From Parahoeflea alexandrii (GTDB lineage: Bacteria; Pseudomonadota; Alphaproteobacteria; Rhizobiales; Rhizobiaceae), in the NCBI RefSeq assembly GCF_024105735.1, contig NZ_JAAAML010000001.1, forward strand, positions 434,001 through 498,000: a stretch of 64,000 nt of DNA, given 5' to 3'. The notes under the pieces are model-generated. The model was not told where the DNA came from and made no database searches. It saw only the letters and a program-made list of their open reading frames with translations. The position numbers and the translations under genes were made by a program. Below, in pieces: positions 1 through 64,000 of this stretch; positions within the stretch are counted from its first letter, which is position 1; each line of letters opens with the position of its first letter.

Positions 1-21
1 GTTGAACAGGAGAACGAGTGC

Positions 22-480
22 ATGCGACTGCTGCTTGCCCTGACGCTGGTGCTTGCTCCTCTGTGTTTCGGACTGGGGATCGTGCTTCCACTGATGCGGT
101 TCGAGACGCTGTACTTCTTCAACCAGTCGCCATCGCTGCTCGGCGTGATCGCGATGCTGTGGACCGGCGATGACCCGGTCCTGGCGGTGGTGGTCGGGCT
201 GGTTTCGGTGGTGTTTCCGGTGGTCAAGCTGGTGGCAATTTCCGCCGAGGCCGTCGGGCTTGCGCGCGGCTCAGGCCTTGCCATGCGGTTGCTGCCGCAT
301 CTGAGCCGCTGGTCGCTGATGGACGTGGTGCTGGTGGCGCTGGTGATCGTGGCAGCCAAGACCGGCGGACTAGCCGAGGCGTTTTCGCAGCCGGGACTGT
401 GGTTATATGGCGGATCAGCATTGCTGGCGGCCATCGCCCACGGCCTGGCCGGTCGGGCAGGTGGGCCGGACAGGGCCTGA
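22..480 (+). CDS. PqiA-like inner-membrane protein
   Basis: This is a 152-residue integral membrane protein of the paraquat-inducible protein A family, in a short single-module form; enterobacterial PqiA carries two such modules. Hydrophobic segments lie at about residues 2-24, 52-74, 99-112 and 125-142. The FPVVKL stretch (about 65-70) and RWSLMDV (about 96-102) are typical PqiA family landmarks. In the family, PqiA works with MCE-type PqiB in lipid handling at the envelope, but no MCE gene is seen here and only 21 bases precede the gene. An AGGAG-like site sits upstream of the ATG. The exact function is unknown. Confidence 0.75.
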   Translation: MRLLLALTLVLAPLCFGLGIVLPLMRFETLYFFNQSPSLLGVIAMLWTGDDPVLAVVVGLVSVVFPVVKLVAISAEAVGLARGSGLAMRLLPHLSRWSLMDVVLVALVIVAAKTGGLAEAFSQPGLWLYGGSALLAAIAHGLAGRAGGPDRA

Positions 481-686
481 CATGGTGGCTGTCCGGCGCC
501 GCGCAAGAGCGATCATCAACGGTGTTGTCGATGTAGGGCAGATTTTGAGGTGGAGCGCCCGGCCGGCGCCGCGGTCGAGCACAGGCGGCACCCGTCGCGA
601 CCCTGTCGGGATGCGCCTGGCGGCAGGGGATATGCTGTTGCGCTCACGCGTTGCCGGTCAGGCTGCCCGGCCGTGGCCGGGCCTGG

Positions 687-962
687 TCAATGCCGGTATT
701 GCTGGATGCGCGTCGTGCGCAGGCCGGCGAGGCCATGATCGCTGATCGAGGACTGCCAGGAGAGGAATTCCTCAACTGTCAGGGTATAGCGCTCGCAAGC
801 CTCCTCGAGACTGAGAAGGCCGCCGCGAACTGCAGCCACCACCTCGGCCTTTCTGCGGATCACCCATCGGCGGGTGTTGGCAGGAGGCAGATCGGCGATT
901 GTCAGCGGGCTCCCATCGGGGCCGATGACATATTTGACACGTGGTCGAACCATTTCGGTCAT
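687..962 (-). CDS. sciP: CtrA inhibitor SciP (DUF1153)
   Basis: A 91-residue protein with the near-invariant SciP/DUF1153 core: RPRVKYVIGPDGSPLTIADL at about residues 6-25, followed by RRWVIRRKAEVVAAVRGGL and a C-terminal helix-turn-helix (EEACERYTLTVEEFLSWQ). In Caulobacter SciP binds DNA and CtrA and blocks CtrA-driven transcription in G1. Conservation is strong enough to name the gene. It is transcribed alone, divergently from mnmA. A CtrA-like half-site pair lies about 53 bases upstream of the start (separate entry), which fits the known feedback between CtrA and SciP. Confidence 0.92.
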   Translation of the reverse strand: MTEMVRPRVKYVIGPDGSPLTIADLPPANTRRWVIRRKAEVVAAVRGGLLSLEEACERYTLTVEEFLSWQSSISDHGLAGLRTTRIQQYRH

Positions 963-1014
963 TGGACTCTCTTACACACTCAAGACCTATCGAGCAGAGA
1001 CTACAGGCGGGGAT

Positions 1015-1029
1015 TTAAAAATTGGCTAA
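1015..1029. promoter_or_regulatory. CtrA-like box upstream of sciP
   Basis: The sequence reads TTAA, seven bases, CTAA, one mismatch from the CtrA consensus TTAA-N7-TTAA. It lies in the mnmA/sciP divergent intergenic region, about 53 bases upstream of the sciP start codon. CtrA control of sciP is known in Caulobacter; use of this site here is inferred. Confidence 0.5.
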
Positions 1030-1110
1030 GGGGCCGGCAAGGTTTTGGTAAGTTTTGGCACAGGCGGTCTGCGCGGTCCGGCCGAATTGCCGCGCGGTTG
1101 GGCAGGCACC

Positions 1111-1139
1111 TTGTTGAGCGCGGCCGCAGACACTATAAT
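1111..1139 (+). promoter_or_regulatory. Sigma-70-like promoter for mnmA
   Basis: A TTGTTG -35 element (1111-1116) and a perfect TATAAT -10 (1134-1139) are separated by 17 bases. The -10 lies about 75 bases upstream of the mnmA start. No other promoter-like pair in this gap is as good. Confidence 0.6.
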
Positions 1140-1212
1140 GGGAAGGTCCCCAGGGACGTTTTTGCAACCGCTTGATCAGCGCCTTGAACGCTGTTGAATG
1201 CCGGGGAAGACA

Positions 1213-2406
1213 GTGAACAGTCTCGATTTTGATAAGGACCCGCGCGATACGCGGGTGGTGGTCGCCATGTCCGGCGGCGTTGACAGCTCGGTCGTCGCGG
1301 GGCTTCTGGCCCGCGATGGCTATGATGTGCTTGGCGTGACCCTGCAGCTCTATGACCATGGTGCCGCGGTGCACCGCGCCGGTGCCTGTTGCGCCGGCCA
1401 GGACATTGATGATGCCAGGCGCGTCTGCGAAACGCTCGGCATCCCGCATTACGTGCTCGACTATGAAAAGCGTTTCCAAGAAGCGGTGATCAATCCGTTT
1501 GCCGAAAGCTATGTGGCCGGCGAAACGCCGATCCCCTGCGTTGCCTGCAACCAGACGGTCAAGTTCGCCGATCTGCTGGCCACCGCGCGGGACCTGGGCG
1601 CGGATGCGCTGGCGACCGGTCACTATATCCGCTCGCGTGCCAACCCGTCGCCGGAGAATCCCGGGCGGCGGGCGTTGTACCGGCCGGTCGATTCTGACCG
1701 CGACCAGAGCTATTTCCTGTTCGCCACGACGCAGGAGCAGCTCGATTATGTCCGCTTCCCGCTCGGCGAACTTCCAAAAATCAGGACCCGGGAACTGGCC
1801 GAGGAAATGGGGCTGATCGTCGCCGACAAGGCCGACAGCCAGGACATCTGTTTCGTGCCGCAGGGCAAATATGCCAATGTGATCACCAAGCTGAAGCCGA
1901 ATGCAGCGCTGGCCGGCGACATCGTCCATATCGACGGGCGGGTGCTCGGCGAGCATCCCGGTATCGTTCATTACACAATCGGCCAGCGCAAGGGCCTGGG
2001 CGTGGCCACCGGCGATCCGCTTTACGTGGTGCATCTCGACGCCCGCTCGCGGCGGGTGATCGTCGGCCCGCGTGAAGCGCTCGATACGCGCCGTCTGATC
2101 CTGCGCGATGTGAACTGGCTTGGCGACATGCCGCTTGCCGAGACCGGCCCCGAGGGGCTTTCCTGCTTTGCCAAGGTGCGCTCGACGCGCCCGCCGCGGC
2201 CGGCGATCGTCCGGCTTGGCGAGACTGGAGAGGTTTCGGTCGAGCTGGTTGAAGGCGAGGCCGGCGTGGCCCCGGGGCAGGCCTGCGTGCTCTATTCGGG
2301 CCCGGGTGACGAGGCACGGGTGTTCGGCGGCGGGTTCATCGATCACTCGGAGCGGTCACCGGCGGCCGAGGCAATGCTGTCGAGCCTGTTGCAGCCCGCC
2401 GCCTGA
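1213..2406 (+). CDS. mnmA: tRNA-specific 2-thiouridylase MnmA
   Basis: MnmA transfers sulfur to U34 of tRNA-Lys, tRNA-Glu and tRNA-Gln in the cytoplasm. Visible features are the PP-loop SGGVDSS near the N-terminus, the catalytic Cys in PCVACNQ (about residue 109) and its partner in DSQDICFV (about 213), and the GQRKGLG motif. The length of about 397 residues is normal for the alphaproteobacterial form. I prefer the GTG at 1213 because GGGGAAG precedes it and family members begin at the equivalent NSLDFDK; an in-frame ATG at 1198 would add five residues. The gene has its own promoter and converges on the oxidoreductase downstream. Confidence 0.95.
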
Positions 2407-2437
2407 GGTTGACGCCTGAGGCTGGTCGCAGCGAACC

Positions 2438-2466
2438 CAGGAAAATCGCCTGCTGCCATTTTCCTG
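2438..2466. terminator. Candidate bidirectional terminator
   Basis: A 9-bp perfect inverted repeat (CAGGAAAAT / ATTTTCCTG) with an 11-base loop lies between the convergent stop codons of mnmA and the oxidoreductase. There is no clear long T-run on either side, so termination is inferred from position. Confidence 0.45.
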
Positions 2467-2493
2467 CGGGGTGTGTTGCCGCCGCCGCAAGCC

Positions 2494-3459
2494 TCAGTCG
2501 TGGCGCACTGTGCCTTCCGACAGGATCTCGATGACCGCCAGACCGTCGGCGACCGGCGTGCGTGGCTCCTCCCCAGTGCGGATGCAGTCGAGGAAATGGG
2601 CGCATTCGCGCGTCAGCGGCATGCCGTCGGGAAGATCGACATAGTCAGGATCGACCATTTCCGACTGCCAGCCATTGTCGTCCTCCCACAGCTTGTGGCG
2701 ATAGACTGCGAGCTTCTGGTTCCAAGGCGCCACATCGTCGAACACCGCCATGGCCTTGGAACCGATGACGGTGAGACGGCGTTCGCGGTAGGGATTGAGC
2801 CGGGAGGCAAAGACGTGGCTGCGCACGCCGCTGGCGAACTGCAGGTGCAGATGGGCGAAATCCGACAGCCGGTTGAGCATGGCCGAGCCGACGCCGCGCA
2901 CACTGATCGGTTTTTCCCCGGTCAGCGCCAGGATCAGCGACAGATCATGCGGGGCGATGTCCCAAAGGGCGTCGTTCTCGGCGTGAAACTTGCCGAGGCC
3001 TACCCGGTGGGAATGGATGTAGCGCACGGCGCCGAGCTCTCCGGCCCGGATCATCGCCTCAAGCGCCTCGAAAGCGGGATGAAAGCGCAGCACGTGGCCG
3101 GTCATGGCCACCAGGCCGGACTTCGAAGCCGCGTCGACAACGCGCCGCGCATCGGCGACCGACAACGCGATGGGTTTTTCCACAAGCACATGCTTGCCGG
3201 CTTCCAGCACGGCAATGGTCTGGTCGGCATGATATTGCGGCGGCAAGGCCAGCACCACGCCGTCGATTTCGGGATCGGCGAGAACCTCCTCGATGGTCAT
3301 GGCGCTGACCGAATGGACGCCGGCAAGCTGGCCGGCCCGGTCGGGATGACGGTCGCAGACGGCATGAAGCGCGCCGAGTTCGGCAAAGGTACGGGCATGG
3401 TTGGTGCCCCAGTAACCACATCCGACGACGGCGATCCTGGGGGCGGGGGCGCTTTGCAT
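2494..3459 (-). CDS. Gfo/Idh/MocA family NAD(P)-dependent oxidoreductase
   Basis: A 321-residue dehydrogenase with an N-terminal Rossmann motif (VVGCGYWGTNH, about residues 11-21) and the family EKP motif (VEKPIAL, residues 93-99). The EKP Lys normally takes part in catalysis. A C-terminal alpha/beta domain follows. These enzymes oxidise or reduce sugars, inositols, nucleotide-sugars or biliverdin-like substrates; nothing here fixes the substrate. The ATG at 3459 is preceded by AGGAAA; longer upstream reading is not supported. The gene stands alone, convergent with mnmA. Confidence 0.82.
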   Translation of the reverse strand: MQSAPAPRIAVVGCGYWGTNHARTFAELGALHAVCDRHPDRAGQLAGVHSVSAMTIEEVLADPEIDGVVLALPPQYHADQTIAVLEAGKHVLVEKPIALSVADARRVVDAASKSGLVAMTGHVLRFHPAFEALEAMIRAGELGAVRYIHSHRVGLGKFHAENDALWDIAPHDLSLILALTGEKPISVRGVGSAMLNRLSDFAHLHLQFASGVRSHVFASRLNPYRERRLTVIGSKAMAVFDDVAPWNQKLAVYRHKLWEDDNGWQSEMVDPDYVDLPDGMPLTRECAHFLDCIRTGEEPRTPVADGLAVIEILSEGTVRHD

Positions 3460-3813
3460 GGCAGGGCGTTTCCTGTTTTCTTTCTCGAGATCCTTGGCTG
3501 AGGGGATTAGACCCGATGGCGAAACAAGGCAAGACGAGGTGGGGCAAGACGAGGCAAGGGGGCGAGGTGGGCGAGCTTCGGCAATGTGGGGCAGAGCGGA
3601 CAAGCGTCCGCCCCGCAGCGGCACGGCACGGTGTCCTGAGGCGCCGGTTCAGCCCTGCAAGGCCAACGGCAAATCCGCATTAAACTAGCCGCGGCTGGCC
3701 CTGCCTGCGGTGAGATCAGCGAGAAGGCAAGAAAAGCCGGAACGGCGCTTGACACCAGAGCAGGCCGCACCTTATATGCCGCCCGTCCGGCCCGATAACA
3801 ATCGGCCGCTGGC
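3460..3813. other. Intergenic, purine-rich with a short direct repeat
   Basis: 354 bases without a convincing gene. It holds a purine-rich tract with the 12-mer GGCAAGACGAGG at 3528-3539 and 3542-3553, followed by degenerate GGCAAGG/GGCGAGG units, and ends in the tRNA promoter. I see no other signal. Confidence 0.5.
3749..3778 (+). promoter_or_regulatory. Promoter of tRNA-Met
   Basis: A perfect TTGACA -35 (3749-3754) and a TATATG -10 (3773-3778) are separated by 18 bases. The -10 ends 35 bases before the mature tRNA 5' end. Confidence 0.7.
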
Positions 3814-3890
3814 GGCGGGGTAGCTCAGCTGGTTAGAGCAGCGGAATCATAATCCGCGTGTCGGGGGTTCAAGTCCCTCTCCCGCTACCA
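3814..3890 (+). tRNA. tRNA-Met (CAT)
   Basis: This 77-nt tRNA folds with a 7-bp acceptor stem (GGCGGGG with TCCCGCT, G-T at both ends), D-arm GCTCAGCTGGTTAGAGC, anticodon stem GCGGA/TCCGC around the loop ATCATAA (anticodon CAT), and T-arm with TTCAAGT. The discriminator is A and the CCA end is encoded. The overall form matches the elongator Met tRNA of alphaproteobacteria rather than the initiator. An Ile2 (lysidine) tRNA also has CAT and cannot be excluded by anticodon alone. Confidence 0.9.
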
Positions 3891-4346
3891 TTCATGCAAC
3901 AGATATGATCGCATGCGTTCACTGGGGGCGCGTGGATGCATGGCCTGATGATCCTGACGGTCCATCTTGCTTTGATTGGTTGCTTCGCCAACAATTTGAC
4001 CTCTTTGTTTTTCAGTTCCCGAATGTTGGGAGCAGGAACCCACTGTACGGACGGAATCCGGACCATATTCCGGTTCGCCGTTTTGTGAAAAGTGCGACCG
4101 AGTATCTGACTGGCAAAGGCAATGTTGCCATGTCTGCGGTTAACAGCCCTCACCATGATGGGGCATGTGATGTCGACGGCGCGGCTCAACGCAATTTATA
4201 CGAGATTCCCGCTGCCTATCCGTTCTACTTTCCGATTGTCCGGGCTATTCTCATGTCAAGACGAAGGATGATGGTTCAAGCGCCATCGGCAAGGGCGATG
4301 CGTTCTTGACCCATGTGTTTCACCGGAAGAAGCAGGTGGCGAGGAA
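3891..4346. other. Gene-poor stretch downstream of tRNA-Met
   Basis: 456 bases with visibly lower GC than the surroundings. Open frames exist (for example 3905-4309 on the plus strand and one on the minus strand that runs into the tRNA), but none resembles a family I know or has a good ribosome binding site. I see no integrase and no repeat of the tRNA 3' end. It may be a decayed insertion or ordinary spacer. Confidence 0.35.
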
Positions 4347-4937
4347 ATGGGTGCTTGGTCGAGCAACACATCCGAGGATCTGCCGCCTGAAGCTCTATAC
4401 CTGCCCTCGTTTATTTCCTTTGAAGAGGAAGCAGCGCTTGTTGGCCATCTGGACGGCGGTGAATGGAATTCGGAGCTCAAGCGCCGGGTGCAGCACTTCG
4501 GATACCGCTATGATTACCGGGCACGGGCGGTGACAGCAGACGCCTATCTGGGAGCCTTGCCTGACTGGCTCCTGCGTCTGGGAGCGCGGCTGGTGGTGGC
4601 GGGCCTCGCTGACGGCACGCCGGATCAGGTGATTGCCAACGAATACCTGCCCGGGCAGGGGATCAGTGCCCATGTCGAATGTCTGCCTTGCTTCGATGAC
4701 ACGATCATCTCAATCAGTCTCTTGTCCCGATGCGAGATGGTTTTCCGGCATAGGCCGGACGGCGCGGCGCGGGCGATCATTCTTGATCCCCGTTCCGCCT
4801 TGGTGATGACGGGCGCGGCGCGTTACGACTGGACCCACGAAATCCCTGCGCGCAAGAGCGACCATGTCGATGGCAGGAGGATCGAGCGGTCGCGCAGGAT
4901 CTCGCTGACCTTCCGGAAGGTTGTTCGAAAAACCTAA
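4347..4937 (+). CDS. AlkB-like Fe(II)/2-oxoglutarate dioxygenase
   Basis: A 196-residue protein of the bacterial ALKBH8/AlkB-like group. The NEYLPGQGISAH strand, the distal His in DWTHEI (His164) and the C-terminal Arg-rich RRISLTFR (2-oxoglutarate site, Arg184/Arg190) are recognisable. The family demethylates or hydroxylates nucleic acids or proteins. The first metal motif reads His109-Val-Glu111 instead of the usual His-x-Asp, so activity should not be assumed. The start is uncertain: the ATG at 4347 sits directly against GAGGAA, which is closer than ideal. It stands alone, convergent with the exporter operon. Confidence 0.72.
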   Translation: MGAWSSNTSEDLPPEALYLPSFISFEEEAALVGHLDGGEWNSELKRRVQHFGYRYDYRARAVTADAYLGALPDWLLRLGARLVVAGLADGTPDQVIANEYLPGQGISAHVECLPCFDDTIISISLLSRCEMVFRHRPDGAARAIILDPRSALVMTGAARYDWTHEIPARKSDHVDGRRIERSRRISLTFRKVVRKT

Positions 4938-5028
4938 TCGGCGAGAATTGCATGCTGAGAAAATCTCATGGCCGGCAACGCTGTTAGCCCAAGGACAAAA
5001 CTCCGATTGTCTCGCGGTGGCACGGTGC

Positions 5029-5721
5029 TTAGGTGCGCACGTTGTCCTGGACGATGCGCCCATCTTCCAGGGTGACAATCCGATCAGCCAGATCGAGGAT
5101 GCGCGGGTCATGGGTCACCATCACGGTCGTTGTGCCGCGCGTGCGGCCGAGATCCCTGAACAGCTGCACGGCGGCCATGCCGCTGATCTTGTCGAGGGCC
5201 GCGGTCGGTTCATCGGCGAAGATGATGTCGGGATTCGAGACCAGGGCCCGGGCGATGGCCACCCGCTGTTTCTGGCCTCCCGACAGGTTGCCCGGCAGGT
5301 ACTCAAGCCGCTCGCCCAAGCCCAGCATGTCCAGAAGATGATCTGCGGCCGCGGCATGGCGTTTGGGAACGCCCCGGCCATGGACCTGCAAGCCCATGAT
5401 GACGTTTTGCCGAGCCGTCAGGCTGGCGTGCAGGTTATGCGCCTGAAAGATGAAGCCGAGCCGCCGGCGCATGTCGATCCGCGTGACCTCTTCGGACTGA
5501 AACAGTTCCCGCTCCAACAGCCTTATGCTCCCGCCATGGACCTCGCGCAGACATCCCATGAGGGTAAGGAGGGTGGTTTTCCCGGAGCCCGACGGCCCCA
5601 TGAGAATGGTCAGAGATCCACGCCGCACCGACAGGTTTACGTCGAACAGGGCTTGCTTCCGCGCTTCCCCCTCGCCGAAGAAGTGATCGAGACCTCTGAC
5701 ATCAATCGCTGCGTCAGTCAT
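5029..5721 (-). CDS. DevA-type ABC exporter ATPase
   Basis: The 230-residue nucleotide-binding subunit has Walker A GPSGSGKTT (about residues 42-50), signature LSGGQKQR, Walker B IIFADEPTAALD and the switch His in VMVTHDP. The sequence is of the DevA/LolD/MacB class that partners with FtsX-like permeases. The start is the ATG at 5721, eight bases beyond the permease stop, with GAGG upstream; frames further upstream run into the permease gene. It is the last gene of a three-gene operon (fusion protein, permease, ATPase) and probably energises export of a glycolipid, lipid or peptide across the envelope. Confidence 0.88.
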   Translation of the reverse strand: MTDAAIDVRGLDHFFGEGEARKQALFDVNLSVRRGSLTILMGPSGSGKTTLLTLMGCLREVHGGSIRLLERELFQSEEVTRIDMRRRLGFIFQAHNLHASLTARQNVIMGLQVHGRGVPKRHAAAADHLLDMLGLGERLEYLPGNLSGGQKQRVAIARALVSNPDIIFADEPTAALDKISGMAAVQLFRDLGRTRGTTTVMVTHDPRILDLADRIVTLEDGRIVQDNVRT

Positions 5722-5728
5722 GGCGTCC

Positions 5729-6907
5729 TCAAAACAGATCGGCCGGTTCGGCGGCGGCCAGCTTGCGCATGGCGAGCATGCCCGAGACGGCACAGGCGAT
5801 GATGGTGCCGATGAAGACAGCGACCGCACGCTCTGTCGTCATGAAGATCGGAATGTTCGTAAGGTAGGCGAGCGATTCATAAAACAGCTGCGAAAACAAA
5901 AGTCCCGGCCAGAAGCCGATCGCGGCGAGAATTATCGCCTCCTCCAGGATGATCCCGATGAAAAAGCCCTGCCGGAACCCCATGGCCTTGAAGGTCGCGT
6001 ATTCGCGGATGTGATCGGCGACGTCGGCCGACAGGACCTGGTAGGCAATGACAATCCCGACGACGATCCCGATCGCCACCCCGAATGCGAAGATCAGGCC
6101 AGTCGGGCGTTCGGTCATCTGGTAACGGACTTCCTGTTCCATGGCTTCGGAGACCGGGCGGATCCGGACAGTATCCGGTGGATAGAGCTGCACCAGTTCC
6201 GCAGCTGCCCGCCCGGCATCGGCGCCCGGGGCCAGCGCGAGGAGGATGTGGCTCGGCGTTGCTGAGCTGCGCTGCGGAAACAGATGGAAAAAGGTCTGGT
6301 CGGACACCAGAAAGACGCCGTCCCCTCCAAATCCGCCGCCGATCGACACGGTTCCGATCGCTCCAAGCTGGCGGCTCTGTATCTCGAAGGGCACCGGTGC
6401 TTCGGGTTGCGCGGCGGCAAAGCTGCGCATGTCGACAAAACGCGTCAACGTGTCGACGAGTGCCGTGTCCGATAACGACAGGCTGGTCAGCGGTGCTGCC
6501 AGCGCATCATGAAAGAAGGCAGTCGCGTCGGGGGCGATGCCGAAGAACTGGATCGACGAGGATGCATCATGTCCCGAGATCCAGGTCGAACGGCCCATGT
6601 AGATCGGCGTGCCGCCTGTCACATCCGGGTGCACCAGCGCCTGAAAGAGCCTTTGCCGGGGGAGTGTGGCCGCATCAGACAACGCCTCGGATTCGGCCGG
6701 CGACAGAATGAGCAGATCGGGCTGGAACAGCCTGTAGGGGATGGCGACGGACTCGGCCATCGATCCGGCCAGACCCAGCTGGACGAAAACCAGCACGTTG
6801 GCGAAGGCCACACCGGCCAACGCGGCCAGGAGACGGCCCGGATGATGCGTGAGCTGCAGATACCCGATTGGCAATCGCCCAAGCAGCCGGGTCAGGAAGG
6901 TGGTCAT
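5729..6907 (-). CDS. DevC-type ABC exporter permease (FtsX domain)
   Basis: The 392-residue membrane subunit has one N-terminal transmembrane segment (about residues 29-50), a large extracytoplasmic domain (about 55-260) and three C-terminal segments within an FtsX domain (about 272-385). This is the DevC layout known from the cyanobacterial heterocyst glycolipid exporter. ATG at 6907 overlaps the fusion-protein stop by four bases (ATGA), which indicates translational coupling. The substrate is unknown. Confidence 0.86.
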   Translation of the reverse strand: MTTFLTRLLGRLPIGYLQLTHHPGRLLAALAGVAFANVLVFVQLGLAGSMAESVAIPYRLFQPDLLILSPAESEALSDAATLPRQRLFQALVHPDVTGGTPIYMGRSTWISGHDASSSIQFFGIAPDATAFFHDALAAPLTSLSLSDTALVDTLTRFVDMRSFAAAQPEAPVPFEIQSRQLGAIGTVSIGGGFGGDGVFLVSDQTFFHLFPQRSSATPSHILLALAPGADAGRAAAELVQLYPPDTVRIRPVSEAMEQEVRYQMTERPTGLIFAFGVAIGIVVGIVIAYQVLSADVADHIREYATFKAMGFRQGFFIGIILEEAIILAAIGFWPGLLFSQLFYESLAYLTNIPIFMTTERAVAVFIGTIIACAVSGMLAMRKLAAAEPADLF

Positions 6908-8163
6908 TGTTCCAAGCCTTCCGACGGACTGCCTTCGGCGACCGATATCCGGGCCACGACCTCGAGGTTGATGTAGCGCGCGGCCCGAATGCTCGACGCT
7001 TCGTCCAGCGCGACGTTGACGAGAAGCACACGTGCATCGGTGTTCGCCGCGGGATCTTCCGCCGTCACGCTCTGCCTGCCGACGAGCGTGCCGATGCGCG
7101 CCACTGTTCCTGTGAGCGGTTCGGCGCCCAGCACTCCGGAGACGAGCGAAACGTTCTGTCCGACAGCAACCCGGGGCGCCATGATCTGGAACACCTCGAG
7201 TTCGGCCTCCATCTGCGCCGTGTCGCCCATTTGCAAAAGACCGTTGGCGGGAGGACGCTCGCCGGTGCGCGCCGCCACCTCGATGATCGTTCCGTCCCGC
7301 GGCGCGAGAACCCGGGCACGGTCAAGATCGCTGCGCGCCTGCTCCGCCGCAGCTTCGGCCGCAGCGAGATCAGCGGAGGCCACGGCAACATCCACCTGTT
7401 CGCCGCCCGGTCCGGGCTGATAGCGAGCCAGCGATGCTCGCAAGCGGTCGAGATCGGCGCGGGCGTTGTCGTTGGCCCGGATGGCCGCTTCAAGGGTCGC
7501 CTGGGTTGCAACGCCCCGTTCTATAAGGCTTCTCACCCGCGCAAGTTCGCGTTCGGACGCCGACACCGTCGCCTCCGCGCCGCGGATTTGCGCGCGAAGC
7601 TCGGCTTCGGTCGCCGCAATCTGCACCCGGGTCTGGGCCAGCACCGCCCGTCGGATCGCCAGCGTGCTCTCGGCGCTTGTCAGTGCAGCCTCATAGAGCG
7701 GGAGACTGTCGAGCACCGCCAGGACCTCCCCTTCAGCGACGATGTCGCCCTCAGTCACGAGAACCTGGTCGAGGCGCGCATCGCCGGCCCCCTGGGGAAG
7801 CGCCACCGAAACAATCCCGGCTTTTGGTTGAAGGCGTCCAAGCGCGACAACATCCCCGGTTGCCATTTCGGCGACGCGCTGAGCAGAAGGGACGCGGTCC
7901 ACCGGCAGAGCGATCGGCTGTCTGGCCCCCGCGCCAGGTTCAAGCGAAGTCCATTCGAACACCGCGCGCAATGCCGGGCCTTGGAAATACATACCGACTA
8001 TTGCTCCGACGATCAGAACCGCAAATACGGTCAGCACCTGCACCAACCAGCTGCGCTTCCGGGTTGATGGCGGCTTCAATGACGAATGATCCTTGCCATT
8101 GTCGAGGAGCGGAAGTTTTGCCGACCGGTCTTCAGTTCCGGAGTTCGTTTCGGACGAAGTCAT
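6904..8163 (-). CDS. DevB-type HlyD periplasmic adaptor
   Basis: A 419-residue membrane fusion protein: cytoplasmic N-terminus, one membrane anchor (about residues 39-60, VLTVFAVLIVGAIVGMYF), a lipoyl half (LGRLQPKAGIVSV... and GDIVAEGEVLAVLDS), a long coiled-coil hairpin rich in Ala, Glu and Arg (about 160-300), the second lipoyl half and a beta-barrel domain. This is the HlyD/DevB family, linking the inner-membrane exporter to an outer-membrane channel; no TolC-like gene is in the window. GGAGG precedes the ATG at 8163. It is the first gene of the exporter operon. Confidence 0.86.
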   Translation of the reverse strand: MTSSETNSGTEDRSAKLPLLDNGKDHSSLKPPSTRKRSWLVQVLTVFAVLIVGAIVGMYFQGPALRAVFEWTSLEPGAGARQPIALPVDRVPSAQRVAEMATGDVVALGRLQPKAGIVSVALPQGAGDARLDQVLVTEGDIVAEGEVLAVLDSLPLYEAALTSAESTLAIRRAVLAQTRVQIAATEAELRAQIRGAEATVSASERELARVRSLIERGVATQATLEAAIRANDNARADLDRLRASLARYQPGPGGEQVDVAVASADLAAAEAAAEQARSDLDRARVLAPRDGTIIEVAARTGERPPANGLLQMGDTAQMEAELEVFQIMAPRVAVGQNVSLVSGVLGAEPLTGTVARIGTLVGRQSVTAEDPAANTDARVLLVNVALDEASSIRAARYINLEVVARISVAEGSPSEGLEQ

Positions 8164-8197
8164 GCTGGCCTCCGTTTGTCTTGATTGCACCACACGG

Positions 8198-8599
8198 CTA
8201 AGGCGCTGCCGCTTCCAGTTCGGACCTGGTCAGTACCCCGTCGGCATTTCGGTCAGCGCGGCGGAAGATCGGCGGTGGGCCATCAAGGAATTCGCTCTGG
8301 CTGATCCGGCCGTCACCGTTTGCATCGAGATAAGAAATCTCAGCAAGTTGCGTCCTGGCACGATTGAGCGCAATGCGAGGGAAGTCATCCTCGCCCAGGT
8401 AGCCATCGTTGTTGCGATCGATCTGGGACCATCGTGCGGCCTGAACGACGCGGAATTCGCTATGGGAGATGGCGCCATCGCCATTGGTATCGATGCGTTC
8501 GAAATTGGCGGCCAGCTGCTGGATCGGGTCTTGCGATTGCGCCAGTGCGGGACCGGCGGCAATCGACAGAACCGCAATCAGAAGGATCGTGCGAGACAT
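8198..8599 (-). CDS. Secreted EF-hand calcium-binding protein
   Basis: A 133-residue protein with a clear signal peptide (MSRTILLIAVLSIAAGPALA, cleavage about residue 20) and four EF-hand loops: DTNGDGAISHSEF, DRNNDGYLGEDDF, DANGDGRISQSEF and DRNADGVLTRSEL. All four keep the acidic and Gly positions expected for Ca2+ binding; the last ends in SEL. It should act in the periplasm or outside the cell as a calcium sensor or buffer. The ATG at 8599 has AAGG upstream. It lies 34 bases ahead of the exporter operon on the same strand, so co-transcription is likely. Confidence 0.88.
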   Translation of the reverse strand: MSRTILLIAVLSIAAGPALAQSQDPIQQLAANFERIDTNGDGAISHSEFRVVQAARWSQIDRNNDGYLGEDDFPRIALNRARTQLAEISYLDANGDGRISQSEFLDGPPPIFRRADRNADGVLTRSELEAAAP

Positions 8600-8809
8600 A
8601 GCAGACCTTTTCAAACGGGACGTGTTTCAGTGCCCATCCATCAAATGAAGGCAAATGACCGGGCACGCTCAGTGTTTGAAGTGATGATGTTTCGTGAATG
8701 TTGCAGATTTCGGCGAGGATGCGTCAAACTGTGACACGAGACGCCAAATGTAACAATTTGCAATACTTTGATGCTGCCCCCAAACCGCCATCATGGCAAG
8801 GTCGATGGC
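8600..8809. promoter_or_regulatory. Divergent control region, EF-hand/exporter versus two-component system
   Basis: This 210-base spacer separates divergent units. It contains two related decamers in the same orientation, AACTGTGACA (8727-8736) and AAATGTAACA (8746-8755), 19 bases apart. Tandem same-direction half-sites at about two helical turns suit an OmpR-type regulator such as the one encoded alongside, but the match is short and the role is inferred. Confidence 0.3.
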
Positions 8810-9517
8810 ATGAACTGGAAACCGGACAGAATAATCATCGTTGACGACGATCCGGAACTGCGCGCGCTGCTGCGCCGGTTCCTCACCGAGCATGGCTTCG
8901 AGACGCGGGCCGTTGATGGCCGTGCTGCCCTGGACCGGGAGCTTGCGCGCAATCCCGCCGATGCGATCGTGCTGGATCTGATGATCCCGGGGGAAGATGG
9001 ACTGGCTATCTGCAGGCGCCTGCGGTCTTCAGGTGACGTTACGCCCATCGTCATGCTCACGGCACGGGGTGATCCGATCGACCGAATAATCGGCCTTGAG
9101 AGTGGAGCCGACGACTACCTGCCAAAACCCTTTGAACCTCGCGAACTGGTGGCCCGCTTAACGGCTGTACTCCGGCGGACGCAAGGCATGCGCGATGTTC
9201 GTACCGAGGACATCATCACGGTCGGTCCGATTGAAATCAACCTCTCGACCCACATGGTGAAGCGCGATGGTGTTCCGCTGAAGCTGTCAAGCCGGGAGTT
9301 TGCCCTGCTTGCAGCGCTTGTGCGCAGCCGCGGGCGTCCGCTCAGCAGGGCGCAGTTGATAGAGCGAGCGCTTGGGCGCGATGCCGAGGTCACGGATCGT
9401 GCAGTCGATGTCCAGATCGCGCGCCTGCGGCGTGCGATTGGCGAGCGGGCTGGCGATGCCGAACTGATCAAGACTGTCTGGGGCATAGGTTACGTCTTGG
9501 TGTCCGACAGTGCTTGA
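8810..9517 (+). CDS. OmpR-family response regulator
   Basis: A 235-residue regulator with an N-terminal receiver domain (acidic pocket VDDDPE at residues 11-16, phospho-acceptor Asp56 in VLDLMIPGEDG, switch Thr in MLTARG, Lys in LPKPFEP) and a C-terminal winged helix (LSSREFALLAALVRSRGRPL, then DAEVTDRAVDVQIARLRR). The ATG at 8810 has AAGG at good spacing; earlier in-frame starts at 8768 and 8771 would add residues not typical of the family. It overlaps the kinase gene by eight bases. The adjacent divergent EF-hand/DevBCA genes are plausible targets. Confidence 0.93.
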   Translation: MNWKPDRIIIVDDDPELRALLRRFLTEHGFETRAVDGRAALDRELARNPADAIVLDLMIPGEDGLAICRRLRSSGDVTPIVMLTARGDPIDRIIGLESGADDYLPKPFEPRELVARLTAVLRRTQGMRDVRTEDIITVGPIEINLSTHMVKRDGVPLKLSSREFALLAALVRSRGRPLSRAQLIERALGRDAEVTDRAVDVQIARLRRAIGERAGDAELIKTVWGIGYVLVSDSA

Positions 9518-10793
9518 TTCCCTCCTGAAACAGAACATCGCGGTTCTCTCTGCCACCATTCTTGCCGCTTTGCTGGTGTCGCTCGTCCTGATCGCTGGTC
9601 TTGTACTGCGGCCCCAGATCGAGCGGTCGGCCGCCGACACTGCACAATTGATCCGCAGTCTCGAGCTGTCCTTCCAACAGATGGACGCATTTCAGCAGAT
9701 CCACTTCGCTGAAGCCCTGCGTGCAAACGAGGCCCCTGATGTCCTCGTGGCCGACACTGCGCCGAAGCACGCCAACATGCAACGCAGTTGGTTCTCGCGG
9801 TACTTCCTGCGCGTGTTGTCGAACCATCACGGAATTTCCCCGTCCGATGTCTCGATTGATACCAAAGGCCATGTCTGGGTGCGCATGGCCACTGCCGACC
9901 AGCCCTATTGGTTGTCGCTCAGGACCTTGCCCGCCACCGATCCCGTTGCAGGTCTCTTTGTGGCTTTCGGAATAGCTCTGCTGGCGGCTCTCGCCGGTGG
10001 CATCGCCCTGCAAAAAAGGATCGCTCGACCGCTGAAGCATCTGGAGGAAGCGGTTGATCGCATGTCCAGACCGTCCGATATCTACGACATAGAGATTGCA
10101 CATCCCCGCGAAATCGCCGCAGTGTCCCGGGCGCTGACAGACATGTCGGCACGGCTGCATACGGCAGAAGCCGATCGGGCATTGATGCTGGCCGGCGTCA
10201 GCCACGACCTGCGTACTCCTCTTACCAAGCTCCGCCTGTCTCTGGCGATGTTGAAGGGTGCCGACGCCGATCTCGTCAAAACGGCGGAACGCAACGTGAT
10301 CCGGATTGAAGGCATGCTGCGCCAGTTTCTTGATTTCGCCCGTGGCTTCGAAGAGGAAGAGACGCGGGCGGTCCCGTTGCGACCGCTTGTCGAGCAGGTA
10401 AGGCAGGCCTGTGACTTGCCTGAGGCCGTTGTGCTGCACGTGCCGACGGATCTCGTGGTTAGAGTGAAGGAGGCCGCTGTCCTGAGGGCGCTCGAGAACC
10501 TTCTGGGCAATGCCGTTAGGTATGGGAAACCCCCAATCGAGATTGTCTCGCGGATTGAAGAAGACGTCCTGACGATCGAAGTGCGGGATGCCGGCCAAGG
10601 CATGACTGCAGACGACGTGCCGGTGCTGATGCGCCCCTTTGCGCGCGGCAGCTCGGCACGCAGTGGCGAAGGCGCCGGACTGGGATTGGCAATCGTCGAT
10701 CAGGTGGCAAGGGCCCACGGCGGCATCGTGGAGTTTGAACAGGGTCCCAATAGATTCACGGCTCGACTGCGTCTGATCCAGAAAAATTGCTAG
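9510..10793 (+). CDS. EnvZ-like sensor histidine kinase
   Basis: A 427-residue membrane kinase: transmembrane segment about residues 10-32, extracytoplasmic sensor about 33-147, second segment about 148-168, HAMP domain about 170-225, HisKA with the phospho-His in GVSHDLRTPLTK (about residue 231) and a HATPase domain with N-box LENLLGNAVRYG, G1 RDAGQGM and G2 GEGAGLGLAI. It starts with GTG inside the regulator gene, so the pair is translationally coupled. The signal is unknown; neighbouring secreted EF-hand protein suggests an envelope or divalent-cation cue, which is inference. Confidence 0.92.
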   Translation: MLDSLLKQNIAVLSATILAALLVSLVLIAGLVLRPQIERSAADTAQLIRSLELSFQQMDAFQQIHFAEALRANEAPDVLVADTAPKHANMQRSWFSRYFLRVLSNHHGISPSDVSIDTKGHVWVRMATADQPYWLSLRTLPATDPVAGLFVAFGIALLAALAGGIALQKRIARPLKHLEEAVDRMSRPSDIYDIEIAHPREIAAVSRALTDMSARLHTAEADRALMLAGVSHDLRTPLTKLRLSLAMLKGADADLVKTAERNVIRIEGMLRQFLDFARGFEEEETRAVPLRPLVEQVRQACDLPEAVVLHVPTDLVVRVKEAAVLRALENLLGNAVRYGKPPIEIVSRIEEDVLTIEVRDAGQGMTADDVPVLMRPFARGSSARSGEGAGLGLAIVDQVARAHGGIVEFEQGPNRFTARLRLIQKNC

Positions 10794-10843
10794 GAAAAGC
10801 CTCTTGTTGCCTTCCGGCTGGATTCAAAGGGGGCAATCAGTGT

Positions 10844-11866
10844 TCATGCCGTGCCGGGAACAGCGCGGCAGGATGTTCTGACCGTCAGGCTCGGGGCGAC
10901 GCGAATGATCTGGGGGGGCGTGTCGACCTTGCCTTCTATTCGGGCAAGCAGGAGTTCGGCGGCCCTGGTGCTCACTGTGGTGATGTCCTGGGTCAGGGCG
11001 GTGATGCTCGGGTTCCAGCCTTCGGCCGGGTGGAAGCCGTCAAAGCTTATCACCGATACATCGTCGGGCACACGCAATCCCATGTTTTGCAGCCCGGCCA
11101 TGGTGCCCAGCAATTGCGCAATGTTGATGCAGGCTATGGCCGTCGGCGGGCGCGGCAGGGTCATCAGTTTCTGAACGGATGCAAAGGCATGCTCACGCAG
11201 ATGAATGCGGTGATGGATGAGCTCATCGCGGACCGTGACGTTCGCCGCCGCCATGGTTTCGAGAAACCCGGCATAGCGCTCGTCCGAGGAGGATATGCCG
11301 GGGCGGCCGACCATGAACGCTATGTCCCTGTGGCCGAGTTTGAGCAGATAGCGGGTGATCAGCTGGGCACCGAAATGATTGTCGTCGGTGACCGAGTCAA
11401 AGCGCGAGTTCTCGATGACGCGGTCGACCAGGACCGCAGGGGTGTGCACGGCATCTGCCAGGCGGCCGGCGTAATCTTCCCCATGCGTTGTCGGAGCAAT
11501 GATGAGGCCCGCGACGCGATGGGAGCTGAACAGTTCAATCTCCCGGAACTCGCGTTCGGGATCATCGTCATTGCTGGCAAACAGCATGTTGTAACCGATA
11601 TCCGACAAAGCGCGCTGCATGGCCTTGGCCAGATGCGCCGCCCAGGGGGTGGCGATGTCCGGGACGATCAGGCCGATGGTCTTGGAGGTGCCCATACGCA
11701 GGTTCCGCGCAACCGGGTCGGGGTGGTAGCCGGCTGTCTTGACGGCTTCCCAGACGCGTTCCTGCAGCGCCTTGCTGACGGGCGCGGTGCCGTTTATCGT
11801 GGCAGAAACCGTGGTGATCGACACTTTCGCGATACGCGCCACATCCTTGATGGTCGACAATTTCAT
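10844..11866 (-). CDS. LacI-family transcriptional regulator
   Basis: A 340-residue repressor-type protein with an N-terminal LacI helix-turn-helix (STIKDVARIAKVSITTVSAT, about residues 4-23) followed by the hinge and a periplasmic-binding-like ligand domain (GLIVPDIATPW, about 62 onward; DDVSVISFDGF near the C-terminus). The ATG at 11866 is preceded by GGAGAGGG; the upstream in-frame extension lacks such a site. It is divergent from the family-5 ABC operon and probably controls it through the repeated motif in between. The effector is likely the transported compound or a metabolite of it. Confidence 0.9.
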   Translation of the reverse strand: MKLSTIKDVARIAKVSITTVSATINGTAPVSKALQERVWEAVKTAGYHPDPVARNLRMGTSKTIGLIVPDIATPWAAHLAKAMQRALSDIGYNMLFASNDDDPEREFREIELFSSHRVAGLIIAPTTHGEDYAGRLADAVHTPAVLVDRVIENSRFDSVTDDNHFGAQLITRYLLKLGHRDIAFMVGRPGISSSDERYAGFLETMAAANVTVRDELIHHRIHLREHAFASVQKLMTLPRPPTAIACINIAQLLGTMAGLQNMGLRVPDDVSVISFDGFHPAEGWNPSITALTQDITTVSTRAAELLLARIEGKVDTPPQIIRVAPSLTVRTSCRAVPGTA

Positions 11867-11894
11867 CCCTCTCCATGCAGAAGCGGGAACGATA

Positions 11895-11910
11895 CACAAA
11901 TCGTTACGTT
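11895..11910 (+). promoter_or_regulatory. Operator-like motif, copy 1
   Basis: CACAAATCGTTACGTT, plus strand, 28 bases upstream of the lacI-type gene start. It contains the symmetric core CGT-T-ACG and is one of three copies in this spacer. Assignment to the adjacent LacI-family protein is inferred. Confidence 0.6.
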
Positions 11911-12005
11911 AATGCCATTTTTTGCTGGTGACCGGGATTTTTTCCACATAGCGGTTTCCCGTGATGGACTTCAGACCCTTGTCAGGCAGCTCTGTAATCT
12001 GTAAA

Positions 12006-12020
12006 CACAAATCGTTTCGT
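12006..12020 (+). promoter_or_regulatory. Operator-like motif, copy 2
   Basis: CACAAATCGTTTCGT matches copy 1 at 14 of 15 positions, in the same orientation and 111 bases away. It lies midway between the regulator and the transport operon. Confidence 0.58.
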
Positions 12021-12071
12021 GTTATCCAAATGCCAATAAATGGGTAAAAATTGGTAGTTGAAGATGCTCGT

Positions 12072-12087
12072 AACGTAACGTTTTGTG
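12072..12087 (-). promoter_or_regulatory. Operator-like motif, copy 3
   Basis: Read on the minus strand this is CACAAAACGTTACGTT, 15 of 16 identical to copy 1. It ends 30 bases before the start codon of the substrate-binding protein, where a bound repressor would block transcription initiation or early elongation. Confidence 0.6.
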
Positions 12088-12117
12088 CCGCCAGGGAGCG
12101 GTTGGGAGGAGAATATC

Positions 12118-13701
12118 ATGGTACGAACCAAGTCACTGCTGGCGTCGATTGTGGCCGGCGCCATGTTGAGCGTCTGCGTGTCAGCCGCAAGCGCGGCCGA
12201 AACGTTGCGTTTGCGCATGAATGGCGACATCAACACGCTGGATCCGATTGCCACGACGAATTTTACCATCCGGAACGCGGCGTATCTGATGTACGACACG
12301 TTGTTTTCGATGGACGCGAACTACGAAGTCCAGCCGCAGATGGCGGAAGGCTATACACTTTCGGATGACGGGCTGACCTACACGATCACCCTGCGTGACG
12401 GCCTTAAGTTCCATGACGGCACCCCGGTCACCGCTGCCGATGCGGTTGCCTCGCTCGAGCGCTGGGGCAAGGCGGATGGTCTGGGCAAGACGCTGTTTGC
12501 GAAGATGGCCTCCATTGCCGCGCCCGATGACAAGACGATCGTGCTGAAGATGAATGAACCCTGGGGTCAGGTGATCCCGGCGATCGGCAAAATCTCCTCG
12601 AACATTCCGGTGATCATGCCGGCAGGCATGGCTGCCAATGATCCCACGGATCCGGTGGTTACGCCTATCGGCTCGGGGCCCTACAAGCTGGTGCCCGAGG
12701 AGTGGGTGCCCGGCAGCATTGCCGTGTTCGAGAAGTTTGAGGACTACAAGCCGCGTTCCGAGCCGGCCAGCATGGCTGCCGGTGGCAAGGTCGCGCATTT
12801 CGACCGGGTGGAACTGGTTTACATTCCCGATACCGCGACCGCGGTGGACGCGCTGATTGCCGGGGAGATCGACTGGATCGAGGAGGTGCCGTCGGACATG
12901 ATTGCGTTCTTTGACGGCGTGGACAGTGCAAAGCCGATCGCGGCGCGGCAATCGGGCAACTCGATGCAGCTGGTCGTCAATCATCTCAACCCGCCTTTCG
13001 ACAATCCGAAGATCCGCAAGGCGCTGCAATGGTCGGTCGAGCAGACCCCGTTCCTGCAGGCGGCCTACGGCAATGCCACGGAACGCTATCTCGAATGCGC
13101 GGCAGTGTTTTTCTGTGACACGCCGTATGCATCCGATGCCGGGACCGAAGCCGTGCTGACGCGCGATCTGGACAAGGCAAAGGCCTTGCTTGAAGAGGGC
13201 GGCTATGACGGGACGCCGGTGCTGTTGATGCACGTCACCGATATTCCGGCGCATGACGCCTACTATTCCGTGCTCAAGCCGATGCTTGAAGAAGCCGGCT
13301 TCGTTGTCGAGGAGCAGATTACCGACTGGGCAACCGTTGCCACGCGACGCGCCAGCAAGGAGCCTGTTGCCGATGGCGGTTGGAACCTGTTCTTCACCGG
13401 CTGGGGCTTTGTCGATCAGTCCAACCCGATGACCAATGTCTATGTTGCGGGTGCCTGCGGCGACGGGTGGTTCGGATGGGCCTGTTCGGAGGAATTGCAG
13501 GAGCTTCGAAAGAAGTTCGCCGACGAAATGGATCCGGACGTCAAGAAGCAGCTTGCCGAACAGATGCAGGTTCTTACGCATGATCTGGTGAGCTATGTGC
13601 CGCTGGGACAGAGCTTTCCCTCGCAGGGCATTGCTGCAAATCTCGAAGGTTTCATCGAAAGCCCCGTGCCGTTCTTCTGGAATGTGCGCCGCACTCAGTA
13701 G
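12118..13701 (+). CDS. Family-5 ABC substrate-binding protein (Dpp/Opp-like)
   Basis: A 527-residue periplasmic binding protein (SBP_bac_5) with a signal peptide ending near ASAA (about residue 26) and the family landmarks LRMNGDINTLDP, DGLTYTITLRDGLKFHDG and TPIGSGPYKL. Family members bind peptides, nickel chelates, opines, oligosaccharides or glutathione; the substrate is not readable here. GGAGGAG precedes the ATG at 12118. It is the first gene of a six-gene operon (SBP, two permeases, two ATPases, hydrolase) opposite a LacI regulator, which favours a carbohydrate-like or other catabolised ligand. Confidence 0.88.
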   Translation: MVRTKSLLASIVAGAMLSVCVSAASAAETLRLRMNGDINTLDPIATTNFTIRNAAYLMYDTLFSMDANYEVQPQMAEGYTLSDDGLTYTITLRDGLKFHDGTPVTAADAVASLERWGKADGLGKTLFAKMASIAAPDDKTIVLKMNEPWGQVIPAIGKISSNIPVIMPAGMAANDPTDPVVTPIGSGPYKLVPEEWVPGSIAVFEKFEDYKPRSEPASMAAGGKVAHFDRVELVYIPDTATAVDALIAGEIDWIEEVPSDMIAFFDGVDSAKPIAARQSGNSMQLVVNHLNPPFDNPKIRKALQWSVEQTPFLQAAYGNATERYLECAAVFFCDTPYASDAGTEAVLTRDLDKAKALLEEGGYDGTPVLLMHVTDIPAHDAYYSVLKPMLEEAGFVVEEQITDWATVATRRASKEPVADGGWNLFFTGWGFVDQSNPMTNVYVAGACGDGWFGWACSEELQELRKKFADEMDPDVKKQLAEQMQVLTHDLVSYVPLGQSFPSQGIAANLEGFIESPVPFFWNVRRTQ

Positions 13702-13714
13702 GTGGTGATATACA

Positions 13715-13740
13715 GGCCATCCGGCGCCTGCCGGATGGCC
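13715..13740 (+). terminator. Intercistronic hairpin after the binding-protein gene
   Basis: GGCCATCCGGC and GCCGGATGGCC form a perfect 11-bp stem with a 4-base loop, between the binding-protein stop and the first permease, with no T-run after it. Such hairpins commonly protect the upstream mRNA or attenuate downstream expression so that binding protein exceeds permease. Confidence 0.65.
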
Positions 13741-13759
13741 CTGTCGTTAGAGGTTTGCG

Positions 13760-14701
13760 ATGCTTCGTTATATTGTTGGACGGTTGCTGGCTGCCGTTCC
13801 GATCTTCGCCCTGGTGGGGATCTTCATCTTTTCGCTGGTGCATCTGATGCCGGGAGATCCGGCCGTGCTTCTGGCCGGAGACAACGCCAATCCGAAACAG
13901 GTGGAAAAGATCCGGGAGCGGCTGCATCTCGATCAGCCGGTGATCGTGCAGTTCGGGATCTGGGCGGGGAACGCGCTGCAGCTTGATCTCGGCGATTCCG
14001 TCTATTCGAACCAGCCGGTCACCAAGCTGATCGCTCAACGCATCGAGCCAACCATGATGCTGGCCGTCGTGACACTGGTCATTACCGTCCTGATCGCCGT
14101 GCCGCTGGGGGTGATTGCGGCGTGGCGGGCCAATGGTCTGGCCGACAGGCTGATCATGGCCTTTGCCGTGCTTGGATTTTCACTGCCGGTTTTCGTGATC
14201 GGCTACCTGCTTGTCTATGTTTTCGCGGTCAGGCTGAAATGGTTTCCGGTGCAAGGCTACAAGCCGCTCGAGGATGGCGTGCTGGCGACGCTGCACTCGC
14301 TGACATTGCCATCGGTGGCGCTGGCGCTTGTCTTTGCCGCGCTGATCGCCCGGGTGACACGCGCCTCCATGCTCGAGGCGCTCAACGAGAACTACACGCG
14401 GACGGCACGCGCCAAGGGTCTGGGGACATTCCGCATCCTGGTCGTGCACGCGCTCAAGAGCGCCGGCGTGCCGGTCATCACGGTGATCGGCATCGGCTTC
14501 GCAACCCTGGTCGGCGGCGTTGTTGTCACCGAATCCGTTTTCAACATTCCCGGTATCGGGCGGCTTACGGTCGATGCCATCACCCGGCGTGACTATCCCG
14601 TCGTTCAGGGCGTCATCCTGTTTTTCTCCGCCTTGCTCATTCTCATCAATCTTCTCGTCGATCTCAGCTACGCGCTGTTTGATCCGCGTGTGAAAGGCTA
14701 G
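13760..14701 (+). CDS. DppB-type ABC permease
   Basis: A 313-residue inner-membrane permease with about six transmembrane segments, the N-terminal LRYIVGRLLAAVPIFALVG segment, the LMPGDPA motif (about residues 30-36) and the EAA-type loop ARAKGLGTFRILVVHALKSA (about 214-233) that contacts the ATPases. It follows the DppB/OppB pattern. The gene sits 58 bases after the binding-protein stop and its TAG overlaps the next gene's GTG start by one base. Confidence 0.9.
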   Translation: MLRYIVGRLLAAVPIFALVGIFIFSLVHLMPGDPAVLLAGDNANPKQVEKIRERLHLDQPVIVQFGIWAGNALQLDLGDSVYSNQPVTKLIAQRIEPTMMLAVVTLVITVLIAVPLGVIAAWRANGLADRLIMAFAVLGFSLPVFVIGYLLVYVFAVRLKWFPVQGYKPLEDGVLATLHSLTLPSVALALVFAALIARVTRASMLEALNENYTRTARAKGLGTFRILVVHALKSAGVPVITVIGIGFATLVGGVVVTESVFNIPGIGRLTVDAITRRDYPVVQGVILFFSALLILINLLVDLSYALFDPRVKG

Positions 14702-15591
14702 TGCCGGTGCCGGATAACTCAATTGCCGATCTCCGTCCGCGCCAAGGTTTCCAGCCGAGCCGCCTGATCGGATGGGTTGGGCGCGAGCCCATGACGGCTA
14801 GCTGCGTGGCGGTGTTGCTGTTCTTTGTGCTTGTGGCGATTTTTGCTCCGCTCATTGCGGGCGACCCGATCGCGCTCAATCCCGCCGAGCGGCTGACATC
14901 CTCATCGGAAAGCGCCATCTGGGGGCGCGATCATCTCGGACGCGATGTGTTCGCCCGCGCGGTGTACGGCACCCGGACATCGATGCTTGTCGGATTTTCG
15001 GTTGCCGGGCTGACGACACTGTTCGGTGTCGCCATCGGCATCTATGCCGGCATGTCGAGGATTGGCGGCGCGGTGATCATGCGGCTGAACGACGCGATGA
15101 TGGCCATTCCCGCGATCCTGCTGGCCATTGCACTGGCCTCATTGATGAATGCGGGAGTGGTAACGGTGATCATCGCCATAACGCTTCCGGAAATCCCGCG
15201 CATGGTGCGGCTGGTGCGATCGGTGGTGCTCGGGGTGCGCGAGCAGCCCTATGTGGCCGCGGCCACCTCGATCGGGACCTCGGGACTGGCGATGGTCTGG
15301 CGGCACATCCTGCCCAATACGCTCGGCCCGGTACTGGTTCAGGCGACCTATGCCTGCGCCTCGGCGATCATCGCTTCCGCGGTGCTGAGTTTCCTGGGCG
15401 TCGGCACCTCGCCGGAAGTTCCAAGCTGGGGCGGCATGATGGCCGATGCCAGATCCTATTTCCGCATTCATCCCGAGCTGATGGCCTATCCCGGCGCACT
15501 GTTGTCGATGCTGGTGCTGGTGGTGAACATTCTTGGTGATCGGCTGAGTGACGCGCTCGATCCCCGCAAGACCCGCAGGGGATCGCTATGA
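14701..15591 (+). CDS. DppC-type ABC permease
   Basis: A 296-residue inner-membrane permease of the DppC/OppC group: one N-terminal membrane segment (about residues 35-58), the conserved LGRDVFARAVYGTRTS stretch (about 79-94), then five segments and the coupling loop AAATSIGTSGLAMVWRHILPN. The GTG start overlaps the preceding stop codon, and the end overlaps the first ATPase gene by four bases. It forms the heterodimeric pore with the preceding permease. Confidence 0.9.
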   Translation: MPVPDNSIADLRPRQGFQPSRLIGWVGREPMTASCVAVLLFFVLVAIFAPLIAGDPIALNPAERLTSSSESAIWGRDHLGRDVFARAVYGTRTSMLVGFSVAGLTTLFGVAIGIYAGMSRIGGAVIMRLNDAMMAIPAILLAIALASLMNAGVVTVIIAITLPEIPRMVRLVRSVVLGVREQPYVAAATSIGTSGLAMVWRHILPNTLGPVLVQATYACASAIIASAVLSFLGVGTSPEVPSWGGMMADARSYFRIHPELMAYPGALLSMLVLVVNILGDRLSDALDPRKTRRGSL

Positions 15592-16634
15592 CCGCCGTTT
15601 CACCCCATATCGATACCGGGCAGAACGTGCTGACGGTGTCCAATCTCAGCCTGGAGTTTTCCAACAGCGCCGGTGTGGTGCGCGCGCTGGATGATGTGTC
15701 CTTCGCCGTGCGCAAGGGCGAGATCCTCAGCCTGGTCGGGGAATCGGGCTGCGGCAAGAGCGTGACCGCGATGTCCATCATGGGGCTGCTGCCAAGGCAT
15801 GGTGCCCGCATTGTCTCGGGGTCTGTGCGGCTGGGCGAGCAGGAGCTGCTGGGCGCCAGCGAGCGGACCATGCGGCGGGTCCGCGGTGACAGGATCGGGA
15901 TGATCTTCCAGGATCCGATGACCTCTCTCAATCCGGTCCACACGATCGGCATGCAGATCGCCGAGGTGGTGCGCCAGCATCGCGGCTTGTCTGGCGCGGC
16001 GGCCAGGGCGCGGGCGCTGGAAATGCTCGAGCTGGTGCGTATCCCCGATGCCCGCAACAGGCTTGGCGCCTATCCCCATGAATTGTCCGGCGGCATGCGC
16101 CAGAGGGTGATGATTGCCATGGCACTGGCGTGCGATCCGGAACTGCTGATTGCCGACGAACCGACCACCGCACTGGATGTGACGGTCCAGGCCCAGGTGC
16201 TCGATCTCATCGCCGACCTGCGGCAAAACCTCGGGATGAGCGTGATCTTCATCACCCATGATCTTGGCGTGGTGTCGAGCACGGCGGACCGGATGATGGT
16301 GATGTATGCCGGTCGCATTGTCGAAGAAGCGCCGGTGGAAAAGCTATTCGCCCGCCCGTCACACGGCTATACGGCCGGATTGCTGCAGTCGCTTCCGGGA
16401 ACGCAGACCCGGCACCGCGATGTTCTGGCCGAAATCCCCGGATCCGTGCCGCGGCTGGACAAGGTTGTCGAGGGATGCGCCTACGCGCCGCGCTGCAGCT
16501 TCGCGACAGGGGCCTGTCTCGATCCGCTGCCGCCGCCGCGCAGGATCGAACCTGAACACAGCGCGCGCTGCATCCATTCCGAAACGGTTTTCGAGACGAT
16601 CAGGAACACAGACATCGTGAGGGCCTGGGCATGA
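15588..16634 (+). CDS. DppD-type ABC ATPase
   Basis: A 348-residue ATPase with Walker [12 protein letters not shown]-loop [12 protein letters not shown], signature LSGGMRQR and Walker [13 protein letters not shown], followed by the oligopeptide/dipeptide C-terminal domain with its Cys-rich [15 protein letters not shown] segment (about residues 297-311), typical of DppD/OppD and possibly Fe-S binding. The ATG overlaps the upstream permease (ATGA) and the 3' end overlaps the second ATPase. Confidence 0.92.
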
Positions 16635-17650
16635 GTTCCAAACCCTATCTTTCACTCGACAAGATCAGCAAGACCTATGCGCTGGGGCGGGAAAAGTTCG
16701 GCGGACCGGAACGTTTCCTGCAGGCTGTCGACCAGATATCGCTCGATGTGCCGCGTGGCGAAACGCTGGGACTGGTGGGCGAAAGCGGCTGCGGAAAATC
16801 TTCGCTCGCACGTCTGATCATGCAACTGGAAAGACCCAGCTCGGGCGCAATCGCATTCGACGGGGTCGATCCCGCCGGGCTCAACGCGACGGAGCTGAAG
16901 GCGGCGCGGCAGCGTTTTCAGATGATCTTTCAGGACCCGTACGCATCCCTCAACCCGCGTATGAGAGCGCGGGCCATCATCGCCGAAGCACTGGTCAATT
17001 TCCGAAAGGGCAATGCGGAAGAGATCAATCGGCGCGTGGAGGAACTGGCCATCCAGGTCGGCCTCAGCAGCTTCCATCTTGACCGGTTTCCCCACGAACT
17101 CTCCGGCGGGCAGTGTCAGCGGATCGGCATCGCGCGGGCTATCGCTCTCAGTCCGGACCTGATTGTTGCCGATGAACCGGTGTCAGCCCTTGATGTGTCG
17201 ATCCAGGCGCAAATTCTCAATCTGATCGTGCGGCTGCAGGAGGAAATGGGACTGACGCTGGTCTTCATTTCGCATGACCTTTCCGTCGTCTCCCATGTCG
17301 CCGACCGGGTTGCGGTGATGTATCTGGGCAGAATTGTCGAACTGGGCAAGACGGCAGATCTGTTTGGCCGGCCGGCGCATCCCTACACCCGCACGCTGCT
17401 GACAGCGGTGCCGCGCCCGATGCCTTCGAGCCGAGGCAAGCGGTCGCGGATCAGCGGTGAACTGCCCAGCCCGCTCAATCCACCCTCCGGCTGTCATTTC
17501 CGTACCCGATGTTCGTTCGCCGATGCACGCTGTGCTGCCGAAGTGCCTGTCCTGCGTGTGATTGGCGGTGCGCAGCAGGCCGCGTGCCATCATGCGGAAG
17601 ATATCCAGGCAACTCTCAACCAAGACGAGATAGAGACAGACAATGCGTGA
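16631..17650 (+). CDS. DppF-type ABC ATPase
   Basis: A 339-residue partner ATPase with Walker [12 protein letters not shown]-loop MIFQDPYASLNP, signature LSGGQCQR (Cys in place of the more usual Lys or Arg), Walker B LIVADEPVSALD and the same C-terminal domain (GCHFRTRCSFADARC). With the preceding ATPase it makes the two-ATPase motor usual for family-5 importers. Both ends overlap neighbours, so the operon is tightly coupled. Confidence 0.92.
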   Translation: MSSKPYLSLDKISKTYALGREKFGGPERFLQAVDQISLDVPRGETLGLVGESGCGKSSLARLIMQLERPSSGAIAFDGVDPAGLNATELKAARQRFQMIFQDPYASLNPRMRARAIIAEALVNFRKGNAEEINRRVEELAIQVGLSSFHLDRFPHELSGGQCQRIGIARAIALSPDLIVADEPVSALDVSIQAQILNLIVRLQEEMGLTLVFISHDLSVVSHVADRVAVMYLGRIVELGKTADLFGRPAHPYTRTLLTAVPRPMPSSRGKRSRISGELPSPLNPPSGCHFRTRCSFADARCAAEVPVLRVIGGAQQAACHHAEDIQATLNQDEIETDNA

Positions 17651-18386
17651 GACAGTCGTGTTGCTTCCCGGCCTCCAGTCGGATCACACATCATGGGCCT
17701 ACCAGATCGAACACCTGAAGAGCCGCTATGACGTTTTTGTACCAACGGGCTATCACTCCAGGCCCAGCATTGCCGAAATGGCTGATTGCGTGACCGACCA
17801 GTTGATGCCCCGCTTTCACTTTGTCGCCTGGTCGATGGGAGGGTACATCGCGCTGCAGATGCTTCCGAGGATCAGCGACCGATTGATAAGCTTCGTTCTC
17901 ATCTCGACATCTGCCCGGCCCGAAGATCCGGCCAACACCGAAAGACGGCTTGAGAACCTTGCGACCGCTGAGCAGGAGGGAATGGCTGCAGCCAACGAGC
18001 GCAGCCTGGCGTTCAGCTGCCTGGATGTGGACAGCCTGGAGGTCTCGCAGCGTGAGGCCCTGAAGCAAAGTGCGGTCGATCTCGGTGTTGAAGCTTTCCG
18101 GGCGCAGCAGCACGCGATCATCAAGCGGCCGGACGGGCGGGCAAATCTTCCGTTGGTCAAATGCCCGACGCTGGTGATTGTCGGAGATGGCGACGAAGTC
18201 ACGCCACCCGACCGCGCCCTGGAAATTCACAAGGGCATACCAGGCTCCGAGTTCATTACGATCCCAAACACCGGTCATTGTCCGCCGCTTGAGCACCCGC
18301 AACAGGTCAACCAGCTTCTGGAGACGTGGTTCTCGCGTAATTCCGGAACTCAGCCGCAACCGGCGGCGCAAACTCAGGACAGCTAG
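17643..18386 (+). CDS. Alpha/beta hydrolase
   Basis: A 247-residue cytoplasmic hydrolase with the nucleophile elbow AWSMGGY (Ser64), acid loop VIVGDGDEVTP and catalytic His in PNTGHCPPLE, giving a complete Ser-Asp-His triad. The N-terminal LLPGLQSDHTSW carries the oxyanion-region Gly. It overlaps the last ATPase gene by eight bases, so it belongs to the transport operon and probably cleaves an ester, lactone or amide in the imported compound. Substrate unknown. Confidence 0.82.
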   Translation: MRETVVLLPGLQSDHTSWAYQIEHLKSRYDVFVPTGYHSRPSIAEMADCVTDQLMPRFHFVAWSMGGYIALQMLPRISDRLISFVLISTSARPEDPANTERRLENLATAEQEGMAAANERSLAFSCLDVDSLEVSQREALKQSAVDLGVEAFRAQQHAIIKRPDGRANLPLVKCPTLVIVGDGDEVTPPDRALEIHKGIPGSEFITIPNTGHCPPLEHPQQVNQLLETWFSRNSGTQPQPAAQTQDS

Positions 18387-18599
18387 AAGCTCGGACCTGT
18401 GCAGCTTGGACCGCGTTCCCGGCCTGTGTCGAGCAGGTGTCGCTGCAGATCCTTCAGGCCGGAGATATCCCACTTGCCGATGGATCTGCCGATCCGGCCC
18501 GCGACCGCCGCGTGAGCACGGCGGCGCCCTGCATGTGCAACCGGTTGCGGAACGCCTGTTTGCGAGAAAAATATCTTGGGGTTTTTGCGGCCGGGCAGG

Positions 18600-18700
18600 A
18601 GGCATGAGTTTGGGATGATCAAGGCGATCGAGCGCGGGGACGGCGACGCAGCATCGGCTGCCATGGAGAGGGGCATTCATTATGGTTATGACTGGGTCAT
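18600..18700 (+). pseudogene. Possible remnant of a GntR-family FCD domain
   Basis: The plus-strand frame here reads HEFGMIKAIERGDGDAASAA followed by MERGI, which resembles the last helix of the FCD ligand domain of FadR-type GntR regulators. No helix-turn-helix or rest of the domain is found upstream, and the surrounding 18387-18761 stretch (375 bases) otherwise shows no gene. I read it as a decayed regulator fragment. Chance resemblance is possible. Confidence 0.35.
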
Positions 18701-18761
18701 CAGGTCGCTGGCATCAAGCGCTTCTGAAGGTGTTGAATGGTGCCGGCGCGCTCATTGCCGC

Positions 18762-19655
18762 TTAATCCACCAGGGCTCCGCGTTTTGAAATGACTTTCGC
18801 GGCCAGCTCTGCGCCGGCCCTGATCGCTTGCGCAAGGTCGGTGCGCTCAAGGTAGGCTGCCAGAAACGCTGCGTTGAAGCTGTCGCCGGCAGCCGTGGTG
18901 TCAACGATCCCGGTCACCGGGGCAGGGGTGAAACGGATGGTCTGGCCCTTGTCCAGGGCGATCATCTCATCCGCTCCATTCTTGACGACGACAAGCCCTG
19001 CGCCGCAATCGGCGTAGCGGCGCGCGGTGTCGTCCGGGGCAGTATCGCCAAAGGCTGCCGCCTCATCCTCGAAAGAGGGCAGCAGGATGTCACTGACAGC
19101 AGCCGCTGCCATGATGGCGGTACGCATGGTGTCGGGATCTTCCCAGAGGCGCGGGCGAAGGTTGGGATCGAAGGCCACCGTGGCGCCGGCCCCGCGGGCT
19201 TCGGCGATGGCGTCGAGCAATGCCTGACGGTCTCCGGGCGACAGGATGGCAAGGGTTATTCCCGAGAAGAAGATGAGGCTTGCGGTCGACAGTGCTTCCC
19301 TGAGCGCCGCGAGGTCCGTGGCCAGCTTGCGGGCGGCTGAATCCGAGCGCCAATAGGCGAAGCTGCGTTCACCGTTGTCGAGCTGGATCAGGTAGAGGCC
19401 GACGGTCCTGTCGGGCAGACGGCGTATCAGATCGGTGCGGATACTGGCGTTGCCGATGAAATCCGTCATCCGCAGGGAAATGGCATCCTGGCCCACCGCG
19501 GTAAAATAGGCGACGTCCCAGTGCGGTGCGAGTGTCTGTCTTGCGTACCAGGCCGTGTTCAGCGTGTCGCCGGCAAAGCCCAGATGATAGTCGCCGGATG
19601 CGGTTGGCGCCATTTCGACCATGCATTCGCCGATCGACAGGAATGTCTGTTTCAT
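18762..19655 (-). CDS. kdgK: PfkB-family sugar kinase, likely 2-keto-3-deoxygluconate kinase
   Basis: A 297-residue ribokinase/PfkB-family enzyme with the N-terminal SIGECMVEM and GFAGDTLNTAWY substrate region and the C-terminal anion-hole/catalytic motif DTTAAGDSFNAAF (about residues 247-259, catalytic Asp in GDS). The pattern is that of KdgK, which makes KDPG from KDG and ATP in the cytoplasm. The context of KduI, KduD, UxaC, UxuA and UxuB, all leading to KDG, strongly supports this. It overlaps the gntR stop by four bases. Confidence 0.85.
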   Translation of the reverse strand: MKQTFLSIGECMVEMAPTASGDYHLGFAGDTLNTAWYARQTLAPHWDVAYFTAVGQDAISLRMTDFIGNASIRTDLIRRLPDRTVGLYLIQLDNGERSFAYWRSDSAARKLATDLAALREALSTASLIFFSGITLAILSPGDRQALLDAIAEARGAGATVAFDPNLRPRLWEDPDTMRTAIMAAAAVSDILLPSFEDEAAAFGDTAPDDTARRYADCGAGLVVVKNGADEMIALDKGQTIRFTPAPVTGIVDTTAAGDSFNAAFLAAYLERTDLAQAIRAGAELAAKVISKRGALVD

Positions 19656-20356
19656 GCCTCAGTCTCGTCAGCGAAATAGCGGCCATGGTCGGCCCTGATG
19701 CGAACGATCTGCTCCTTGATGCGCGAGAGGTGGATGCGCATGTGGTGCATTGCCTGTTCCTCGTCGCGGGCGCGGATGGCCTCCATGACCTTCAAATGGT
19801 CGCCGTAAGCGTCCTGGGAGGCGAAGGAGAGCGAAAGAAACCGGACGCGGTCCATGTGCGCCTTGTTCTCGCGGATGATGTCCCAGGCAAATCCGAGGCC
19901 CGAGCGCTCGCATATTTCCTTGTGGAACTGGTCGTCGAGACCGTGAAAACTGACCGGATCCTTGGCGTCCACCGCCTTGCGCTGGATTTCCAGGATTTCA
20001 TCGAGCGCCGCGTGATCCTCGCTGGTCAGGACCCTGCAGGCGGTGCGCACGGTTTCCGCTTCAAGCGCGTTGCGCACGAAGCGGGCCTGAAGCACAGCGG
20101 TGGAGGAAATCTGCGAGACCAGCGTCGCCCGTTGCGGGCGGATGGAAAGAAAGCCGAGCTTGGAAAGACGATAGAACGCGTCCCGTACAGGCTGGCGCGA
20201 CACGCCCAGCGCCTTGGCCACCTCGACCTCGGACATCTTGGTCCCCGGCGGCAGTTCCAAAAGCAGAATCTGGCTGTGCAATTCGTCGAATACGGTGTCG
20301 GCCACCGAGGGACGATTGAGCGGTTCCAGGTTCCGCAAGGAGGAAGATACGGGCAT
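19652..20356 (-). CDS. GntR-family (FadR/FCD) regulator of uronate genes
   Basis: A 234-residue regulator with an N-terminal winged helix (GTKMSEVEVAKALGVSRQPV, about residues 39-58) and a C-terminal FCD ligand domain with the metal-type His residues (FHGLDDQFHKEI; MHHMRIHLSRIKEQ). The ATG at 20356 is preceded by GGAG. It is co-transcribed with kdgK and divergent from the uxaC-led operon. A TGCTA-N7-TAGCA palindrome overlaps its upstream region. It probably responds to a uronate intermediate, in the manner of ExuR, UxuR or KdgR-type FCD proteins. Confidence 0.88.
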   Translation of the reverse strand: MPVSSSLRNLEPLNRPSVADTVFDELHSQILLLELPPGTKMSEVEVAKALGVSRQPVRDAFYRLSKLGFLSIRPQRATLVSQISSTAVLQARFVRNALEAETVRTACRVLTSEDHAALDEILEIQRKAVDAKDPVSFHGLDDQFHKEICERSGLGFAWDIIRENKAHMDRVRFLSLSFASQDAYGDHLKVMEAIRARDEEQAMHHMRIHLSRIKEQIVRIRADHGRYFADETEA

Positions 20357-20374
20357 GCGTTCACTCCGTTGACT

Positions 20375-20391
20375 TGCTATGCATACTAGCA
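20375..20391. promoter_or_regulatory. Palindromic operator candidate, GntR/uxaC divergent region
   Basis: TGCTA (20375-20379), seven bases, TAGCA (20387-20391), with TATGCATA nested inside. It lies 19 bases upstream of the gntR start codon and about 60 before uxaC, a position suited to control of both units by the adjacent FCD regulator. Confidence 0.5.
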
Positions 20392-20451
20392 TATTACATT
20401 ACCAGATTGATTGAAAGGCCTGTTGGGAGCGGGCCTGCATGGAGGATTAGG

Positions 20452-21858
20452 GTGACACTTCTGGTTCCTGACAGGTTGTTTCCGGTTGATCCGCAGACGC
20501 GCGGAATCGCCCGTGAACTCTATCAGAGCGTTGCCGATAAGCCGATCATCAGTCCGCATGGTCACACCGACCCGCGCTGGTACGCCGAGAATCAGCCGTT
20601 TGCCGATCCGGCGCAACTGTTCATCACGCCCGACCATTACGTCTTCCGCATGCTGTTTTCGCAGGGCATCAGCCTTGAAAGCCTCGGCGTGCCGCGGGCC
20701 GATGGCGGTGCGACCGAAACCGACGGCCGCAAGATCTGGCGGCTGTTTGCCGAGAACTATCACCTGTTTCGCGGCACGCCTTCGCGGCTTTGGCTCGACC
20801 ACGCTTTCCAGGATGTGTTCGGCATGACCATACCGGTGTCAAAGGCAACCGCTGACGAGACCTATGATCATATCGCCGAGTGCCTTACCAGGCCGGAGTT
20901 CCTGCCGCGGGCCCTGTTCGAGCGGTTCAACATCGAGGCGATTGCCACCACCGAAAGCCCGCTCGACGATCTGCGCTGGCACCGGATGATCCGGGACAGC
21001 GGCTGGAAGGGGCGGGTGGTGACCGCCTACCGTCCGGACCCGGTTGTGGACCCCGAGTTCGCGGGTTTCTCCGACAATGTGGCGCAGCTTGGCGCGCTGA
21101 CCGGCGAAGCCACGTCGACCTGGGAAGGGTACCTCCAGGCGCACCGCATTCGCCGCGCCTATTTCAAGGACTTCGGCGCGACATCTTCCGATCACGGGCA
21201 TCCGACGGCGCGCACGGAAAACCTCTCGGCACCCGAAGCGGCGGCATTGTTCGCCAAGGCGCTGAAAGGCGTCTGCACCGCCGAGGAAGCCGATGCCTTC
21301 CGCGGGCACATGCTCACGGAAATGGCGCGCATGAGCCTGGAAGACGGGTTGGTGCTGCAGATCCATCCGGGCAGCCATCGCAACCATTCCGGCCCGATCC
21401 TGTCTGCCTTCGGGCGCGACAAGGGCTTCGATATTCCGACGAGGACGGATTACGTCCGCGCGCTCAAGCCGCTGCTCGATGCGGTTGGCCTGGAGAAGGA
21501 TCTCACGATCATCGTCTTCACCCTGGACGAGACCAGCTATGCGCGTGAGCTGGCGCCGCTCGCGGGTGCCTATCCTGCGCTGAAGCTGGGGCCTGCCTGG
21601 TGGTTTTACGACAGTCCCGAAGGCATGCGGCGGTTCCGCGAAATGACGACGGAAACCGCAGGCTTCTACAACACCGTCGGCTTCAACGACGACACCCGCG
21701 CATTCTGTTCCATTCCCGCAAGGCACGATGTGAGCCGGCGGGTGGATTGTGCCTTTCTCGCCACGCTGGTCGCGACCGGCCGGCTGTCCGGGGAGGATGC
21801 ATTCGAGGTCGCAAATGACCTTGCTTATCGGCTTGCCAAGCAAGCTTACCGGCTCTGA
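20452..21858 (+). CDS. uxaC: Glucuronate isomerase
   Basis: A 468-residue uronate isomerase (D-glucuronate to D-fructuronate, also D-galacturonate to D-tagaturonate). The amidohydrolase-fold metal motif is seen in [10 protein letters not shown] (about residues 36-45); other landmarks are AITTES-like [11 protein letters not shown] and [12 protein letters not shown]. The GTG at 20452 has GGAGG six bases upstream; earlier in-frame starts lack support. It heads the operon that continues with the TRAP transporter. Confidence 0.93.
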
Positions 21859-21883
21859 GAGCCTTTTCTGGGAGGAGACTGAC

Positions 21884-22864
21884 ATGAAACTGATGAAAAC
21901 ACTCGCCGGCGTGCTGCTGGCAACCGCAGCCATGGCGATGACCGCCAGCGCATGCGAATTGACGCTCAAGTCATCCGACACGCATCCGGACGGGTACCCG
22001 ACGGTTGAAGCCGTCAAGCATATGGGCAAGCTTCTCAAGGAGCGCACAAACGATCGCATCTGCGTCGAGGTGTTCCATTCCGCCCAGCTCGGCCAGGAGA
22101 AGGACACGATCGAGCAGACCAAGTTCGGGGTGATCGATCTCAACCGCGTCTCGATGGGCCCGTTCAACAACCTGGTCGAGGAGACCAAGGTCGTCTCGCT
22201 GCCTTACGTCTTCAAGGGCGTCGACCACATGCACCGGGTCATGGACGGCCCGATCGGCGATGATATCCTCAAGGCTTTCGAACCGCATGGTTACGTTGGG
22301 CTGGCATTTTACGATGGCGGCTCGCGCAGCTTCTACAACAAGGTCAAGCCGATCAAGTCGATCGAAGATCTGAAGGGCATGAAGGTTCGCGTCATGCAGT
22401 CCGACATTTTCGTCGACATGATGACCGCACTCGGCGCCAACGCAACGCCGATGCCCTATGGTGAAGTCTACTCAGCCATCCAGACCGGCGTCATTGACGG
22501 TGCAGAAAACAACTGGCCGTCGTTTGAATCCTCGGGCCATTACGAGGTTGCAGGCTACTATACGCTGGACGAACACCTGATCGTTCCGGAAGTGCTGGTG
22601 ATGTCCAAGGCATCCTGGGACAAGCTGTCGGCCGAGGACCAGGCCGCTGTTCGCCAGGCTGCGAAGGATTCGGTTTCCGTGATGCGCGAAATGTGGGTGG
22701 CCCGCGAAAAGGCATCCGAGGAAAAGGTGCGTGCGGCCGGTGTCGAAGTCATCACCGAGATCGACAAGGCGCCGTTCATGGCGGCGATGGACAGCGTCTA
22801 TGAAAAGCACGTGACATCCGACAAGCTCAAGGATCTGGTTGCCCGTATCCGGTCAACCGACTGA
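21884..22864 (+). CDS. TRAP transporter substrate-binding protein (DctP)
   Basis: A 326-residue periplasmic protein with a signal peptide ([20 protein letters not shown], cleavage about residues 22-24) and DctP family marks: [20 protein letters not shown], the Arg of [10 protein letters not shown] that ligates the substrate carboxylate, and [27 protein letters not shown] precedes the ATG. The context of uronate enzymes on both sides indicates glucuronate, galacturonate or an unsaturated uronate as ligand. Confidence 0.9.
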
Positions 22865-22876
22865 TCTCATCTTGAA

Positions 22877-22903
22877 GACCATGGCGGGTTGTCCGCCATG
22901 GTC
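22877..22903 (+). terminator. Intercistronic hairpin after dctP
   Basis: GACCATGGCGG and CCGCCATGGTC form a perfect 11-bp stem with a 5-base loop, between the binding-protein and small-permease genes and lacking a T-run. It probably stabilises the upstream mRNA or attenuates downstream expression. Confidence 0.65.
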
Positions 22904-22935
22904 CCTTGCTTCCGGGGGTTAAGGTGCAGGACACA

Positions 22936-23448
22936 ATGAAATCCGTCGCGTGGGCCTTGCGCCACGTCGCGCGCCTTGCGCTCTGGCTTGCGGCAGCCGG
23001 GCTGATAATGATGACCGTCTTCATCACGGCCCAGGTCGTGGCCCGCTACATCTTCAACGATTCGCTGGTCTGGAGTGAACCCGCCGCCGTCATCCTGATG
23101 GGCTGGTTCATCTTTCTGGGTGCCGCAGTGGGCATCCGGGAAGGCTATCACCTGAGCTTCGACGTGATGCTCTATTTCCTGCCGCAGTCGGCCAAGCTCT
23201 GGCTCTACAGCGTCTCCGATCTGGTCGTGACCGGATTCGGGGTCGGAATGGTCTGGTTCGGCTCGCAACTGGCGCTGTCGGCCTGGGATGTGAAGTTGCC
23301 TTCACTCGGCATATCCGGCGCCTTCGATTTTCTGCCCATCGTCGGCGGCGGTGTCCTCATGGTGCTGTTTTCGATGGAACGGCTGGCCCGCCGGGCAGCC
23401 GGCATGCCCACCGCGCGTTTTGGCGAAACCGATCCCTTGGAAGATTGA
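22936..23448 (+). CDS. TRAP transporter small permease (DctQ)
   Basis: A 170-residue four-helix membrane protein of the DctQ family, with segments at about residues 15-37, 45-70, 85-110 and 125-148 and the family-like FNDSLVWSEPAAVILMGWF region. The ATG at 22936 has AGGA upstream; a GTG at 22924 is also possible. It overlaps the large permease gene by four bases and pairs with it. Confidence 0.88.
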   Translation: MKSVAWALRHVARLALWLAAAGLIMMTVFITAQVVARYIFNDSLVWSEPAAVILMGWFIFLGAAVGIREGYHLSFDVMLYFLPQSAKLWLYSVSDLVVTGFGVGMVWFGSQLALSAWDVKLPSLGISGAFDFLPIVGGGVLMVLFSMERLARRAAGMPTARFGETDPLED

Positions 23449-24731
23449 AAATGGAAGTCTGGGTTCTCTTCGGAACATTCGTGTTCCTGCTCCTGATCGG
23501 TACGCCGGTGGCCTTCTGCCTCGGTGTGGCGTCCTTCGCGACCGTCCTCTATCTCGGTCTGCCGCCGGTGGTGGTGTTCCAGCAGCTCAATTCCGGGGTT
23601 TCGGTGTTTGCGCTGATGGCCATTCCGTTCTTCATCTTCGCCGGCGAGCTCATGGTGCGCGGCGACATCGCGCGGCGGCTAGTTGCTCTTGCCGGCGCCA
23701 TGGTCGGGCACATGCGTGGCGGCCTCGGGCAGGTCAACATCACGGCTTCGGTGCTGTTTGGCGGTATCTCCGGGTCGGCCGCCGCCGATGCGACCGCGAT
23801 CGGCGGGCTGATGATCCCGCAGATGAAGGAAAAGGGCTACAGCGTCGAGTACGGTGTCAATGTCACCGTGGTCTCCTCGATCATCGCTCTGATGCTGCCG
23901 CCGTCGCACAACATGATCATCTATTCGATCTCGGCCGGTGGCCGGCTTTCGATCGCCGATCTCTTCACGGCTGGAATCATTCCCGGACTTTTGCTCGCCG
24001 TCTCCTTGATGATCACCGCCTGGTTCGTCGCCAAGAAGGCAGGATATCCGACCGAGACGTTTCCCGGCTGGGCCATGCTGGGGGCGATCTTCTTCAATGC
24101 CATTCCCGGTATTCTTCTGATCGTCATCATCTTCGGCGGCGTTCGCTCGGGCATCTTCACTGCCTCCGAGAGTTCCTGCATCGCGGCGGTCTATGCGCTG
24201 CTTGTCACAACGCTGGCCTATCGCACGATGAACTGGACCAGCTTTGTCGAAGCGACCAAGGCTGCGGTTCGCACCACGGCCATGGTGCTGCTGGTGATCG
24301 GTTGCGCAGCTTCCTTCGGCTGGCTGCTGGCCTTCCTTCGCATTCCGGCCGAGCTGGTGGAACTGATGAAGGCGGTCTCGGACAACCCGATCATCATCCT
24401 GCTGATGATCAACCTGGTTCTGCTGATGCTCGGCACCTTCATGGACATGTCGCCGCTGATCGTCATCACCACGCCGATCTTCCTGCCGGTGGCGACGGCC
24501 TTCGGTGTCGACCCGGTGCATTTCGGCGTCATTCTGGTGCTTAATCTCGGTATCGGGCTCTGCACGCCTCCGGTGGGAACGGTTCTGTTCGTCGGCTGCG
24601 CCGTGGGCCGGATATCGGTCTGGGACGCGATCCGGACGATCTGGCCCTTCTACGGGGCCGCGGTCTTCACGCTGCTGCTGGTCACCTACATCCCGTCGCT
24701 TTCGCTCTGGCTTCCATCGCTGTTCCACTGA
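23445..24731 (+). CDS. TRAP transporter large permease (DctM)
   Basis: A 428-residue membrane protein with about twelve hydrophobic segments, the transport subunit of the Na+-coupled TRAP system. Landmarks include GGISGSAAADATAIGGLMIP (about residues 106-125), LPPSHNMIIY and GIGLCTPPVG near the C-terminus. It begins within the end of the small-permease gene. It imports the uronate bound by the preceding periplasmic protein. Confidence 0.93.
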   Translation: MKMEVWVLFGTFVFLLLIGTPVAFCLGVASFATVLYLGLPPVVVFQQLNSGVSVFALMAIPFFIFAGELMVRGDIARRLVALAGAMVGHMRGGLGQVNITASVLFGGISGSAAADATAIGGLMIPQMKEKGYSVEYGVNVTVVSSIIALMLPPSHNMIIYSISAGGRLSIADLFTAGIIPGLLLAVSLMITAWFVAKKAGYPTETFPGWAMLGAIFFNAIPGILLIVIIFGGVRSGIFTASESSCIAAVYALLVTTLAYRTMNWTSFVEATKAAVRTTAMVLLVIGCAASFGWLLAFLRIPAELVELMKAVSDNPIIILLMINLVLLMLGTFMDMSPLIVITTPIFLPVATAFGVDPVHFGVILVLNLGIGLCTPPVGTVLFVGCAVGRISVWDAIRTIWPFYGAAVFTLLLVTYIPSLSLWLPSLFH

Positions 24732-24738
24732 GGTTCCC

Positions 24739-25065
24739 ATGATCAAGCATTTCCCCGAAGTCGAGGCCGATCCAGGCGTGAAGCGGCAGGTCCTGAGCGA
24801 CAGTCCGGAGCTGATGGTTGTGGCCTTCCGGTTCCAGGCCGCGGGCGCGGAAGGCAAGCTTCACAACCATCCGCATGTGCAGTCGACCTATGTCGAATCC
24901 GGACGGTTCGCGTTCACGGTCGCCGGGGAGAGCTTCGACGTCGGGCCGGGTGACAGCTTCGTCATTCCGTCCAACGCCGTGCATGGCTGCCGCTGCCTTG
25001 AGCCCGGAACCCTGATCGACACGTTCGCGCCGCGGCGCGATGATTTTCTGACGCCCAACCCTTGA
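24739..25065 (+). CDS. kdgF: KdgF-like cupin, unsaturated uronate linearising enzyme
   Basis: A 108-residue single cupin. The metal-binding motif is seen as KLHNHPHVQSTYVESGRF (about residues 40-57) and the second His as PSNAVHGCRCLEPG, with the family-typical C-terminal IDTFAPRRDDFL. This matches KdgF, which opens 4,5-unsaturated uronate to 5-keto-4-deoxyuronate (DKI). Its place directly before kduI, which uses DKI, supports the call. Confidence 0.82.
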   Translation: MIKHFPEVEADPGVKRQVLSDSPELMVVAFRFQAAGAEGKLHNHPHVQSTYVESGRFAFTVAGESFDVGPGDSFVIPSNAVHGCRCLEPGTLIDTFAPRRDDFLTPNP

Positions 25066-25078
25066 AGGGAGACTTTTC

Positions 25079-25903
25079 ATGCTGACCGTTGAAACCCGGC
25101 ACGCAATCGATCCGGCTACGGCCAAAGGCCTCGACACGGCCGGACTGCGTGCGCATTTCCATGCCGGCGGAATCTTTGCCGATGGCGAAATCCGGCTCGT
25201 CTATACCCATTACGACCGGCTGATCCTCGGCGGTGCGGTTCCCGGTGCGGGCAAGCTGACGCTGGACCAGGTCAAGGAATGCGGCACCGCCTCGATCCTC
25301 GACCGGAGGGAGATGGGCATTCTCAACATCGGCGACAGCGGCACCGTGTCCGCCGGCGGCACCGATTACACGGTCAACAAGGGTGACGTGCTCTATCTCG
25401 GCATGGGCTCGGGTCCGGTGACCTTTTCCGGCGCCGGCCGTTTCTACATCCTGTCGGCGCCTGCGCACAGGACCTGTCCAAGCAGGCTGATCCGTATCGA
25501 AGACGCGCGGCGGGTGGAAATGGGCTCTGCGGAGACCTCGAACGAACGGGTGATCCTGCAGTTCCTGCACCCGGAAGTGGCCGACAGCTGTCAGCTCTTG
25601 ATGGGGTACACCCAGTTTGCTTCGGGCTCGGTCTGGAACACCATGCCCGCCCACCTGCATGACCGGCGCATGGAAGCCTATCTCTATTTCGAACTGGGAC
25701 CGGAGCAGCGGGTCTTCCACATCATGGGCCAGCCCGATGAGACCCGCCACATCGTGATGGCCAACGAAGAGGCTGTGATCTCGCCGCCCTGGTCGATCCA
25801 TTGCGGCGCGGGAACCGGCGCCTACACCTTCTGCTGGGCCATGGCCGGTGACAATGTCGATTTCACCGACATGGACATGGTGGCGATGGGAGATCTTCGG
25901 TGA
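25079..25903 (+). CDS. kduI: 5-keto-4-deoxyuronate isomerase
   Basis: A 274-residue KduI of normal length. The zinc-binding and family motif MPAHLHDRRMEAYLYFEL (about residues 192-209) is intact, and VISPPWSIHCGAGTGAYTF ends the protein as usual. It converts DKI to 2,5-diketo-3-deoxygluconate in the cytoplasm. It follows kdgF by 13 bases and overlaps kduD by four. Confidence 0.94.
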   Translation: MLTVETRHAIDPATAKGLDTAGLRAHFHAGGIFADGEIRLVYTHYDRLILGGAVPGAGKLTLDQVKECGTASILDRREMGILNIGDSGTVSAGGTDYTVNKGDVLYLGMGSGPVTFSGAGRFYILSAPAHRTCPSRLIRIEDARRVEMGSAETSNERVILQFLHPEVADSCQLLMGYTQFASGSVWNTMPAHLHDRRMEAYLYFELGPEQRVFHIMGQPDETRHIVMANEEAVISPPWSIHCGAGTGAYTFCWAMAGDNVDFTDMDMVAMGDLR

Positions 25904-26628
25904 GCCCATTTTCGCTGGCTGGTAAAACAGCCCTTGTGACCGGCGCCAATACCGGCATCGGTCAGGCTATCGCGCTGGCCATGGGCCGGGCCGGGGCGAG
26001 CGTTATCTGCGCCGGACGACAATCCTGCGCCGAAACCGTGAGCCAGATCGCCGATGGCCGCGAACTGCTTCTGGATTTCTCCGACCCGATGGCGGCGCGT
26101 GACGTTTTTGCGGATGATCAGATCGATATCCTGGTCAACAATGCCGGCATCATCCGCCGGAATGACGCGGTCGATTTCAGCGAAAGCGACTGGGACGATG
26201 TGCTGGATGTGAACCTGAAGGCGGTGTTCTTTACCTGCCAGGCCTTCGGGCGTGCGGTGCTTGCGCGCCAGGGGACCGGCGCCATCGTCAATATTGCATC
26301 GCTTCTGTCGCTGCAGGGCGGGATCCGGGTTCCCTCCTACACGGCTTCCAAGCACGGCGTTGCCGGCATCACCAAGCTGCTTGCCAATGAATGGGCGGCC
26401 AAGGGCATCAATGTGAATGCCATTGCGCCGGGCTATATCGCCACCAACAACACCGAAGCGTTGATCAGGGACGAGGCGCGCAACAGGGCGATCCTCGAGC
26501 GGATTCCCGCAGGACGCTGGGGCGAGCCCGACGATATCGGCGAGACGGCGGTTTTCCTCGCGTCGCCGGCGGCAAAATACATCCACGGCGCAATCCTCAA
26601 CGTCGACGGAGGCTGGCTTGCGCGCTGA
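25900..26628 (+). CDS. kduD: 2-deoxy-D-gluconate 3-dehydrogenase / diketo-deoxygluconate reductase
   Basis: A 242-residue short-chain dehydrogenase with cofactor motif TGANTGIGQAI (about residues 14-24), NNAG (about 84-87), catalytic Ser in ASLLS and YTASK (about 147-151). KduD reduces 2,5-diketo-3-deoxygluconate to KDG. It starts with a GTG overlapping the kduI stop. The order kdgF-kduI-kduD gives a complete branch from unsaturated uronate to KDG. Confidence 0.9.
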   Translation: MSPFSLAGKTALVTGANTGIGQAIALAMGRAGASVICAGRQSCAETVSQIADGRELLLDFSDPMAARDVFADDQIDILVNNAGIIRRNDAVDFSESDWDDVLDVNLKAVFFTCQAFGRAVLARQGTGAIVNIASLLSLQGGIRVPSYTASKHGVAGITKLLANEWAAKGINVNAIAPGYIATNNTEALIRDEARNRAILERIPAGRWGEPDDIGETAVFLASPAAKYIHGAILNVDGGWLAR

Positions 26629-28066
26629 CGAGCAAGGACTGCGCCGCTCGGAGGTCGAACAGCCGGGTCCGGGGATCGTGCACCTCGGACTGGGCGCGTT
26701 CTTTCGTGCTTTCGGGGCGATCTATGTCGACGACGCGGTCAGAATTTCGGGCGGCGACTGGGGGATCATAGGTGTCAGCCTGCAAAGCCCGGCGACACGG
26801 GACAGGCTGGCTCAGCAGGATTTTGTCTACACCGTGGTGACGCAAGGACCGGATGGAGGCGAAATCTTCCGCAAGACCGAGATCGTGCAGGATGTTCTGG
26901 TTGCGCCCGAAAGTCCCGAGGCGGTTCTGACATGGATGGCGGATCCCGCGATCCGCATCGTGACGCTGACGGTGACCGAAAAGGGCTACTGCCACGATCC
27001 GGCAACGGGCAATCTGAATTTCGGACATCCCGACATCGTCCATGATCTGGGCAATCCTCTGCCGAAGTCCGCGCCGGGCTTTCTGGTCCGGGCGCTGCAG
27101 CGGCGGCGCGATGCCGGGCGACCGCCGTTTACGGTGCTGACCTGCGACAATCTTCCGGAGAATGGCAGGCTGGTCCGCCGTGCGGTGCTGGATCTTGCCG
27201 GCCGGATCGATCCGGCGCTTGCCGGGTGGATTGCCGCCGAGGGCCGGTTTCCCGCGACGATGGTCGACCGGATCACGCCAGCGACGAAGCCCGAGGATAT
27301 CGATCGGCTGGCGCAGAAAATCGGCTACCGGGACGAAGCGCCGGTGATGTGCGAACCGTTCCGGCAATGGGTGGTGGAGGATGATTTCGTTCCTGCATAC
27401 GGGACCCACGCCCGCCCTGACCTGGCCGCCGCGGGCGCCGAGATGGTGGCGGATGTCACGCCTTATGAAAACATGAAGCTCCGGATGCTCAACGGAACGC
27501 ATTCCTCGCTTGCGTATCTCGGATACCTGGCAGGCCACGAGACCATCGCCGAGACCGTGGCGGATCCGGTTTTCGCCGCGTTCGTCAAGCGGCTGTGGCG
27601 GCAGGAGATCATGCCGTCCTTCACACCGCCCGAGGGTGTTGATCTCGAAGCCTATGCGGACGCGCTCTTCGAGCGCTATTCGAACCCCGCCATCCGTCAC
27701 CGGACCTGGCAGATCGCTATGGATGGCAGCCAGAAACTGCCGCAGCGGATCCTGGGTACGATCTCCGACAATCTTGATGCGGGCAGAGCCTGCCCGGGTC
27801 TGATGCTGGCTGTCGCCGGCTGGATGCGTTACGTCGGCGGAATCGACGAGAAAGGCCAGCCGATCGAGGTCAAGGACCCGCTGGCGGCCCAGTTGCGCGC
27901 GCTCTCTGATGCGGCGCAGACGGCGGATGAGAAAGTTGCCGCGCTGCTTGGTTGCCGCGATGTGTTCAGTGCGCGCCTCGCCCTTGATTTGGTTGGGCCC
28001 GTAACCAGCGCTTATGAAACCTTGGCCGCACAGGGTGCCCGCAAGGCTGTCGGAGGTGTCCGGTGA
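26618..28066 (+). CDS. uxuB: Fructuronate reductase (mannitol dehydrogenase family)
   Basis: A 482-residue polyol-type dehydrogenase of the mannitol dehydrogenase family. Seen are the N-terminal IVHLGLGAFFRAFGAIYVDD cofactor region, TVTEKGYCHD, the catalytic-Lys region ENMKLRMLNGTHSSLAYLG (about residues 286-304) and the C-terminal substrate domain. In this operon the substrate should be D-fructuronate, reduced to D-mannonate. The likely start is TTG with GGAGG upstream, overlapping kduD by 11 bases. Confidence 0.88.
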   Translation: MRADEQGLRRSEVEQPGPGIVHLGLGAFFRAFGAIYVDDAVRISGGDWGIIGVSLQSPATRDRLAQQDFVYTVVTQGPDGGEIFRKTEIVQDVLVAPESPEAVLTWMADPAIRIVTLTVTEKGYCHDPATGNLNFGHPDIVHDLGNPLPKSAPGFLVRALQRRRDAGRPPFTVLTCDNLPENGRLVRRAVLDLAGRIDPALAGWIAAEGRFPATMVDRITPATKPEDIDRLAQKIGYRDEAPVMCEPFRQWVVEDDFVPAYGTHARPDLAAAGAEMVADVTPYENMKLRMLNGTHSSLAYLGYLAGHETIAETVADPVFAAFVKRLWRQEIMPSFTPPEGVDLEAYADALFERYSNPAIRHRTWQIAMDGSQKLPQRILGTISDNLDAGRACPGLMLAVAGWMRYVGGIDEKGQPIEVKDPLAAQLRALSDAAQTADEKVAALLGCRDVFSARLALDLVGPVTSAYETLAAQGARKAVGGVR

Positions 28067-29256
28067 AGGAAAGCTGGCGCTGGTACGGCCCACTCGACAA
28101 GATCTCGCTTGGTGAAATTGCGCAGACGGGCGCCAACGGCATCGTCACGGCTTTGCACGAAGTTCCCTATGGCGAGGTCTGGAGCCGCGAGACGATCGCC
28201 GCGCGGAAGGCAGAGATCGAGGCCGCCGGCTTTGACTGGGTGGTGGTTGAAAGTCTGCCGATCCATGAACGGATCAAACGCGGCGAGGGGGACCTGTCTG
28301 CGCTGTTTGCAAATTACCGGCAGTCGATGGCCAACCTGGCGGCGGAGGGTATCCACACGATCTGCTACAATTTCATGCCGCTGCTTGACTGGACCCGCAC
28401 GGACCTTGCCGCGCCTGTCGACCGGGGCGGAAGCTGCCTGCGTTTCTCGGCACCGAGAATGGCGGCGCTGGAGATCTTCATGCTTGGACGGGACGCGGCG
28501 CGGCGGGATTATCTGCCGGAGGTCGTCGCGCAGGCGGAGAGCTGGTTTCAAGCCTCCTCCGACGATGAGCGCGCCGGGTTGATGCACGCGGTGATGGCCG
28601 GGCTGCCGGGCGCCTATGACCGATATGATGCCGACGGGCTGAGGACGGCCCTGAAGCTCTATGAAGGGATCGACCGCGCGGTGTTGCGGAGCCATTTCAA
28701 GCGGTTTCTGGAAGAGGTGATCCCGACCGCCGAAGAATTGGGCATGCGGTTCTGCGTGCATCCGGACGATCCGCCGCGCGATATCCTGGGGCTACCGCGC
28801 ATCGTTTCAAATGCCGATGACATCGCCTGGATTCTGGGGGCGGTCGACAGTTCCGCCAACGGGCTGACGCTGTGCGCGGGGTCGCTCGGCGCCAACCCGA
28901 AGAACAATGTGCCGGCGATCGCCCGGCGGTTTGCGGACCGGATTCACTTCGCCCATCTGCGCAATGTCCGCAAGGATGCGGACGGGTCCTTCGAGGAGGC
29001 GGCGCATCTGAGTGGCGACACCGACATGGTGGATCTGGTTGCGGCATTGCTCGAAGAAGAGGGCCGCCGCCGCGATGCCGGCAGAGCCGACTGCGAGATC
29101 CCGTTCCGGCCGGATCATGGCCACGAGCTTCTCGATGATGCAAGCCGGAACACCCATCCGGGCTATCCGCTGATCGGACGGATGCGTGGACTGGCAGAGT
29201 TGCGCGGCGTCATTGCCGGCCTGTCATATGGCAGACATCAACACCAGCAGCGCTGA
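28063..29256 (+). CDS. uxuA: Mannonate dehydratase
   Basis: A 397-residue UxuA that dehydrates D-mannonate to KDG. The N-terminal WRWYGPLDKISLGEIAQTGA, CYNFMPLLDWTRTDL, RFCVHPDDPPRDILGLPRI and the C-terminal PFRPDHGHELLDD metal and substrate motifs are all intact. It starts with GTG overlapping the uxuB stop by four bases. With uxaC and uxuB it completes glucuronate to KDG, which kdgK phosphorylates. It is the last gene of the operon. Confidence 0.94.
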   Translation: MKESWRWYGPLDKISLGEIAQTGANGIVTALHEVPYGEVWSRETIAARKAEIEAAGFDWVVVESLPIHERIKRGEGDLSALFANYRQSMANLAAEGIHTICYNFMPLLDWTRTDLAAPVDRGGSCLRFSAPRMAALEIFMLGRDAARRDYLPEVVAQAESWFQASSDDERAGLMHAVMAGLPGAYDRYDADGLRTALKLYEGIDRAVLRSHFKRFLEEVIPTAEELGMRFCVHPDDPPRDILGLPRIVSNADDIAWILGAVDSSANGLTLCAGSLGANPKNNVPAIARRFADRIHFAHLRNVRKDADGSFEEAAHLSGDTDMVDLVAALLEEEGRRRDAGRADCEIPFRPDHGHELLDDASRNTHPGYPLIGRMRGLAELRGVIAGLSYGRHQHQQR

Positions 29257-29301
29257 CCCGATACCGGGGCCTGCCGCAGAGACGGCTGATCCGGGCATCC
29301 T

Positions 29302-29772
29302 TCAGGGCCGCAGTTCGATCATGCCGGTTTCCTTGACAGATTCCATGACCGCGTAGGAATGGGTCTGCATGACAGAGGGCAGCTGGCTGATGCGCTCGCC
29401 GAGCAGCTGACGGAACTGGTTGATGTCCCGGGTGCGGACCTTCAGCATGTAGTCGAACGGACCGGCGATCATCATACAGCTCTGGACTTCCGGGATCAGG
29501 CGGACCGCGCGGTTGAAGTCTTCCAGCGCGCTGTCGCTGGTCTTCGACAGGTTCACGTGCACGATCATGACGTGTCCCATGTCGACCTCGCCGGGGTCAA
29601 TGTTGGCGCTGTAACCAGAAATGATACCGTCACGCTCGAGCCGTTTGACCCGTTCGGAACACGGAGTCTTTGTCAGATGCACACGCTCGGCAAGATCAAC
29701 TATAGATATTCTGCCATGAGACTGAAGTTCATTCAGGATGCGGCAATCAATGGAATCCAATTGTCTTCTCAT
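29302..29772 (-). CDS. Lrp/AsnC-family regulator
   Basis: A 156-residue Lrp-type protein: N-terminal helix-turn-helix (DCRILNELQSHGRISIVDLA and LTKTPCSERVKRLERDGII) and C-terminal RAM ligand domain (about residues 70-150). Such proteins usually respond to amino acids. It is divergent from uspA and the AGCS alanine/glycine symporter; two 15-bp palindromes in the gap are likely its sites. The symporter is the natural target. Confidence 0.9.
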   Translation of the reverse strand: MRRQLDSIDCRILNELQSHGRISIVDLAERVHLTKTPCSERVKRLERDGIISGYSANIDPGEVDMGHVMIVHVNLSKTSDSALEDFNRAVRLIPEVQSCMMIAGPFDYMLKVRTRDINQFRQLLGERISQLPSVMQTHSYAVMESVKETGMIELRP

Positions 29773-29824
29773 CTGGTCTTTTTTCCTTCAATTTCCTCTA
29801 TTTCAGCCAATAGTCTTGATATTA

Positions 29825-29839
29825 GACCAATAATAGGTC
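29825..29839. promoter_or_regulatory. Lrp-like palindrome 1
   Basis: GACC-N7-GGTC, 15 bp with an AT centre (AATAATA) and flanking TT/AA. It lies 53 bases upstream of the Lrp-family gene start; its centre is 22 bases from the centre of palindrome 2. Confidence 0.5.
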
Positions 29840-29846
29840 CAACGGC

Positions 29847-29861
29847 TAGTCTTTTCGACTA
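29847..29861. promoter_or_regulatory. Lrp-like palindrome 2
   Basis: TAGTC-N5-GACTA, 15 bp. The outer TAG/CTA matches the ends of the E. coli Lrp consensus (YAG...CTR), although the centre is TTTTC. Spacing from palindrome 1 corresponds to about two helical turns. Confidence 0.5.
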
Positions 29862-29990
29862 AAGTAATTGTGCGGGGGTATCCGCGTTGGACCTGTATTC
29901 CGGCGTCTGTTTACCGCTTGTGACTGGCCCTTTCGGCCGGTTGTGTGAAGAGCGAGCCGGGATGCGACAACTCAATGAGAGGGACTTGAG

Positions 29991-30428
29991 ATGACGACAA
30001 AACTGGTTGTTGGCCTTGATGGCCACGGGTCGGGCGAGCGCGCCGTGGCCTATGCCGAGCGACTGGCCAAACTCATTGGCGATTGCGAGCTGATGATTGT
30101 CTACGTGGTAGAATGGTCGCCCTATTCGTTCCAGACGGCGGAAGAAAACGCCCAGCGGCACAAACGCCGCGAGGAGGAAATCTCAACGGCGATGCAGCGG
30201 GTCGTCGATCCGGCCGTGGCCAAGGTTCAGGCGGCCGGAATCAAGGCGACCGGCAAGGTCCGGCACGGCGACGTGGCATCGATCCTGATGTCCGTGGCGG
30301 ACGAGGAAAAAGCCGAACAGATCATTGTCAGCCGCTCATCGGAAGGCGGGTTCGCCAAGCGGATCTTTGGCAGTGCCGCTTCCAACCTGGTCATGCACGC
30401 TTCCGTGCCCGTGACTGTCGTCAACTGA
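29991..30428 (+). CDS. Universal stress protein (UspA family)
   Basis: A 145-residue single Usp domain. It begins KLVVGLDGHGSGERAVAYAE and ends with the ATP-binding type motif, seen as SRSSEGGFAKRIFGSAASNL followed by VPVTVVN. This suggests the nucleotide-binding class. It is 10 bases ahead of the AGCS symporter and surely co-transcribed. Small Usp genes paired with transporters are common and may tune their activity, but no mechanism can be read here. Confidence 0.88.
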   Translation: MTTKLVVGLDGHGSGERAVAYAERLAKLIGDCELMIVYVVEWSPYSFQTAEENAQRHKRREEEISTAMQRVVDPAVAKVQAAGIKATGKVRHGDVASILMSVADEEKAEQIIVSRSSEGGFAKRIFGSAASNLVMHASVPVTVVN

Positions 30429-30438
30429 GGAAACAATC

Positions 30439-31992
30439 ATGATGAACTTCAAGAAAATCATGCTGTTTGCGATAGCGGCGACCGGCATGGCAAGCACCGC
30501 CAATGCCCAGGAAGCGATGACCATCGACCAGAAGGTCAACGACATCTTCGCCACGGTCACCGGCCCGTTTGTCAGTTTCATCTTTGCACCGCTTCCGGGA
30601 ACGGCGTTTCCGTGGATCGTCATGTGGCTGGTCATCGCCGCGTCGGTCTTCACGCTTTACTTCGGGTTCGTGCAGTTCCGCTTCTTCGGCCATGCCATCG
30701 GGCTGGTGAAGGGCGACTATTCGGATCCCAATGATGCAGGTGAAGTCAGCCACTTCCAGGCGCTGGCGACCGCGCTTTCAGGCACGGTGGGGCTCGGCAA
30801 TATCGCCGGCGTCGCGGTTGCCGTCGGCATCGGCGGGCCCGGCGCGACGTTCTGGATGATCCTTGCCGGATTGCTCGGAATGGCATCCAAGTTCACCGAG
30901 TGCACGCTCGGGGTCAAGTATCGCAACGAGTATGAGGACGGCACGGTTTCGGGCGGTCCGATGTACTATATCTCCAAGGGTTTCAGCGAGTTGGGTCTCC
31001 CCGGCGGCAAGATCCTCGCGGTGCTGTTTTCGATCTTCTGCATTCTCGGTGCGTTCGGTGGCGGCAACATGTTCCAGGCCAACCAGGCGCATGCGCAGAT
31101 TTCGGGCATTGTCGGCGACTATCCGGGCTGGATAACCGGGCTGGTGTTTGCGGCGGTTGTGTTCGCGGTGATTGTCGGTGGCATCAAGTCGATTGCAAAT
31201 GTGACCGAGAAGATCGTGCCGTTCATGGGCATTCTCTATGTCGGCGCGGCACTGATCATCCTGCTGGTGAACTATGACAAGATCGGCTGGGCGTTCGGCC
31301 AGATCTTTGCCGGCGCGTTTACGGGACTGGGTGTGGCGGGTGGTTTCGTCGGCGCGCTTATCCAGGGCTTCAAGCGGGCGGCGTTCTCCAACGAGGCCGG
31401 TGTCGGGTCTGCGGCGATCGCCCACTCGGCGGTCAGAACCAAGGAGCCGATCACCGAAGGCTTCGTGTCCTTGCTCGAGCCGCTCATCGATACGGTGGTG
31501 ATCTGCACGATGACCGCGCTGGTCATCACCATCTCGCAGCAGCTGATCGTCGATCCGGCGACCGGGCTCTACCAGCTCAACGAAGCCGGGTCCGCAATCG
31601 CCACCGTGGGGGATGTGAGCGGCGTGGCCCTGACGTCGGCGGCCTTCGGTTCGGCCATCAGCTGGTTCCCCTACGTGCTGGCCATCGCAGTGGTGCTGTT
31701 TGCATTCTCGACGATGATCTCCTGGTCCTATTACGGGCTGAAGAGCTGGACCTACCTGTTCGGGGAAGGCAAGAACTCGGAGCTGACCTTCAAGATCATC
31801 TTCTGCGTGTTCATTGTCATCGGGGCTGCAGCCAGCCTTGGGCCGGTCATCGACTTCTCCGATGCGGCGATCTTTGCCATGGCCGTGGTCAACATCTTCT
31901 GCCTCTACTTCCTGATGGGCCTGGTGAAAAAGGAACTGCGTTCCTATGCCTCACGGCTGAGCGCAGGCGAGATCAAGAAGTTCAAGCACTAG
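30439..31992 (+). CDS. AGCS alanine/glycine:cation symporter
   Basis: A 517-residue inner-membrane transporter of the AGCS (DagA/AlsT) family with an N-terminal signal-like segment (residues 1-23) and about eleven further hydrophobic segments. Family motifs are FQALATALSGTVGLGNIAGV, GPGATFWM, GGPMYYISKG and FKRAAFSNEAGVGSAAIAHS. It imports alanine, glycine or related small amino acids with Na+ or H+. It is co-transcribed with the Usp gene, opposite the Lrp-type regulator, and followed by a good terminator. Confidence 0.94.
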   Translation: MMNFKKIMLFAIAATGMASTANAQEAMTIDQKVNDIFATVTGPFVSFIFAPLPGTAFPWIVMWLVIAASVFTLYFGFVQFRFFGHAIGLVKGDYSDPNDAGEVSHFQALATALSGTVGLGNIAGVAVAVGIGGPGATFWMILAGLLGMASKFTECTLGVKYRNEYEDGTVSGGPMYYISKGFSELGLPGGKILAVLFSIFCILGAFGGGNMFQANQAHAQISGIVGDYPGWITGLVFAAVVFAVIVGGIKSIANVTEKIVPFMGILYVGAALIILLVNYDKIGWAFGQIFAGAFTGLGVAGGFVGALIQGFKRAAFSNEAGVGSAAIAHSAVRTKEPITEGFVSLLEPLIDTVVICTMTALVITISQQLIVDPATGLYQLNEAGSAIATVGDVSGVALTSAAFGSAISWFPYVLAIAVVLFAFSTMISWSYYGLKSWTYLFGEGKNSELTFKIIFCVFIVIGAAASLGPVIDFSDAAIFAMAVVNIFCLYFLMGLVKKELRSYASRLSAGEIKKFKH

Positions 31993-32044
31993 ATGGCATG
32001 ATTGCCACAGCGAGGGGTGCGGAGACGCATCCCTTTCATCTCGC

Positions 32045-32080
32045 GGCGTCAGCGCAGCAGCGCTGGCGCCGTTTTGTCTT
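32045..32080 (+). terminator. Rho-independent terminator of the symporter operon
   Basis: GGCGTCAGCGC and GCGCTGGCGCC form an 11-bp stem with one G-T pair and the loop AGCA, followed by GTTTTGTCTT. It lies 53 bases after the symporter stop. Confidence 0.75.
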
Positions 32081-32188
32081 CGGCGGATGGTTCACGGCGT
32101 TTTGTTACAGGAGTTTAACTTGGAGCGGTCTGCGTACGGGGGTAAGGCAGGAAACGGATTGGGAGACAGATCGGAAAGGACTCGAACC

Positions 32189-32782
32189 GTGAAAAGCATA
32201 CTCTCCTCACGATACTTCTTCTGGGCGCTGCTCGCCCTGCCGGCGCTGCCGATGATGATAACGCTGTCTTCGGATCCGGGCGCGGCCGAGGGTTTGCTGC
32301 ATCCTACCGGCGAATTTTCCGCCCGTTTCATGATCATCGCGATGATGATCACGCCACTCAGAATGATCTTTCCCAAGGCCGGCTGGCTCAACTGGCTGAT
32401 GCGCCGGCGCCGCGCGCTGGGCGTGGCGGCCTTTCTCTACGCCGTGCTTCACCTGGTTGTCTACGTGATGGAAAAGGGCGCGCTGGCGCCCATGCTGGCC
32501 GAGTTCATGGAACTGGGAATCTGGACCGGCTGGCTGGCATTCGCGATCTTCGTGCCGCTTGGCCTGACCAGCAACAACATTTCACAGCGCTGGCTGCTCA
32601 AGAAATGGAAGACGCTGCAGCGGTTCGTCTATCCGGCGGCGGTGCTGACGCTCGTGCACTGGATCTTCGTGCACGACAATCTCGGGCCGGCGCTGGTCAA
32701 CTTCCTGCCGCTGGCGGCGCTGGAAGCCTGGCGGATCTGGAAGAACCTTTCGGGCCGCACCGCGCAGGGCGTTGCTGCCTAG
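32189..32782 (+). CDS. msrQ: MsrQ/YedZ-like haem-binding membrane protein
   Basis: A 197-residue protein with about five to six transmembrane segments and the haem-ligand His positions of the ferric-reductase-like YedZ/MsrQ family (LYAVLHLVVYV, about residues 84-94; LTLVHWIFVHDN, about 151-162). It also has LGLTSNNISQRWL and WKTLQRFVYP, which are diagnostic. MsrQ delivers quinol electrons to the periplasmic methionine sulfoxide reductase MsrP, but no msrP is adjacent here. GTG at 32189 is preceded by GGAAAGGA. Confidence 0.85.
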   Translation: MKSILSSRYFFWALLALPALPMMITLSSDPGAAEGLLHPTGEFSARFMIIAMMITPLRMIFPKAGWLNWLMRRRRALGVAAFLYAVLHLVVYVMEKGALAPMLAEFMELGIWTGWLAFAIFVPLGLTSNNISQRWLLKKWKTLQRFVYPAAVLTLVHWIFVHDNLGPALVNFLPLAALEAWRIWKNLSGRTAQGVAA

Positions 32783-32809
32783 CCTGGCCCAGTCTGGTGG
32801 GGCATTTGT

Positions 32810-33673
32810 TCAACCCCGCCCGGGGTCGGCTGCCAGTTGCCGGCGCACGCTTTCGAGCAGTCGCCGGTGGACATGCGAATGACGGTTGCGCAGATGCATG
32901 GCGCAATAGACGCCCTGGGGGATACGCGGCGCGTCGTCGACATAGTCGAAGCCCTGCGACGCCACCATCTCGCTGGCGGATTCCTCGAGCACATAGGCCG
33001 AGCCGCCAAGCGATGAAAGCAGGCCGCAGACGGTGATGTTCTGGCCGCTCGACAGCGGCGCCTCGGCAAGATCGGCCATCATCGGGTTGTGCACCTTCTC
33101 GAAGGCCGGGGAGAAGCGTGTGAAGATATAGCTGGCTGGTTCTATCTCCGCGATCCGCCGGGCCTTGGAGCTGATCAGCCGGTAACCGACCTCGCCAATG
33201 AGTTCGTTATGAAGGTCCGGCAGGTTCTTCGGGGTGTAGAGAATGGACAGATCGAGTTCCCCAGCCAGCAGGTCGACGCTCATCTGGTTGGAGAAATCGA
33301 GATCGATGTAGAAGGCAGCCTTCGGCAGGATGGTGCGAAACCCCGCGACCCAATCGGCAATGTGGTTGGAGGCAAGGTCATGCTGGATGCCGATCCGCAT
33401 CGACTGGTCGAAATTGCCGGTGCTTGCCACCGAGCGTCGGGCCTCGTTCCACTGATGGCGCAGCGCGCGGGCATGGTCGAGCAGCCGGTGTCCGGCAGGC
33501 GTCGGCTGGGTGCCGGCGCGGCTGCGGGTGAACAGCTTCTTGCCGAGCATGGCCTCGAGCGTGTTGATCCGGGCCGACACGGTGGACTGCTTCAGGTTCA
33601 ACCGGTCCGCAGTGCGGTTGAAGCTTTTTGTCTCCATGAGATCGAGAAACGTCTCCAGCAATTCGATCTGCAT
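32810..33673 (-). CDS. LysR-family regulator
   Basis: A 287-residue LysR-type protein with the N-terminal helix-turn-helix (KSFNRTADRLNLKQSTVSAR, about residues 16-35) and a periplasmic-binding-like effector domain from about 90. GGGAGG precedes the ATG at 33673. It is divergent from the FAD/GcvT-MttB operon with a perfect 19-bp palindrome in the gap, so it most likely activates that operon in response to its substrate. Confidence 0.9.
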   Translation of the reverse strand: MQIELLETFLDLMETKSFNRTADRLNLKQSTVSARINTLEAMLGKKLFTRSRAGTQPTPAGHRLLDHARALRHQWNEARRSVASTGNFDQSMRIGIQHDLASNHIADWVAGFRTILPKAAFYIDLDFSNQMSVDLLAGELDLSILYTPKNLPDLHNELIGEVGYRLISSKARRIAEIEPASYIFTRFSPAFEKVHNPMMADLAEAPLSSGQNITVCGLLSSLGGSAYVLEESASEMVASQGFDYVDDAPRIPQGVYCAMHLRNRHSHVHRRLLESVRRQLAADPGRG

Positions 33674-33706
33674 GGCTTGCCTCCCGGAAATTGTTGCCCT
33701 GCACCC

Positions 33707-33725
33707 TAATCGAGTTTGTCGATTA
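33707..33725. promoter_or_regulatory. LysR-type palindrome
   Basis: TAATCGA-GTTTG-TCGATTA, perfect 7-bp arms with a 5-base spacer. It contains the T-N11-A form expected of LysR boxes. It lies 33 bases upstream of the regulator start and 83 upstream of the first catabolic gene. Confidence 0.65.
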
Positions 33726-33808
33726 ATAATGCTGTTCGGGCCTGATTGCGAACTCAAAATTCGGGCTTGATACTCGCTCCGGACCGATCGAACTGAGGGA
33801 GAAGACGG

Positions 33809-36256
33809 GTGAGCGAGATCGCAGGGCATGCACGGGTTGTCATCATCGGTGGCGGCGTGGTTGGCGTCTCGGCGCTCTACCATCTGGCCAAGGCCGGCTG
33901 GACCGACTGTGTGCTTCTGGAAAAGAACGAGCTGACGGCTGGCTCCACCTGGCATGCGGCGGGCAATGTGCCCACATTCTCCTCCTCCTGGTCGATCATG
34001 AACATGCAGCGCTATTCGGCAGAGCTCTACCGCGGGCTGGCGGCGGCGGTCGACTACCCGATGAACTACCACGTCACCGGTTCGATCCGGCTCGGTCATT
34101 CGAAGGAGCGGCTCAGGGAGTTCCAGCGGGTGGTCGGCATGGGCCGTTACCAGGGCATGGATCTCGACATTCTCTCGCCCGGCGAGATCAAGTCACGCTA
34201 CCCCTTTGCCGAGACCCATGATCTCACCGGGGCGCTTTACGACCCCAATGATGGCGACATCGATCCGGCACAGCTGACCCAGGCGCTGGCCAAGGGAGCG
34301 CGGGATCTCGGTGCCAAGATCTACCGCTTCTGCCCGGCCACCGGCGCGCGCCGTGAAAACGACGAATGGGTGATTTCGACCGAGAAGGGCGAGATCCGCT
34401 GCGAATACGTGGTCAACGCCGCGGGCTATTATGCCCGCGAAGTCGGCAAATGGTTCGGCCGGGATGTGCCGATGATGGTGATGAGCCATCAGTACATGCT
34501 GTTTGACGAAGTGCCGGAAGTGGCCGCCTGGACGGCGGAAACCGGGCACAAGCTGCCGCTGATGCGCGATGTCGACAGCTCCTACTATCTGAGGCAGGAG
34601 AAGAACGGCTTCAACCTCGGCCCCTACGAGCGCAACTGCAAGGCCCATTGGGTCACGCCCGACGACCCGATGCCCGAGGATTTCTCGTTCCAGCTCTATC
34701 CGGACGATCTCGAGCGGCTGGAATGGTACATCAACGATGCCTGCGAGCGGGTGCCGCTGCTGGGTACGGCCGGGCTAACCAAGAACATCAACGGCCCGAT
34801 TCCCTATACGCCGGACGGCAACCCGCTGATCGGGCCGATGCCGGGCGTGCCCAATGCGTTCGAGGCCTGTGTCTTTACCTTCGGCATCTGCCAGGGTGGC
34901 GGCGCCGGCAAGGTGCTGGCCGAATGGGTGATGGAGGGCGAGACCGAGTGGGACATGTGGTCGTGCGACCCGCGCCGTTTCACCGCGTTCTGCGACCAGG
35001 ACTACACCATTGCAAAGGGTATGGAGGTCTATGGCCACGAATACGGGATGCATTTCCCGCATCATGCCTGGCCAGCGGGGCGCAACAAGAAGCTCTCGCC
35101 GGTGCATGACCGGGTGGCAGCGCTCGGTGCCCAGTTCGGCGCCTACAATGGCTGGGAGCGCGCCAACTGGTATGCGCGGCCCGGCGATGATTTGAGCGAA
35201 GAGGCGACGCAGACCTGGGCGCGCGAGGGCTCATGGTTCGGAGCGGTGCGCGATGAGTGCCTGGCGGTGCGCGACGCGGCCGGGATCCTCGATCTGCCCG
35301 GATTTTCGCGGTTCAGGGTGCAGGGACCGGGTGCGCGCGACTGGCTCAATTCGCTGATCACCGGCATGGCGCCGAAACCGGGCCGGATAGGACTTGGCTA
35401 TTTCGCCGATGCCAAGGGCCGCATCGTCACCGAGATGTCGCTGATGGCGCTGGACGAGGATTTCTTCTTCCTGATTACCGCGGCGACAGCGCAGCTGCAT
35501 GATTTTGAATGGCTGACGAAGCACCTTCCCGCGAGTTCCGGCATCGCGGTCGAGGACGTCACCGAAGCGTTCTCCTGCCAGATCCTGACCGGTCCGAAAT
35601 CACGCGAGATCCTGTTCGCCGTGACCGATGCGGATTTGAGTAAGGGTTGGCTTACACATCAGTCGGCGCAGGTCGATGGCATCTGGTGCCAGCTGGTGCG
35701 TGTGTCGTTTGCCGGTGAGCTCGGCTGGGAGATCCATTCCAAGGTCGAGGATACGCCGAAGATTTTCGATGCAGTGATGAAGGCGGGCGAACCGCATGGT
35801 CTGAAGCCCTTTGGCATGTTCGCGCTCAATTCGCTCAGGCTCGAGAAGGGCTACCGCGCCTGGAAGGGCGATCTTTCGACCGATTACACCGTGCTGCAGG
35901 GCGGCCTCGATCGCTTCGTCAAATGGGACAAGCCGGAGTTCCTCGGCAAGCCGGCGCTTGAGGCCGAAAGGCAGCAGGGTGTCTCCAAGCGGTTCGTCAC
36001 GCTGATCATCGAGGCCGGGGACTGCGACGCGCCCTACATGTCGACGCTGTGGCATGACGGCATTGTGGTGGGCGAAACCACGTCGGGCGGCTGGGGGCAC
36101 CGGATCGGCAAATCGATCGCACTCGGCATGGTGCGGGCAGACCTGGCCGAGCCAGGAACACGGCTCGAAGTCGAGATCTTCGGCGAACGCTTTGCCGCCA
36201 CGGTGCAGGCGGATCAGCCGCTGTGGGATCCCAACAACGAAAGACTGCGGGCATGA
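33809..36256 (+). CDS. FAD-dependent demethylase with GcvT domain (DMGDH-like), paralogue 1
   Basis: An 815-residue two-domain enzyme. The N-terminal DAO-type FAD domain (about residues 8-370) has VVIIGGGVVGVSALYHL and GSTWHAAG, the latter equivalent to the region holding the covalently flavinylated His in dimethylglycine and sarcosine dehydrogenases. The C-terminal part (about 430-810) is a GcvT/aminomethyltransferase fold that passes one-carbon units to tetrahydrofolate. The reaction is probably oxidative N-demethylation. It is first in an operon of five and overlaps its paralogue by four bases. The substrate is unknown. Confidence 0.85.
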   Translation: MSEIAGHARVVIIGGGVVGVSALYHLAKAGWTDCVLLEKNELTAGSTWHAAGNVPTFSSSWSIMNMQRYSAELYRGLAAAVDYPMNYHVTGSIRLGHSKERLREFQRVVGMGRYQGMDLDILSPGEIKSRYPFAETHDLTGALYDPNDGDIDPAQLTQALAKGARDLGAKIYRFCPATGARRENDEWVISTEKGEIRCEYVVNAAGYYAREVGKWFGRDVPMMVMSHQYMLFDEVPEVAAWTAETGHKLPLMRDVDSSYYLRQEKNGFNLGPYERNCKAHWVTPDDPMPEDFSFQLYPDDLERLEWYINDACERVPLLGTAGLTKNINGPIPYTPDGNPLIGPMPGVPNAFEACVFTFGICQGGGAGKVLAEWVMEGETEWDMWSCDPRRFTAFCDQDYTIAKGMEVYGHEYGMHFPHHAWPAGRNKKLSPVHDRVAALGAQFGAYNGWERANWYARPGDDLSEEATQTWAREGSWFGAVRDECLAVRDAAGILDLPGFSRFRVQGPGARDWLNSLITGMAPKPGRIGLGYFADAKGRIVTEMSLMALDEDFFFLITAATAQLHDFEWLTKHLPASSGIAVEDVTEAFSCQILTGPKSREILFAVTDADLSKGWLTHQSAQVDGIWCQLVRVSFAGELGWEIHSKVEDTPKIFDAVMKAGEPHGLKPFGMFALNSLRLEKGYRAWKGDLSTDYTVLQGGLDRFVKWDKPEFLGKPALEAERQQGVSKRFVTLIIEAGDCDAPYMSTLWHDGIVVGETTSGGWGHRIGKSIALGMVRADLAEPGTRLEVEIFGERFAATVQADQPLWDPNNERLRA

Positions 36257-38700
36257 GTGTGACAGTTCCTGAGAAGGCCCGCGTGGTCATCGTCGGCGGC
36301 GGCGTGTCCGGCTGCTCGGTGGCCTATCACCTGGCCAAGCTCGGCTGGCGCGACATCGTGCTCCTGGAACGCAAGCAGCTGACCTGCGGCACCACCTGGC
36401 ATGCTGCAGGCCTGATCGGGCAGTTGCGGGCTTCGCTCAACATGACACGGCTCGCCAAGTACTCGGCCGATCTCTACGTCAAGCTCGAGGCGGAAACCGG
36501 TGTCGCCACCGGCATGCGGCAATGCGGGTCGATCACCGTGGCGCTGACGGAAGCGCGCAAGGAGGAGATCTTTCGCCAGGCGTCGCTGGCGCGGGCGTTC
36601 GACATCGACGTGCAGGAAATCAGCCCCGACGAGGTGCTGAAGATGTATCCGCATCTCAATATTTCCGACGTCACCGCCGCGGTTCACCTGCCGCTCGACG
36701 GGCAATGCGATCCGGCCAACATCGCCATGGCGCTGGCCAAGGGCGCGCGCCAGAACGGGGCGCGCATCATCGAGGGGGTGAAGGTCACTTCGGTCAACAG
36801 CGCAGGGGGCAAGGTCACCGGTGTCAATTGGCAGCAGGGAGAAGAGGCGGGCACAATTGACGCCGATATCGTGGTCAATTGCGGCGGCATGTGGGGGCGC
36901 GATCTCGCCGCCCAATCCGGCGTGACGCTGCCGCTGCATGCCTGCGAGCATTTCTACATTGTCACCGAGGCGATCGAGGGTCTGCCGCGGCTGCCGGTGC
37001 TGCGGGTGCCGGACGAATGCGCCTACTACAAGGAAGACGCCGGCAAGATGCTGCTCGGCGCCTTCGAACCGGTCGCCAAGCCCTGGGGCATGAACGGAAT
37101 CAGCGAGGATTTTTGCTTCGACCAGCTGCCCGAGGATTTCGATCACTTCGAGCCGATCCTCGAACAGGCGGTGAACCGGCTGCCGCTTCTCGCCACGGCC
37201 GGAATCCACACCTTCTTCAACGGGCCGGAGAGCTTCACGCCGGACGACCGTTACTATCTCGGCGAAGCGCCGGAGATCAAAGGCTACTGGGTCGCCGCCG
37301 GCTACAATTCCATCGGCATCGTCTCCTCGGGTGGCGCAGGCTTTGCGCTGGCGCAATGGATGAATGACGGCGAACCGCCGTTCGATCTGTGGGAAGTCGA
37401 TATCCGCCGGGCACAGCCGTTCCAGAAGAACCGGCATTATTTGCAGAGCCGCGTCACCGAAACGCTCGGCCTGCTTTACGCCGATCACTACCCATACCGG
37501 CAGATGGCGACGGCGCGCGGTGTTCGGCGCTCGCCGATCCATGAGCAATTGAAGGCGCGCGGTGCGGTGTTCGGAGAAGTCGCCGGCTGGGAGCGGGCCA
37601 ACTGGTTCGCGGATGAAGGGCAGGCGCGGGAGTACCAGTACTCCTGGAAGCGGCAGAACTGGTTCGAGAACCAGAAGCGCGAGCATCTGGCGGTGCGCGA
37701 GGCGGTCGGGCTGTTCGACATGACCTCGTTCGGCAAGATCCGGGTCGAGGGGCGGGATGCGGCTGCCTATCTGCAACGGCTCTGCGCCAACGACATGGAT
37801 GTCGAGCCGGGGCGGATCGTCTACACCCAGATGCTCAACACAAGAGGCGGCATCGAGTGCGACCTGACCGTGACGCGGTTGTCGGAGACGGCGTTCCTGC
37901 TGGTGGTGCCGGGCGCGACGCTGCAGCGTGATCTCAGCTGGCTCCGGCGGCACCTCGGCGACGAGTTCGTGGTGATCACCGACATCACGGCTGCGGAATC
38001 CGTACTCTGCGTGATGGGGCCGAATGCCCGGTCTCTGCTCCAGGCGGTCAGCCCGAATGATTTTTCCAACGAGGCGCATCCGTTCGGTACTGCGCGCGAG
38101 ATCGAGATCGGCATGGGGCTCGCCCGTGCGCACCGGGTCACCTATGTCGGCGAACTGGGCTGGGAGCTCTATGTCTCCAGCGACCAGACCGCGCATGTGT
38201 TCGAGGCGCTGGCTGACGCGGGAAGCGGTCACGGGCTCAAGCTCTGCGGGTTGCACACGCTCGATTCCTGCCGGATCGAAAAGGCGTTCCGGCATTTCGG
38301 CCATGACATCACCGACGAGGACCACGTGCTCGAGGCCGGGCTCGGCTTCGCGGTAAAGACCAAGAAGGGCGCCTTTATCGGCCGCGACGCGGTGCTTTCC
38401 AAGCGCGAGCAGGGGCTTGCCCGGAGGCTGGTGCAATTCCAGCTCAAGAATCCCGAACCGCTGCTGTTCCACAACGAGGTGATCGTGCGCGACGGCGAGA
38501 TCGTTTCAATCATCACCTCGGGCAATTACGGCCACCATCTCGGCGGCGCCATCGGGCTCGGCTACGTGCCGTGCGCGGGCGAGAGCGCCGAGGATGTGCT
38601 CGCCTCAACCTACGAAATCGAGATAGCCGGGGAACGCCATTCCGCGATCGCTTCCCTCAAGCCTTTGTACGACCCCGGCGCGCTCCGCGTCCGGATGTGA
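36253..38700 (+). CDS. FAD-dependent demethylase with GcvT domain (DMGDH-like), paralogue 2
   Basis: A second 815-residue FAD/GcvT protein, the same length as the one before it but clearly diverged. The FAD motif is VVIVGGGVSGCSVAYHL, then CGTTWHAAGLIGQLRAS; the GcvT part includes ARAHRVTYVGELGWELYVSS and the C-terminal GYVPC region. Two dehydrogenases in series suggest stepwise removal of methyl groups, or two related substrates. ATG overlaps the upstream stop (ATGA). Confidence 0.85.
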   Translation: MSVTVPEKARVVIVGGGVSGCSVAYHLAKLGWRDIVLLERKQLTCGTTWHAAGLIGQLRASLNMTRLAKYSADLYVKLEAETGVATGMRQCGSITVALTEARKEEIFRQASLARAFDIDVQEISPDEVLKMYPHLNISDVTAAVHLPLDGQCDPANIAMALAKGARQNGARIIEGVKVTSVNSAGGKVTGVNWQQGEEAGTIDADIVVNCGGMWGRDLAAQSGVTLPLHACEHFYIVTEAIEGLPRLPVLRVPDECAYYKEDAGKMLLGAFEPVAKPWGMNGISEDFCFDQLPEDFDHFEPILEQAVNRLPLLATAGIHTFFNGPESFTPDDRYYLGEAPEIKGYWVAAGYNSIGIVSSGGAGFALAQWMNDGEPPFDLWEVDIRRAQPFQKNRHYLQSRVTETLGLLYADHYPYRQMATARGVRRSPIHEQLKARGAVFGEVAGWERANWFADEGQAREYQYSWKRQNWFENQKREHLAVREAVGLFDMTSFGKIRVEGRDAAAYLQRLCANDMDVEPGRIVYTQMLNTRGGIECDLTVTRLSETAFLLVVPGATLQRDLSWLRRHLGDEFVVITDITAAESVLCVMGPNARSLLQAVSPNDFSNEAHPFGTAREIEIGMGLARAHRVTYVGELGWELYVSSDQTAHVFEALADAGSGHGLKLCGLHTLDSCRIEKAFRHFGHDITDEDHVLEAGLGFAVKTKKGAFIGRDAVLSKREQGLARRLVQFQLKNPEPLLFHNEVIVRDGEIVSIITSGNYGHHLGGAIGLGYVPCAGESAEDVLASTYEIEIAGERHSAIASLKPLYDPGALRVRM

Positions 38701-38734
38701 ATTGACCTTTACTTCGGACCTCCTGGAGACCGCG

Positions 38735-40327
38735 ATGGAACCTGTAATCGAACCCGCAATTGAAACCCTGGCAGAAATGCCGATCGAACCGCCGGTTCTG
38801 GAAAGGCAGGGTCGCCGCTCGGGTGGCCGTGCCGGGCGCGTCGCCGTCAGGACGGCGCCATTGGCCGAAAACCTGAGGCCGATCCGGCCGGGCATGAGCG
38901 GCGGGCAGTATTCGCCGCTGACCGACGCCAATGTGCTTCGCATCCACGAAGCCGCACTCGATGCGCTGGAAACCATCGGCCTGTCGCAGGCTCCGCCATC
39001 GGGCGTCGAGATCATGACCAAGGCCGGGGCCATCCTCGGAGATGACGGGCGGATCCGGTTTCCGCGCGCGCTGGTCGAGGACATGCTGGCGCTGGCCAAG
39101 AAGGATCTGGTGCTGTTTGGCCGGGACCCGAAATTCGATCTCGACCTGTCGGGAACCAGGGTGCATTTCGGCACGGCAGGTGCGGCGGTGCATGTGGTCG
39201 ATATCGAGAACCGGAGCTACCGCGAATCCACCGCGCAGGATCTCTATGACGCGGCGCGGCTGACCCACGCGCTCGACAATGTGCATTTCTTCCAGCGCGC
39301 AATGGTCTGCCGTGACGTGGTCGACAATTTCGAGATGGATATCAACACGCTCTATGCGTGCTGTGCCGGAACCACCAAGCATGTCGGCACCAGCTTCTCG
39401 GATCCATCGCATTTCGAAGGCTGCATGGATCTCATTCACATGATCTCCGGCGGCGAGGAAGCCTGGCGGGCGCGTCCGTTCGTCTCCAATTCCAACTGCT
39501 TCGTGGTTCCGCCGATGAAGTTCGCGGAAGAGAGCTGCATCACGATGGAGAAATGCATTCGCGCCGGCATGCCGGTGCTGCTCTTGTCAGCCGGGCAGGC
39601 GGGTGCCACGGCGCCGGCGCCGCTCGCCACCGCGATCGTGCAGGCTGTGGCCGAATGCCTGGCGGGCGTCGTCTATGTCAACGCCATGGCGCCGGGTCAT
39701 CCGGCAGTGTTCGGCACTTGGCCCTTCGTCTCCGATCTTCGCTCGGGCGCAATGTCGGGCGGGTCGGGCGAGCAGGCGCTGCTGACGGCGGGTTGCGCCC
39801 AGATGCACCGCTTTTACGGTCTGCCCGGTGGGGCTGCGGCAGGGATTGCGGATTCCAAGCTGCCCGACATGCAGGCGGGCTGGGAGCAGGCAATCTCCAA
39901 CACGATGGCGGGTCTCAGCGGTCTCAACATGGTCTATGAAGCGGTCGGCATGCATGCCTCGCTCCTGGGCTTCTGCCTGGAATCGCTGGTGCTCGGCGAC
40001 GATCTGCTGGGCCAGGTGCTCAGATGTGTGCGCGGCATCGATGTTACCGAGGACAGCGTCAGCCTGGAAGCGATGCGGGAAGTGTGCCTGGAAGGGCCCG
40101 GACACTACCTCGGCCACCAGCAGACGCTGAGCGTGATGCAGACCGAATATGTCTACCCGGCGGTCGCCGACCGCACCAGCCCGAAGGAATGGGCTGAAAT
40201 CGGCAAGCCGGATCTGGTACAAAAGGCAATCGAGCGGAAGAATCGGATTCTTTCGCAGTCCACGGGGCCTTTGTTCGATCCTGCCACCGACGCGGCGATC
40301 CGGGCGGCCTTCAAAATCTATGTGTGA
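38735..40327 (+). CDS. MttB-family (trimethylamine methyltransferase-like) protein, non-pyrrolysine
   Basis: A 530-residue member of the MttB superfamily (PF06253), with LRPIRPGMSGGQYSPLTDAN near the N-terminus and VNAMAPGHPAVFGTWPFVSD centrally. The frame is continuous without an internal amber codon, so it belongs to the non-pyrrolysine branch, whose known members demethylate quaternary amines such as glycine betaine with a corrinoid protein. No corrinoid protein or corrinoid methyltransferase is nearby. ATG at 38735 has GGAG upstream. It is third in the operon, and the substrate is not known. Confidence 0.82.
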   Translation: MEPVIEPAIETLAEMPIEPPVLERQGRRSGGRAGRVAVRTAPLAENLRPIRPGMSGGQYSPLTDANVLRIHEAALDALETIGLSQAPPSGVEIMTKAGAILGDDGRIRFPRALVEDMLALAKKDLVLFGRDPKFDLDLSGTRVHFGTAGAAVHVVDIENRSYRESTAQDLYDAARLTHALDNVHFFQRAMVCRDVVDNFEMDINTLYACCAGTTKHVGTSFSDPSHFEGCMDLIHMISGGEEAWRARPFVSNSNCFVVPPMKFAEESCITMEKCIRAGMPVLLLSAGQAGATAPAPLATAIVQAVAECLAGVVYVNAMAPGHPAVFGTWPFVSDLRSGAMSGGSGEQALLTAGCAQMHRFYGLPGGAAAGIADSKLPDMQAGWEQAISNTMAGLSGLNMVYEAVGMHASLLGFCLESLVLGDDLLGQVLRCVRGIDVTEDSVSLEAMREVCLEGPGHYLGHQQTLSVMQTEYVYPAVADRTSPKEWAEIGKPDLVQKAIERKNRILSQSTGPLFDPATDAAIRAAFKIYV

Positions 40328-40337
40328 GGTTTGAACG

Positions 40338-41774
40338 ATGGCCGATTACGGCAATCTCGGACGGTTCTACATCAACGGCGAGTGGGTTGCTCCCTCTCAA
40401 GGCGCAACGCTGATCGACGTGATCAATCCGGCGACGGAACAGAGCGTCGCCAAGGTGCCGCTCGGCACATCCGCAGATGCGGAAAAAGCGATCGCCGCCG
40501 CGCGGGCGGCGTTCCCGGGCTTCAGCGGGTGGAGTGCTGCCGACAGGCTGGCGCTCCTGGGGCGGATCCGCGACGTCTATGAATCCCGGCTTGACGAGAT
40601 CGCGGAGGCGATCAGCACGGAAATGGGCGCGCCGCTGGCCATGGCGAAATCCGACCAGGCCTGGTCCGGACTGGGCCATATCGAGGCGACAATGACCGCG
40701 CTCAAGGCGTTCAGCTTCGAGGAACAGCGCGGTTCGACACTGATCGTGCATGAGGCCATCGGGGTTGCGGGTCTGATCACGCCGTGGAACTGGCCGATGA
40801 ACCAGATCGCCTGCAAGGTGGCGCCAGCTCTGGCGGCGGGCTGCACGGTGGTGCTCAAGCCGAGCGAGATCGCGCCATTGAGCGGCATATTGTTTGCCGA
40901 GATCCTGCACGAGGCCGGAGTGCCGGCAGGCGTGTTCAACCTGGTCAACGGCGACGGGCCGGGTGTCGGCCAGGTGCTGAGTTCCCATCCGGATATCGAC
41001 ATCGTCTCATTCACCGGATCAACACGGGCGGGAATCTTGGTGGCCAAATCCGCGGCCGATACGGTCAAGCGGGTGGCGCAGGAGCTCGGCGGCAAATCGC
41101 CCAATCTCATCCTGGCAGACGCCGACTTGGCGTCCGCAGTAGCCGGCGGCGTCGAAGGCTGTTTTGCCAACAGCGGCCAGTCCTGCGATGCGCCGACGCG
41201 GATGCTTGTGCCGCGGGAGCGGCACGACGAGGCCCTGGCCATTGCGAAAGAGACTGCGGAGAAGCTGGTGACCGGGGATCCGCGCGATCCCGCCACCAAT
41301 CTCGGACCGGTGATCAGCCAGGTCCAGTATGACAAGATCCAGGCGCTGATCGCCTCGGGCATCCAGGATGGCGCCATCCTGGTCACCGGCGGGCGAGACC
41401 GGCCGGAGGGTTTGAGCCAGGGCTACTATGTCAGGCCGACGGTGTTCGGCGGGGTGACGCCCGACATGCGGATCGCGCGCGAGGAAATCTTCGGGCCGGT
41501 GCTTTCGATCATGCCCTATGACAGCGAAGAACAAGCTGTGGAAATTGCCAACGACACGGTCTACGGGCTTGCCGCCTACGTGCAATCGGGCGAGCTTGAG
41601 CATGCGCGGGCCATCGCCCGGCAGATGCGGGCCGGCCAGGTCCACATCAACTCGCCCGATTGGGATCTGTTTGCGCCGTTCGGCGGCTACAAGCAGTCCG
41701 GCAACGGCCGCGAATATGCCGACTGGGGCATGCGCGATTACCTCGAAACCAAGGCGCTGATCGGCCACGGCTAG
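40338..41774 (+). CDS. NAD(P)-dependent aldehyde dehydrogenase
   Basis: A 478-residue aldehyde dehydrogenase with the cofactor region TPWNWPMNQIACKVAPALAA, general-base Glu in QELGGKSPN and catalytic Cys286 in SGQSCDAPTRM. It starts 10 bases after the MttB-like gene. It could oxidise an aldehyde such as betaine aldehyde, a semialdehyde or formaldehyde released by the demethylases. The substrate is inferred only from context. Confidence 0.9.
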   Translation: MADYGNLGRFYINGEWVAPSQGATLIDVINPATEQSVAKVPLGTSADAEKAIAAARAAFPGFSGWSAADRLALLGRIRDVYESRLDEIAEAISTEMGAPLAMAKSDQAWSGLGHIEATMTALKAFSFEEQRGSTLIVHEAIGVAGLITPWNWPMNQIACKVAPALAAGCTVVLKPSEIAPLSGILFAEILHEAGVPAGVFNLVNGDGPGVGQVLSSHPDIDIVSFTGSTRAGILVAKSAADTVKRVAQELGGKSPNLILADADLASAVAGGVEGCFANSGQSCDAPTRMLVPRERHDEALAIAKETAEKLVTGDPRDPATNLGPVISQVQYDKIQALIASGIQDGAILVTGGRDRPEGLSQGYYVRPTVFGGVTPDMRIAREEIFGPVLSIMPYDSEEQAVEIANDTVYGLAAYVQSGELEHARAIARQMRAGQVHINSPDWDLFAPFGGYKQSGNGREYADWGMRDYLETKALIGHG

Positions 41775-41819
41775 GGCGGCTTATCCCCTCATCTCACACA
41801 AATTCTCAGGAGTATCACC

Positions 41820-42719
41820 ATGCGCTATGGTTTCATCGGCTTGGGCAATCTTGGCGGGCATCTGGCGGTGAGCCTGCTCAAGGCAGGCTTCAAGGTCACG
41901 GTCAACGATCTCGATCCATCGCTCGGCAAGCGCCATGTCGAGATGGGCGGCGTCTGGGCGGACAGCCCGGCGGATCTGGCGCGCGACTGCGACGCCATTG
42001 TCACCTGCCTGCCGTCGCCGGCGGTGTCAGAAAAGGTTCTCGGGGAGGTGCTGACCACCGCAAAATCCGGCGCCACCTGGATCGAGATGTCGACGCTCGG
42101 CCGGGACGAGATCCTGCGGCTCGGCGCAATCGCCGCCGAAAAGGGTGTTCGCACCATGGAACTGCCAGTGACCGGCGGGGTGCACCTGGCAGCGCAGGGC
42201 CAGATCACCATGCTGGCGGGCGGCGACAAGGACCTGTTCGATCTGCACCTGCCGGCGCTCGAAGCAATGGGCAACCAGATCTTCCACATGGGGCCGCTCG
42301 GCAATTCCTCGATCATCAAGGTGATCACCAACATGCTGGCCTTTATTCATCTGAAGGCCTGCGGTGAGGCGCTGATGCTGGCCAAGCGCGGTGGCCTCGA
42401 CCTCGGCCAGGCCTGGGCGGCGATCAAGGCATCGTCGGGCAATTCCTTCGTGCACGAGACCGAGGGTGCGCTGATCCTGAACGGTTCCTACGATATTGCC
42501 TTCAACATCGACCTTGCGCTCAAGGATCTCGGCTTCGCCATGGAGTTCGGACGGGAATTCGGGGTGCCGCTGGAACTCGCCTCGATGACCGAGCAGACCT
42601 ATGTCGAAGCCAAGGCGGCCTATGGCGGAAACGCCCAGTCGCCGATGATCGCCAAGTTGCTCGAAGACCGTCTGGGCACCGATCTGCGCGCGCCGGGGTT
42701 TCCCGCCAAACTGGAATAG
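41820..42719 (+). CDS. 3-hydroxyisobutyrate dehydrogenase-like beta-hydroxyacid dehydrogenase
   Basis: A 299-residue NAD(P)-dependent beta-hydroxyacid dehydrogenase: N-terminal Rossmann motif GFIGLGNLGGHLA (about residues 4-16), substrate-type motif LPVTGGVHLAAQGQITMLAG (about 115-134) and the catalytic-Lys helix SSIIKVITNML. It follows the aldehyde dehydrogenase by 45 bases and is probably the last gene of the operon. With that enzyme it would interconvert a hydroxyacid or alcohol and semialdehyde from the amine substrate's carbon skeleton. Confidence 0.85.
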   Translation: MRYGFIGLGNLGGHLAVSLLKAGFKVTVNDLDPSLGKRHVEMGGVWADSPADLARDCDAIVTCLPSPAVSEKVLGEVLTTAKSGATWIEMSTLGRDEILRLGAIAAEKGVRTMELPVTGGVHLAAQGQITMLAGGDKDLFDLHLPALEAMGNQIFHMGPLGNSSIIKVITNMLAFIHLKACGEALMLAKRGGLDLGQAWAAIKASSGNSFVHETEGALILNGSYDIAFNIDLALKDLGFAMEFGREFGVPLELASMTEQTYVEAKAAYGGNAQSPMIAKLLEDRLGTDLRAPGFPAKLE

Positions 42720-42851
42720 CGCCAAGGGCCTTCGGCCGTCCTGCGCCCCTGCAGCTTCGACGCAATCGCCGGGCCGGTATGATGTCGATCAATTCGCCAT
42801 CGTCTCCGATGAGGCATGATGACCCTGACAAGCGCTCAGGCGGGAGACATC

Positions 42852-43991
42852 ATGTTCAAGAATGCGGTGCAACTGTTCGAGATTTTCGGCTTCAAGCTCA
42901 AGGTTGATCCGAGTTGGCTCCTGATCGCAGCGCTGATTGTCTGGAGCCTTTCGACGTCCTATTTCCCGCCGGCCCTGCCGGGCGAGACGGCGACGTTCTA
43001 CACGGCGCTCGGCATCATCGCGATGCTCGGCATGTTCATCTCGCTGATCCTGCACGAGCTGTCGCACTCGCTGGTGGCAAGATCCTATGGGCTGAAAGTT
43101 GGCGGGATCACGCTGTTCATCTTCGGGGGTGTGGCGGAGCTTGAGGAAGAGCCGCACGATCCCAAGTCGGAATTCCTGATTGCCATTGCCGGGCCGCTGA
43201 TGAGCCTGTTTCTCGCGGCGCTGTTTTACGGCGCCGCGACGCTTGCCGCACCCCAGACAGGAAGCAGTTACGCCGGCGCCGTGTTCGGCTACCTGGCGCT
43301 GATCAACCTGGTGCTTGCGGTGTTCAACATGATCCCGGCATTTCCGCTTGATGGCGGGAGGGTGCTCAGGGCTCTGATCTGGGGGGTGACACAGGATCTG
43401 TTGCGGGCCACCCGCATTTCCAGCCGCATCGGCACGGTGTTCGGGCTGTTCCTGATGCTGACCGGCGCGCTTGCCGTGTTCTCCGGTGGCGGTATCGGCG
43501 GTTTCTGGCAGATCCTGATCGGCTTCTTCATTCTCAATGCCTCCAATGGCAGCTATCAGAACCTGCTGGTCAAGGCAGCGCTGCGCGGCAAGACCGCGAA
43601 GCAGCTTATGAGCGAGACGCTTCACACAATCGATGCCGAGGCCACAATCGCCGAGCTTGTCGACGATGTGATGCTGCGTCACGGTGTCAGCTTCGTGCCG
43701 GTGCTTTCCGGCGAGACGCTGATCGGATACGCCGATACATCCGGTGTGCGCAGGTTCGAGAGAGAGGAATGGGGCGGGCGGCCTGTGCGTGACATCCTGG
43801 TGCCGGCGGAAGCCGAGAACACGGTAGCCGCCGACACGCCTCTCAACGAAGTCTTCAAGTTCATGATGAAAAGCTCGCGACGCAAGCTCATGGTTGTCGA
43901 GGGCAGGCGGCTGGTCGGTGTGATCTCGCTTTCGGACCTGATGCATCATATGGCGCTGGAACAGGAGATCGGCACCAGGCTAAAGGCTTGA
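42852..43991 (+). CDS. Site-2 protease family metalloprotease with CBS domains
   Basis: A 379-residue membrane zinc protease (M50): the active-site HELSHS (about residues 67-72) lies in a transmembrane segment, and the third ligand is in NMIPAFPLDGGR (about 161-172). Six or so hydrophobic segments are followed by two C-terminal CBS repeats (about 240-375) that could sense an adenosyl ligand. It resembles the SpoIVFB-like group. ATG at 42852 has GGGAGA upstream; a start at 42816 would add 12 residues. Substrate unknown. Confidence 0.88.
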   Translation: MFKNAVQLFEIFGFKLKVDPSWLLIAALIVWSLSTSYFPPALPGETATFYTALGIIAMLGMFISLILHELSHSLVARSYGLKVGGITLFIFGGVAELEEEPHDPKSEFLIAIAGPLMSLFLAALFYGAATLAAPQTGSSYAGAVFGYLALINLVLAVFNMIPAFPLDGGRVLRALIWGVTQDLLRATRISSRIGTVFGLFLMLTGALAVFSGGGIGGFWQILIGFFILNASNGSYQNLLVKAALRGKTAKQLMSETLHTIDAEATIAELVDDVMLRHGVSFVPVLSGETLIGYADTSGVRRFEREEWGGRPVRDILVPAEAENTVAADTPLNEVFKFMMKSSRRKLMVVEGRRLVGVISLSDLMHHMALEQEIGTRLKA

Positions 43992-44084
43992 GAGCCGAGC
44001 GCGGTATGATGGCGGTGCCGGATTGCCGGGCGGTCGAGAGAACTCGACACCGGGACAGCTCTGCCGCCGGCCGATGAAGGGTGG

Positions 44085-45389
44085 ATGATGAAGATATTGA
44101 TGTTCACCAACACCTATACACCGCATGTCGGCGGCGTGGCGCGCAGCGTCAGCGAACTGGCGGCCGGCCTTCGGCAAGCCGGTGACGCGGTTCTCGTGGT
44201 GGCGCCGGAGTTCGAAAACATGCCGTGCGAGGAAGCCGGGGTGCTTCGGATGCCGGCGGTGCAGCACTTCGCGGGGAGTGATTTTTCCGTGCCCCTGCCG
44301 CTGTCACCCGGCCTTGCAAAGGCGGCGGAGGCATTTGGTCCGGACATCATTCACAGCCATCACCCGTTTCTCCTGGGGGACACGGCGCTGCGCGCCGCAA
44401 GCTATCTCAATGTCCCGGTCGTGTTTACTCATCACACGCGTTACGAACTTTATGGGCACTATGTCGCCCAGGATTCGGACCTCCTGAAGCGCCTAGCGCT
44501 GAATCTTTCGCTTGGCTATTGCGATCTCTGCGACGGGGTGATCGCGCCGAGCGTCAGCATTGCAGATTTCCTGGCCGAGCACGGCGTCGCCGCCCCGGTC
44601 AGCGTGGTGCCGACCGGGGTCGATGCGCGCGCTTTCGGCAGCGGCGTGGCAAGCCGTGGCCGCGCCGATCTGGCGATACCGCAGCAGGCCTTCGTGGTTG
44701 GCCATGTCGGCCGGCTGGCGCCCGAGAAAAATCTCGGTTTTCTGACCGATGCGCTTTTGCAGTTCCTCCGGCGAACGCCTCAGGCGCATGTGCTCGTCGT
44801 CGGGGACGGTCCGTCGCGGCGAAGCATGGCGGAGGCGTTCGAACGGGCGGCAATGAAGGACCGGGCTCATTTTGCCGGAGTGCTCAGGGACAATGCGCTG
44901 GCAGACGCCTATGCGGCGATGGATGTCTTTGCATTCTCGTCGCTGTCGGAAACCCAGGGTCTGGTGCTGGTCGAGGCGATGACCGCCGGGTGCCCGGTGG
45001 TTGCGCTGGATGCGCCAGGCGCACGTGATGTTGTCACCGACCGTGTCAATGGCCGGCTGCTTGATGCGGGGACCTCTGCGTCCGGGTTTGCAGTTGCGCT
45101 TTGGGACGTTGCAGGCACTGCAGGATCGCGAGACTTTCAGACCCTGAAACAGGCCGCGCAGGAGACCGCAGCGGCTTACACGATCGAACGGACCGTGGCG
45201 CGAACCCGGAACTATTACCTGGAGGTGCTCAAGCGCACTCAGGTCCGCGCCGTTCATGAAGACAGCCTCTGGGCGCGCGTCAGGCGGGCGCTTGCAAAGG
45301 AAATGGATATCATCGGCAATCTTGCGCATGCGGCTGCCGATGCCGTGATGCCAGGCGAGGACGGTATGGCGGGCACGAAGGATGGGTGA
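44085..45389 (+). CDS. Family 4 glycosyltransferase
   Basis: A 434-residue GT-B enzyme: N-terminal acceptor half beginning LMFTNTYTPHVGGVARSVSE (about residues 5-24), donor half with VGRLAPEKNLGFL and the EX7E-type motif in SLSETQGLVLVEAMTAG (about 287-303). It is similar to bacterial mannosyl- or glucosyltransferases acting on diacylglycerol or phosphatidylinositol-like lipids. It overlaps the following DUF374 acyltransferase by eight bases, so a lipid acceptor is plausible. Either ATG at 44085 or 44088 could be used. Confidence 0.85.
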   Translation: MMKILMFTNTYTPHVGGVARSVSELAAGLRQAGDAVLVVAPEFENMPCEEAGVLRMPAVQHFAGSDFSVPLPLSPGLAKAAEAFGPDIIHSHHPFLLGDTALRAASYLNVPVVFTHHTRYELYGHYVAQDSDLLKRLALNLSLGYCDLCDGVIAPSVSIADFLAEHGVAAPVSVVPTGVDARAFGSGVASRGRADLAIPQQAFVVGHVGRLAPEKNLGFLTDALLQFLRRTPQAHVLVVGDGPSRRSMAEAFERAAMKDRAHFAGVLRDNALADAYAAMDVFAFSSLSETQGLVLVEAMTAGCPVVALDAPGARDVVTDRVNGRLLDAGTSASGFAVALWDVAGTAGSRDFQTLKQAAQETAAAYTIERTVARTRNYYLEVLKRTQVRAVHEDSLWARVRRALAKEMDIIGNLAHAAADAVMPGEDGMAGTKDG

Positions 45390-46068
45390 GCGCTGGCGGC
45401 AGATCGCGACTGCCATGGCGGTGGGTCTGGTCGCCGGGGTCATGGTCGCCATCCTGCGGGTCTGGAGCGCGACGCTTCGCAAGCAGACGTCACAACTCGA
45501 GAGGCTGGACCGTTACATGGCCGATGGCCGACAGGTGCTGGCGGTGTTCTGGCACGGCAAATACCTGCCGCTGTTCCCGCTGGCGAAAGGCAAGCATGCA
45601 GTGGTCATCACCATCGACTCGTTTCGCGGCAGGGTGATCGGCGAGATCTGCAAGCGGTTCGGCTACCGGCCGGTTCTGCTTCCGGCCGATGTCAACGCTC
45701 ATGGATTCCCGGCGCTGGTGGCCCAGGTCAAGGGACACGCCAGCCTGATTGCCCTGGCGCTTGACGGCCCCATCGGCCCGCTTCACCGCATCCGTTCGGG
45801 TGCGCTTACGCTCAGTGCCGTTCACGGCGTGGTGCTGGCGCCCATCGGGGTGGCGAGTTCGCGCAAGATCGTGATAAGATCCCGTTGGGACAAGCAGGAA
45901 CTGCCTTTGCCGTTTTCCCGGGTTGCGGTTGCTGTCGGGGACAGGATCGAGCTCGATCACAAGGTGGACGAGGGTGGCGCCATGCCGATGGAAGAGATCG
46001 TGCGCCAGGCGATGGATGCGGTCGAGCGGCAAGCCCGGGAGCTGCTTCCCGGGATGCCGCACGACTGA
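45382..46068 (+). CDS. DUF374-type lysophospholipid acyltransferase-like protein
   Basis: A 228-residue protein with an N-terminal membrane anchor (about residues 9-27) and the DUF374 core: LAVFWHGKYLPLFPLAK, ITIDSFRGRVIGEICKRFGY and ALDGPIGPLHRIRSGAL. Related proteins resemble the LPLAT acyltransferases of lipid A and phospholipid synthesis. The coupling with the glycosyltransferase suggests synthesis or remodelling of a membrane glycolipid. Confidence 0.78.
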   Translation: MGERWRQIATAMAVGLVAGVMVAILRVWSATLRKQTSQLERLDRYMADGRQVLAVFWHGKYLPLFPLAKGKHAVVITIDSFRGRVIGEICKRFGYRPVLLPADVNAHGFPALVAQVKGHASLIALALDGPIGPLHRIRSGALTLSAVHGVVLAPIGVASSRKIVIRSRWDKQELPLPFSRVAVAVGDRIELDHKVDEGGAMPMEEIVRQAMDAVERQARELLPGMPHD

Positions 46069-46101
46069 GCGGCTGCCAAGCTTGCGGAGTCCAGATCATT
46101 G

Positions 46102-46123
46102 CCGGTGAAAACGGAATCACCGG
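46102..46123. terminator. Candidate terminator between convergent genes
   Basis: CCGGTGA and TCACCGG form a 7-bp stem with an 8-base loop, 34 bases after the acyltransferase stop and before the end of the convergent iclR-type gene. No long T-run follows. Confidence 0.35.
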
Positions 46124-46134
46124 AGATGCCCAAA

Positions 46135-46196
46135 CCTATCGTTTTGTGCAATTCCGGACGCGAAACCGGTTCCCGCTTTCGCTGAAACTGCTCTAG
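46135..46196. repeat. Rhizobiales-type dispersed intergenic element (partial)
   Basis: The stretch GTGCAATTCCGGACGCGAAA...CGCTGAAACTGCTCTAG resembles a short intergenic element I know from many Rhizobiales genomes (form: GCAATTCCGGACG...CTGGAATTGCTCTAG). Only one copy is seen in the window. The CTAG end supplies the stop codon of the IclR-type gene on the minus strand. Confidence 0.45.
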
Positions 46197-46867
46197 GACA
46201 AGGCGGCCAGAAGCCGGTCGCGGTGTTGGAGCACAGCAGATGCTGCCTGTTCGGTATCGAGCGCGTGCAGGGCGACAACGCCGATGCAGGCTTCGGCACT
46301 GAGGCCGGTGCGGCCGGTGCGCGCAAGTGGTGCCGCCACGCCGATGGCGCCTTGCTGCAATTGTCCGTGTGTGAGCGCGAAGCCGTCGCGCCTTGCGGCC
46401 TGGAGGTATTCAGTGTCGGTGCGCCGTGGCGCGCGCTGCATGGCAATGGCCAGGCCTGCTGCCCCTCTGCTTACCGGGTGCCGGCTGCCGACGCGGTAGG
46501 ACACCTTCAAAAATGGTGTTTCCGGTTCGGCCACCTCGATGGCCACGCATTCATCGCCCTGGGCGATACAGAGAAAAGCCGTTCCGCCGCTTGCCTCGGC
46601 CAGGGATCTGAGAACCGGCTGCGCCGCGGCGCGCAGTTGCGGCTGATAGCGCTCGCTGAGTGCCACGACCCCGCCGCCAATGCCAATGCGGCCCTCATCG
46701 TCGCGCACGACCAGCAAGTGCTCTTCGAGGGTTGAGGCAAGGCGATAGGCAATCGCCCGGTGGACGCCCAGCACCTGCGCGATCTCGGCAATTGAAAGGC
46801 CGGTGGAGGAACGGGAGACGATCTCCAGAACCTGGAGCCCGCGGGACAGGGTTTGCAAAGTGCTCAT
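46193..46867 (-). CDS. IclR-family regulator
   Basis: A 224-residue IclR-type protein with an N-terminal winged helix (TGLSIAEIAQVLGVHRAIAY, about residues 22-41) and a C-terminal GAF-like effector domain from about 75 (LAEASGGTAFLCIAQGDECV). GGAG precedes the ATG at 46867. It is slightly shorter than the usual 240-260 residues, and its stop lies inside a dispersed repeat, so the C-terminus may be altered. It is divergent from the P450 gene, its probable target. Confidence 0.85.
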   Translation of the reverse strand: MSTLQTLSRGLQVLEIVSRSSTGLSIAEIAQVLGVHRAIAYRLASTLEEHLLVVRDDEGRIGIGGGVVALSERYQPQLRAAAQPVLRSLAEASGGTAFLCIAQGDECVAIEVAEPETPFLKVSYRVGSRHPVSRGAAGLAIAMQRAPRRTDTEYLQAARRDGFALTHGQLQQGAIGVAAPLARTGRTGLSAEACIGVVALHALDTEQAASAVLQHRDRLLAALS

Positions 46868-46942
46868 TCGATCTCCTGCCTTCGGGCGCGTTGACCAGGG
46901 GGTTTGTTGACCACGGGACAATTGGTGAGTTACAAATATAGA

Positions 46943-46951
46943 ACATAATGT
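46943..46951. promoter_or_regulatory. AT-rich divergent promoter region with small palindrome
   Basis: ACAT-A-ATGT lies in a markedly AT-rich block (about 46927-46965) between the IclR and P450 genes, flanked by imperfect ATAG/CTAT arms. It is the natural place for overlapping promoters and an IclR site, but symmetry is weak. Confidence 0.3.
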
Positions 46952-46976
46952 GCACTATTAGTAAACGGAGCAAGGC

Positions 46977-49316
46977 ATGACGGATCGTCTGGCCGGAACA
47001 GAAAGCAATTTGCAGACACCGTCAGGCTGTCCGGTCCACGCCGCTCCAGGCGGATGCCCGGTCTCGACGCAGGCGCAGGCTTTCGATCCGTTTGCCGCCG
47101 AGTACCTGGCGAACCCGGCCGCGGCGCTGCAATGGTCGCGGGACCAGGAGCCGGTGTTTTTCAGCCCGCAGCTCGGCTACTGGGTGGTCAGCCGCTACGA
47201 GGACGTCAAGGCGGTGTTCCGCGACAATGTCACCTTCTCGCCCTCGATCGCGCTTGAACGGGTGGTGCCGCCGAGCGACGAGGCGATGGAGACGCTCAAG
47301 CGCTACAATTACCAGATGAACCGGACCCTGGTGAACGAGGACGAGCCGGCGCACATGGAGCGGCGGCGGGCTCTGATGGAGCATTTCCTGCCCGAAAACC
47401 TGGCCGCCAAGGAAGACATGATCCGGCAACTGACACGGCAGAAGGTTGACGCCTTCGTCGATTCGGGACGGGTCGATCTGGTGGAGGCGATGCTGTGGGA
47501 GATCCCGCTCACCGTGGCGTTGCATTTTCTCGGCGTGCCGAAGGAGGACATGGATGCGCTGAAGGAATTCTCGGTTGCGCATACGGTCAACACCTGGGGC
47601 AAGCCGTCGCCGGAACAGCAGCTGAAGGTTGCCGATGCGGTCGGCCGGTTCTGGCAATATGCCGGGACCGTGCTCGAGAAGATGCGCAGGGAACCGGATG
47701 GCACCGGCTGGATGCATCATGCCATACGGATGAATGCCGAAATTCCGGAGGTGGTCACCGATTCCTACCTGCATTCGATGATGATGGCGATTATTGTCGC
47801 GGGCCATGAAACCACGTCGCTGGCAAGCACCAATGCGCTCAAGCTGCTGCTGTCGGACCGGCTGGTCTGGGAGCGGATCTGCAAGACTCCGGAGCTGATC
47901 CCGAACGCGATCGAGGAATGCCTGCGGCTCGAAGGCTCGGTGGTTGCCTGGCGCCGGCGGGCGACGCGCGACACCGAAATTGCCGGCGTGGCGATCCCTG
48001 CGGAAGCCAAGCTGCTGATCGTCAGCGCCTCGGCCAATCATGATTCCCGGCATTTCGAGAATGGCGATTTCCTCGACATCTACCGCGACAGCGCCGCCGA
48101 GCACCTGACCTTCGGTTACGGCAGTCACCAGTGCATGGGCAAGAATTTCGCCCGGCTGGAAATGCGGATCTTCATCGAGGAGCTTTCCCGGCGCCTGCCG
48201 CACATGCGGCTGAGCGAGGACCAGCAATTCAGCTACTTGCCAAATCTGGCCTTCCGCGGGCCGCAACAGCTCCTGGTCGAATGGGATCCGGCGCTCAATC
48301 CGGAACGGTCCGATCCGGCCCTCGTCGATCGCCGTGTCTCGTTTCCCATCGGCGCACCGTCGAGCAAGGAGATCGCACGCACCGTCCGCGTCGCCGACAT
48401 CACCGAGGCGGCAGACGGGATCAGGATCCTGCATCTGGAAGATCCGGACGGGCTTGCCCTGCCAGCCTGGAGCCCCGGTGCGCATGTCGATCTGGTCGCA
48501 GGCGAATTCTCGCGCAAGTATTCGCTTTGCGGCAATCCGTCAGACCCCGGATACACCATTGCGGTGTTGCGCGAAGATAAGGGACGCGGCGGATCACGCT
48601 TCATACATGACAAGGTCACAAAGGGCATGACGCTGCGGCTGCGCGGGCCGAAGAACTATTTCCGGCTCGAGGAGGAGGCGGACCATCACTTGCTGATCGC
48701 CGGCGGCATCGGCATCACCCCGATCATTGCCATGGCCGACCGGCTCAAGCAGCTCGGGCGGCACTACACCGTGCATTATTGCGGGCGAAAGCGTACGGCG
48801 ATGGCGTTTGCCGAACGTCTGCTTGCAGAGCATGGAGCGCGGGCGGTGCTGCATGTCTCGGAGGAGGGAAGCGGGGCCGATCTCGCGTCGATCGTCGCCG
48901 GCTGTGGCAAGAGCGGCGCCCGCATTCACGCCTGTGGTCCGGCCAGACTGCTCGATTCCCTGGGCGAGCTCTGCGCCAATCTGCCCGAGGGCACGTTGCG
49001 CAGCGAGCTGTTTGTCACCGATGCGTCCGGTGCGGCGCAGCCCGGCGATACGGCTTTCGAGATCGAACTCGAGGATTCGGATCTCAATCTTACCGTACCC
49101 GCCGGACAGACCTTGCTCGAGGTGGTCCGTGCCGCTGGCATCGACGTGCCGAGCGATTGCGAAGAGGGATTGTGCGGCAGTTGCGAGGTGCGGGTGCTTG
49201 ACGGCGGGGTCGATCATCGCGACCGGGTACTGTCGGCTTCCGAGCGTGCCGAGGGCGGGCGGATGATGGCCTGCTGCTCGCGGGCCAAGGGACAGAAGCT
49301 GCGGCTGGCGCTCTGA
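46977..49316 (+). CDS. Self-sufficient cytochrome P450, CYP116B type
   Basis: A 779-residue fusion. Residues about 1-440 are a P450 with I-helix AGHETT and haem motif FGYGSHQCMGK (Cys386). About 465-690 is a phthalate-dioxygenase-reductase-like FMN/NADPH part (RKYSLCGN, IAGGIGITPI). The C-terminus is a plant-type [2Fe-2S] ferredoxin (Cys728, Cys733, Cys736, Cys766). The N-terminal CPV-GGCPVS leader and length match P450RhF/CYP116B enzymes, which hydroxylate or dealkylate varied aromatics and alkanes without a separate redox partner. GGAG lies upstream of the ATG. The natural substrate is unknown. Confidence 0.95.
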   Translation: MTDRLAGTESNLQTPSGCPVHAAPGGCPVSTQAQAFDPFAAEYLANPAAALQWSRDQEPVFFSPQLGYWVVSRYEDVKAVFRDNVTFSPSIALERVVPPSDEAMETLKRYNYQMNRTLVNEDEPAHMERRRALMEHFLPENLAAKEDMIRQLTRQKVDAFVDSGRVDLVEAMLWEIPLTVALHFLGVPKEDMDALKEFSVAHTVNTWGKPSPEQQLKVADAVGRFWQYAGTVLEKMRREPDGTGWMHHAIRMNAEIPEVVTDSYLHSMMMAIIVAGHETTSLASTNALKLLLSDRLVWERICKTPELIPNAIEECLRLEGSVVAWRRRATRDTEIAGVAIPAEAKLLIVSASANHDSRHFENGDFLDIYRDSAAEHLTFGYGSHQCMGKNFARLEMRIFIEELSRRLPHMRLSEDQQFSYLPNLAFRGPQQLLVEWDPALNPERSDPALVDRRVSFPIGAPSSKEIARTVRVADITEAADGIRILHLEDPDGLALPAWSPGAHVDLVAGEFSRKYSLCGNPSDPGYTIAVLREDKGRGGSRFIHDKVTKGMTLRLRGPKNYFRLEEEADHHLLIAGGIGITPIIAMADRLKQLGRHYTVHYCGRKRTAMAFAERLLAEHGARAVLHVSEEGSGADLASIVAGCGKSGARIHACGPARLLDSLGELCANLPEGTLRSELFVTDASGAAQPGDTAFEIELEDSDLNLTVPAGQTLLEVVRAAGIDVPSDCEEGLCGSCEVRVLDGGVDHRDRVLSASERAEGGRMMACCSRAKGQKLRLAL

Positions 49317-49403
49317 TTTCTCCGCCGATGTTGCGCGGAGGCAGAGGCGCGACTATCAGGGGGTGAACGCTTCATACAGTCCAATCGCCCAGGCGGAACG
49401 GTG

Positions 49404-50414
49404 ATGCCCAAACTCCTGATAGTCACCGATGCCTGGCGCCCGCAGATCAACGGGGTGGTGCGGTCGATCGAGAACCTGGTGCGGGACCTCGAGCAGTTCG
49501 ACATCGAGATCGACATTCTCTCGCCGGCGGAATTCCACACTGTTCCCTTGCCGGGTTATCCTGAAATCAGGCTGGCGCTGGCAACACCCGGCCGTGTTGC
49601 CCGCCGGATCGAGGCGGCCAATCCGGATTTCATCCAGATCGCGACCGAAGGGCCGCTGGGGCTGCTCGGCAGACGGGCAGCGCTCAAACGCAACGGCTTC
49701 ACCTCGAGCTACCACACACGGTTTCCCGAATATGTCTCGGCCCGGTATCCGATCCCCGAAAGCTGGCTCTACCGTTTCATGCGCTGGTTTCACAATGCCG
49801 GGCGCGGCTGCATGGTGGCGACCGAAAGCCTGCGCGCCGAGCTCGCGGCAAAGGGATTTACCAACCTGCATATCTGGTCGCGGGGCGTGGACACGGAGCT
49901 GTTCCATCCGGGCTATCCCAAGCCTCTCGATCTGCCCCGGCCGGTGTTCGTGCATGTCGGGCGGATGGCGGTCGAAAAGAACGTCGAGACGTTTCTCGCC
50001 ATGGATCTACCGGGAAGCAAGCTGGTGGTTGGCGACGGTCCGATGCTTGCGGACTTCAAGGCGCGATATCCCGAGGTCACCTTCACGGGCGCCAAGTCAG
50101 GACCCGAACTGGCGGCTCTGTATGCCATGGGCGACGTTTTCGTGTTTCCTTCGTTGACCGATACGTTCGGGCTGGTGGTGCTGGAAGCGCTGGCGTCCGG
50201 CGTGCCGGTTGCGGCCTATCCGGTCACCGGACCGAAGGACATCATCGGCCAAAGCGGTGCGGGTGTGGTCGACACGGATCTGCACAAGGCGGCCATGGCG
50301 TGCCTCGATCTTTCCAAAGACGATGCCCGCGCCCGGGCGCTCGGATTTTCCTGGGCGGCCTGTGCCCGACAGTTTCTGGATGCCACCTACGAAAGCTACG
50401 GTGTCAAGCGCTAG
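49404..50414 (+). CDS. Family 4 glycosyltransferase (glycolipid type)
   Basis: A 336-residue GT-B enzyme with N-terminal LLIVTDAWRPQINGVVRSIE (about residues 4-23), acceptor-region SYHTRFPEYV, VHVGRMAVEKN at the donor domain and the FPSLTDTFGLVVLEALASG motif (about 249-267). It resembles the GDP-mannose/UDP-sugar diacylglycerol glycosyltransferases of rhizobia, including the glucuronosyl-diacylglycerol enzyme type; the donor is not certain. It is the second glycosyltransferase within 5 kb, with the IclR/P450 pair between them. Confidence 0.82.
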   Translation: MPKLLIVTDAWRPQINGVVRSIENLVRDLEQFDIEIDILSPAEFHTVPLPGYPEIRLALATPGRVARRIEAANPDFIQIATEGPLGLLGRRAALKRNGFTSSYHTRFPEYVSARYPIPESWLYRFMRWFHNAGRGCMVATESLRAELAAKGFTNLHIWSRGVDTELFHPGYPKPLDLPRPVFVHVGRMAVEKNVETFLAMDLPGSKLVVGDGPMLADFKARYPEVTFTGAKSGPELAALYAMGDVFVFPSLTDTFGLVVLEALASGVPVAAYPVTGPKDIIGQSGAGVVDTDLHKAAMACLDLSKDDARARALGFSWAACARQFLDATYESYGVKR

Positions 50415-50710
50415 CGGCTGTTCATCATGGTTCGGTCTGGATCGGATGAATGGCGCAAACTCCTGCAGACTTGATTGCAGGCACTGACTGAAGATTTTTC
50501 AACAATTGCAAGCGTTTGTTCGTTCTCCGTTAACAGGCGTCGGATAGTCTGTTGCAGCGCATGATGCGGACATGGATTTGGGGACAGCCCTGCTATCGCT
50601 GGACCGGTGCGCACTTTTCGCCCGGATTCTTGCGCCAGGGCTCCCTGTTAACTGACTTTATGTGCCGGGCATATTGCGTCCGGCACCCATTCGGCGGCGG
50701 AGCTGTTCAT

Positions 50711-52282
50711 ATGTCTAGAAAGTTGCAAAAGAGGTGGTTTGACTGGAGTACCGAGGTCAGTTTTTCAGCAATTGTTTTCGGACTTTTTGCACTTGTCGTG
50801 GTTTTTGAGTTCTTTTTCCGGAATGCGGACTACACATACGAGTTCTTCACCAAAAACTTCGATGCGGCCATCATCGGTGCGCTTTCTCTTGTCATCATCT
50901 ACCTTGCAATTGCGCATGTCGACCTGAAGGGCAAGATCCGCACGCTTGGAAGGCGCTACCACAATCTTCTCGCACAGTCCGAGCGGGATGTTCTGACCAA
51001 TGTTCTTAACCGTGAGACATTCGTTTCCGAAGCCAAGCAGGCGCTGGAGGCACGTGCCAAGAGCAGGTTTTTTGCGCTTTTCCTCGTGGACGTCGACCAT
51101 TTCAAGCAGGTCAACGACACCCACGGTCACCCTTCAGGGGACCGGGTGCTGATCTTCGTTGCAGAGACACTCCGGGCCCATTTTCCAAGCGCCCGGGTGG
51201 GCCGCCTGGGCGGTGACGAGTTTGCGGTGTTGATCGAGCACTCGGATCCGATAACGGCCAAATGGGCACATGAAGCCTGTTCCAAGTTCGCGGCCGGATT
51301 GGCCGGGAAAGTAGACATCGGTGCGCAACGAATCTCCGTCTCGTCATCGATCGGGATCGCGCTTGCCCCGGACCATGGCAAAACCTGGAGCTCGCTGGTG
51401 ATCAATGCTGACATGGCGCTTTATGCCTCGAAGAAGGGCGGCCGCGCCTGTTCGACGCTGTTTGAGGAAAACATGCTGACCGACATCCGCAACGAGAAGG
51501 CTCTGGTTCGCGAATTGCGGGCAGCAATGTTGCTGAGGCATCTGCGGGTGGCGTATCAGCCGATCGTTGATGTCAATGGCCGGTTGATCGGCTTCGAGGC
51601 GCTGCTGCGCTGGCGGCATGCGCTCAGGGGTGTCATTCCGCCGGATGTGTTCATCCCGGTTGCGGAGCGGGCGCTGATGATTGGCGAGATCGGCAACTAC
51701 GTGCTGCGGCAGGTCTGCGAAGACCTCCCCAGGCTGCCGGACGTCAAGGTCAGCGTCAACCTTTCGGCCAACCAGATCGCAATGCCGGCTCTCCAGGAGA
51801 AGATGCTGTCTATCCTCGCTGAAACCGGAACTGATCCGCGCCGGATCGTGCTCGAGATCACCGAGAGTGCATCGCTGGCAGCAAATGAGCGGATCGCAAG
51901 CCAGATTTCGGCCTTGCAGGATGCGGGCTTCCGCATCGCGCTCGATGACTTCGGCATGGGCTACTCCGAGTTCAACCAGTTGCGCGCGCTTCCCTATGAT
52001 GTCATCAAGATCGACAAGAGCTATATTTGCGCGCTCGGGACGGACCACGTCACAGATGTATTTGTGAGTGCCGTGGTGGAAATCGCGCGGCGGTCCGGCA
52101 AGAATGTCGTCGCCGAGGGCATCGAGACCGAGGACGACCTGTTGCGCGCGAACGCCGCAGGATGTGACCGTTTCCAGGGCTACTATTTTGGAAAACCGGT
52201 GTTTCTCGAGAGCATTGCGCGTGAGCGGCTGGACTACAGCAACAAGCCTGCGGCCGATGCTGAAAACTCGCGGGTTGCCTGA
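50711..52282 (+). CDS. Membrane GGDEF-EAL cyclic-di-GMP protein
   Basis: A 523-residue protein: two transmembrane segments (about residues 16-36 and 52-70), a GGDEF domain (about 95-250) with an intact RLGGDEF active site, and an EAL domain (about 265-510) with GFEALLRWRH, LEITESA, ALDDFGMGYS, IKIDKSYI and VVAEGIET. Both halves keep their catalytic residues, so it may make and break cyclic di-GMP. The ATG at 50711 has GGAG upstream; upstream in-frame codons lack family support. It has no periplasmic sensor of note. Confidence 0.92.
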   Translation: MSRKLQKRWFDWSTEVSFSAIVFGLFALVVVFEFFFRNADYTYEFFTKNFDAAIIGALSLVIIYLAIAHVDLKGKIRTLGRRYHNLLAQSERDVLTNVLNRETFVSEAKQALEARAKSRFFALFLVDVDHFKQVNDTHGHPSGDRVLIFVAETLRAHFPSARVGRLGGDEFAVLIEHSDPITAKWAHEACSKFAAGLAGKVDIGAQRISVSSSIGIALAPDHGKTWSSLVINADMALYASKKGGRACSTLFEENMLTDIRNEKALVRELRAAMLLRHLRVAYQPIVDVNGRLIGFEALLRWRHALRGVIPPDVFIPVAERALMIGEIGNYVLRQVCEDLPRLPDVKVSVNLSANQIAMPALQEKMLSILAETGTDPRRIVLEITESASLAANERIASQISALQDAGFRIALDDFGMGYSEFNQLRALPYDVIKIDKSYICALGTDHVTDVFVSAVVEIARRSGKNVVAEGIETEDDLLRANAAGCDRFQGYYFGKPVFLESIARERLDYSNKPAADAENSRVA

Positions 52283-52308
52283 GCGGGCTGGCCCCGGGGC
52301 TGTTTGCC

Positions 52309-52336
52309 AACCATGCTCAGGCTGAGCATCATGGTT
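52309..52336. terminator. Hairpin after the GGDEF-EAL gene
   Basis: AACCAT and ATGGTT enclose an inner TGCTCAG/GCTGAGCA stem, 26 bases after the stop codon. No T-run is present, so it is a candidate only. Confidence 0.4.
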
Positions 52337-52348
52337 CTGCCGGAGCGG

Positions 52349-52396
52349 TTACAGTGTTCTTTGCGCACCCGATTGGATGCGCAAAGAACGCTGTAA
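52349..52396. repeat. Large palindromic repeat element
   Basis: Two 19-bp arms (52349-52367 and 52378-52396) are complementary at 18 of 19 positions around a 10-base loop; the sequence is TTACAGTGTTCTTTGCGCA and its partner, followed by CACTTTGATCGAATGCATG. This closely resembles a dispersed palindromic element common in rhizobial intergenic regions (CGTCCTTTGCGCG type). It lies upstream of the AbrB-family gene. Confidence 0.6.
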
Positions 52397-52492
52397 CACT
52401 TTGATCGAATGCATGTACGTTGTCGTGTGAACGGATCCGTTTGAACGCGACATGCATTGGGATGAACGCAACCCTGACAGGAATTGAGGCGG

Positions 52493-53530
52493 ATGACGGC
52501 GGAAGCCTGGCGGATTCCATTGCTGACTTTCGGAATCGCGGCAGTCGGCGCGGCGCTTACCTACGCCCTGTCTTTTCCCGCTCCGTTCCTCACCGGTCCG
52601 GCAATTGCGGTCACGCTTGCCGGGCTGGCGGGCATCAGGACAGCCGCTCCTCCGCAGAGTGCGCGCGATGTGGTGTTTATCATCCTCGGGCTGACAATCG
52701 GACAGGGCGTTACGCCGGACGTGTTCGACGCGATGCAGGCCTGGCCGGTCACGCTTGCGGCGCTGGCTGCCAGCCTGCTTGCGATCATCTGGCTTACGCC
52801 AGCGCTGCTTGTGCGGTTCTGGGGGATGGATGGCACGACGGCATTTCTGTGTTCTTCACCCGGCCATCTGAGCTATGTGCTCGGTCTGAGCGAAGGCGCC
52901 AAGGCGGATCTCAAGATGGTCAGCATCGTGCAGTCGATCCGGGTTCTGGCTCTGACGCTGCTGGCGCCGGTGGTTGTATCCCTCAGCGGAGAGATTCCGG
53001 ATCAGCCGCCGGACATTCCGCCTGAAACCGCAGCGGTGCCGCTTCTTGCAATGATCATTGCCGCCGCGCTTGCCGGATATGTCCTGGCGCGGCTTCGATT
53101 GCCGGCTGCCTATCTGATCGGCGGAATGCTGGTGTCGGTGATCGGGCATGCTACGGGGCTGGTCAGTGGCGTTATGCATTACTGGCTGGCGGCCGCAGCC
53201 TTCGTCTCGCTCGGAGGTCTTATCGGGTCGCGATTTTCCGGCGTCACCTGGCCGCAATTGCGCCGGTCGCTGGGTGCAGGTGTTCTGGTCACGGTGCTCA
53301 GTGTTGCTCTCGCCGCGGTCTTTGCGGTCATTGCCCACTGGATCACCGGCATGGACCTGATTGCCATTCTGATCGCCTTTGCGCCGGGAGGACTTGAAAC
53401 CATGGCAGCAATGTCGGTGATCCTCGGCATCGATCCGACCTTCGTGGCCAGCCACCACGTGGCGCGGCTTTTGATGCTGACGGCGATTGTCCCCATCTTT
53501 GTCCTGCGCGCCCGGCGGGATGAGGACTGA
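52493..53530 (+). CDS. AbrB-family membrane protein (COG3180)
   Basis: A 345-residue hydrophobic protein made of two similar membrane halves (about residues 1-155 and 175-345), each with about five segments. The GPAIAVTLAGL and CSSPGHLSYVLGL regions of the first half recur as AYLIGGMLVSVIG and APGGLETMAAMSVIL in the second, the pattern of the AbrB duplication family, often annotated as ammonia monooxygenase-like. Its transport role is not established. The ATG at 52493 is preceded by GAGGCGG. Confidence 0.8.
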   Translation: MTAEAWRIPLLTFGIAAVGAALTYALSFPAPFLTGPAIAVTLAGLAGIRTAAPPQSARDVVFIILGLTIGQGVTPDVFDAMQAWPVTLAALAASLLAIIWLTPALLVRFWGMDGTTAFLCSSPGHLSYVLGLSEGAKADLKMVSIVQSIRVLALTLLAPVVVSLSGEIPDQPPDIPPETAAVPLLAMIIAAALAGYVLARLRLPAAYLIGGMLVSVIGHATGLVSGVMHYWLAAAAFVSLGGLIGSRFSGVTWPQLRRSLGAGVLVTVLSVALAAVFAVIAHWITGMDLIAILIAFAPGGLETMAAMSVILGIDPTFVASHHVARLLMLTAIVPIFVLRARRDED

Positions 53531-53619
53531 GTCCGGTTTTTTCGGCGTCGCGCCATTTTATTGCGAGACCATCCGCATTATGTGGGAGTGGTCTGCAACG
53601 ACAAACATTGGAGTGCAAG

Positions 53620-54780
53620 GTGAGCGTGACCAAAGAAGAGGTTCTGGCGAAGCTGAAATCGGTCAAGGGGCCTGATCTCGAGAGCAACATAGTGGATCTC
53701 GGACTGGTGTCGGAGATCTTCGTCGCCGATGACAAGGTCTATTTCTCACTCACCGTTCCGGCCGCGCGCGCGCAGGAACTCGAACCGCTGCGTGAGGCCG
53801 CCGAACGCGCCACCAAGACGGTGCCGGGCGTCAAGGGTGCCATGGTGGCCCTGACCGCCAGCCGCGAACCGGGATCCGGACCGTCGACGCCTCCACCCGC
53901 ACCGCAGAGGGCAGCGCATTCGCATTCGCATGCGCCCGCACAGCCAGCGCAGCCACAAGGGCGAGCCAAGGCGGGGGTTCCGGGGATTGGCACCATCATC
54001 GCCGTTGCCTCGGGCAAGGGCGGTGTCGGCAAGTCGACGACCGCAGTCAACCTGGCGCTGGGCCTTCAGGCGACCGGCCTCAAGGTCGGCGTTCTCGATG
54101 CCGATATCTACGGCCCCTCGATGCCGCGGCTGCTGGGAATCAATGGACGTCCCGAGCAGCTCGAAGGCCGGATGCTCAAGCCGATGGAGAATTACGGCCT
54201 GAAGGTCATGTCGATGGGCTTCCTCGTCGAGGAAGACACGCCGATGATCTGGCGTGGGCCGATGGTGATGTCGGCGCTCAACCAGATGCTGCGCGAAGTG
54301 GCCTGGGGCGAGCTCGACATTCTGGTTGTCGACATGCCGCCGGGCACCGGCGACGCCCAGCTTTCGATGGCGCAGAATGTACCGCTGGCCGGGGCGGTCA
54401 TCGTCTCGACGCCGCAGGATCTGGCGCTGATCGATGCGCGCAAGGGGCTCAACATGTTCAACAAGGTCAGCGTGCCCGTGCTCGGCATCGTCGAGAACAT
54501 GAGCTATTTCGTCTGCCCCGATTGCGGCGGCCGGCATGACATCTTCGGCCATGGCGGCGCCCGTGACGAGGCGGCCCGGATCGGCACGCCGTTCCTGGGA
54601 GAGGTTCCGCTGTCTATGCCGATCCGCGAGACCTCTGACGCGGGCCGCCCGGTGGTGGCCACGGCGCCAGACGGGCCGCACGCCAAGGTTTACCTCGAGA
54701 TCGCGGCCAAGGTTCGTGCCCGCCTTGACGAACTTTCGGGCGCAGGCGGGCGGGAGATGCCCGAGATCGTGTTCGAGTAG
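53620..54780 (+). CDS. ApbC/Mrp-type Fe-S cluster carrier ATPase
   Basis: A 386-residue P-loop protein: N-terminal MIP18/DUF59 domain (about residues 1-80), a His/Pro/Ala-rich linker (about 85-115) and a MinD-like ATPase with deviant Walker A ASGKGGVGKST (about 128-138), DMPPGTGD switch and the CPDCGG Cys pair (about 290-295) that binds the cluster. It loads Fe-S clusters onto apoproteins. The GTG at 53620 follows GGAG at good spacing. It lies just upstream of rirA, but on a separate unit. Confidence 0.92.
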   Translation: MSVTKEEVLAKLKSVKGPDLESNIVDLGLVSEIFVADDKVYFSLTVPAARAQELEPLREAAERATKTVPGVKGAMVALTASREPGSGPSTPPPAPQRAAHSHSHAPAQPAQPQGRAKAGVPGIGTIIAVASGKGGVGKSTTAVNLALGLQATGLKVGVLDADIYGPSMPRLLGINGRPEQLEGRMLKPMENYGLKVMSMGFLVEEDTPMIWRGPMVMSALNQMLREVAWGELDILVVDMPPGTGDAQLSMAQNVPLAGAVIVSTPQDLALIDARKGLNMFNKVSVPVLGIVENMSYFVCPDCGGRHDIFGHGGARDEAARIGTPFLGEVPLSMPIRETSDAGRPVVATAPDGPHAKVYLEIAAKVRARLDELSGAGGREMPEIVFE

Positions 54781-54787
54781 AACCGGT

Positions 54788-55969
54788 TCAAGGCTCCCGG
54801 CAGAGATGTGCAAACATCGCAAGCAGAGCCTGGTCGAGCCCGTCGGTCTGCGGTTCGTGCTGTGACGAGGTGCAGGCGATCACCGTGCCGGTGTCCGGAT
54901 CGCAATAGAGAAACTGGCCGTGGATGCCCGCGGCGAGAAATGCGTTCGATCCGCCACCGACCTGGTACCAGTTGTTGCGGTAGCGGCCTTTTTTGAGGAA
55001 ACTGGCCTGGGTGCCGCGCATCCATGCATCGGCATCGCCGTTCTGCTGCATGTCGGCGATCCAGCGTTCAGAGACGACCTGGCGTCCGTTCGCGCTGCCG
55101 CCATTGACCAGCATCTGTCCGAGCGCCAAGAGATCACGTGGCCGGCAGGAGACGCCGCCTGCGGTGCGCGGCGCGCCTTCGGGATCAACCGTTATGAAGG
55201 CATCGGCCGTCGCGCCGAGCGGCTGCCAGAGAAGCCGGGAGCAGAGATCCGGGAAGCGCTCGCCGGTCACCCGCTCCAGCACGATGCCGAGCATATCCGA
55301 GTTGGGCGAGAGATAGGTGTGGTCGCCGCCATGTTTACCCGGCGCCTTTTTAAGGCTGCACAGGAACGAAAGCATGGCCTCGTCGCCGCCCTCAGGTGAG
55401 GGCGGATTCCAGGACATGGCGCGGCGGTAGCGGGCATAGTCCAGCTCGGAAAGGTAGGATTCGTCAAAATCGAGACTGACGCGCATGTCGAGCAGATGCT
55501 GCACGGTGGCGTCCGCATAGGCGCTGTTGCCCGCCTCGGGCACCAGCTTGCCGACGGGTGTGGAGGGATCAAGCAGGCCCTGGTCTTCAAGAATGCCGGC
55601 GACCAGCGCGGTGATCGACTTGGAGATCGAGAACACCAGATGCTGATCGCTGCGATCAACGCCGTCCGCGTGCCATTCGCAGATCAGGCGACCGTCCCGG
55701 GAAAGCAGGAAACTGTCGGCCTGGCTGCCGGTGAGCAGACCGGCAACCGACTGGCTTGCACCAGGGCTCGCCGGGCGCGCCAGCAGCTCCGGGTTGTCCG
55801 CGACCGGCGGCAGAAGCGCGGGGCTGTTGGTCCTGATCCGGGCGGAGCGGACCATTTCCGCCACATTTCGAAACGCCCAGAAGCTGTAGGGACGGGTGCG
55901 CCAGTTGGCCAGAGTTATCGTTTCACGCGGGAAACCGTTCAATGTCTCGAAATGTGCTGCATTCGCCAT
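54788..55969 (-). CDS. Beta-lactamase-like serine hydrolase
   Basis: A 393-residue protein of the class C beta-lactamase/penicillin-binding-like group: SxxK motif as SISKS (about residues 133-137), YxN-like YLSPNSD (about 217-223) and a late HGQFLY motif (about 343-348). No clear signal peptide is seen, so it may act in the cytoplasm as an esterase or amidase. It converges on apbC with a 7-base gap and is divergent from rirA. It need not confer drug resistance. Confidence 0.83.
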   Translation of the reverse strand: MANAAHFETLNGFPRETITLANWRTRPYSFWAFRNVAEMVRSARIRTNSPALLPPVADNPELLARPASPGASQSVAGLLTGSQADSFLLSRDGRLICEWHADGVDRSDQHLVFSISKSITALVAGILEDQGLLDPSTPVGKLVPEAGNSAYADATVQHLLDMRVSLDFDESYLSELDYARYRRAMSWNPPSPEGGDEAMLSFLCSLKKAPGKHGGDHTYLSPNSDMLGIVLERVTGERFPDLCSRLLWQPLGATADAFITVDPEGAPRTAGGVSCRPRDLLALGQMLVNGGSANGRQVVSERWIADMQQNGDADAWMRGTQASFLKKGRYRNNWYQVGGGSNAFLAAGIHGQFLYCDPDTGTVIACTSSQHEPQTDGLDQALLAMFAHLCREP

Positions 55970-56037
55970 GCGTATCCTCTTGTTTTACGACTTTCTGCCG
56001 GCAAGCGACAAAAACTTGAATGAAAGGGTTTCCTTTT

Positions 56038-56054
56038 TCTGGAAGCATTCTAAA
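56038..56054 (-). promoter_or_regulatory. Irr-type iron-control element upstream of rirA
   Basis: On the minus strand the 17-mer reads TTTAGAA-TGC-TTCCAGA; the first half is a perfect ICE half-site and the second matches at 5 of 7. It lies 49 bases upstream of the rirA start. Irr represses rirA in Agrobacterium, so the role is plausible. Confidence 0.55.
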
Positions 56055-56103
56055 CTGCTAACTCTTCCGATTGGAAGCGGAGCCTGATGACTGGAGTCGG
56101 AAA

Positions 56104-56562
56104 ATGCGGTTGACACGCCAAACCAATTACGCGGTGCGGATCCTGATGTATTGTGCCGCCAATGATGCGCCGCTGAGCCGGATTGGCGACATTGCCAAGG
56201 CCTACTCGGTCTCCGAGCTTTTCCTGTTCAAGATCCTGCAGCCGCTGACCAAATCAGGATTGGTGGAATCAGTGCGTGGACGCAATGGTGGAATTCGGCT
56301 CGGCCGGGAAGCCGCAAAGATCTCGCTGCTTGATGTGGTGAAGGTGACGGAAGACAATTTTGCCATGGCGGAGTGCTTCGAGAACGACGCAACCGAATGC
56401 CCTCTGGTGGATTCGTGCGGTCTGAATGCTGCATTGAGAAAGGCTCTGGGAGCTTTCTTCGAGGTGCTGGCGGGCTATTCCATCGATGATCTGGTCAAAT
56501 CGCGTCCGTCGATCAACTTCCTGCTCGGCCTCGAGGAAAAATCGGCCGTACCGGCAGCCTGA
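56104..56562 (+). CDS. rirA: Iron-responsive regulator RirA (Rrf2 family)
   Basis: A 152-residue Rrf2-family protein: N-terminal winged helix (MRLTRQTNYAVRILMYCAAN, then SVSELFLFKILQPL), Gly-rich RGRNGGIRLG and three cluster-ligating Cys at 91, 99 and 105 in AECFENDATECPLVDSCGL. The sequence follows rhizobial RirA closely to the end (INFLLGL). RirA binds an Fe-S cluster and represses iron uptake when iron is adequate. The start is ATG 56104; the upstream in-frame extension is not family-like. An iron-control element precedes it. Confidence 0.93.
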   Translation: MRLTRQTNYAVRILMYCAANDAPLSRIGDIAKAYSVSELFLFKILQPLTKSGLVESVRGRNGGIRLGREAAKISLLDVVKVTEDNFAMAECFENDATECPLVDSCGLNAALRKALGAFFEVLAGYSIDDLVKSRPSINFLLGLEEKSAVPAA

Positions 56563-56717
56563 TCACCTTCTGCTTTGCCCTTTCCCGGACGGTTTTAACG
56601 GGCACCGGTCTTTTCCCGCGGTCCTTTGCCCGGGACCTTGTCAGCGCAAACCCGCTGTTTTAAACGATTAGAAGAATGATCACCCGCAGGGGCCTGCGTC
56701 CCGGAAGGGAGCAGACC

Positions 56718-58370
56718 GTGAGCGAGACAATTTTAGCGGACTGGTGGCGCGGCTGTGTCATCTATCAGGTCTATCCGCGATCCTATCAGGACACATCGGG
56801 CGACGGCATCGGCGACCTTCGCGGCGTCATCAGGCGGCTCGATCACATTGCGTCGCTGGGTGTGGATGCGATCTGGCTGTCTCCGTTCTTCAAGTCACCG
56901 ATGGCCGATTTCGGTTATGACGTTTCGGATTTCTGCGATGTCGATCCGATGTTCGGCACGCTTTCGGATTTTGACGAGCTGGTGGAACTGGCCCATGCCC
57001 GCGGGCTCAAAATCATCATCGACCAGGTGATCTCGCACTCCTCCGACCAGCATTCCTGGTTCAGGGAAAGCCGGTCGAGCCGGGACAACGCCAAGGCTGA
57101 CTGGTACATCTGGGCCGATCCCAAGCCCGACGGCACTGCGCCCAACAACTGGCTGTCGATCTTCGGTGGACCGGCCTGGGAGTGGGACACGGTCCGGCGG
57201 CAATACTACATGCACAATTTCCTGGCCTCGCAGCCGGATCTGAACTTTCACAATCCGGATCTGCAGAATGCGATTCTCGACACGGTGCGGTTCTGGCTGG
57301 ACCGCGGCGTCGACGGGTTTCGGCTCGACACGGTCAATTTCTATGTCCATGACAAGCATCTGCGCGACAACCCGCCCTTGTCGAAGAACGCGGAAGACGG
57401 CAATTTCATGGGGGTCGATGCGCCTGACACCAATCCCTACGGCTTTCAGGACCACCTCTACGACAAGTCCCAGCCTGAAAACATCGTCTTCCTGCAGCGG
57501 CTGCGCGCGCTGCTCGACGAATATGAAGGCCGGACGACGGTGGGTGAGGTGGGGGATGGCCGCCGGTCGCTGAAGACGGTTGCCGCCTACACCAATGGCG
57601 GCGACAAGCTGCACATGTGCTACACGTTCGACATGCTGGGCGGAGAGTTTTCCGCCGAACATTTCCGCCGCAGCATCGCCAATTTCCAGTCGGTGGTGCA
57701 GGACGGCTGGGTGTGCTGGGCCTTCTCCAACCATGATGTGGAGCGGCACGTGTCGCGCTGGATGCGGGATGGCGACGACCCGGAGCATCTGGCCCGGTTT
57801 GCGATCAGCATGCTGTCCTCATTCCGCGGATCGATCTGCCTTTACCAGGGCGAGGAGCTGGGGCTGGAAGAAGCCCAGATCGCCTTCGAGGATCTGACCG
57901 ATCCCTACGGGATCCGCTTCTGGCCGGCCTACAAGGGGCGCGACGGCTGCCGCACACCGATGGTCTGGGAGAAGGACGCCGCCCATGCCGGGTTTTCCGA
58001 TGCTCCGCGCACCTGGCTGCCCGTCCCGGAAAGCCATCTCAGGCAGGCGGTCGACCAGCAGGACCATCTGAGCGGTTCGCTGCTCAACCATTACCGCCAG
58101 ACGCTGGCCTTCCGGAAATCGCACGCCTGCCTTGTCGACGGGCCGATGGCTTTTCTCGAAACCAATGGGGATGTGCTTGCCTTCATCCGGGGCGAAGGAC
58201 ACGAGCGATTGCTGTTCGTCTTCAATCTGGGCCGTGAACCGGTCGAGTGGACGCCATCTTCGGACCTGCAGATTGCCGAAATCCTCAGGATGCCGGGATT
58301 TGCGCCGGGCCATGAAGGCGGCACCGTGATGCTCGAAGGCCTCGACGTATTCTGCGCCCGGCTGGTCTGA
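56718..58370 (+). CDS. GH13 alpha-glucosidase
   Basis: A 550-residue family GH13 enzyme with the conserved regions intact: DQVISHSSDQH (region I), GFRLDTVNFY (nucleophile Asp), TTVGEVGDG (acid/base Glu) and FSNHDVERH (stabilising Asp). N-terminal WWRGCVIYQVYPRSYQDTSG is typical of alpha-glucosidases and trehalulose-type enzymes. There is no signal peptide, so it cleaves imported disaccharides in the cytoplasm. The GTG at 56718 follows GAAGGGAG; an ATG at 56676 would add 14 poorly conserved residues. No sugar transporter is adjacent. Confidence 0.9.
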   Translation: MSETILADWWRGCVIYQVYPRSYQDTSGDGIGDLRGVIRRLDHIASLGVDAIWLSPFFKSPMADFGYDVSDFCDVDPMFGTLSDFDELVELAHARGLKIIIDQVISHSSDQHSWFRESRSSRDNAKADWYIWADPKPDGTAPNNWLSIFGGPAWEWDTVRRQYYMHNFLASQPDLNFHNPDLQNAILDTVRFWLDRGVDGFRLDTVNFYVHDKHLRDNPPLSKNAEDGNFMGVDAPDTNPYGFQDHLYDKSQPENIVFLQRLRALLDEYEGRTTVGEVGDGRRSLKTVAAYTNGGDKLHMCYTFDMLGGEFSAEHFRRSIANFQSVVQDGWVCWAFSNHDVERHVSRWMRDGDDPEHLARFAISMLSSFRGSICLYQGEELGLEEAQIAFEDLTDPYGIRFWPAYKGRDGCRTPMVWEKDAAHAGFSDAPRTWLPVPESHLRQAVDQQDHLSGSLLNHYRQTLAFRKSHACLVDGPMAFLETNGDVLAFIRGEGHERLLFVFNLGREPVEWTPSSDLQIAEILRMPGFAPGHEGGTVMLEGLDVFCARLV

Positions 58371-58392
58371 TCCATCCTTCGGACCGGGCCGG

Positions 58393-60093
58393 TTACGGGT
58401 CGATGATCTCGAAGGCGTCGACATCGATCATGCCGCGGTCGGAGATCTTGAGATGCGGGATAACCGGCAGCGGCAGGAAGGCCAGCTGCAGGAAGGGCTC
58501 GTCGAGCGTGCCGCCGAGCGATTTCGCCGCTTTGCGCAGCGGGATCAGGGTCTCGCGCACGGTCTCATAGGGCTGGTCGCTCATCAGGCCCGCTACCGGA
58601 AGGGCGATTTCGGCAACCACCTTGCCGCCTTCAGCGACGACGAAGCCGCCGCGAATTTCGCTCAACCGGTTGGCGGCTGCGGCCATGTCGGCCTCCGATG
58701 CACCGACCACGCAGATATTGTGGCTGTCATGGCCGATGGTCGAGGCGATGGCGCCGCGTTTGAGGCCAAAACCCTGGACGAAGCCGGTGGCGATGTTTCC
58801 GTTCTTGCCGTGACGCTCGATCACGGCGATCTTGAGGATATCGCGCGCGAGATCGATCTGCTTCTCGCCATTGTCGATGGCCAGATCGAGATCTCGGCGC
58901 TCGGTGATGATCTTGCCCGGAACGATGCCGATGACCGGTGTCGAACTTCTGTTCTTGCGCACCGTGAAGGAGGCGGCCTCAACCTTTGGTGCTCGCACAC
59001 TGTCGGTGCCGACCGGTTCGGTCGTGGCGCGCGTGGCGAACAGCGCGTCGGTGACAAGTCGACCTGCGGAGAACACCATTTGCGCGTTGCAATCTTCCAG
59101 GCTGTCGAGGACCACGAGGTCGGCGCGCCAGCCCGGTGCGACCAGGCCGCGGTCGCGCAACCCGAAGGCGCGGGCGGCGGAAATCGAGGCGGCGCGGTAG
59201 ATCGCCAGCGGTTCCACGCCCTTGGCGATGGCATGGCGGATCATGTAGTCGAGATGGCCGTGCTCGGCGATGTCGAGCGGGTTGCGGTCGTCGGTGCAGA
59301 GCGCCAGGAAAGCCGAATTGCGCTCGGTGATGATCGGGATCAGCGCGTCGAGATCGCGCGACACGGAGCCTTCACGCACCAGCACATGCATGCCCTTGGA
59401 CATCTTCTCCAGCGCTTCCTCGGCGGTGGTGGATTCGTGCTCGGTCCGGATGCCGGCGGCGAGATAGCCGTTCAGCCCAAGCCCGCGCAAGAGCGGCGCA
59501 TGGCCGTCGATATGGCCGCCCTGGAAGGCCTCGAGCTTGGCCATGCAGGCGGGGTCTTTCGAGAGGACGCCAGGGAAATTCATGAACTCCGCGAGACCGA
59601 TCACCTTGGGGTGGTCGCGGAACGGCAGCAGGTCCTCGATGTCGAGGCGCGCGCCGGCGGTCTCGAGATGGGTGGCGGGAACGCAGCTCGAGAGCTGCAC
59701 CCTTATGTCCATGATCGTCTGTTCGGAGCAGTCGAGAAAATAGCGGATGCCGGTGGCGCCGATGACATTGGCGATTTCGTGCGGATCGCAGATAGCGGTG
59801 GTAATGCCGCGCGGCAGGACGCAGCGGTCGAACTCGTGAGGGGTGACGAGCGAGCTCTCGATATGCAGATGGGTGTCGATGAAGCCCGGCACCACGATTC
59901 TGCCGGAGATGTCGATTTCCTCTACCCCCGAATAGGTTTCCAGCGTGCCGACGATCCGGTCACCACATATGGCGATGTCGCCTTCGCGCAAGGTCCCGGT
60001 GGTCAGATCGAAAAGCCTGCCGCCCTTGAGCACGATGTCTGCCGGTGCCTTGCCCTGGCCCTGGTCAATCATGTCGCCAAGTGTGCTGCTCAT
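58393..60093 (-). CDS. ade: Adenine deaminase
   Basis: A 566-residue amidohydrolase of the Ade family, converting adenine to hypoxanthine plus ammonia. The metal site is seen in [12 protein letters not shown] (about residues 76-87) and CDPHEIANV (about 105-113); the C-terminal [11 protein letters not shown] and [14 protein letters not shown] regions are typical. AGAGGAA precedes the ATG at 60093. It follows the ABC importer on the same strand, behind a strong hairpin. Confidence 0.92.
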
Positions 60094-60128
60094 TGCTGGT
60101 TCCTCTTGTCCAGTGGTCCGAATCAAAA

Positions 60129-60154
60129 ACCGGCCGGCTTTGCAGCCGGCCGGT
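60129..60154 (-). terminator. Strong hairpin terminator between importer and ade
   Basis: ACCGGCCGGCT and AGCCGGCCGGT form a perfect 11-bp stem with a 4-base loop. On the coding (minus) strand it is followed by TTTTTGATT, so it has the form of a Rho-independent terminator, 23 bases after the binding-protein stop. Confidence 0.75.
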
Positions 60155-60176
60155 CCAGTTTACCCGAAACGGGTGA

Positions 60177-61169
60177 TTACATGGACTTCATCTTGTCGGT
60201 GACAGCGGAGGTCCAGGCGCCTTCCGGTTCCTTGGTGATGACCGGGTCGGAACCGCCCGACAGCAGGCTGTCGACCGTGCGCCGGTAGTCGGCTTCGTCA
60301 AGCGTGCCGTCGGAGCCGGCGGTCAGCTTGGCGATCTCGCCCATCATGCGCTTCTGGTGCTTTTCGGTCTGGGCGCCGCTGGCGTCGTTCTCGAGCACGA
60401 TCTCGGCCGCTTCGTCCGGGTTTTCCTCGGCCCACTTCCAGCCTTCCATCGAGGCTTTGACGAAGCGGGCAAGCTTGTCGACCATGGCCGGATCTTCGAG
60501 GCTCGACTCGAGAACGTAGAGGCCGTCCTCAAGGGTGGCGACGCCTTCTTCTTCGTATTTGAAGGTGATGAGATCGTCAGCCGAAATCCCGGCGTCGATG
60601 ACCTGCCAGTATTCATTGTAGGTCATGGTCGAGACGCAGTCGGCCTGCTTCTGGATCAGCGGGTCGACGTTGAAGCCCTGCTTGAGCACTTCGACGCCGT
60701 CATCGCCGCCCTGGGTCGGGATGCCGAGCTGGCTCATCCAGGACAGGAACGGGTACTCGTTGCCGAAGAACCAGACGCCCAGCGTCTTGCCCTTGAAGTC
60801 GGCAGGCGAGGTGATGCCGGTTTCCTTGAGGCAGGTCAGCATCATGCCCGAGGACTTGAACGGCTGCGCGATGTTGACCAGCGGTACACCCTTCTCGCGG
60901 CTGGCGAGTGCCGAAGGCATCCAGTCGACGATGACGTCTGCGCCACCACCGGCGATGACCTGCGGAGGAGCTATGTCGGGACCGCCCGGCTTGATTTCGA
61001 CATCGAGGCCGGCCGCTTCATACATGCCCTTGTCCTTGGCGACGTAGTAGCCGGCGAACTGTGCCTGGGTGACCCATTTGAGCTGCAGCGTCAGCTTGTC
61101 GGCAGCGAGCGCCGATCCGGCCATCAGCGAAAGCGCCAGACCCATTGTGATTGAGATCGTCTTTTTCAT
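60177..61169 (-). CDS. NMT1/ThiY-type ABC substrate-binding protein
   Basis: A 330-residue periplasmic protein with a signal peptide (about residues 1-22, ending GSALAAD) and the NMT1/ThiY pattern LTLQLKWVTQAQFAGYYVAK. Relatives bind pyrimidine precursors of thiamine, riboflavin or other nucleobase-like ligands. The adjacent adenine deaminase hints at a nucleobase-type ligand, which is inference. GAGGAGAA precedes the ATG at 61169. It is the last importer gene in the operon. Confidence 0.85.
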   Translation of the reverse strand: MKKTISITMGLALSLMAGSALAADKLTLQLKWVTQAQFAGYYVAKDKGMYEAAGLDVEIKPGGPDIAPPQVIAGGGADVIVDWMPSALASREKGVPLVNIAQPFKSSGMMLTCLKETGITSPADFKGKTLGVWFFGNEYPFLSWMSQLGIPTQGGDDGVEVLKQGFNVDPLIQKQADCVSTMTYNEYWQVIDAGISADDLITFKYEEEGVATLEDGLYVLESSLEDPAMVDKLARFVKASMEGWKWAEENPDEAAEIVLENDASGAQTEKHQKRMMGEIAKLTAGSDGTLDEADYRRTVDSLLSGGSDPVITKEPEGAWTSAVTDKMKSM

Positions 61170-61200
61170 GCCATTCTCCTCTGGTTGAGGCTCCGTCTTG

Positions 61201-62070
61201 TTATGCACCGGCTCTGCGCCGGTAGGACGGATGCCAGAAAGTTACGGCCCTTTCCGCGAGCGCAATCAGCCCGTAGGAAAGCGACCCGGCCAGTGCCGCG
61301 ACAAAGATCGTGGCCCAGACCATATCCACATTCATGCGCCCGACTTCGGTGGAAATCCGGAAGCCCATGCCGACAATCGGGGTGCCGAAGAACTCCGCGA
61401 CAATGGCCCCGATTAGCGCCAGAGTCGAGTTGATCTTGAGTGCATTGAATATGAAAGGCATTGCTGCGGGAAGCCGCAGTTTGAACAGTGTCTGCCAGCG
61501 TGTTGCGGCATAGGTTCGCATCAGGTCGCGCTCCATCGAGCCGGTGGCAGCAAGGCCCGCCACCGTGTTGACCAGCATCGGGAAGAAGGTCATCACGACG
61601 ACGACGGCGGCCTTGGACTGCCAGTCGAAGCCGAACCACATCACCATGATCGGCGCAACGCCGACGATCGGCAGGGCGGCGACCAGGTTTCCCACCGGAA
61701 TGACGCCCTTGCGCAGGAACGGGCTGCGATCGACCAGGATGGCGGTGAGAAAACCGATGCCGCATCCCATGACGTAACCGGCGATCACCGCCTTGAGATA
61801 GGTCTGCTGGAAATCCGCCCAGAGGATGTGGGTGGAAGTCAGGATGCGCCCCCAGATCATCGACGGGGCGGGCAGCAGCACGCTCGGCACGTTGAAGCCG
61901 CGGGTGACGCCTTCCCACAGCGCGATCAGCGCGGCACCGAAGAGCACCGGGATGAGGATATTGACGAGGTTTGCGACCGTCGGGCTCGAGGGTTTGAGCC
62001 GGGCGAGCCAGATGTTGACTGCCCAGGCCGCGAGCCAGAACGCGATTGCCGTGAGAAAGGGACCATTCAT
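61201..62070 (-). CDS. ABC permease (SsuC/ThiX type), first of two
   Basis: A 289-residue membrane subunit with about six segments and the coupling-loop motif DLMRTYAATRWQTLFKLRLP (about residues 182-201). It is of the taurine/nitrate/ThiX permease group. It overlaps the other permease gene by four bases. The two permeases differ, so the pore is probably a heterodimer. Confidence 0.88.
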   Translation of the reverse strand: MNGPFLTAIAFWLAAWAVNIWLARLKPSSPTVANLVNILIPVLFGAALIALWEGVTRGFNVPSVLLPAPSMIWGRILTSTHILWADFQQTYLKAVIAGYVMGCGIGFLTAILVDRSPFLRKGVIPVGNLVAALPIVGVAPIMVMWFGFDWQSKAAVVVVMTFFPMLVNTVAGLAATGSMERDLMRTYAATRWQTLFKLRLPAAMPFIFNALKINSTLALIGAIVAEFFGTPIVGMGFRISTEVGRMNVDMVWATIFVAALAGSLSYGLIALAERAVTFWHPSYRRRAGA

Positions 62071-62954
62071 GCCGGCTTCACTCCCATGCGCCGGTTGACC
62101 CAGGCTCCAATAATGTCGACGGTCATGACCAGGATCCCGGCAAGTGCGGCGGCCATCAGCAAAGCCGACCAGATCTGCACTGTCTGGCCGTAGTAGGAAC
62201 CGGCCAGCAGGCGTGCGCCGAGGCCGGCAACCGCGCCGGTCGGCAGTTCACCAACAATGGCGCCGACCAGTGCAATCGAGATCGCCACCTTCATCGAGGT
62301 GACAAGAAACGGGACGGCGGCGGGCAGGCGGAGCTTCCAGAAGGTCTGGGACGCGGTGGCCGAATAGGTGCGCATCAGGTCGAGATGCATGACTTCCGGT
62401 GAACGCAGCCCCTTGGTCATTCCGACCGCAATCGGGAAGAACGAGAGATACATCGAGATCGTGGCTTTGGGCAGCAGACCCGAGATGCCTACGGCATTGA
62501 GCACAACGATGATCATCGGCGCAATCGCCAGGATCGGGATCGTCTGCGAGGTAATGATCCACGGCATCAGCGAGCGGTCAAGCGTCTGGTAATGGACGAT
62601 ACCGACGGCAAGCGCCACGCCGAGCACGGTGCCCATCAGGAAGCCGAGCAGGGTCGAGGACAGCGTGATCCAGGAATGGTAGACGAGGCTGCGCTTCGAG
62701 GTGATGCTCTTGCCCACCGTGGTGTCCCACAGTTCCGCAAAGACCTGGTGAGGAGCCGGCAGCACCGGGCGTTCCTGGGCCATGGTGCGCGGCAGGATTT
62801 CCGAAAAGCTGATGGTGTTTCCCGCACGTTGCGCCTGGTCGCGCTCGAAGGGGGTATTGAGGAAGACGGCCGCCGCATACCAGAGCGCGATGATGGCGAG
62901 CACCACGGTGCCGATGGGCAAGATCTTGTCGTGGAGAAGGCTGTGCTCACTCAT
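62067..62954 (-). CDS. ABC permease (SsuC/ThiX type), second of two
   Basis: A 295-residue permease with a longer N-terminal extracytoplasmic loop (about residues 30-90) and the same coupling loop form, DLMRTYSATASQTFWKLRLP (about 204-223). It is clearly paralogous to the following gene. ATG at 62954 overlaps the stop of the GNAT gene (ATGA). Confidence 0.88.
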   Translation of the reverse strand: MSEHSLLHDKILPIGTVVLAIIALWYAAAVFLNTPFERDQAQRAGNTISFSEILPRTMAQERPVLPAPHQVFAELWDTTVGKSITSKRSLVYHSWITLSSTLLGFLMGTVLGVALAVGIVHYQTLDRSLMPWIITSQTIPILAIAPMIIVVLNAVGISGLLPKATISMYLSFFPIAVGMTKGLRSPEVMHLDLMRTYSATASQTFWKLRLPAAVPFLVTSMKVAISIALVGAIVGELPTGAVAGLGARLLAGSYYGQTVQIWSALLMAAALAGILVMTVDIIGAWVNRRMGVKPA

Positions 62955-63436
62955 GCAGCCTCTCCCGGCCAGCGCATCCACAGCGTCGGAATGCCTTCTT
63001 CGGTGGCGGTGTCACGACGGGTGAAATCCGCCTGGAAGCCTTCCCGTTCATAAAAACGCAGCGCCTGGGTGTTGCGTTCGAACACGGTGAGCTCGAGTCC
63101 CTCCGGGTGTGCCGCCTTGGCCGCGTCGAGCAGCATCTTGCCAACGCCTTTTCCGCGCGCATCGGGGCGCAAGTAAAGCGCCGGGACAAAGCCGTCATTG
63201 CTCATGGAGAGGTAGCCAAGGATCTCGCCATCTTCTGCCGCCACGAACAGGGTGCGGGTCTCCAGCAAGGCCGGAACGAACAATGCCTCGACAGCCGCGT
63301 GATCAATCGTGCGCGGAAGCCATTCCGTCGCGTCGATATAGTCATTTATGATGGCCGCGCAGACCGAAAGATCGGCCACGGTGGCGTAGCGTAGCGACAT
63401 CTCGCTACCCCGGCTTCGGACAGCGCTAGTCATCAT
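62951..63436 (-). CDS. GNAT-family N-acetyltransferase
   Basis: A 161-residue acetyltransferase with the acetyl-CoA loop RPDARGKGVGKMLL (about residues 90-103) and C-terminal NTQALRFYEREGF. It sits inside the ABC importer operon, overlapping the ATPase gene upstream by 11 bases and the permease downstream by four. An in-frame ATG at 63400 (MSLRYATVADL) fits the usual family N-terminus better than the ATG at 63436, so the true start is uncertain. Its substrate may be the imported compound or a protein. Confidence 0.82.
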   Translation of the reverse strand: MMTSAVRSRGSEMSLRYATVADLSVCAAIINDYIDATEWLPRTIDHAAVEALFVPALLETRTLFVAAEDGEILGYLSMSNDGFVPALYLRPDARGKGVGKMLLDAAKAAHPEGLELTVFERNTQALRFYEREGFQADFTRRDTATEEGIPTLWMRWPGEAA

Positions 63437-64000
63437 AACTGTGCCCTGCCTTGAGACCTTCGCGAACCTGATGGGCGATCTTGAGGAACTCCGGCGTTTC
63501 GCGGATATCGAGCGACCGTTCCGTGCCCAGCGCGCTGCAATCGATGATCTCGTAGATGCGGCCCGGACGGGGGCTCATGACCACGATCTTGGTCGAGAGG
63601 AACACCGCTTCCGGGATCGAGTGGGTGACGAAGACCACCGTCTTTTTCGTCTTCGCCCAGAGCTTGAGCAACTGCTCGTTCAGATGATCGCGGACGATCT
63701 CGTCAAGCGCGCCAAACGGCTCGTCCATCAACAGCATGTCCGGTTCGACCGCGAGCGCGCGGGCGATGGAGGCGCGCTGCTGCATGCCGCCCGACAGCTG
63801 CCAGGGGAACTTCTTCTCGAAACCCGACAGGTTGACCAGTTCCAGGTTGGACTTGATGCGCGACGTGCGCGTGGCGGCATCAAGCCCCATCACTTCCAGC
63901 GGCAGGGCGATGTTGTCCTCGATGGTGCGCCAGGGCAGCAGTGCTGCCTGCTGGAACACATAGCCATAGGCGCGGGCGAGGCGGGCCTGCTCCGGCGTCA
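63426..64000 (-). CDS. ABC importer ATPase (SsuB/TauB type), 5' end outside the window
   Basis: The 191 codons in the window encode the C-terminal three-quarters of an ATPase: Q-loop region YVFQQAALLPWRTIEDNIAL, signature LSGGMQQR, Walker B MLLMDEPFGALDE and switch His in VFVTHSIPEA. The frame runs on to position 64000 without a start, and Walker A lies beyond the window. It belongs with the two permeases and NMT1-type binding protein. Confidence 0.9.
   Translation of the reverse strand, partial: TPEQARLARAYGYVFQQAALLPWRTIEDNIALPLEVMGLDAATRTSRIKSNLELVNLSGFEKKFPWQLSGGMQQRASIARALAVEPDMLLMDEPFGALDEIVRDHLNEQLLKLWAKTKKTVVFVTHSIPEAVFLSTKIVVMSPRPGRIYEIIDCSALGTERSLDIRETPEFLKIAHQVREGLKAGHSYDD

Follow-up and report, generated by a model that had tools for sequence, protein, structure and literature searches.

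The operon described here, carried by a Hoeflea-like bacterium on a stretch of DNA of 64,000 nucleotides (the window), quite probably serves, as judged from its sequence, to remove the three N-methyl groups of a trimethylammonium (betaine-type) compound in successive steps, with an MttB-superfamily methyltransferase acting first via a corrinoid protein and two flavoenzymes (FADT1 and FADT2) acting next onto folate. MttB would transfer the first methyl to the Co(I) of the corrinoid protein, and the remaining two N-methyls would be oxidised by FADT1 and FADT2, which would pass them to tetrahydrofolate as methylene groups. An aldehyde dehydrogenase (ALDH) and a beta-hydroxyacid dehydrogenase (HIBDH) may act on the carbon skeleton or on a precursor, and a LysR-family protein is the predicted regulator of the operon.

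All five open reading frames are present on the + strand, in the tight order that had been predicted from the window alone, and face a LysR-family gene (about 32810..33673, - strand; Pfam HTH_1 and LysR_substrate) that is divergent from the operon. This gene falls just beyond the interval 33809-42719 to which the original prediction was assigned. The operon opens with FADT1 (33809..36256, +), an FAD/GcvT enzyme of the dimethylglycine dehydrogenase (DMGDH) family, overlapped by four bases (ATGA) by a second such enzyme, FADT2 (36253..38700, +). The two are indeed of equal length, 815 aa each, when FADT2 is read from ATG 36253, its longest ORF, from GTG 36223, being 825 aa. They are followed by the proposed first N-demethylase, MttB (38702..40327, +; longest ORF, TTG start), and by two accessory enzymes, ALDH (40338..41774, +; PF00171, Aldedh) and the 3-hydroxyisobutyrate-type HIBDH (41820..42719, +; PF03446, NAD_binding_2, and PF14833, NAD_binding_11).

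The neighbourhoods of MttB relatives were compared, as had been suggested with the original prediction, in 80 orthologue loci (flanks of up to 10 kb, shorter in 16), where genes per locus were counted by tblastn and locus genes were called by ORF length and GC bias, so that some may be missed or misplaced. Both flavoenzymes (at least 60% identity) occur in 50/64 full-flank loci, in all 50 of which FADT1, FADT2 and MttB follow one another on one strand, and LysR is divergent upstream in 57 of the 64. This gene order is therefore not due to chance. ProV matches among the 80 loci were left aside, as they resemble generic ABC ATPases.

The methyltransferase belongs to the MttB superfamily (369 bits to PF06253, cut-off 25), and its best PDB relative is MtgB (2qne/9yce; 199 bits, E about 1e-57). 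Across 68 aligned rows, the operon MttB included, 21 columns are invariant (e.g. D389, Q391, E395 and N409). That it is a non-pyrrolysine member was confirmed: the gene has no in-frame TAG, the pyrrolysine position is occupied by Ile in the alignment, and the score with TIGR02369 (pyrrolysine-type trimethylamine methyltransferase) is 335.6 bits, below the cut-off of 525, which rules out a pyrrolysine-type MttB. The tree did not group it with the glycine betaine methyltransferase MtgB but placed it in a separate deep clade; MtgB, 4yyc, three members from the same genome (L001-L003) and six more sequences fall together in the other deep group (100/100 support, with a program warning of long branches), and the operon MttB shares 24-27% identity with these three. 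Corrinoid/MttC contacts of methanogen MttB differ in the operon clade (T111 to Ala, G372 to Leu, E225 to Lys), and MtgB also differs there.

Both flavoenzymes combine the DAO, FAO_M, GCV_T and GCV_T_C domains with the WHAAG histidine and are thus members of the DMGDH family. The best PDB relative of FADT1 is mammalian DMGDH (5l46, 578 bits), and FADT2 is related to DMGDH (4p9s, 463 bits) and dimethylglycine oxidase (1pj5, 405 bits). As in DMGDH and dimethylglycine oxidase (5l46, 1pj5), an FAD domain is fused to GcvT, and the WHAAG histidine is kept, as are a His and a Tyr that align with the amine site, residues that presumably have the roles assigned to them in the DMGDH family. Asp552 of 1pj5 corresponds to Asp in FADT2 and to Glu in FADT1, as in mammalian DMGDH. 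Unlike these known enzymes, the two paralogues share an operon with an MttB.

The original prediction stressed that a corrinoid partner was missing. This holds within the window, where no B12-binding_2 corrinoid protein was found, but fails at the scale of the genome: the proposed genome-wide search for corrinoid and second methyltransferase genes recovered both, about 0.51 Mb away on the same contig (L008). The sole genome match to B12-binding_2 lies at C1:985476-985694, and the MtgC-type corrinoid protein (C1:985044-985763) is above the cut-offs of PF02310 and PF02607 and scores 149-217 bits with five curated corrinoid-protein models, each time below the model's own cut-off. The cluster also holds an MtgD-type pterin-binding methyltransferase (PF00809), MtgE, MetF, DUF1638, a RamA/AcsV-like activase (below curated cut-offs), another MttB and a betaine-type ABC transporter.

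This corrinoid protein, encoded half a million bases away, probably serves the operon as a shared vitamin B12 carrier, in agreement with the distant partner that the original prediction had offered as one of two options. An MtgC orthologue was found in 50/50 searched genomes with an operon-type MttB (50 of the 80 loci were followed); the match crosses one stop codon in two of the 50. Among 297 genomes of the host's order, MtgC is present in 42/42 with the operon MttB group versus 63/255 without (Fisher p about 1.6e-22, kinship among genomes ignored). These 42 take in best copies down to 40% identity, copies of at least 76% being present only in the host genome, G198, G338 and G111. MtgD accompanies MttB in 40 of the 42, and none was found in G278 (100% complete) or G194 (61%). 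Across Rhodobacterales, MtgC may be close to universal, being part of a split methionine synthase, so that co-occurrence says less there. In L120-L122, a relative with 58% identity has mtgC 2.8-3.9 kb away, and DUF1638 is present too.

The second option, an MttB working without a corrinoid protein and jointly with the flavoenzymes, draws on the tight linkage of these genes, as well as on the lack of a corrinoid gene in the window and within 10 kb in relatives; the 80 orthologue loci yielded no mtgC-, mtgE- or ramA-type gene. We set it aside as very improbable given the co-occurrence of MtgC, which is one half of what the original prediction itself had named as refuting it, the other half being reconstitution of activity. 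Moreover, relatives adjoin mtgC, and in G073, where the search for MtgC found none at the cut-off applied, the slot holds a Rieske oxygenase, not MttB.

Exchange or pairing with a Rieske oxygenase provides a direct handle on the role of the operon, and suggests that either oxygen or vitamin B12 can be used for the same step. In L131, L132 and L144, the MttB slot is filled by a Rieske oxygenase of the betaine-demethylase group, and in 7/64 loci MttB and Rieske enzyme occur together in one cluster. The two are neighbours in Ensifer-type strains, as at L027, L048 and L050. L132, from G073, reads LysR|FADT1-FADT2-Rieske, and this genome yielded no MttB at E<=1e-100, no MtgC at E<=1e-60 and no MtgD at E<=1e-40. 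L131 has the same layout, with MtgC present in its genome, and L144 comprises ALDH (other strand), HIBDH, FADT1 (42%), FADT2 (58%) and Rieske (48%). The motif C-x-H-x(n)-C-x2-H is found in 12/12 Rieske proteins examined. The best-scoring model for the slot partner is glycine betaine monooxygenase, with scores (259.0 bits in L131, 259.5 in L132, 283.7 in L119) under the GbcA equivalog cut-off of 670 bits. Relatives of the Rieske quaternary-ammonium demethylases (GbcA model; 4qup; 3vca, which we take to be Stc2) fill the MttB slot or flank MttB in relatives of the module; unlike MttB, they are O2-dependent and B12-independent. A search of the host genome for a Rieske enzyme at E<=1e-60 found none, and no paper on the operon or on the MttB-Rieske exchange was found in the open-access literature searched. 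A homocysteine S-methyltransferase-like protein (L128-L130) was considered as a third replacement for MttB and rejected, since its relatives stand with MttB in 8/80 loci (L012, L013, L024, L026, L039, L053, L055 and L063).

The Rieske-for-MttB exchange supports that part of the original prediction in which MttB and two folate-linked flavoenzymes take successive methyls off a quaternary amine; its corrinoid-free MttB was not supported. It also makes it improbable that MttB acts on trimethylamine or on a sulfonium or O-methyl compound, with the linked flavoenzymes serving a separate substrate, because the slot partner resembles Rieske enzymes demethylating quaternary ammonium compounds. Such a division would be in line with the 12/64 full-flank loci where MttB has no FADT1 or FADT2 (60% identity) within 10 kb, and with the many loci that FADT2 has of its own. 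These observations also count against the three-step line: FADT2 orthologues occur in 67 of the 297 genomes, 30 of them without the operon MttB group, five MttB-carrying genomes have no FADT2 orthologue, and the 12 FADT2 loci read outside the host genome hold a Rieske enzyme (two), a homocysteine S-methyltransferase-like protein (three) or none of these (seven). As for a separate substrate, order and strand are constant in all 50 full-flank loci with both flavoenzymes, and MttB has no Pyl codon, both of which speak against it.

Glycine betaine is one candidate for the substrate of the proposed demethylation line; other trimethylammonium compounds, carnitine and gamma-butyrobetaine among them, are candidates as well. 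A compound other than glycine betaine (e.g. carnitine, gamma-butyrobetaine or beta-alanine betaine), whose amine would then be processed with ALDH, HIBDH and other accessories, has close to an even chance. At a threshold of at least 55% identity, HIBDH is found in 37/64 full-flank relatives and ALDH in 12/64, and HIBDH is retained beside MttB in six loci without flavoenzymes (layout MTTB-HIBDH) as well as with the Rieske version (L144). Accessory genes within the cluster vary, with a PEP-mutase-family protein in 8/80 loci and a zinc alcohol dehydrogenase-like protein in 6/80, and additional enzymes are encoded in sister loci: R. pomeroyi (L104) has a class III aminotransferase together with an Xsc-like TPP enzyme, and Leisingera (L107) a D-cysteate sulfo-lyase (CuyA). 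Nevertheless, an aminotransferase is not conserved in the operon-type module, HIBDH is absent from the flanks in 27/64 loci, and neither HIBDH nor ALDH reaches a curated substrate-naming family, so that naming the substrate from the neighbours was abandoned. ALDH is below the cut-off of the best 25 of its 41 matched NCBIfam models, betaine-aldehyde dehydrogenase being the top one; HIBDH is below it in all eight of its NCBIfam matches, with 3pdu, 3cky and 1vpd (about 135-140 bits) as PDB relatives.

Glycine betaine, converted to glycine by a second dedicated line of MttB, FADT1 (dimethylglycine) and FADT2 (sarcosine), is a possible substrate about which we are more doubtful. Three demethylations would end exactly at glycine with no further enzyme needed, and 16/64 loci have FADT1-FADT2-MttB alone among the genes scored; against this, five of these bare loci encode one more protein, of the PEP-mutase family in L015-L018 and homocysteine S-methyltransferase-like in L063, and such a route leaves ALDH and HIBDH without an obvious function. 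Carnitine catabolism leads to glycine betaine, and a carnitine 3-dehydrogenase gene is found within 10 kb in L051, L056, L062, L064 and L131 (among the first four, the curated cut-off was checked, and passed, for L051 only), but these genes are about 6-10 kb off, and L051 and L062 are close relatives. Likewise, the top score of the Rieske partner with the glycine betaine monooxygenase model is offset by its distance from the GbcA cut-off. The genome, moreover, already has the MtgBCDE cluster with its betaine-type ABC transporter, as well as a further DMGDH-like gene next to ProV/ProW-like ones (L141), and the operon MttB is deeply separated from MtgB in the tree.

Other neighbours were tried as clues to the substrate and rejected. 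A BetA-like GMC oxidoreductase is present in the flanks of 8/80 loci and falls below choline dehydrogenase cut-offs, and a Tabrizicola-type neighbour passes the cystathionine gamma-lyase cut-off, which tells no substrate. Taurine betaine was considered for the R. pomeroyi cluster because its TPP enzyme comes closest to sulfoacetaldehyde acetyltransferase; as the score of 401 bits is under the cut-off of 620 and the aminotransferase is glutamate-semialdehyde-aminomutase-like, it is left as a lead.

Among known systems, the MtgBCD/MtgBCDE glycine betaine demethylase and split methionine synthase of Ruegeria pomeroyi likewise has a PF06253 methyltransferase and shared MtgC and MtgD in an aerobe, according to the accessible part of a 2025 paper (PMC12478193), which places an MttB-family system in aerobic marine bacteria with up to seven PF06253 genes, suggests further substrates, and reports that mtgC and mtgD mutants of R. 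pomeroyi fail to grow on glycine betaine even when methionine is supplied. Unlike that system, the operon has an MttB from the other deep clade, which shares its operon with a LysR and two DMGDH-family enzymes; in relatives, a Rieske oxygenase takes the place of MttB or stands with it. Enzymes such as MtcB and MtyB of Eubacterium limosum and MtgB of Desulfitobacterium hafniense are also non-pyrrolysine MttB members that demethylate quaternary amines via a corrinoid protein, but they belong to anaerobes, with no FAD/GcvT partners described in the portions of these reports available to us (PMC9842639, PMC8604678).

A broader reading, with a likelihood a little under even, is that alphaproteobacteria use a plug-in form of betaine breakdown, where a conserved flavoenzyme pair would take the last two methyls and the first step would fall to a B12-dependent, O2-independent MttB, an O2-dependent Rieske enzyme, or both in one operon. 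The MttB clade would then serve trimethylammonium substrates new to MttB; those of sister clusters, with CuyA in Leisingera and the Xsc-like enzyme in R. pomeroyi, would include sulfonated ones. The operon represents a widespread second clade beside the MttB-family system shown in the 2025 paper (PMC12478193): it occurs in both Rhizobiales and Rhodobacterales, and one Sinorhizobium meliloti strain carries a copy on pSymB.

The operon has the layout given in the original prediction: a divergent LysR regulator gene on the opposite strand, 5' of FADT1, and five plus-strand genes in the order described, encoding two FAD/GcvT enzymes (FADT1, window 33809-36256; FADT2, 36253-38700), an MttB-family protein (38702-40327), an aldehyde dehydrogenase (ALDH, 40338-41774) and a beta-hydroxyacid dehydrogenase (HIBDH, 41820-42719). 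FADT1 and FADT2 are joined by an ATGA overlap and are both 815 aa long, given an ATG start at 36253 for FADT2. Both match mammalian dimethylglycine dehydrogenase (DMGDH; 578 and 463 bits, respectively) and keep the WHAAG histidine and the equivalents of His225 and Tyr259 of the Arthrobacter dimethylglycine oxidase; the position of Asp552 is Asp in FADT2 and Glu in FADT1, as in mammalian DMGDH. FADT1 and FADT2 both look, from their sequences, competent for N-methyl oxidation onto folate. Besides FADT1, the genome (4.9 Mb, 13 contigs) encodes three other long FADT2 relatives (31-44% identity), one of which adjoins ProV/ProW-like genes (L141).

The MttB gene contains no in-frame TAG. Ile382 of the protein aligns with Pyl334 of methanogen MttB, where the glycine betaine methyltransferase MtgB has Leu, and 21 columns are invariant in a 68-row MttB alignment. 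Tyr412 and Gly160 align with methanogen Tyr364 and Gly110, residues with a part in pyrrolysine activation (PMC9842639). Thr111, Gly372 and Glu225, corrinoid or MttC contacts in the methanogen structure (PMC9842639), become Ala, Leu and Lys. A maximum-likelihood tree, for which the program warns of long branches, unites MtgB, S. meliloti 4yyc and the three other own-genome copies in one deep group and places window MttB and its relatives outside it. Window MttB thus belongs to the MttB superfamily without sharing the MtgB lineage.

The whole-genome search for a corrinoid partner suggested in the original prediction recovered MtgC and MtgD-type genes in one locus (L008, 20 kb around MtgC), with mtgC ~0.51 Mb from the operon on the same contig (NZ_JAAAML010000001.1, C1), of which the window covers 434001-498000. 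This search returned a single B12-binding_2 protein (C1:985476-985694); of the two pterin-binding proteins also recovered, one maps to C1:979500-980177. L008 encodes a RamA/AcsV-like activase, an MtgD-type pterin-binding protein, DUF1638, the corrinoid protein MtgC, a MetF-type reductase with its C-terminal partner, a divergent MttB-family protein, an MtgE-like protein that passes the threshold set for betaine-homocysteine S-methyltransferase, and proV-, proW- and proX-like genes; a formyltransferase-like protein (L008:7457-8227) also lies within this MtgBCDE/MetF cluster. The genome has four PF06253 genes. PMC12478193 states that bacteria with mtgC and mtgD often carry several, up to seven, and suggests further methylated substrates for them.

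MttB and MtgC occur together. Among the best 80 of 582 MttB relatives (74-97% identity, the highest being that of Hoeflea alexandrii, L011), no mtgC was found inside the loci themselves, and whole genomes were followed for 50; all 50 carry an MtgC orthologue (79-99% identity), with one stop codon read through in the match of two. In an order-wide survey of 297 genomes (MttB group, E<=1e-100; MtgC, E<=1e-60; MtgD, E<=1e-40), the MttB group was present in 42, with best copies reaching down to 40% identity, and MtgC in 105. MtgC was present in 42/42 MttB genomes versus 63/255 others (Fisher p ~1.6e-22, kinship ignored), and MtgD in 40/42, being missing at its threshold from G194 (61% complete) and G278 (100%). 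In three genomes of one genus (L120, L121, L122), a 58%-identity MttB relative and mtgC are 2.8-3.9 kb apart, and a DUF1638 gene is also present. In Rhodobacterales, methionine synthesis may make MtgC common regardless of MttB content. The original interpretation is partly right: a demethylation module is supported, and its bolder idea of a corrinoid-independent MttB is unlikely given this co-occurrence.

The strongest new evidence is an exchange between MttB and a Rieske oxygenase in the place following FADT1-FADT2. FADT2 orthologues occur in 67/297 genomes, 30 of them without the window-type MttB group. Twelve hand-picked FADT2 loci from other genomes were read. Two (L131, L132) have a divergent LysR and FADT1-FADT2, then a 437-441-aa protein where MttB would be; in three (L128-L130), FADT1 and FADT2 are separated by a homocysteine S-methyltransferase-like gene plus an aminotransferase gene; in the remaining seven, neither arrangement occurs at FADT2. 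The protein of 437-441 aa belongs to the Rieske oxygenases. Its top curated model is glycine betaine monooxygenase (259 bits, short of the 670 cut-off), and its best solved relatives are 3n0q, 3vca (Stc2) and 4qup, which is named a demethylase; the Rieske motif is present in 12/12 such proteins examined. The L132 genome (G073) yielded no MttB, MtgC or MtgD at E<=1e-100, 1e-60 and 1e-40, respectively, and the L131 genome (G345) encodes MtgC and MtgD. An order-wide Rieske search added L144 (G238), with ALDH (opposite strand), HIBDH, FADT1 (42%), FADT2 (58%) and a Rieske gene (48%): the window gene set with Rieske instead of MttB. Among the matches listed at 44% identity or above, five of 11 Rieske genes adjoin FADT2 or MttB, and six (L145-L150) have neither within the stretches read.

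Both enzymes can also share a cluster. Of 64 MttB loci flanked by 9.9 kb or more on each side, seven (L019, L025, L027, L033, L037, L048, L050) contain MttB and Rieske (75-82%), in two versions of gene order, against 0.26 expected by chance (Poisson p ~1e-8, kinship ignored; a crude estimate assuming one Rieske copy per 5-Mb genome and a 20-kb target). In L119 and L143, a 56-58% MttB is likewise followed by a Rieske gene (75%).

In the same 64 loci, FADT1 and FADT2 (at least 60% identity) occur together in 50, always as FADT1-FADT2-MttB on one strand; both are absent at 60% identity in 12 and a single one is present in two. LysR is divergent in 57, HIBDH present in 37 and ALDH in 12, the commonest layouts of scored genes being FADT1-FADT2-MttB (16), the same plus HIBDH (13), and plus ALDH-HIBDH (12). 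On pSymB of S. meliloti Ak57 (L103: LysR, FADT1, FADT2, MttB), FADT2 (L103:11400-13843) is a broken gene or a sequencing error or misreading in that record, since it is split across three reading frames and absent from the gene table.

Some clusters include genes without a window counterpart. Homocysteine S-methyltransferase-like genes lie between FADT1 and FADT2 (L024:6673-7563, L055:6629-7528, L128:6772-7707 and relatives). This protein is not considered a third MttB replacement, as it stands alongside MttB in 8/80 loci (and without it in L128-L130); it is perhaps a further methyl acceptor route. A PEP-mutase/isocitrate-lyase-family gene between FADT2 and MttB (L016:9136-9981, L113:8142-9011 and relatives) occurs in Shinella-type and some other loci (8/80, also L111 and L113) and gives a hint as to the substrate's carbon skeleton. 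In 6/80 loci, the cluster encodes a zinc alcohol dehydrogenase-like protein.

The simplest reading is that the exchangeable enzyme would take the first methyl off a quaternary nitrogen, with MttB (corrinoid), Rieske (oxygenation) or both routes available, and FADT1 and FADT2 the second and third. The MttB-derived methyl would pass to MtgC and then, via MtgD, to methyl-tetrahydrofolate, which the L008 MetF-type reductase could oxidize, as proposed in PMC12478193. From the observed gene content, order, co-occurrence and exchange we infer these reactions, the order of the two flavoenzymes and MtgC as partner. The module belongs with known MttB-based demethylation systems, its interest being the exchangeable first step.

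As to the substrate, glycine betaine is a possibility that we regard with some doubt. Three demethylations would give glycine, and L051, L056, L062, L064 and L131 have a gene for carnitine 3-dehydrogenase close to the module, but the genome already has a separate MtgBCDE cluster, window MttB is no MtgB, and no role would be left for the accessory genes, HIBDH and ALDH among them. The chances are close to even that the substrate is another trimethylammonium compound, whose amine product would be processed with ALDH, HIBDH and other accessory enzymes; sister clusters L104, L107 and L126 point to different partner enzymes. On the R. pomeroyi DSS-3 megaplasmid (L104:9929-19249), MttB comes after a divergent LysR, with a class III aminotransferase next, then two FAD/GcvT enzymes and finally an Xsc-like TPP enzyme, a layout repeated in Ruegeria sp. 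THAF33 (L105); this is the same kind of module with different downstream enzymes. A Leisingera methylohalidivorans plasmid (L107:972-15762) encodes MttB, one FAD/GcvT enzyme, a histidinol-dehydrogenase-family protein that we take to be HpsN-like, a betaine-type ABC transporter and a CuyA-type D-cysteate sulfo-lyase (526.9 bits versus a cut-off of 450), and L126:1-13304 carries a similar gene set. These genes may form a pathway for an N-methylated sulfonate, for instance a betaine of the cysteate type.

Upstream of the operon, a sodium:alanine symporter family gene (window 30439-31992), found near the module in only L011 and L055 among the 80 loci, could be an uptake system in Hoeflea, or unrelated. 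Peptide-type ABC transporter genes followed by uronate/hexonate catabolism genes (UxaC-like, mannitol dehydrogenase family, UxuA) occupy 12085-29256. Downstream, a 779-aa protein (46977-49316) combines an N-terminal cytochrome P450 with a C-terminal 2Fe-2S ferredoxin domain, a layout resembling that of self-sufficient P450s.
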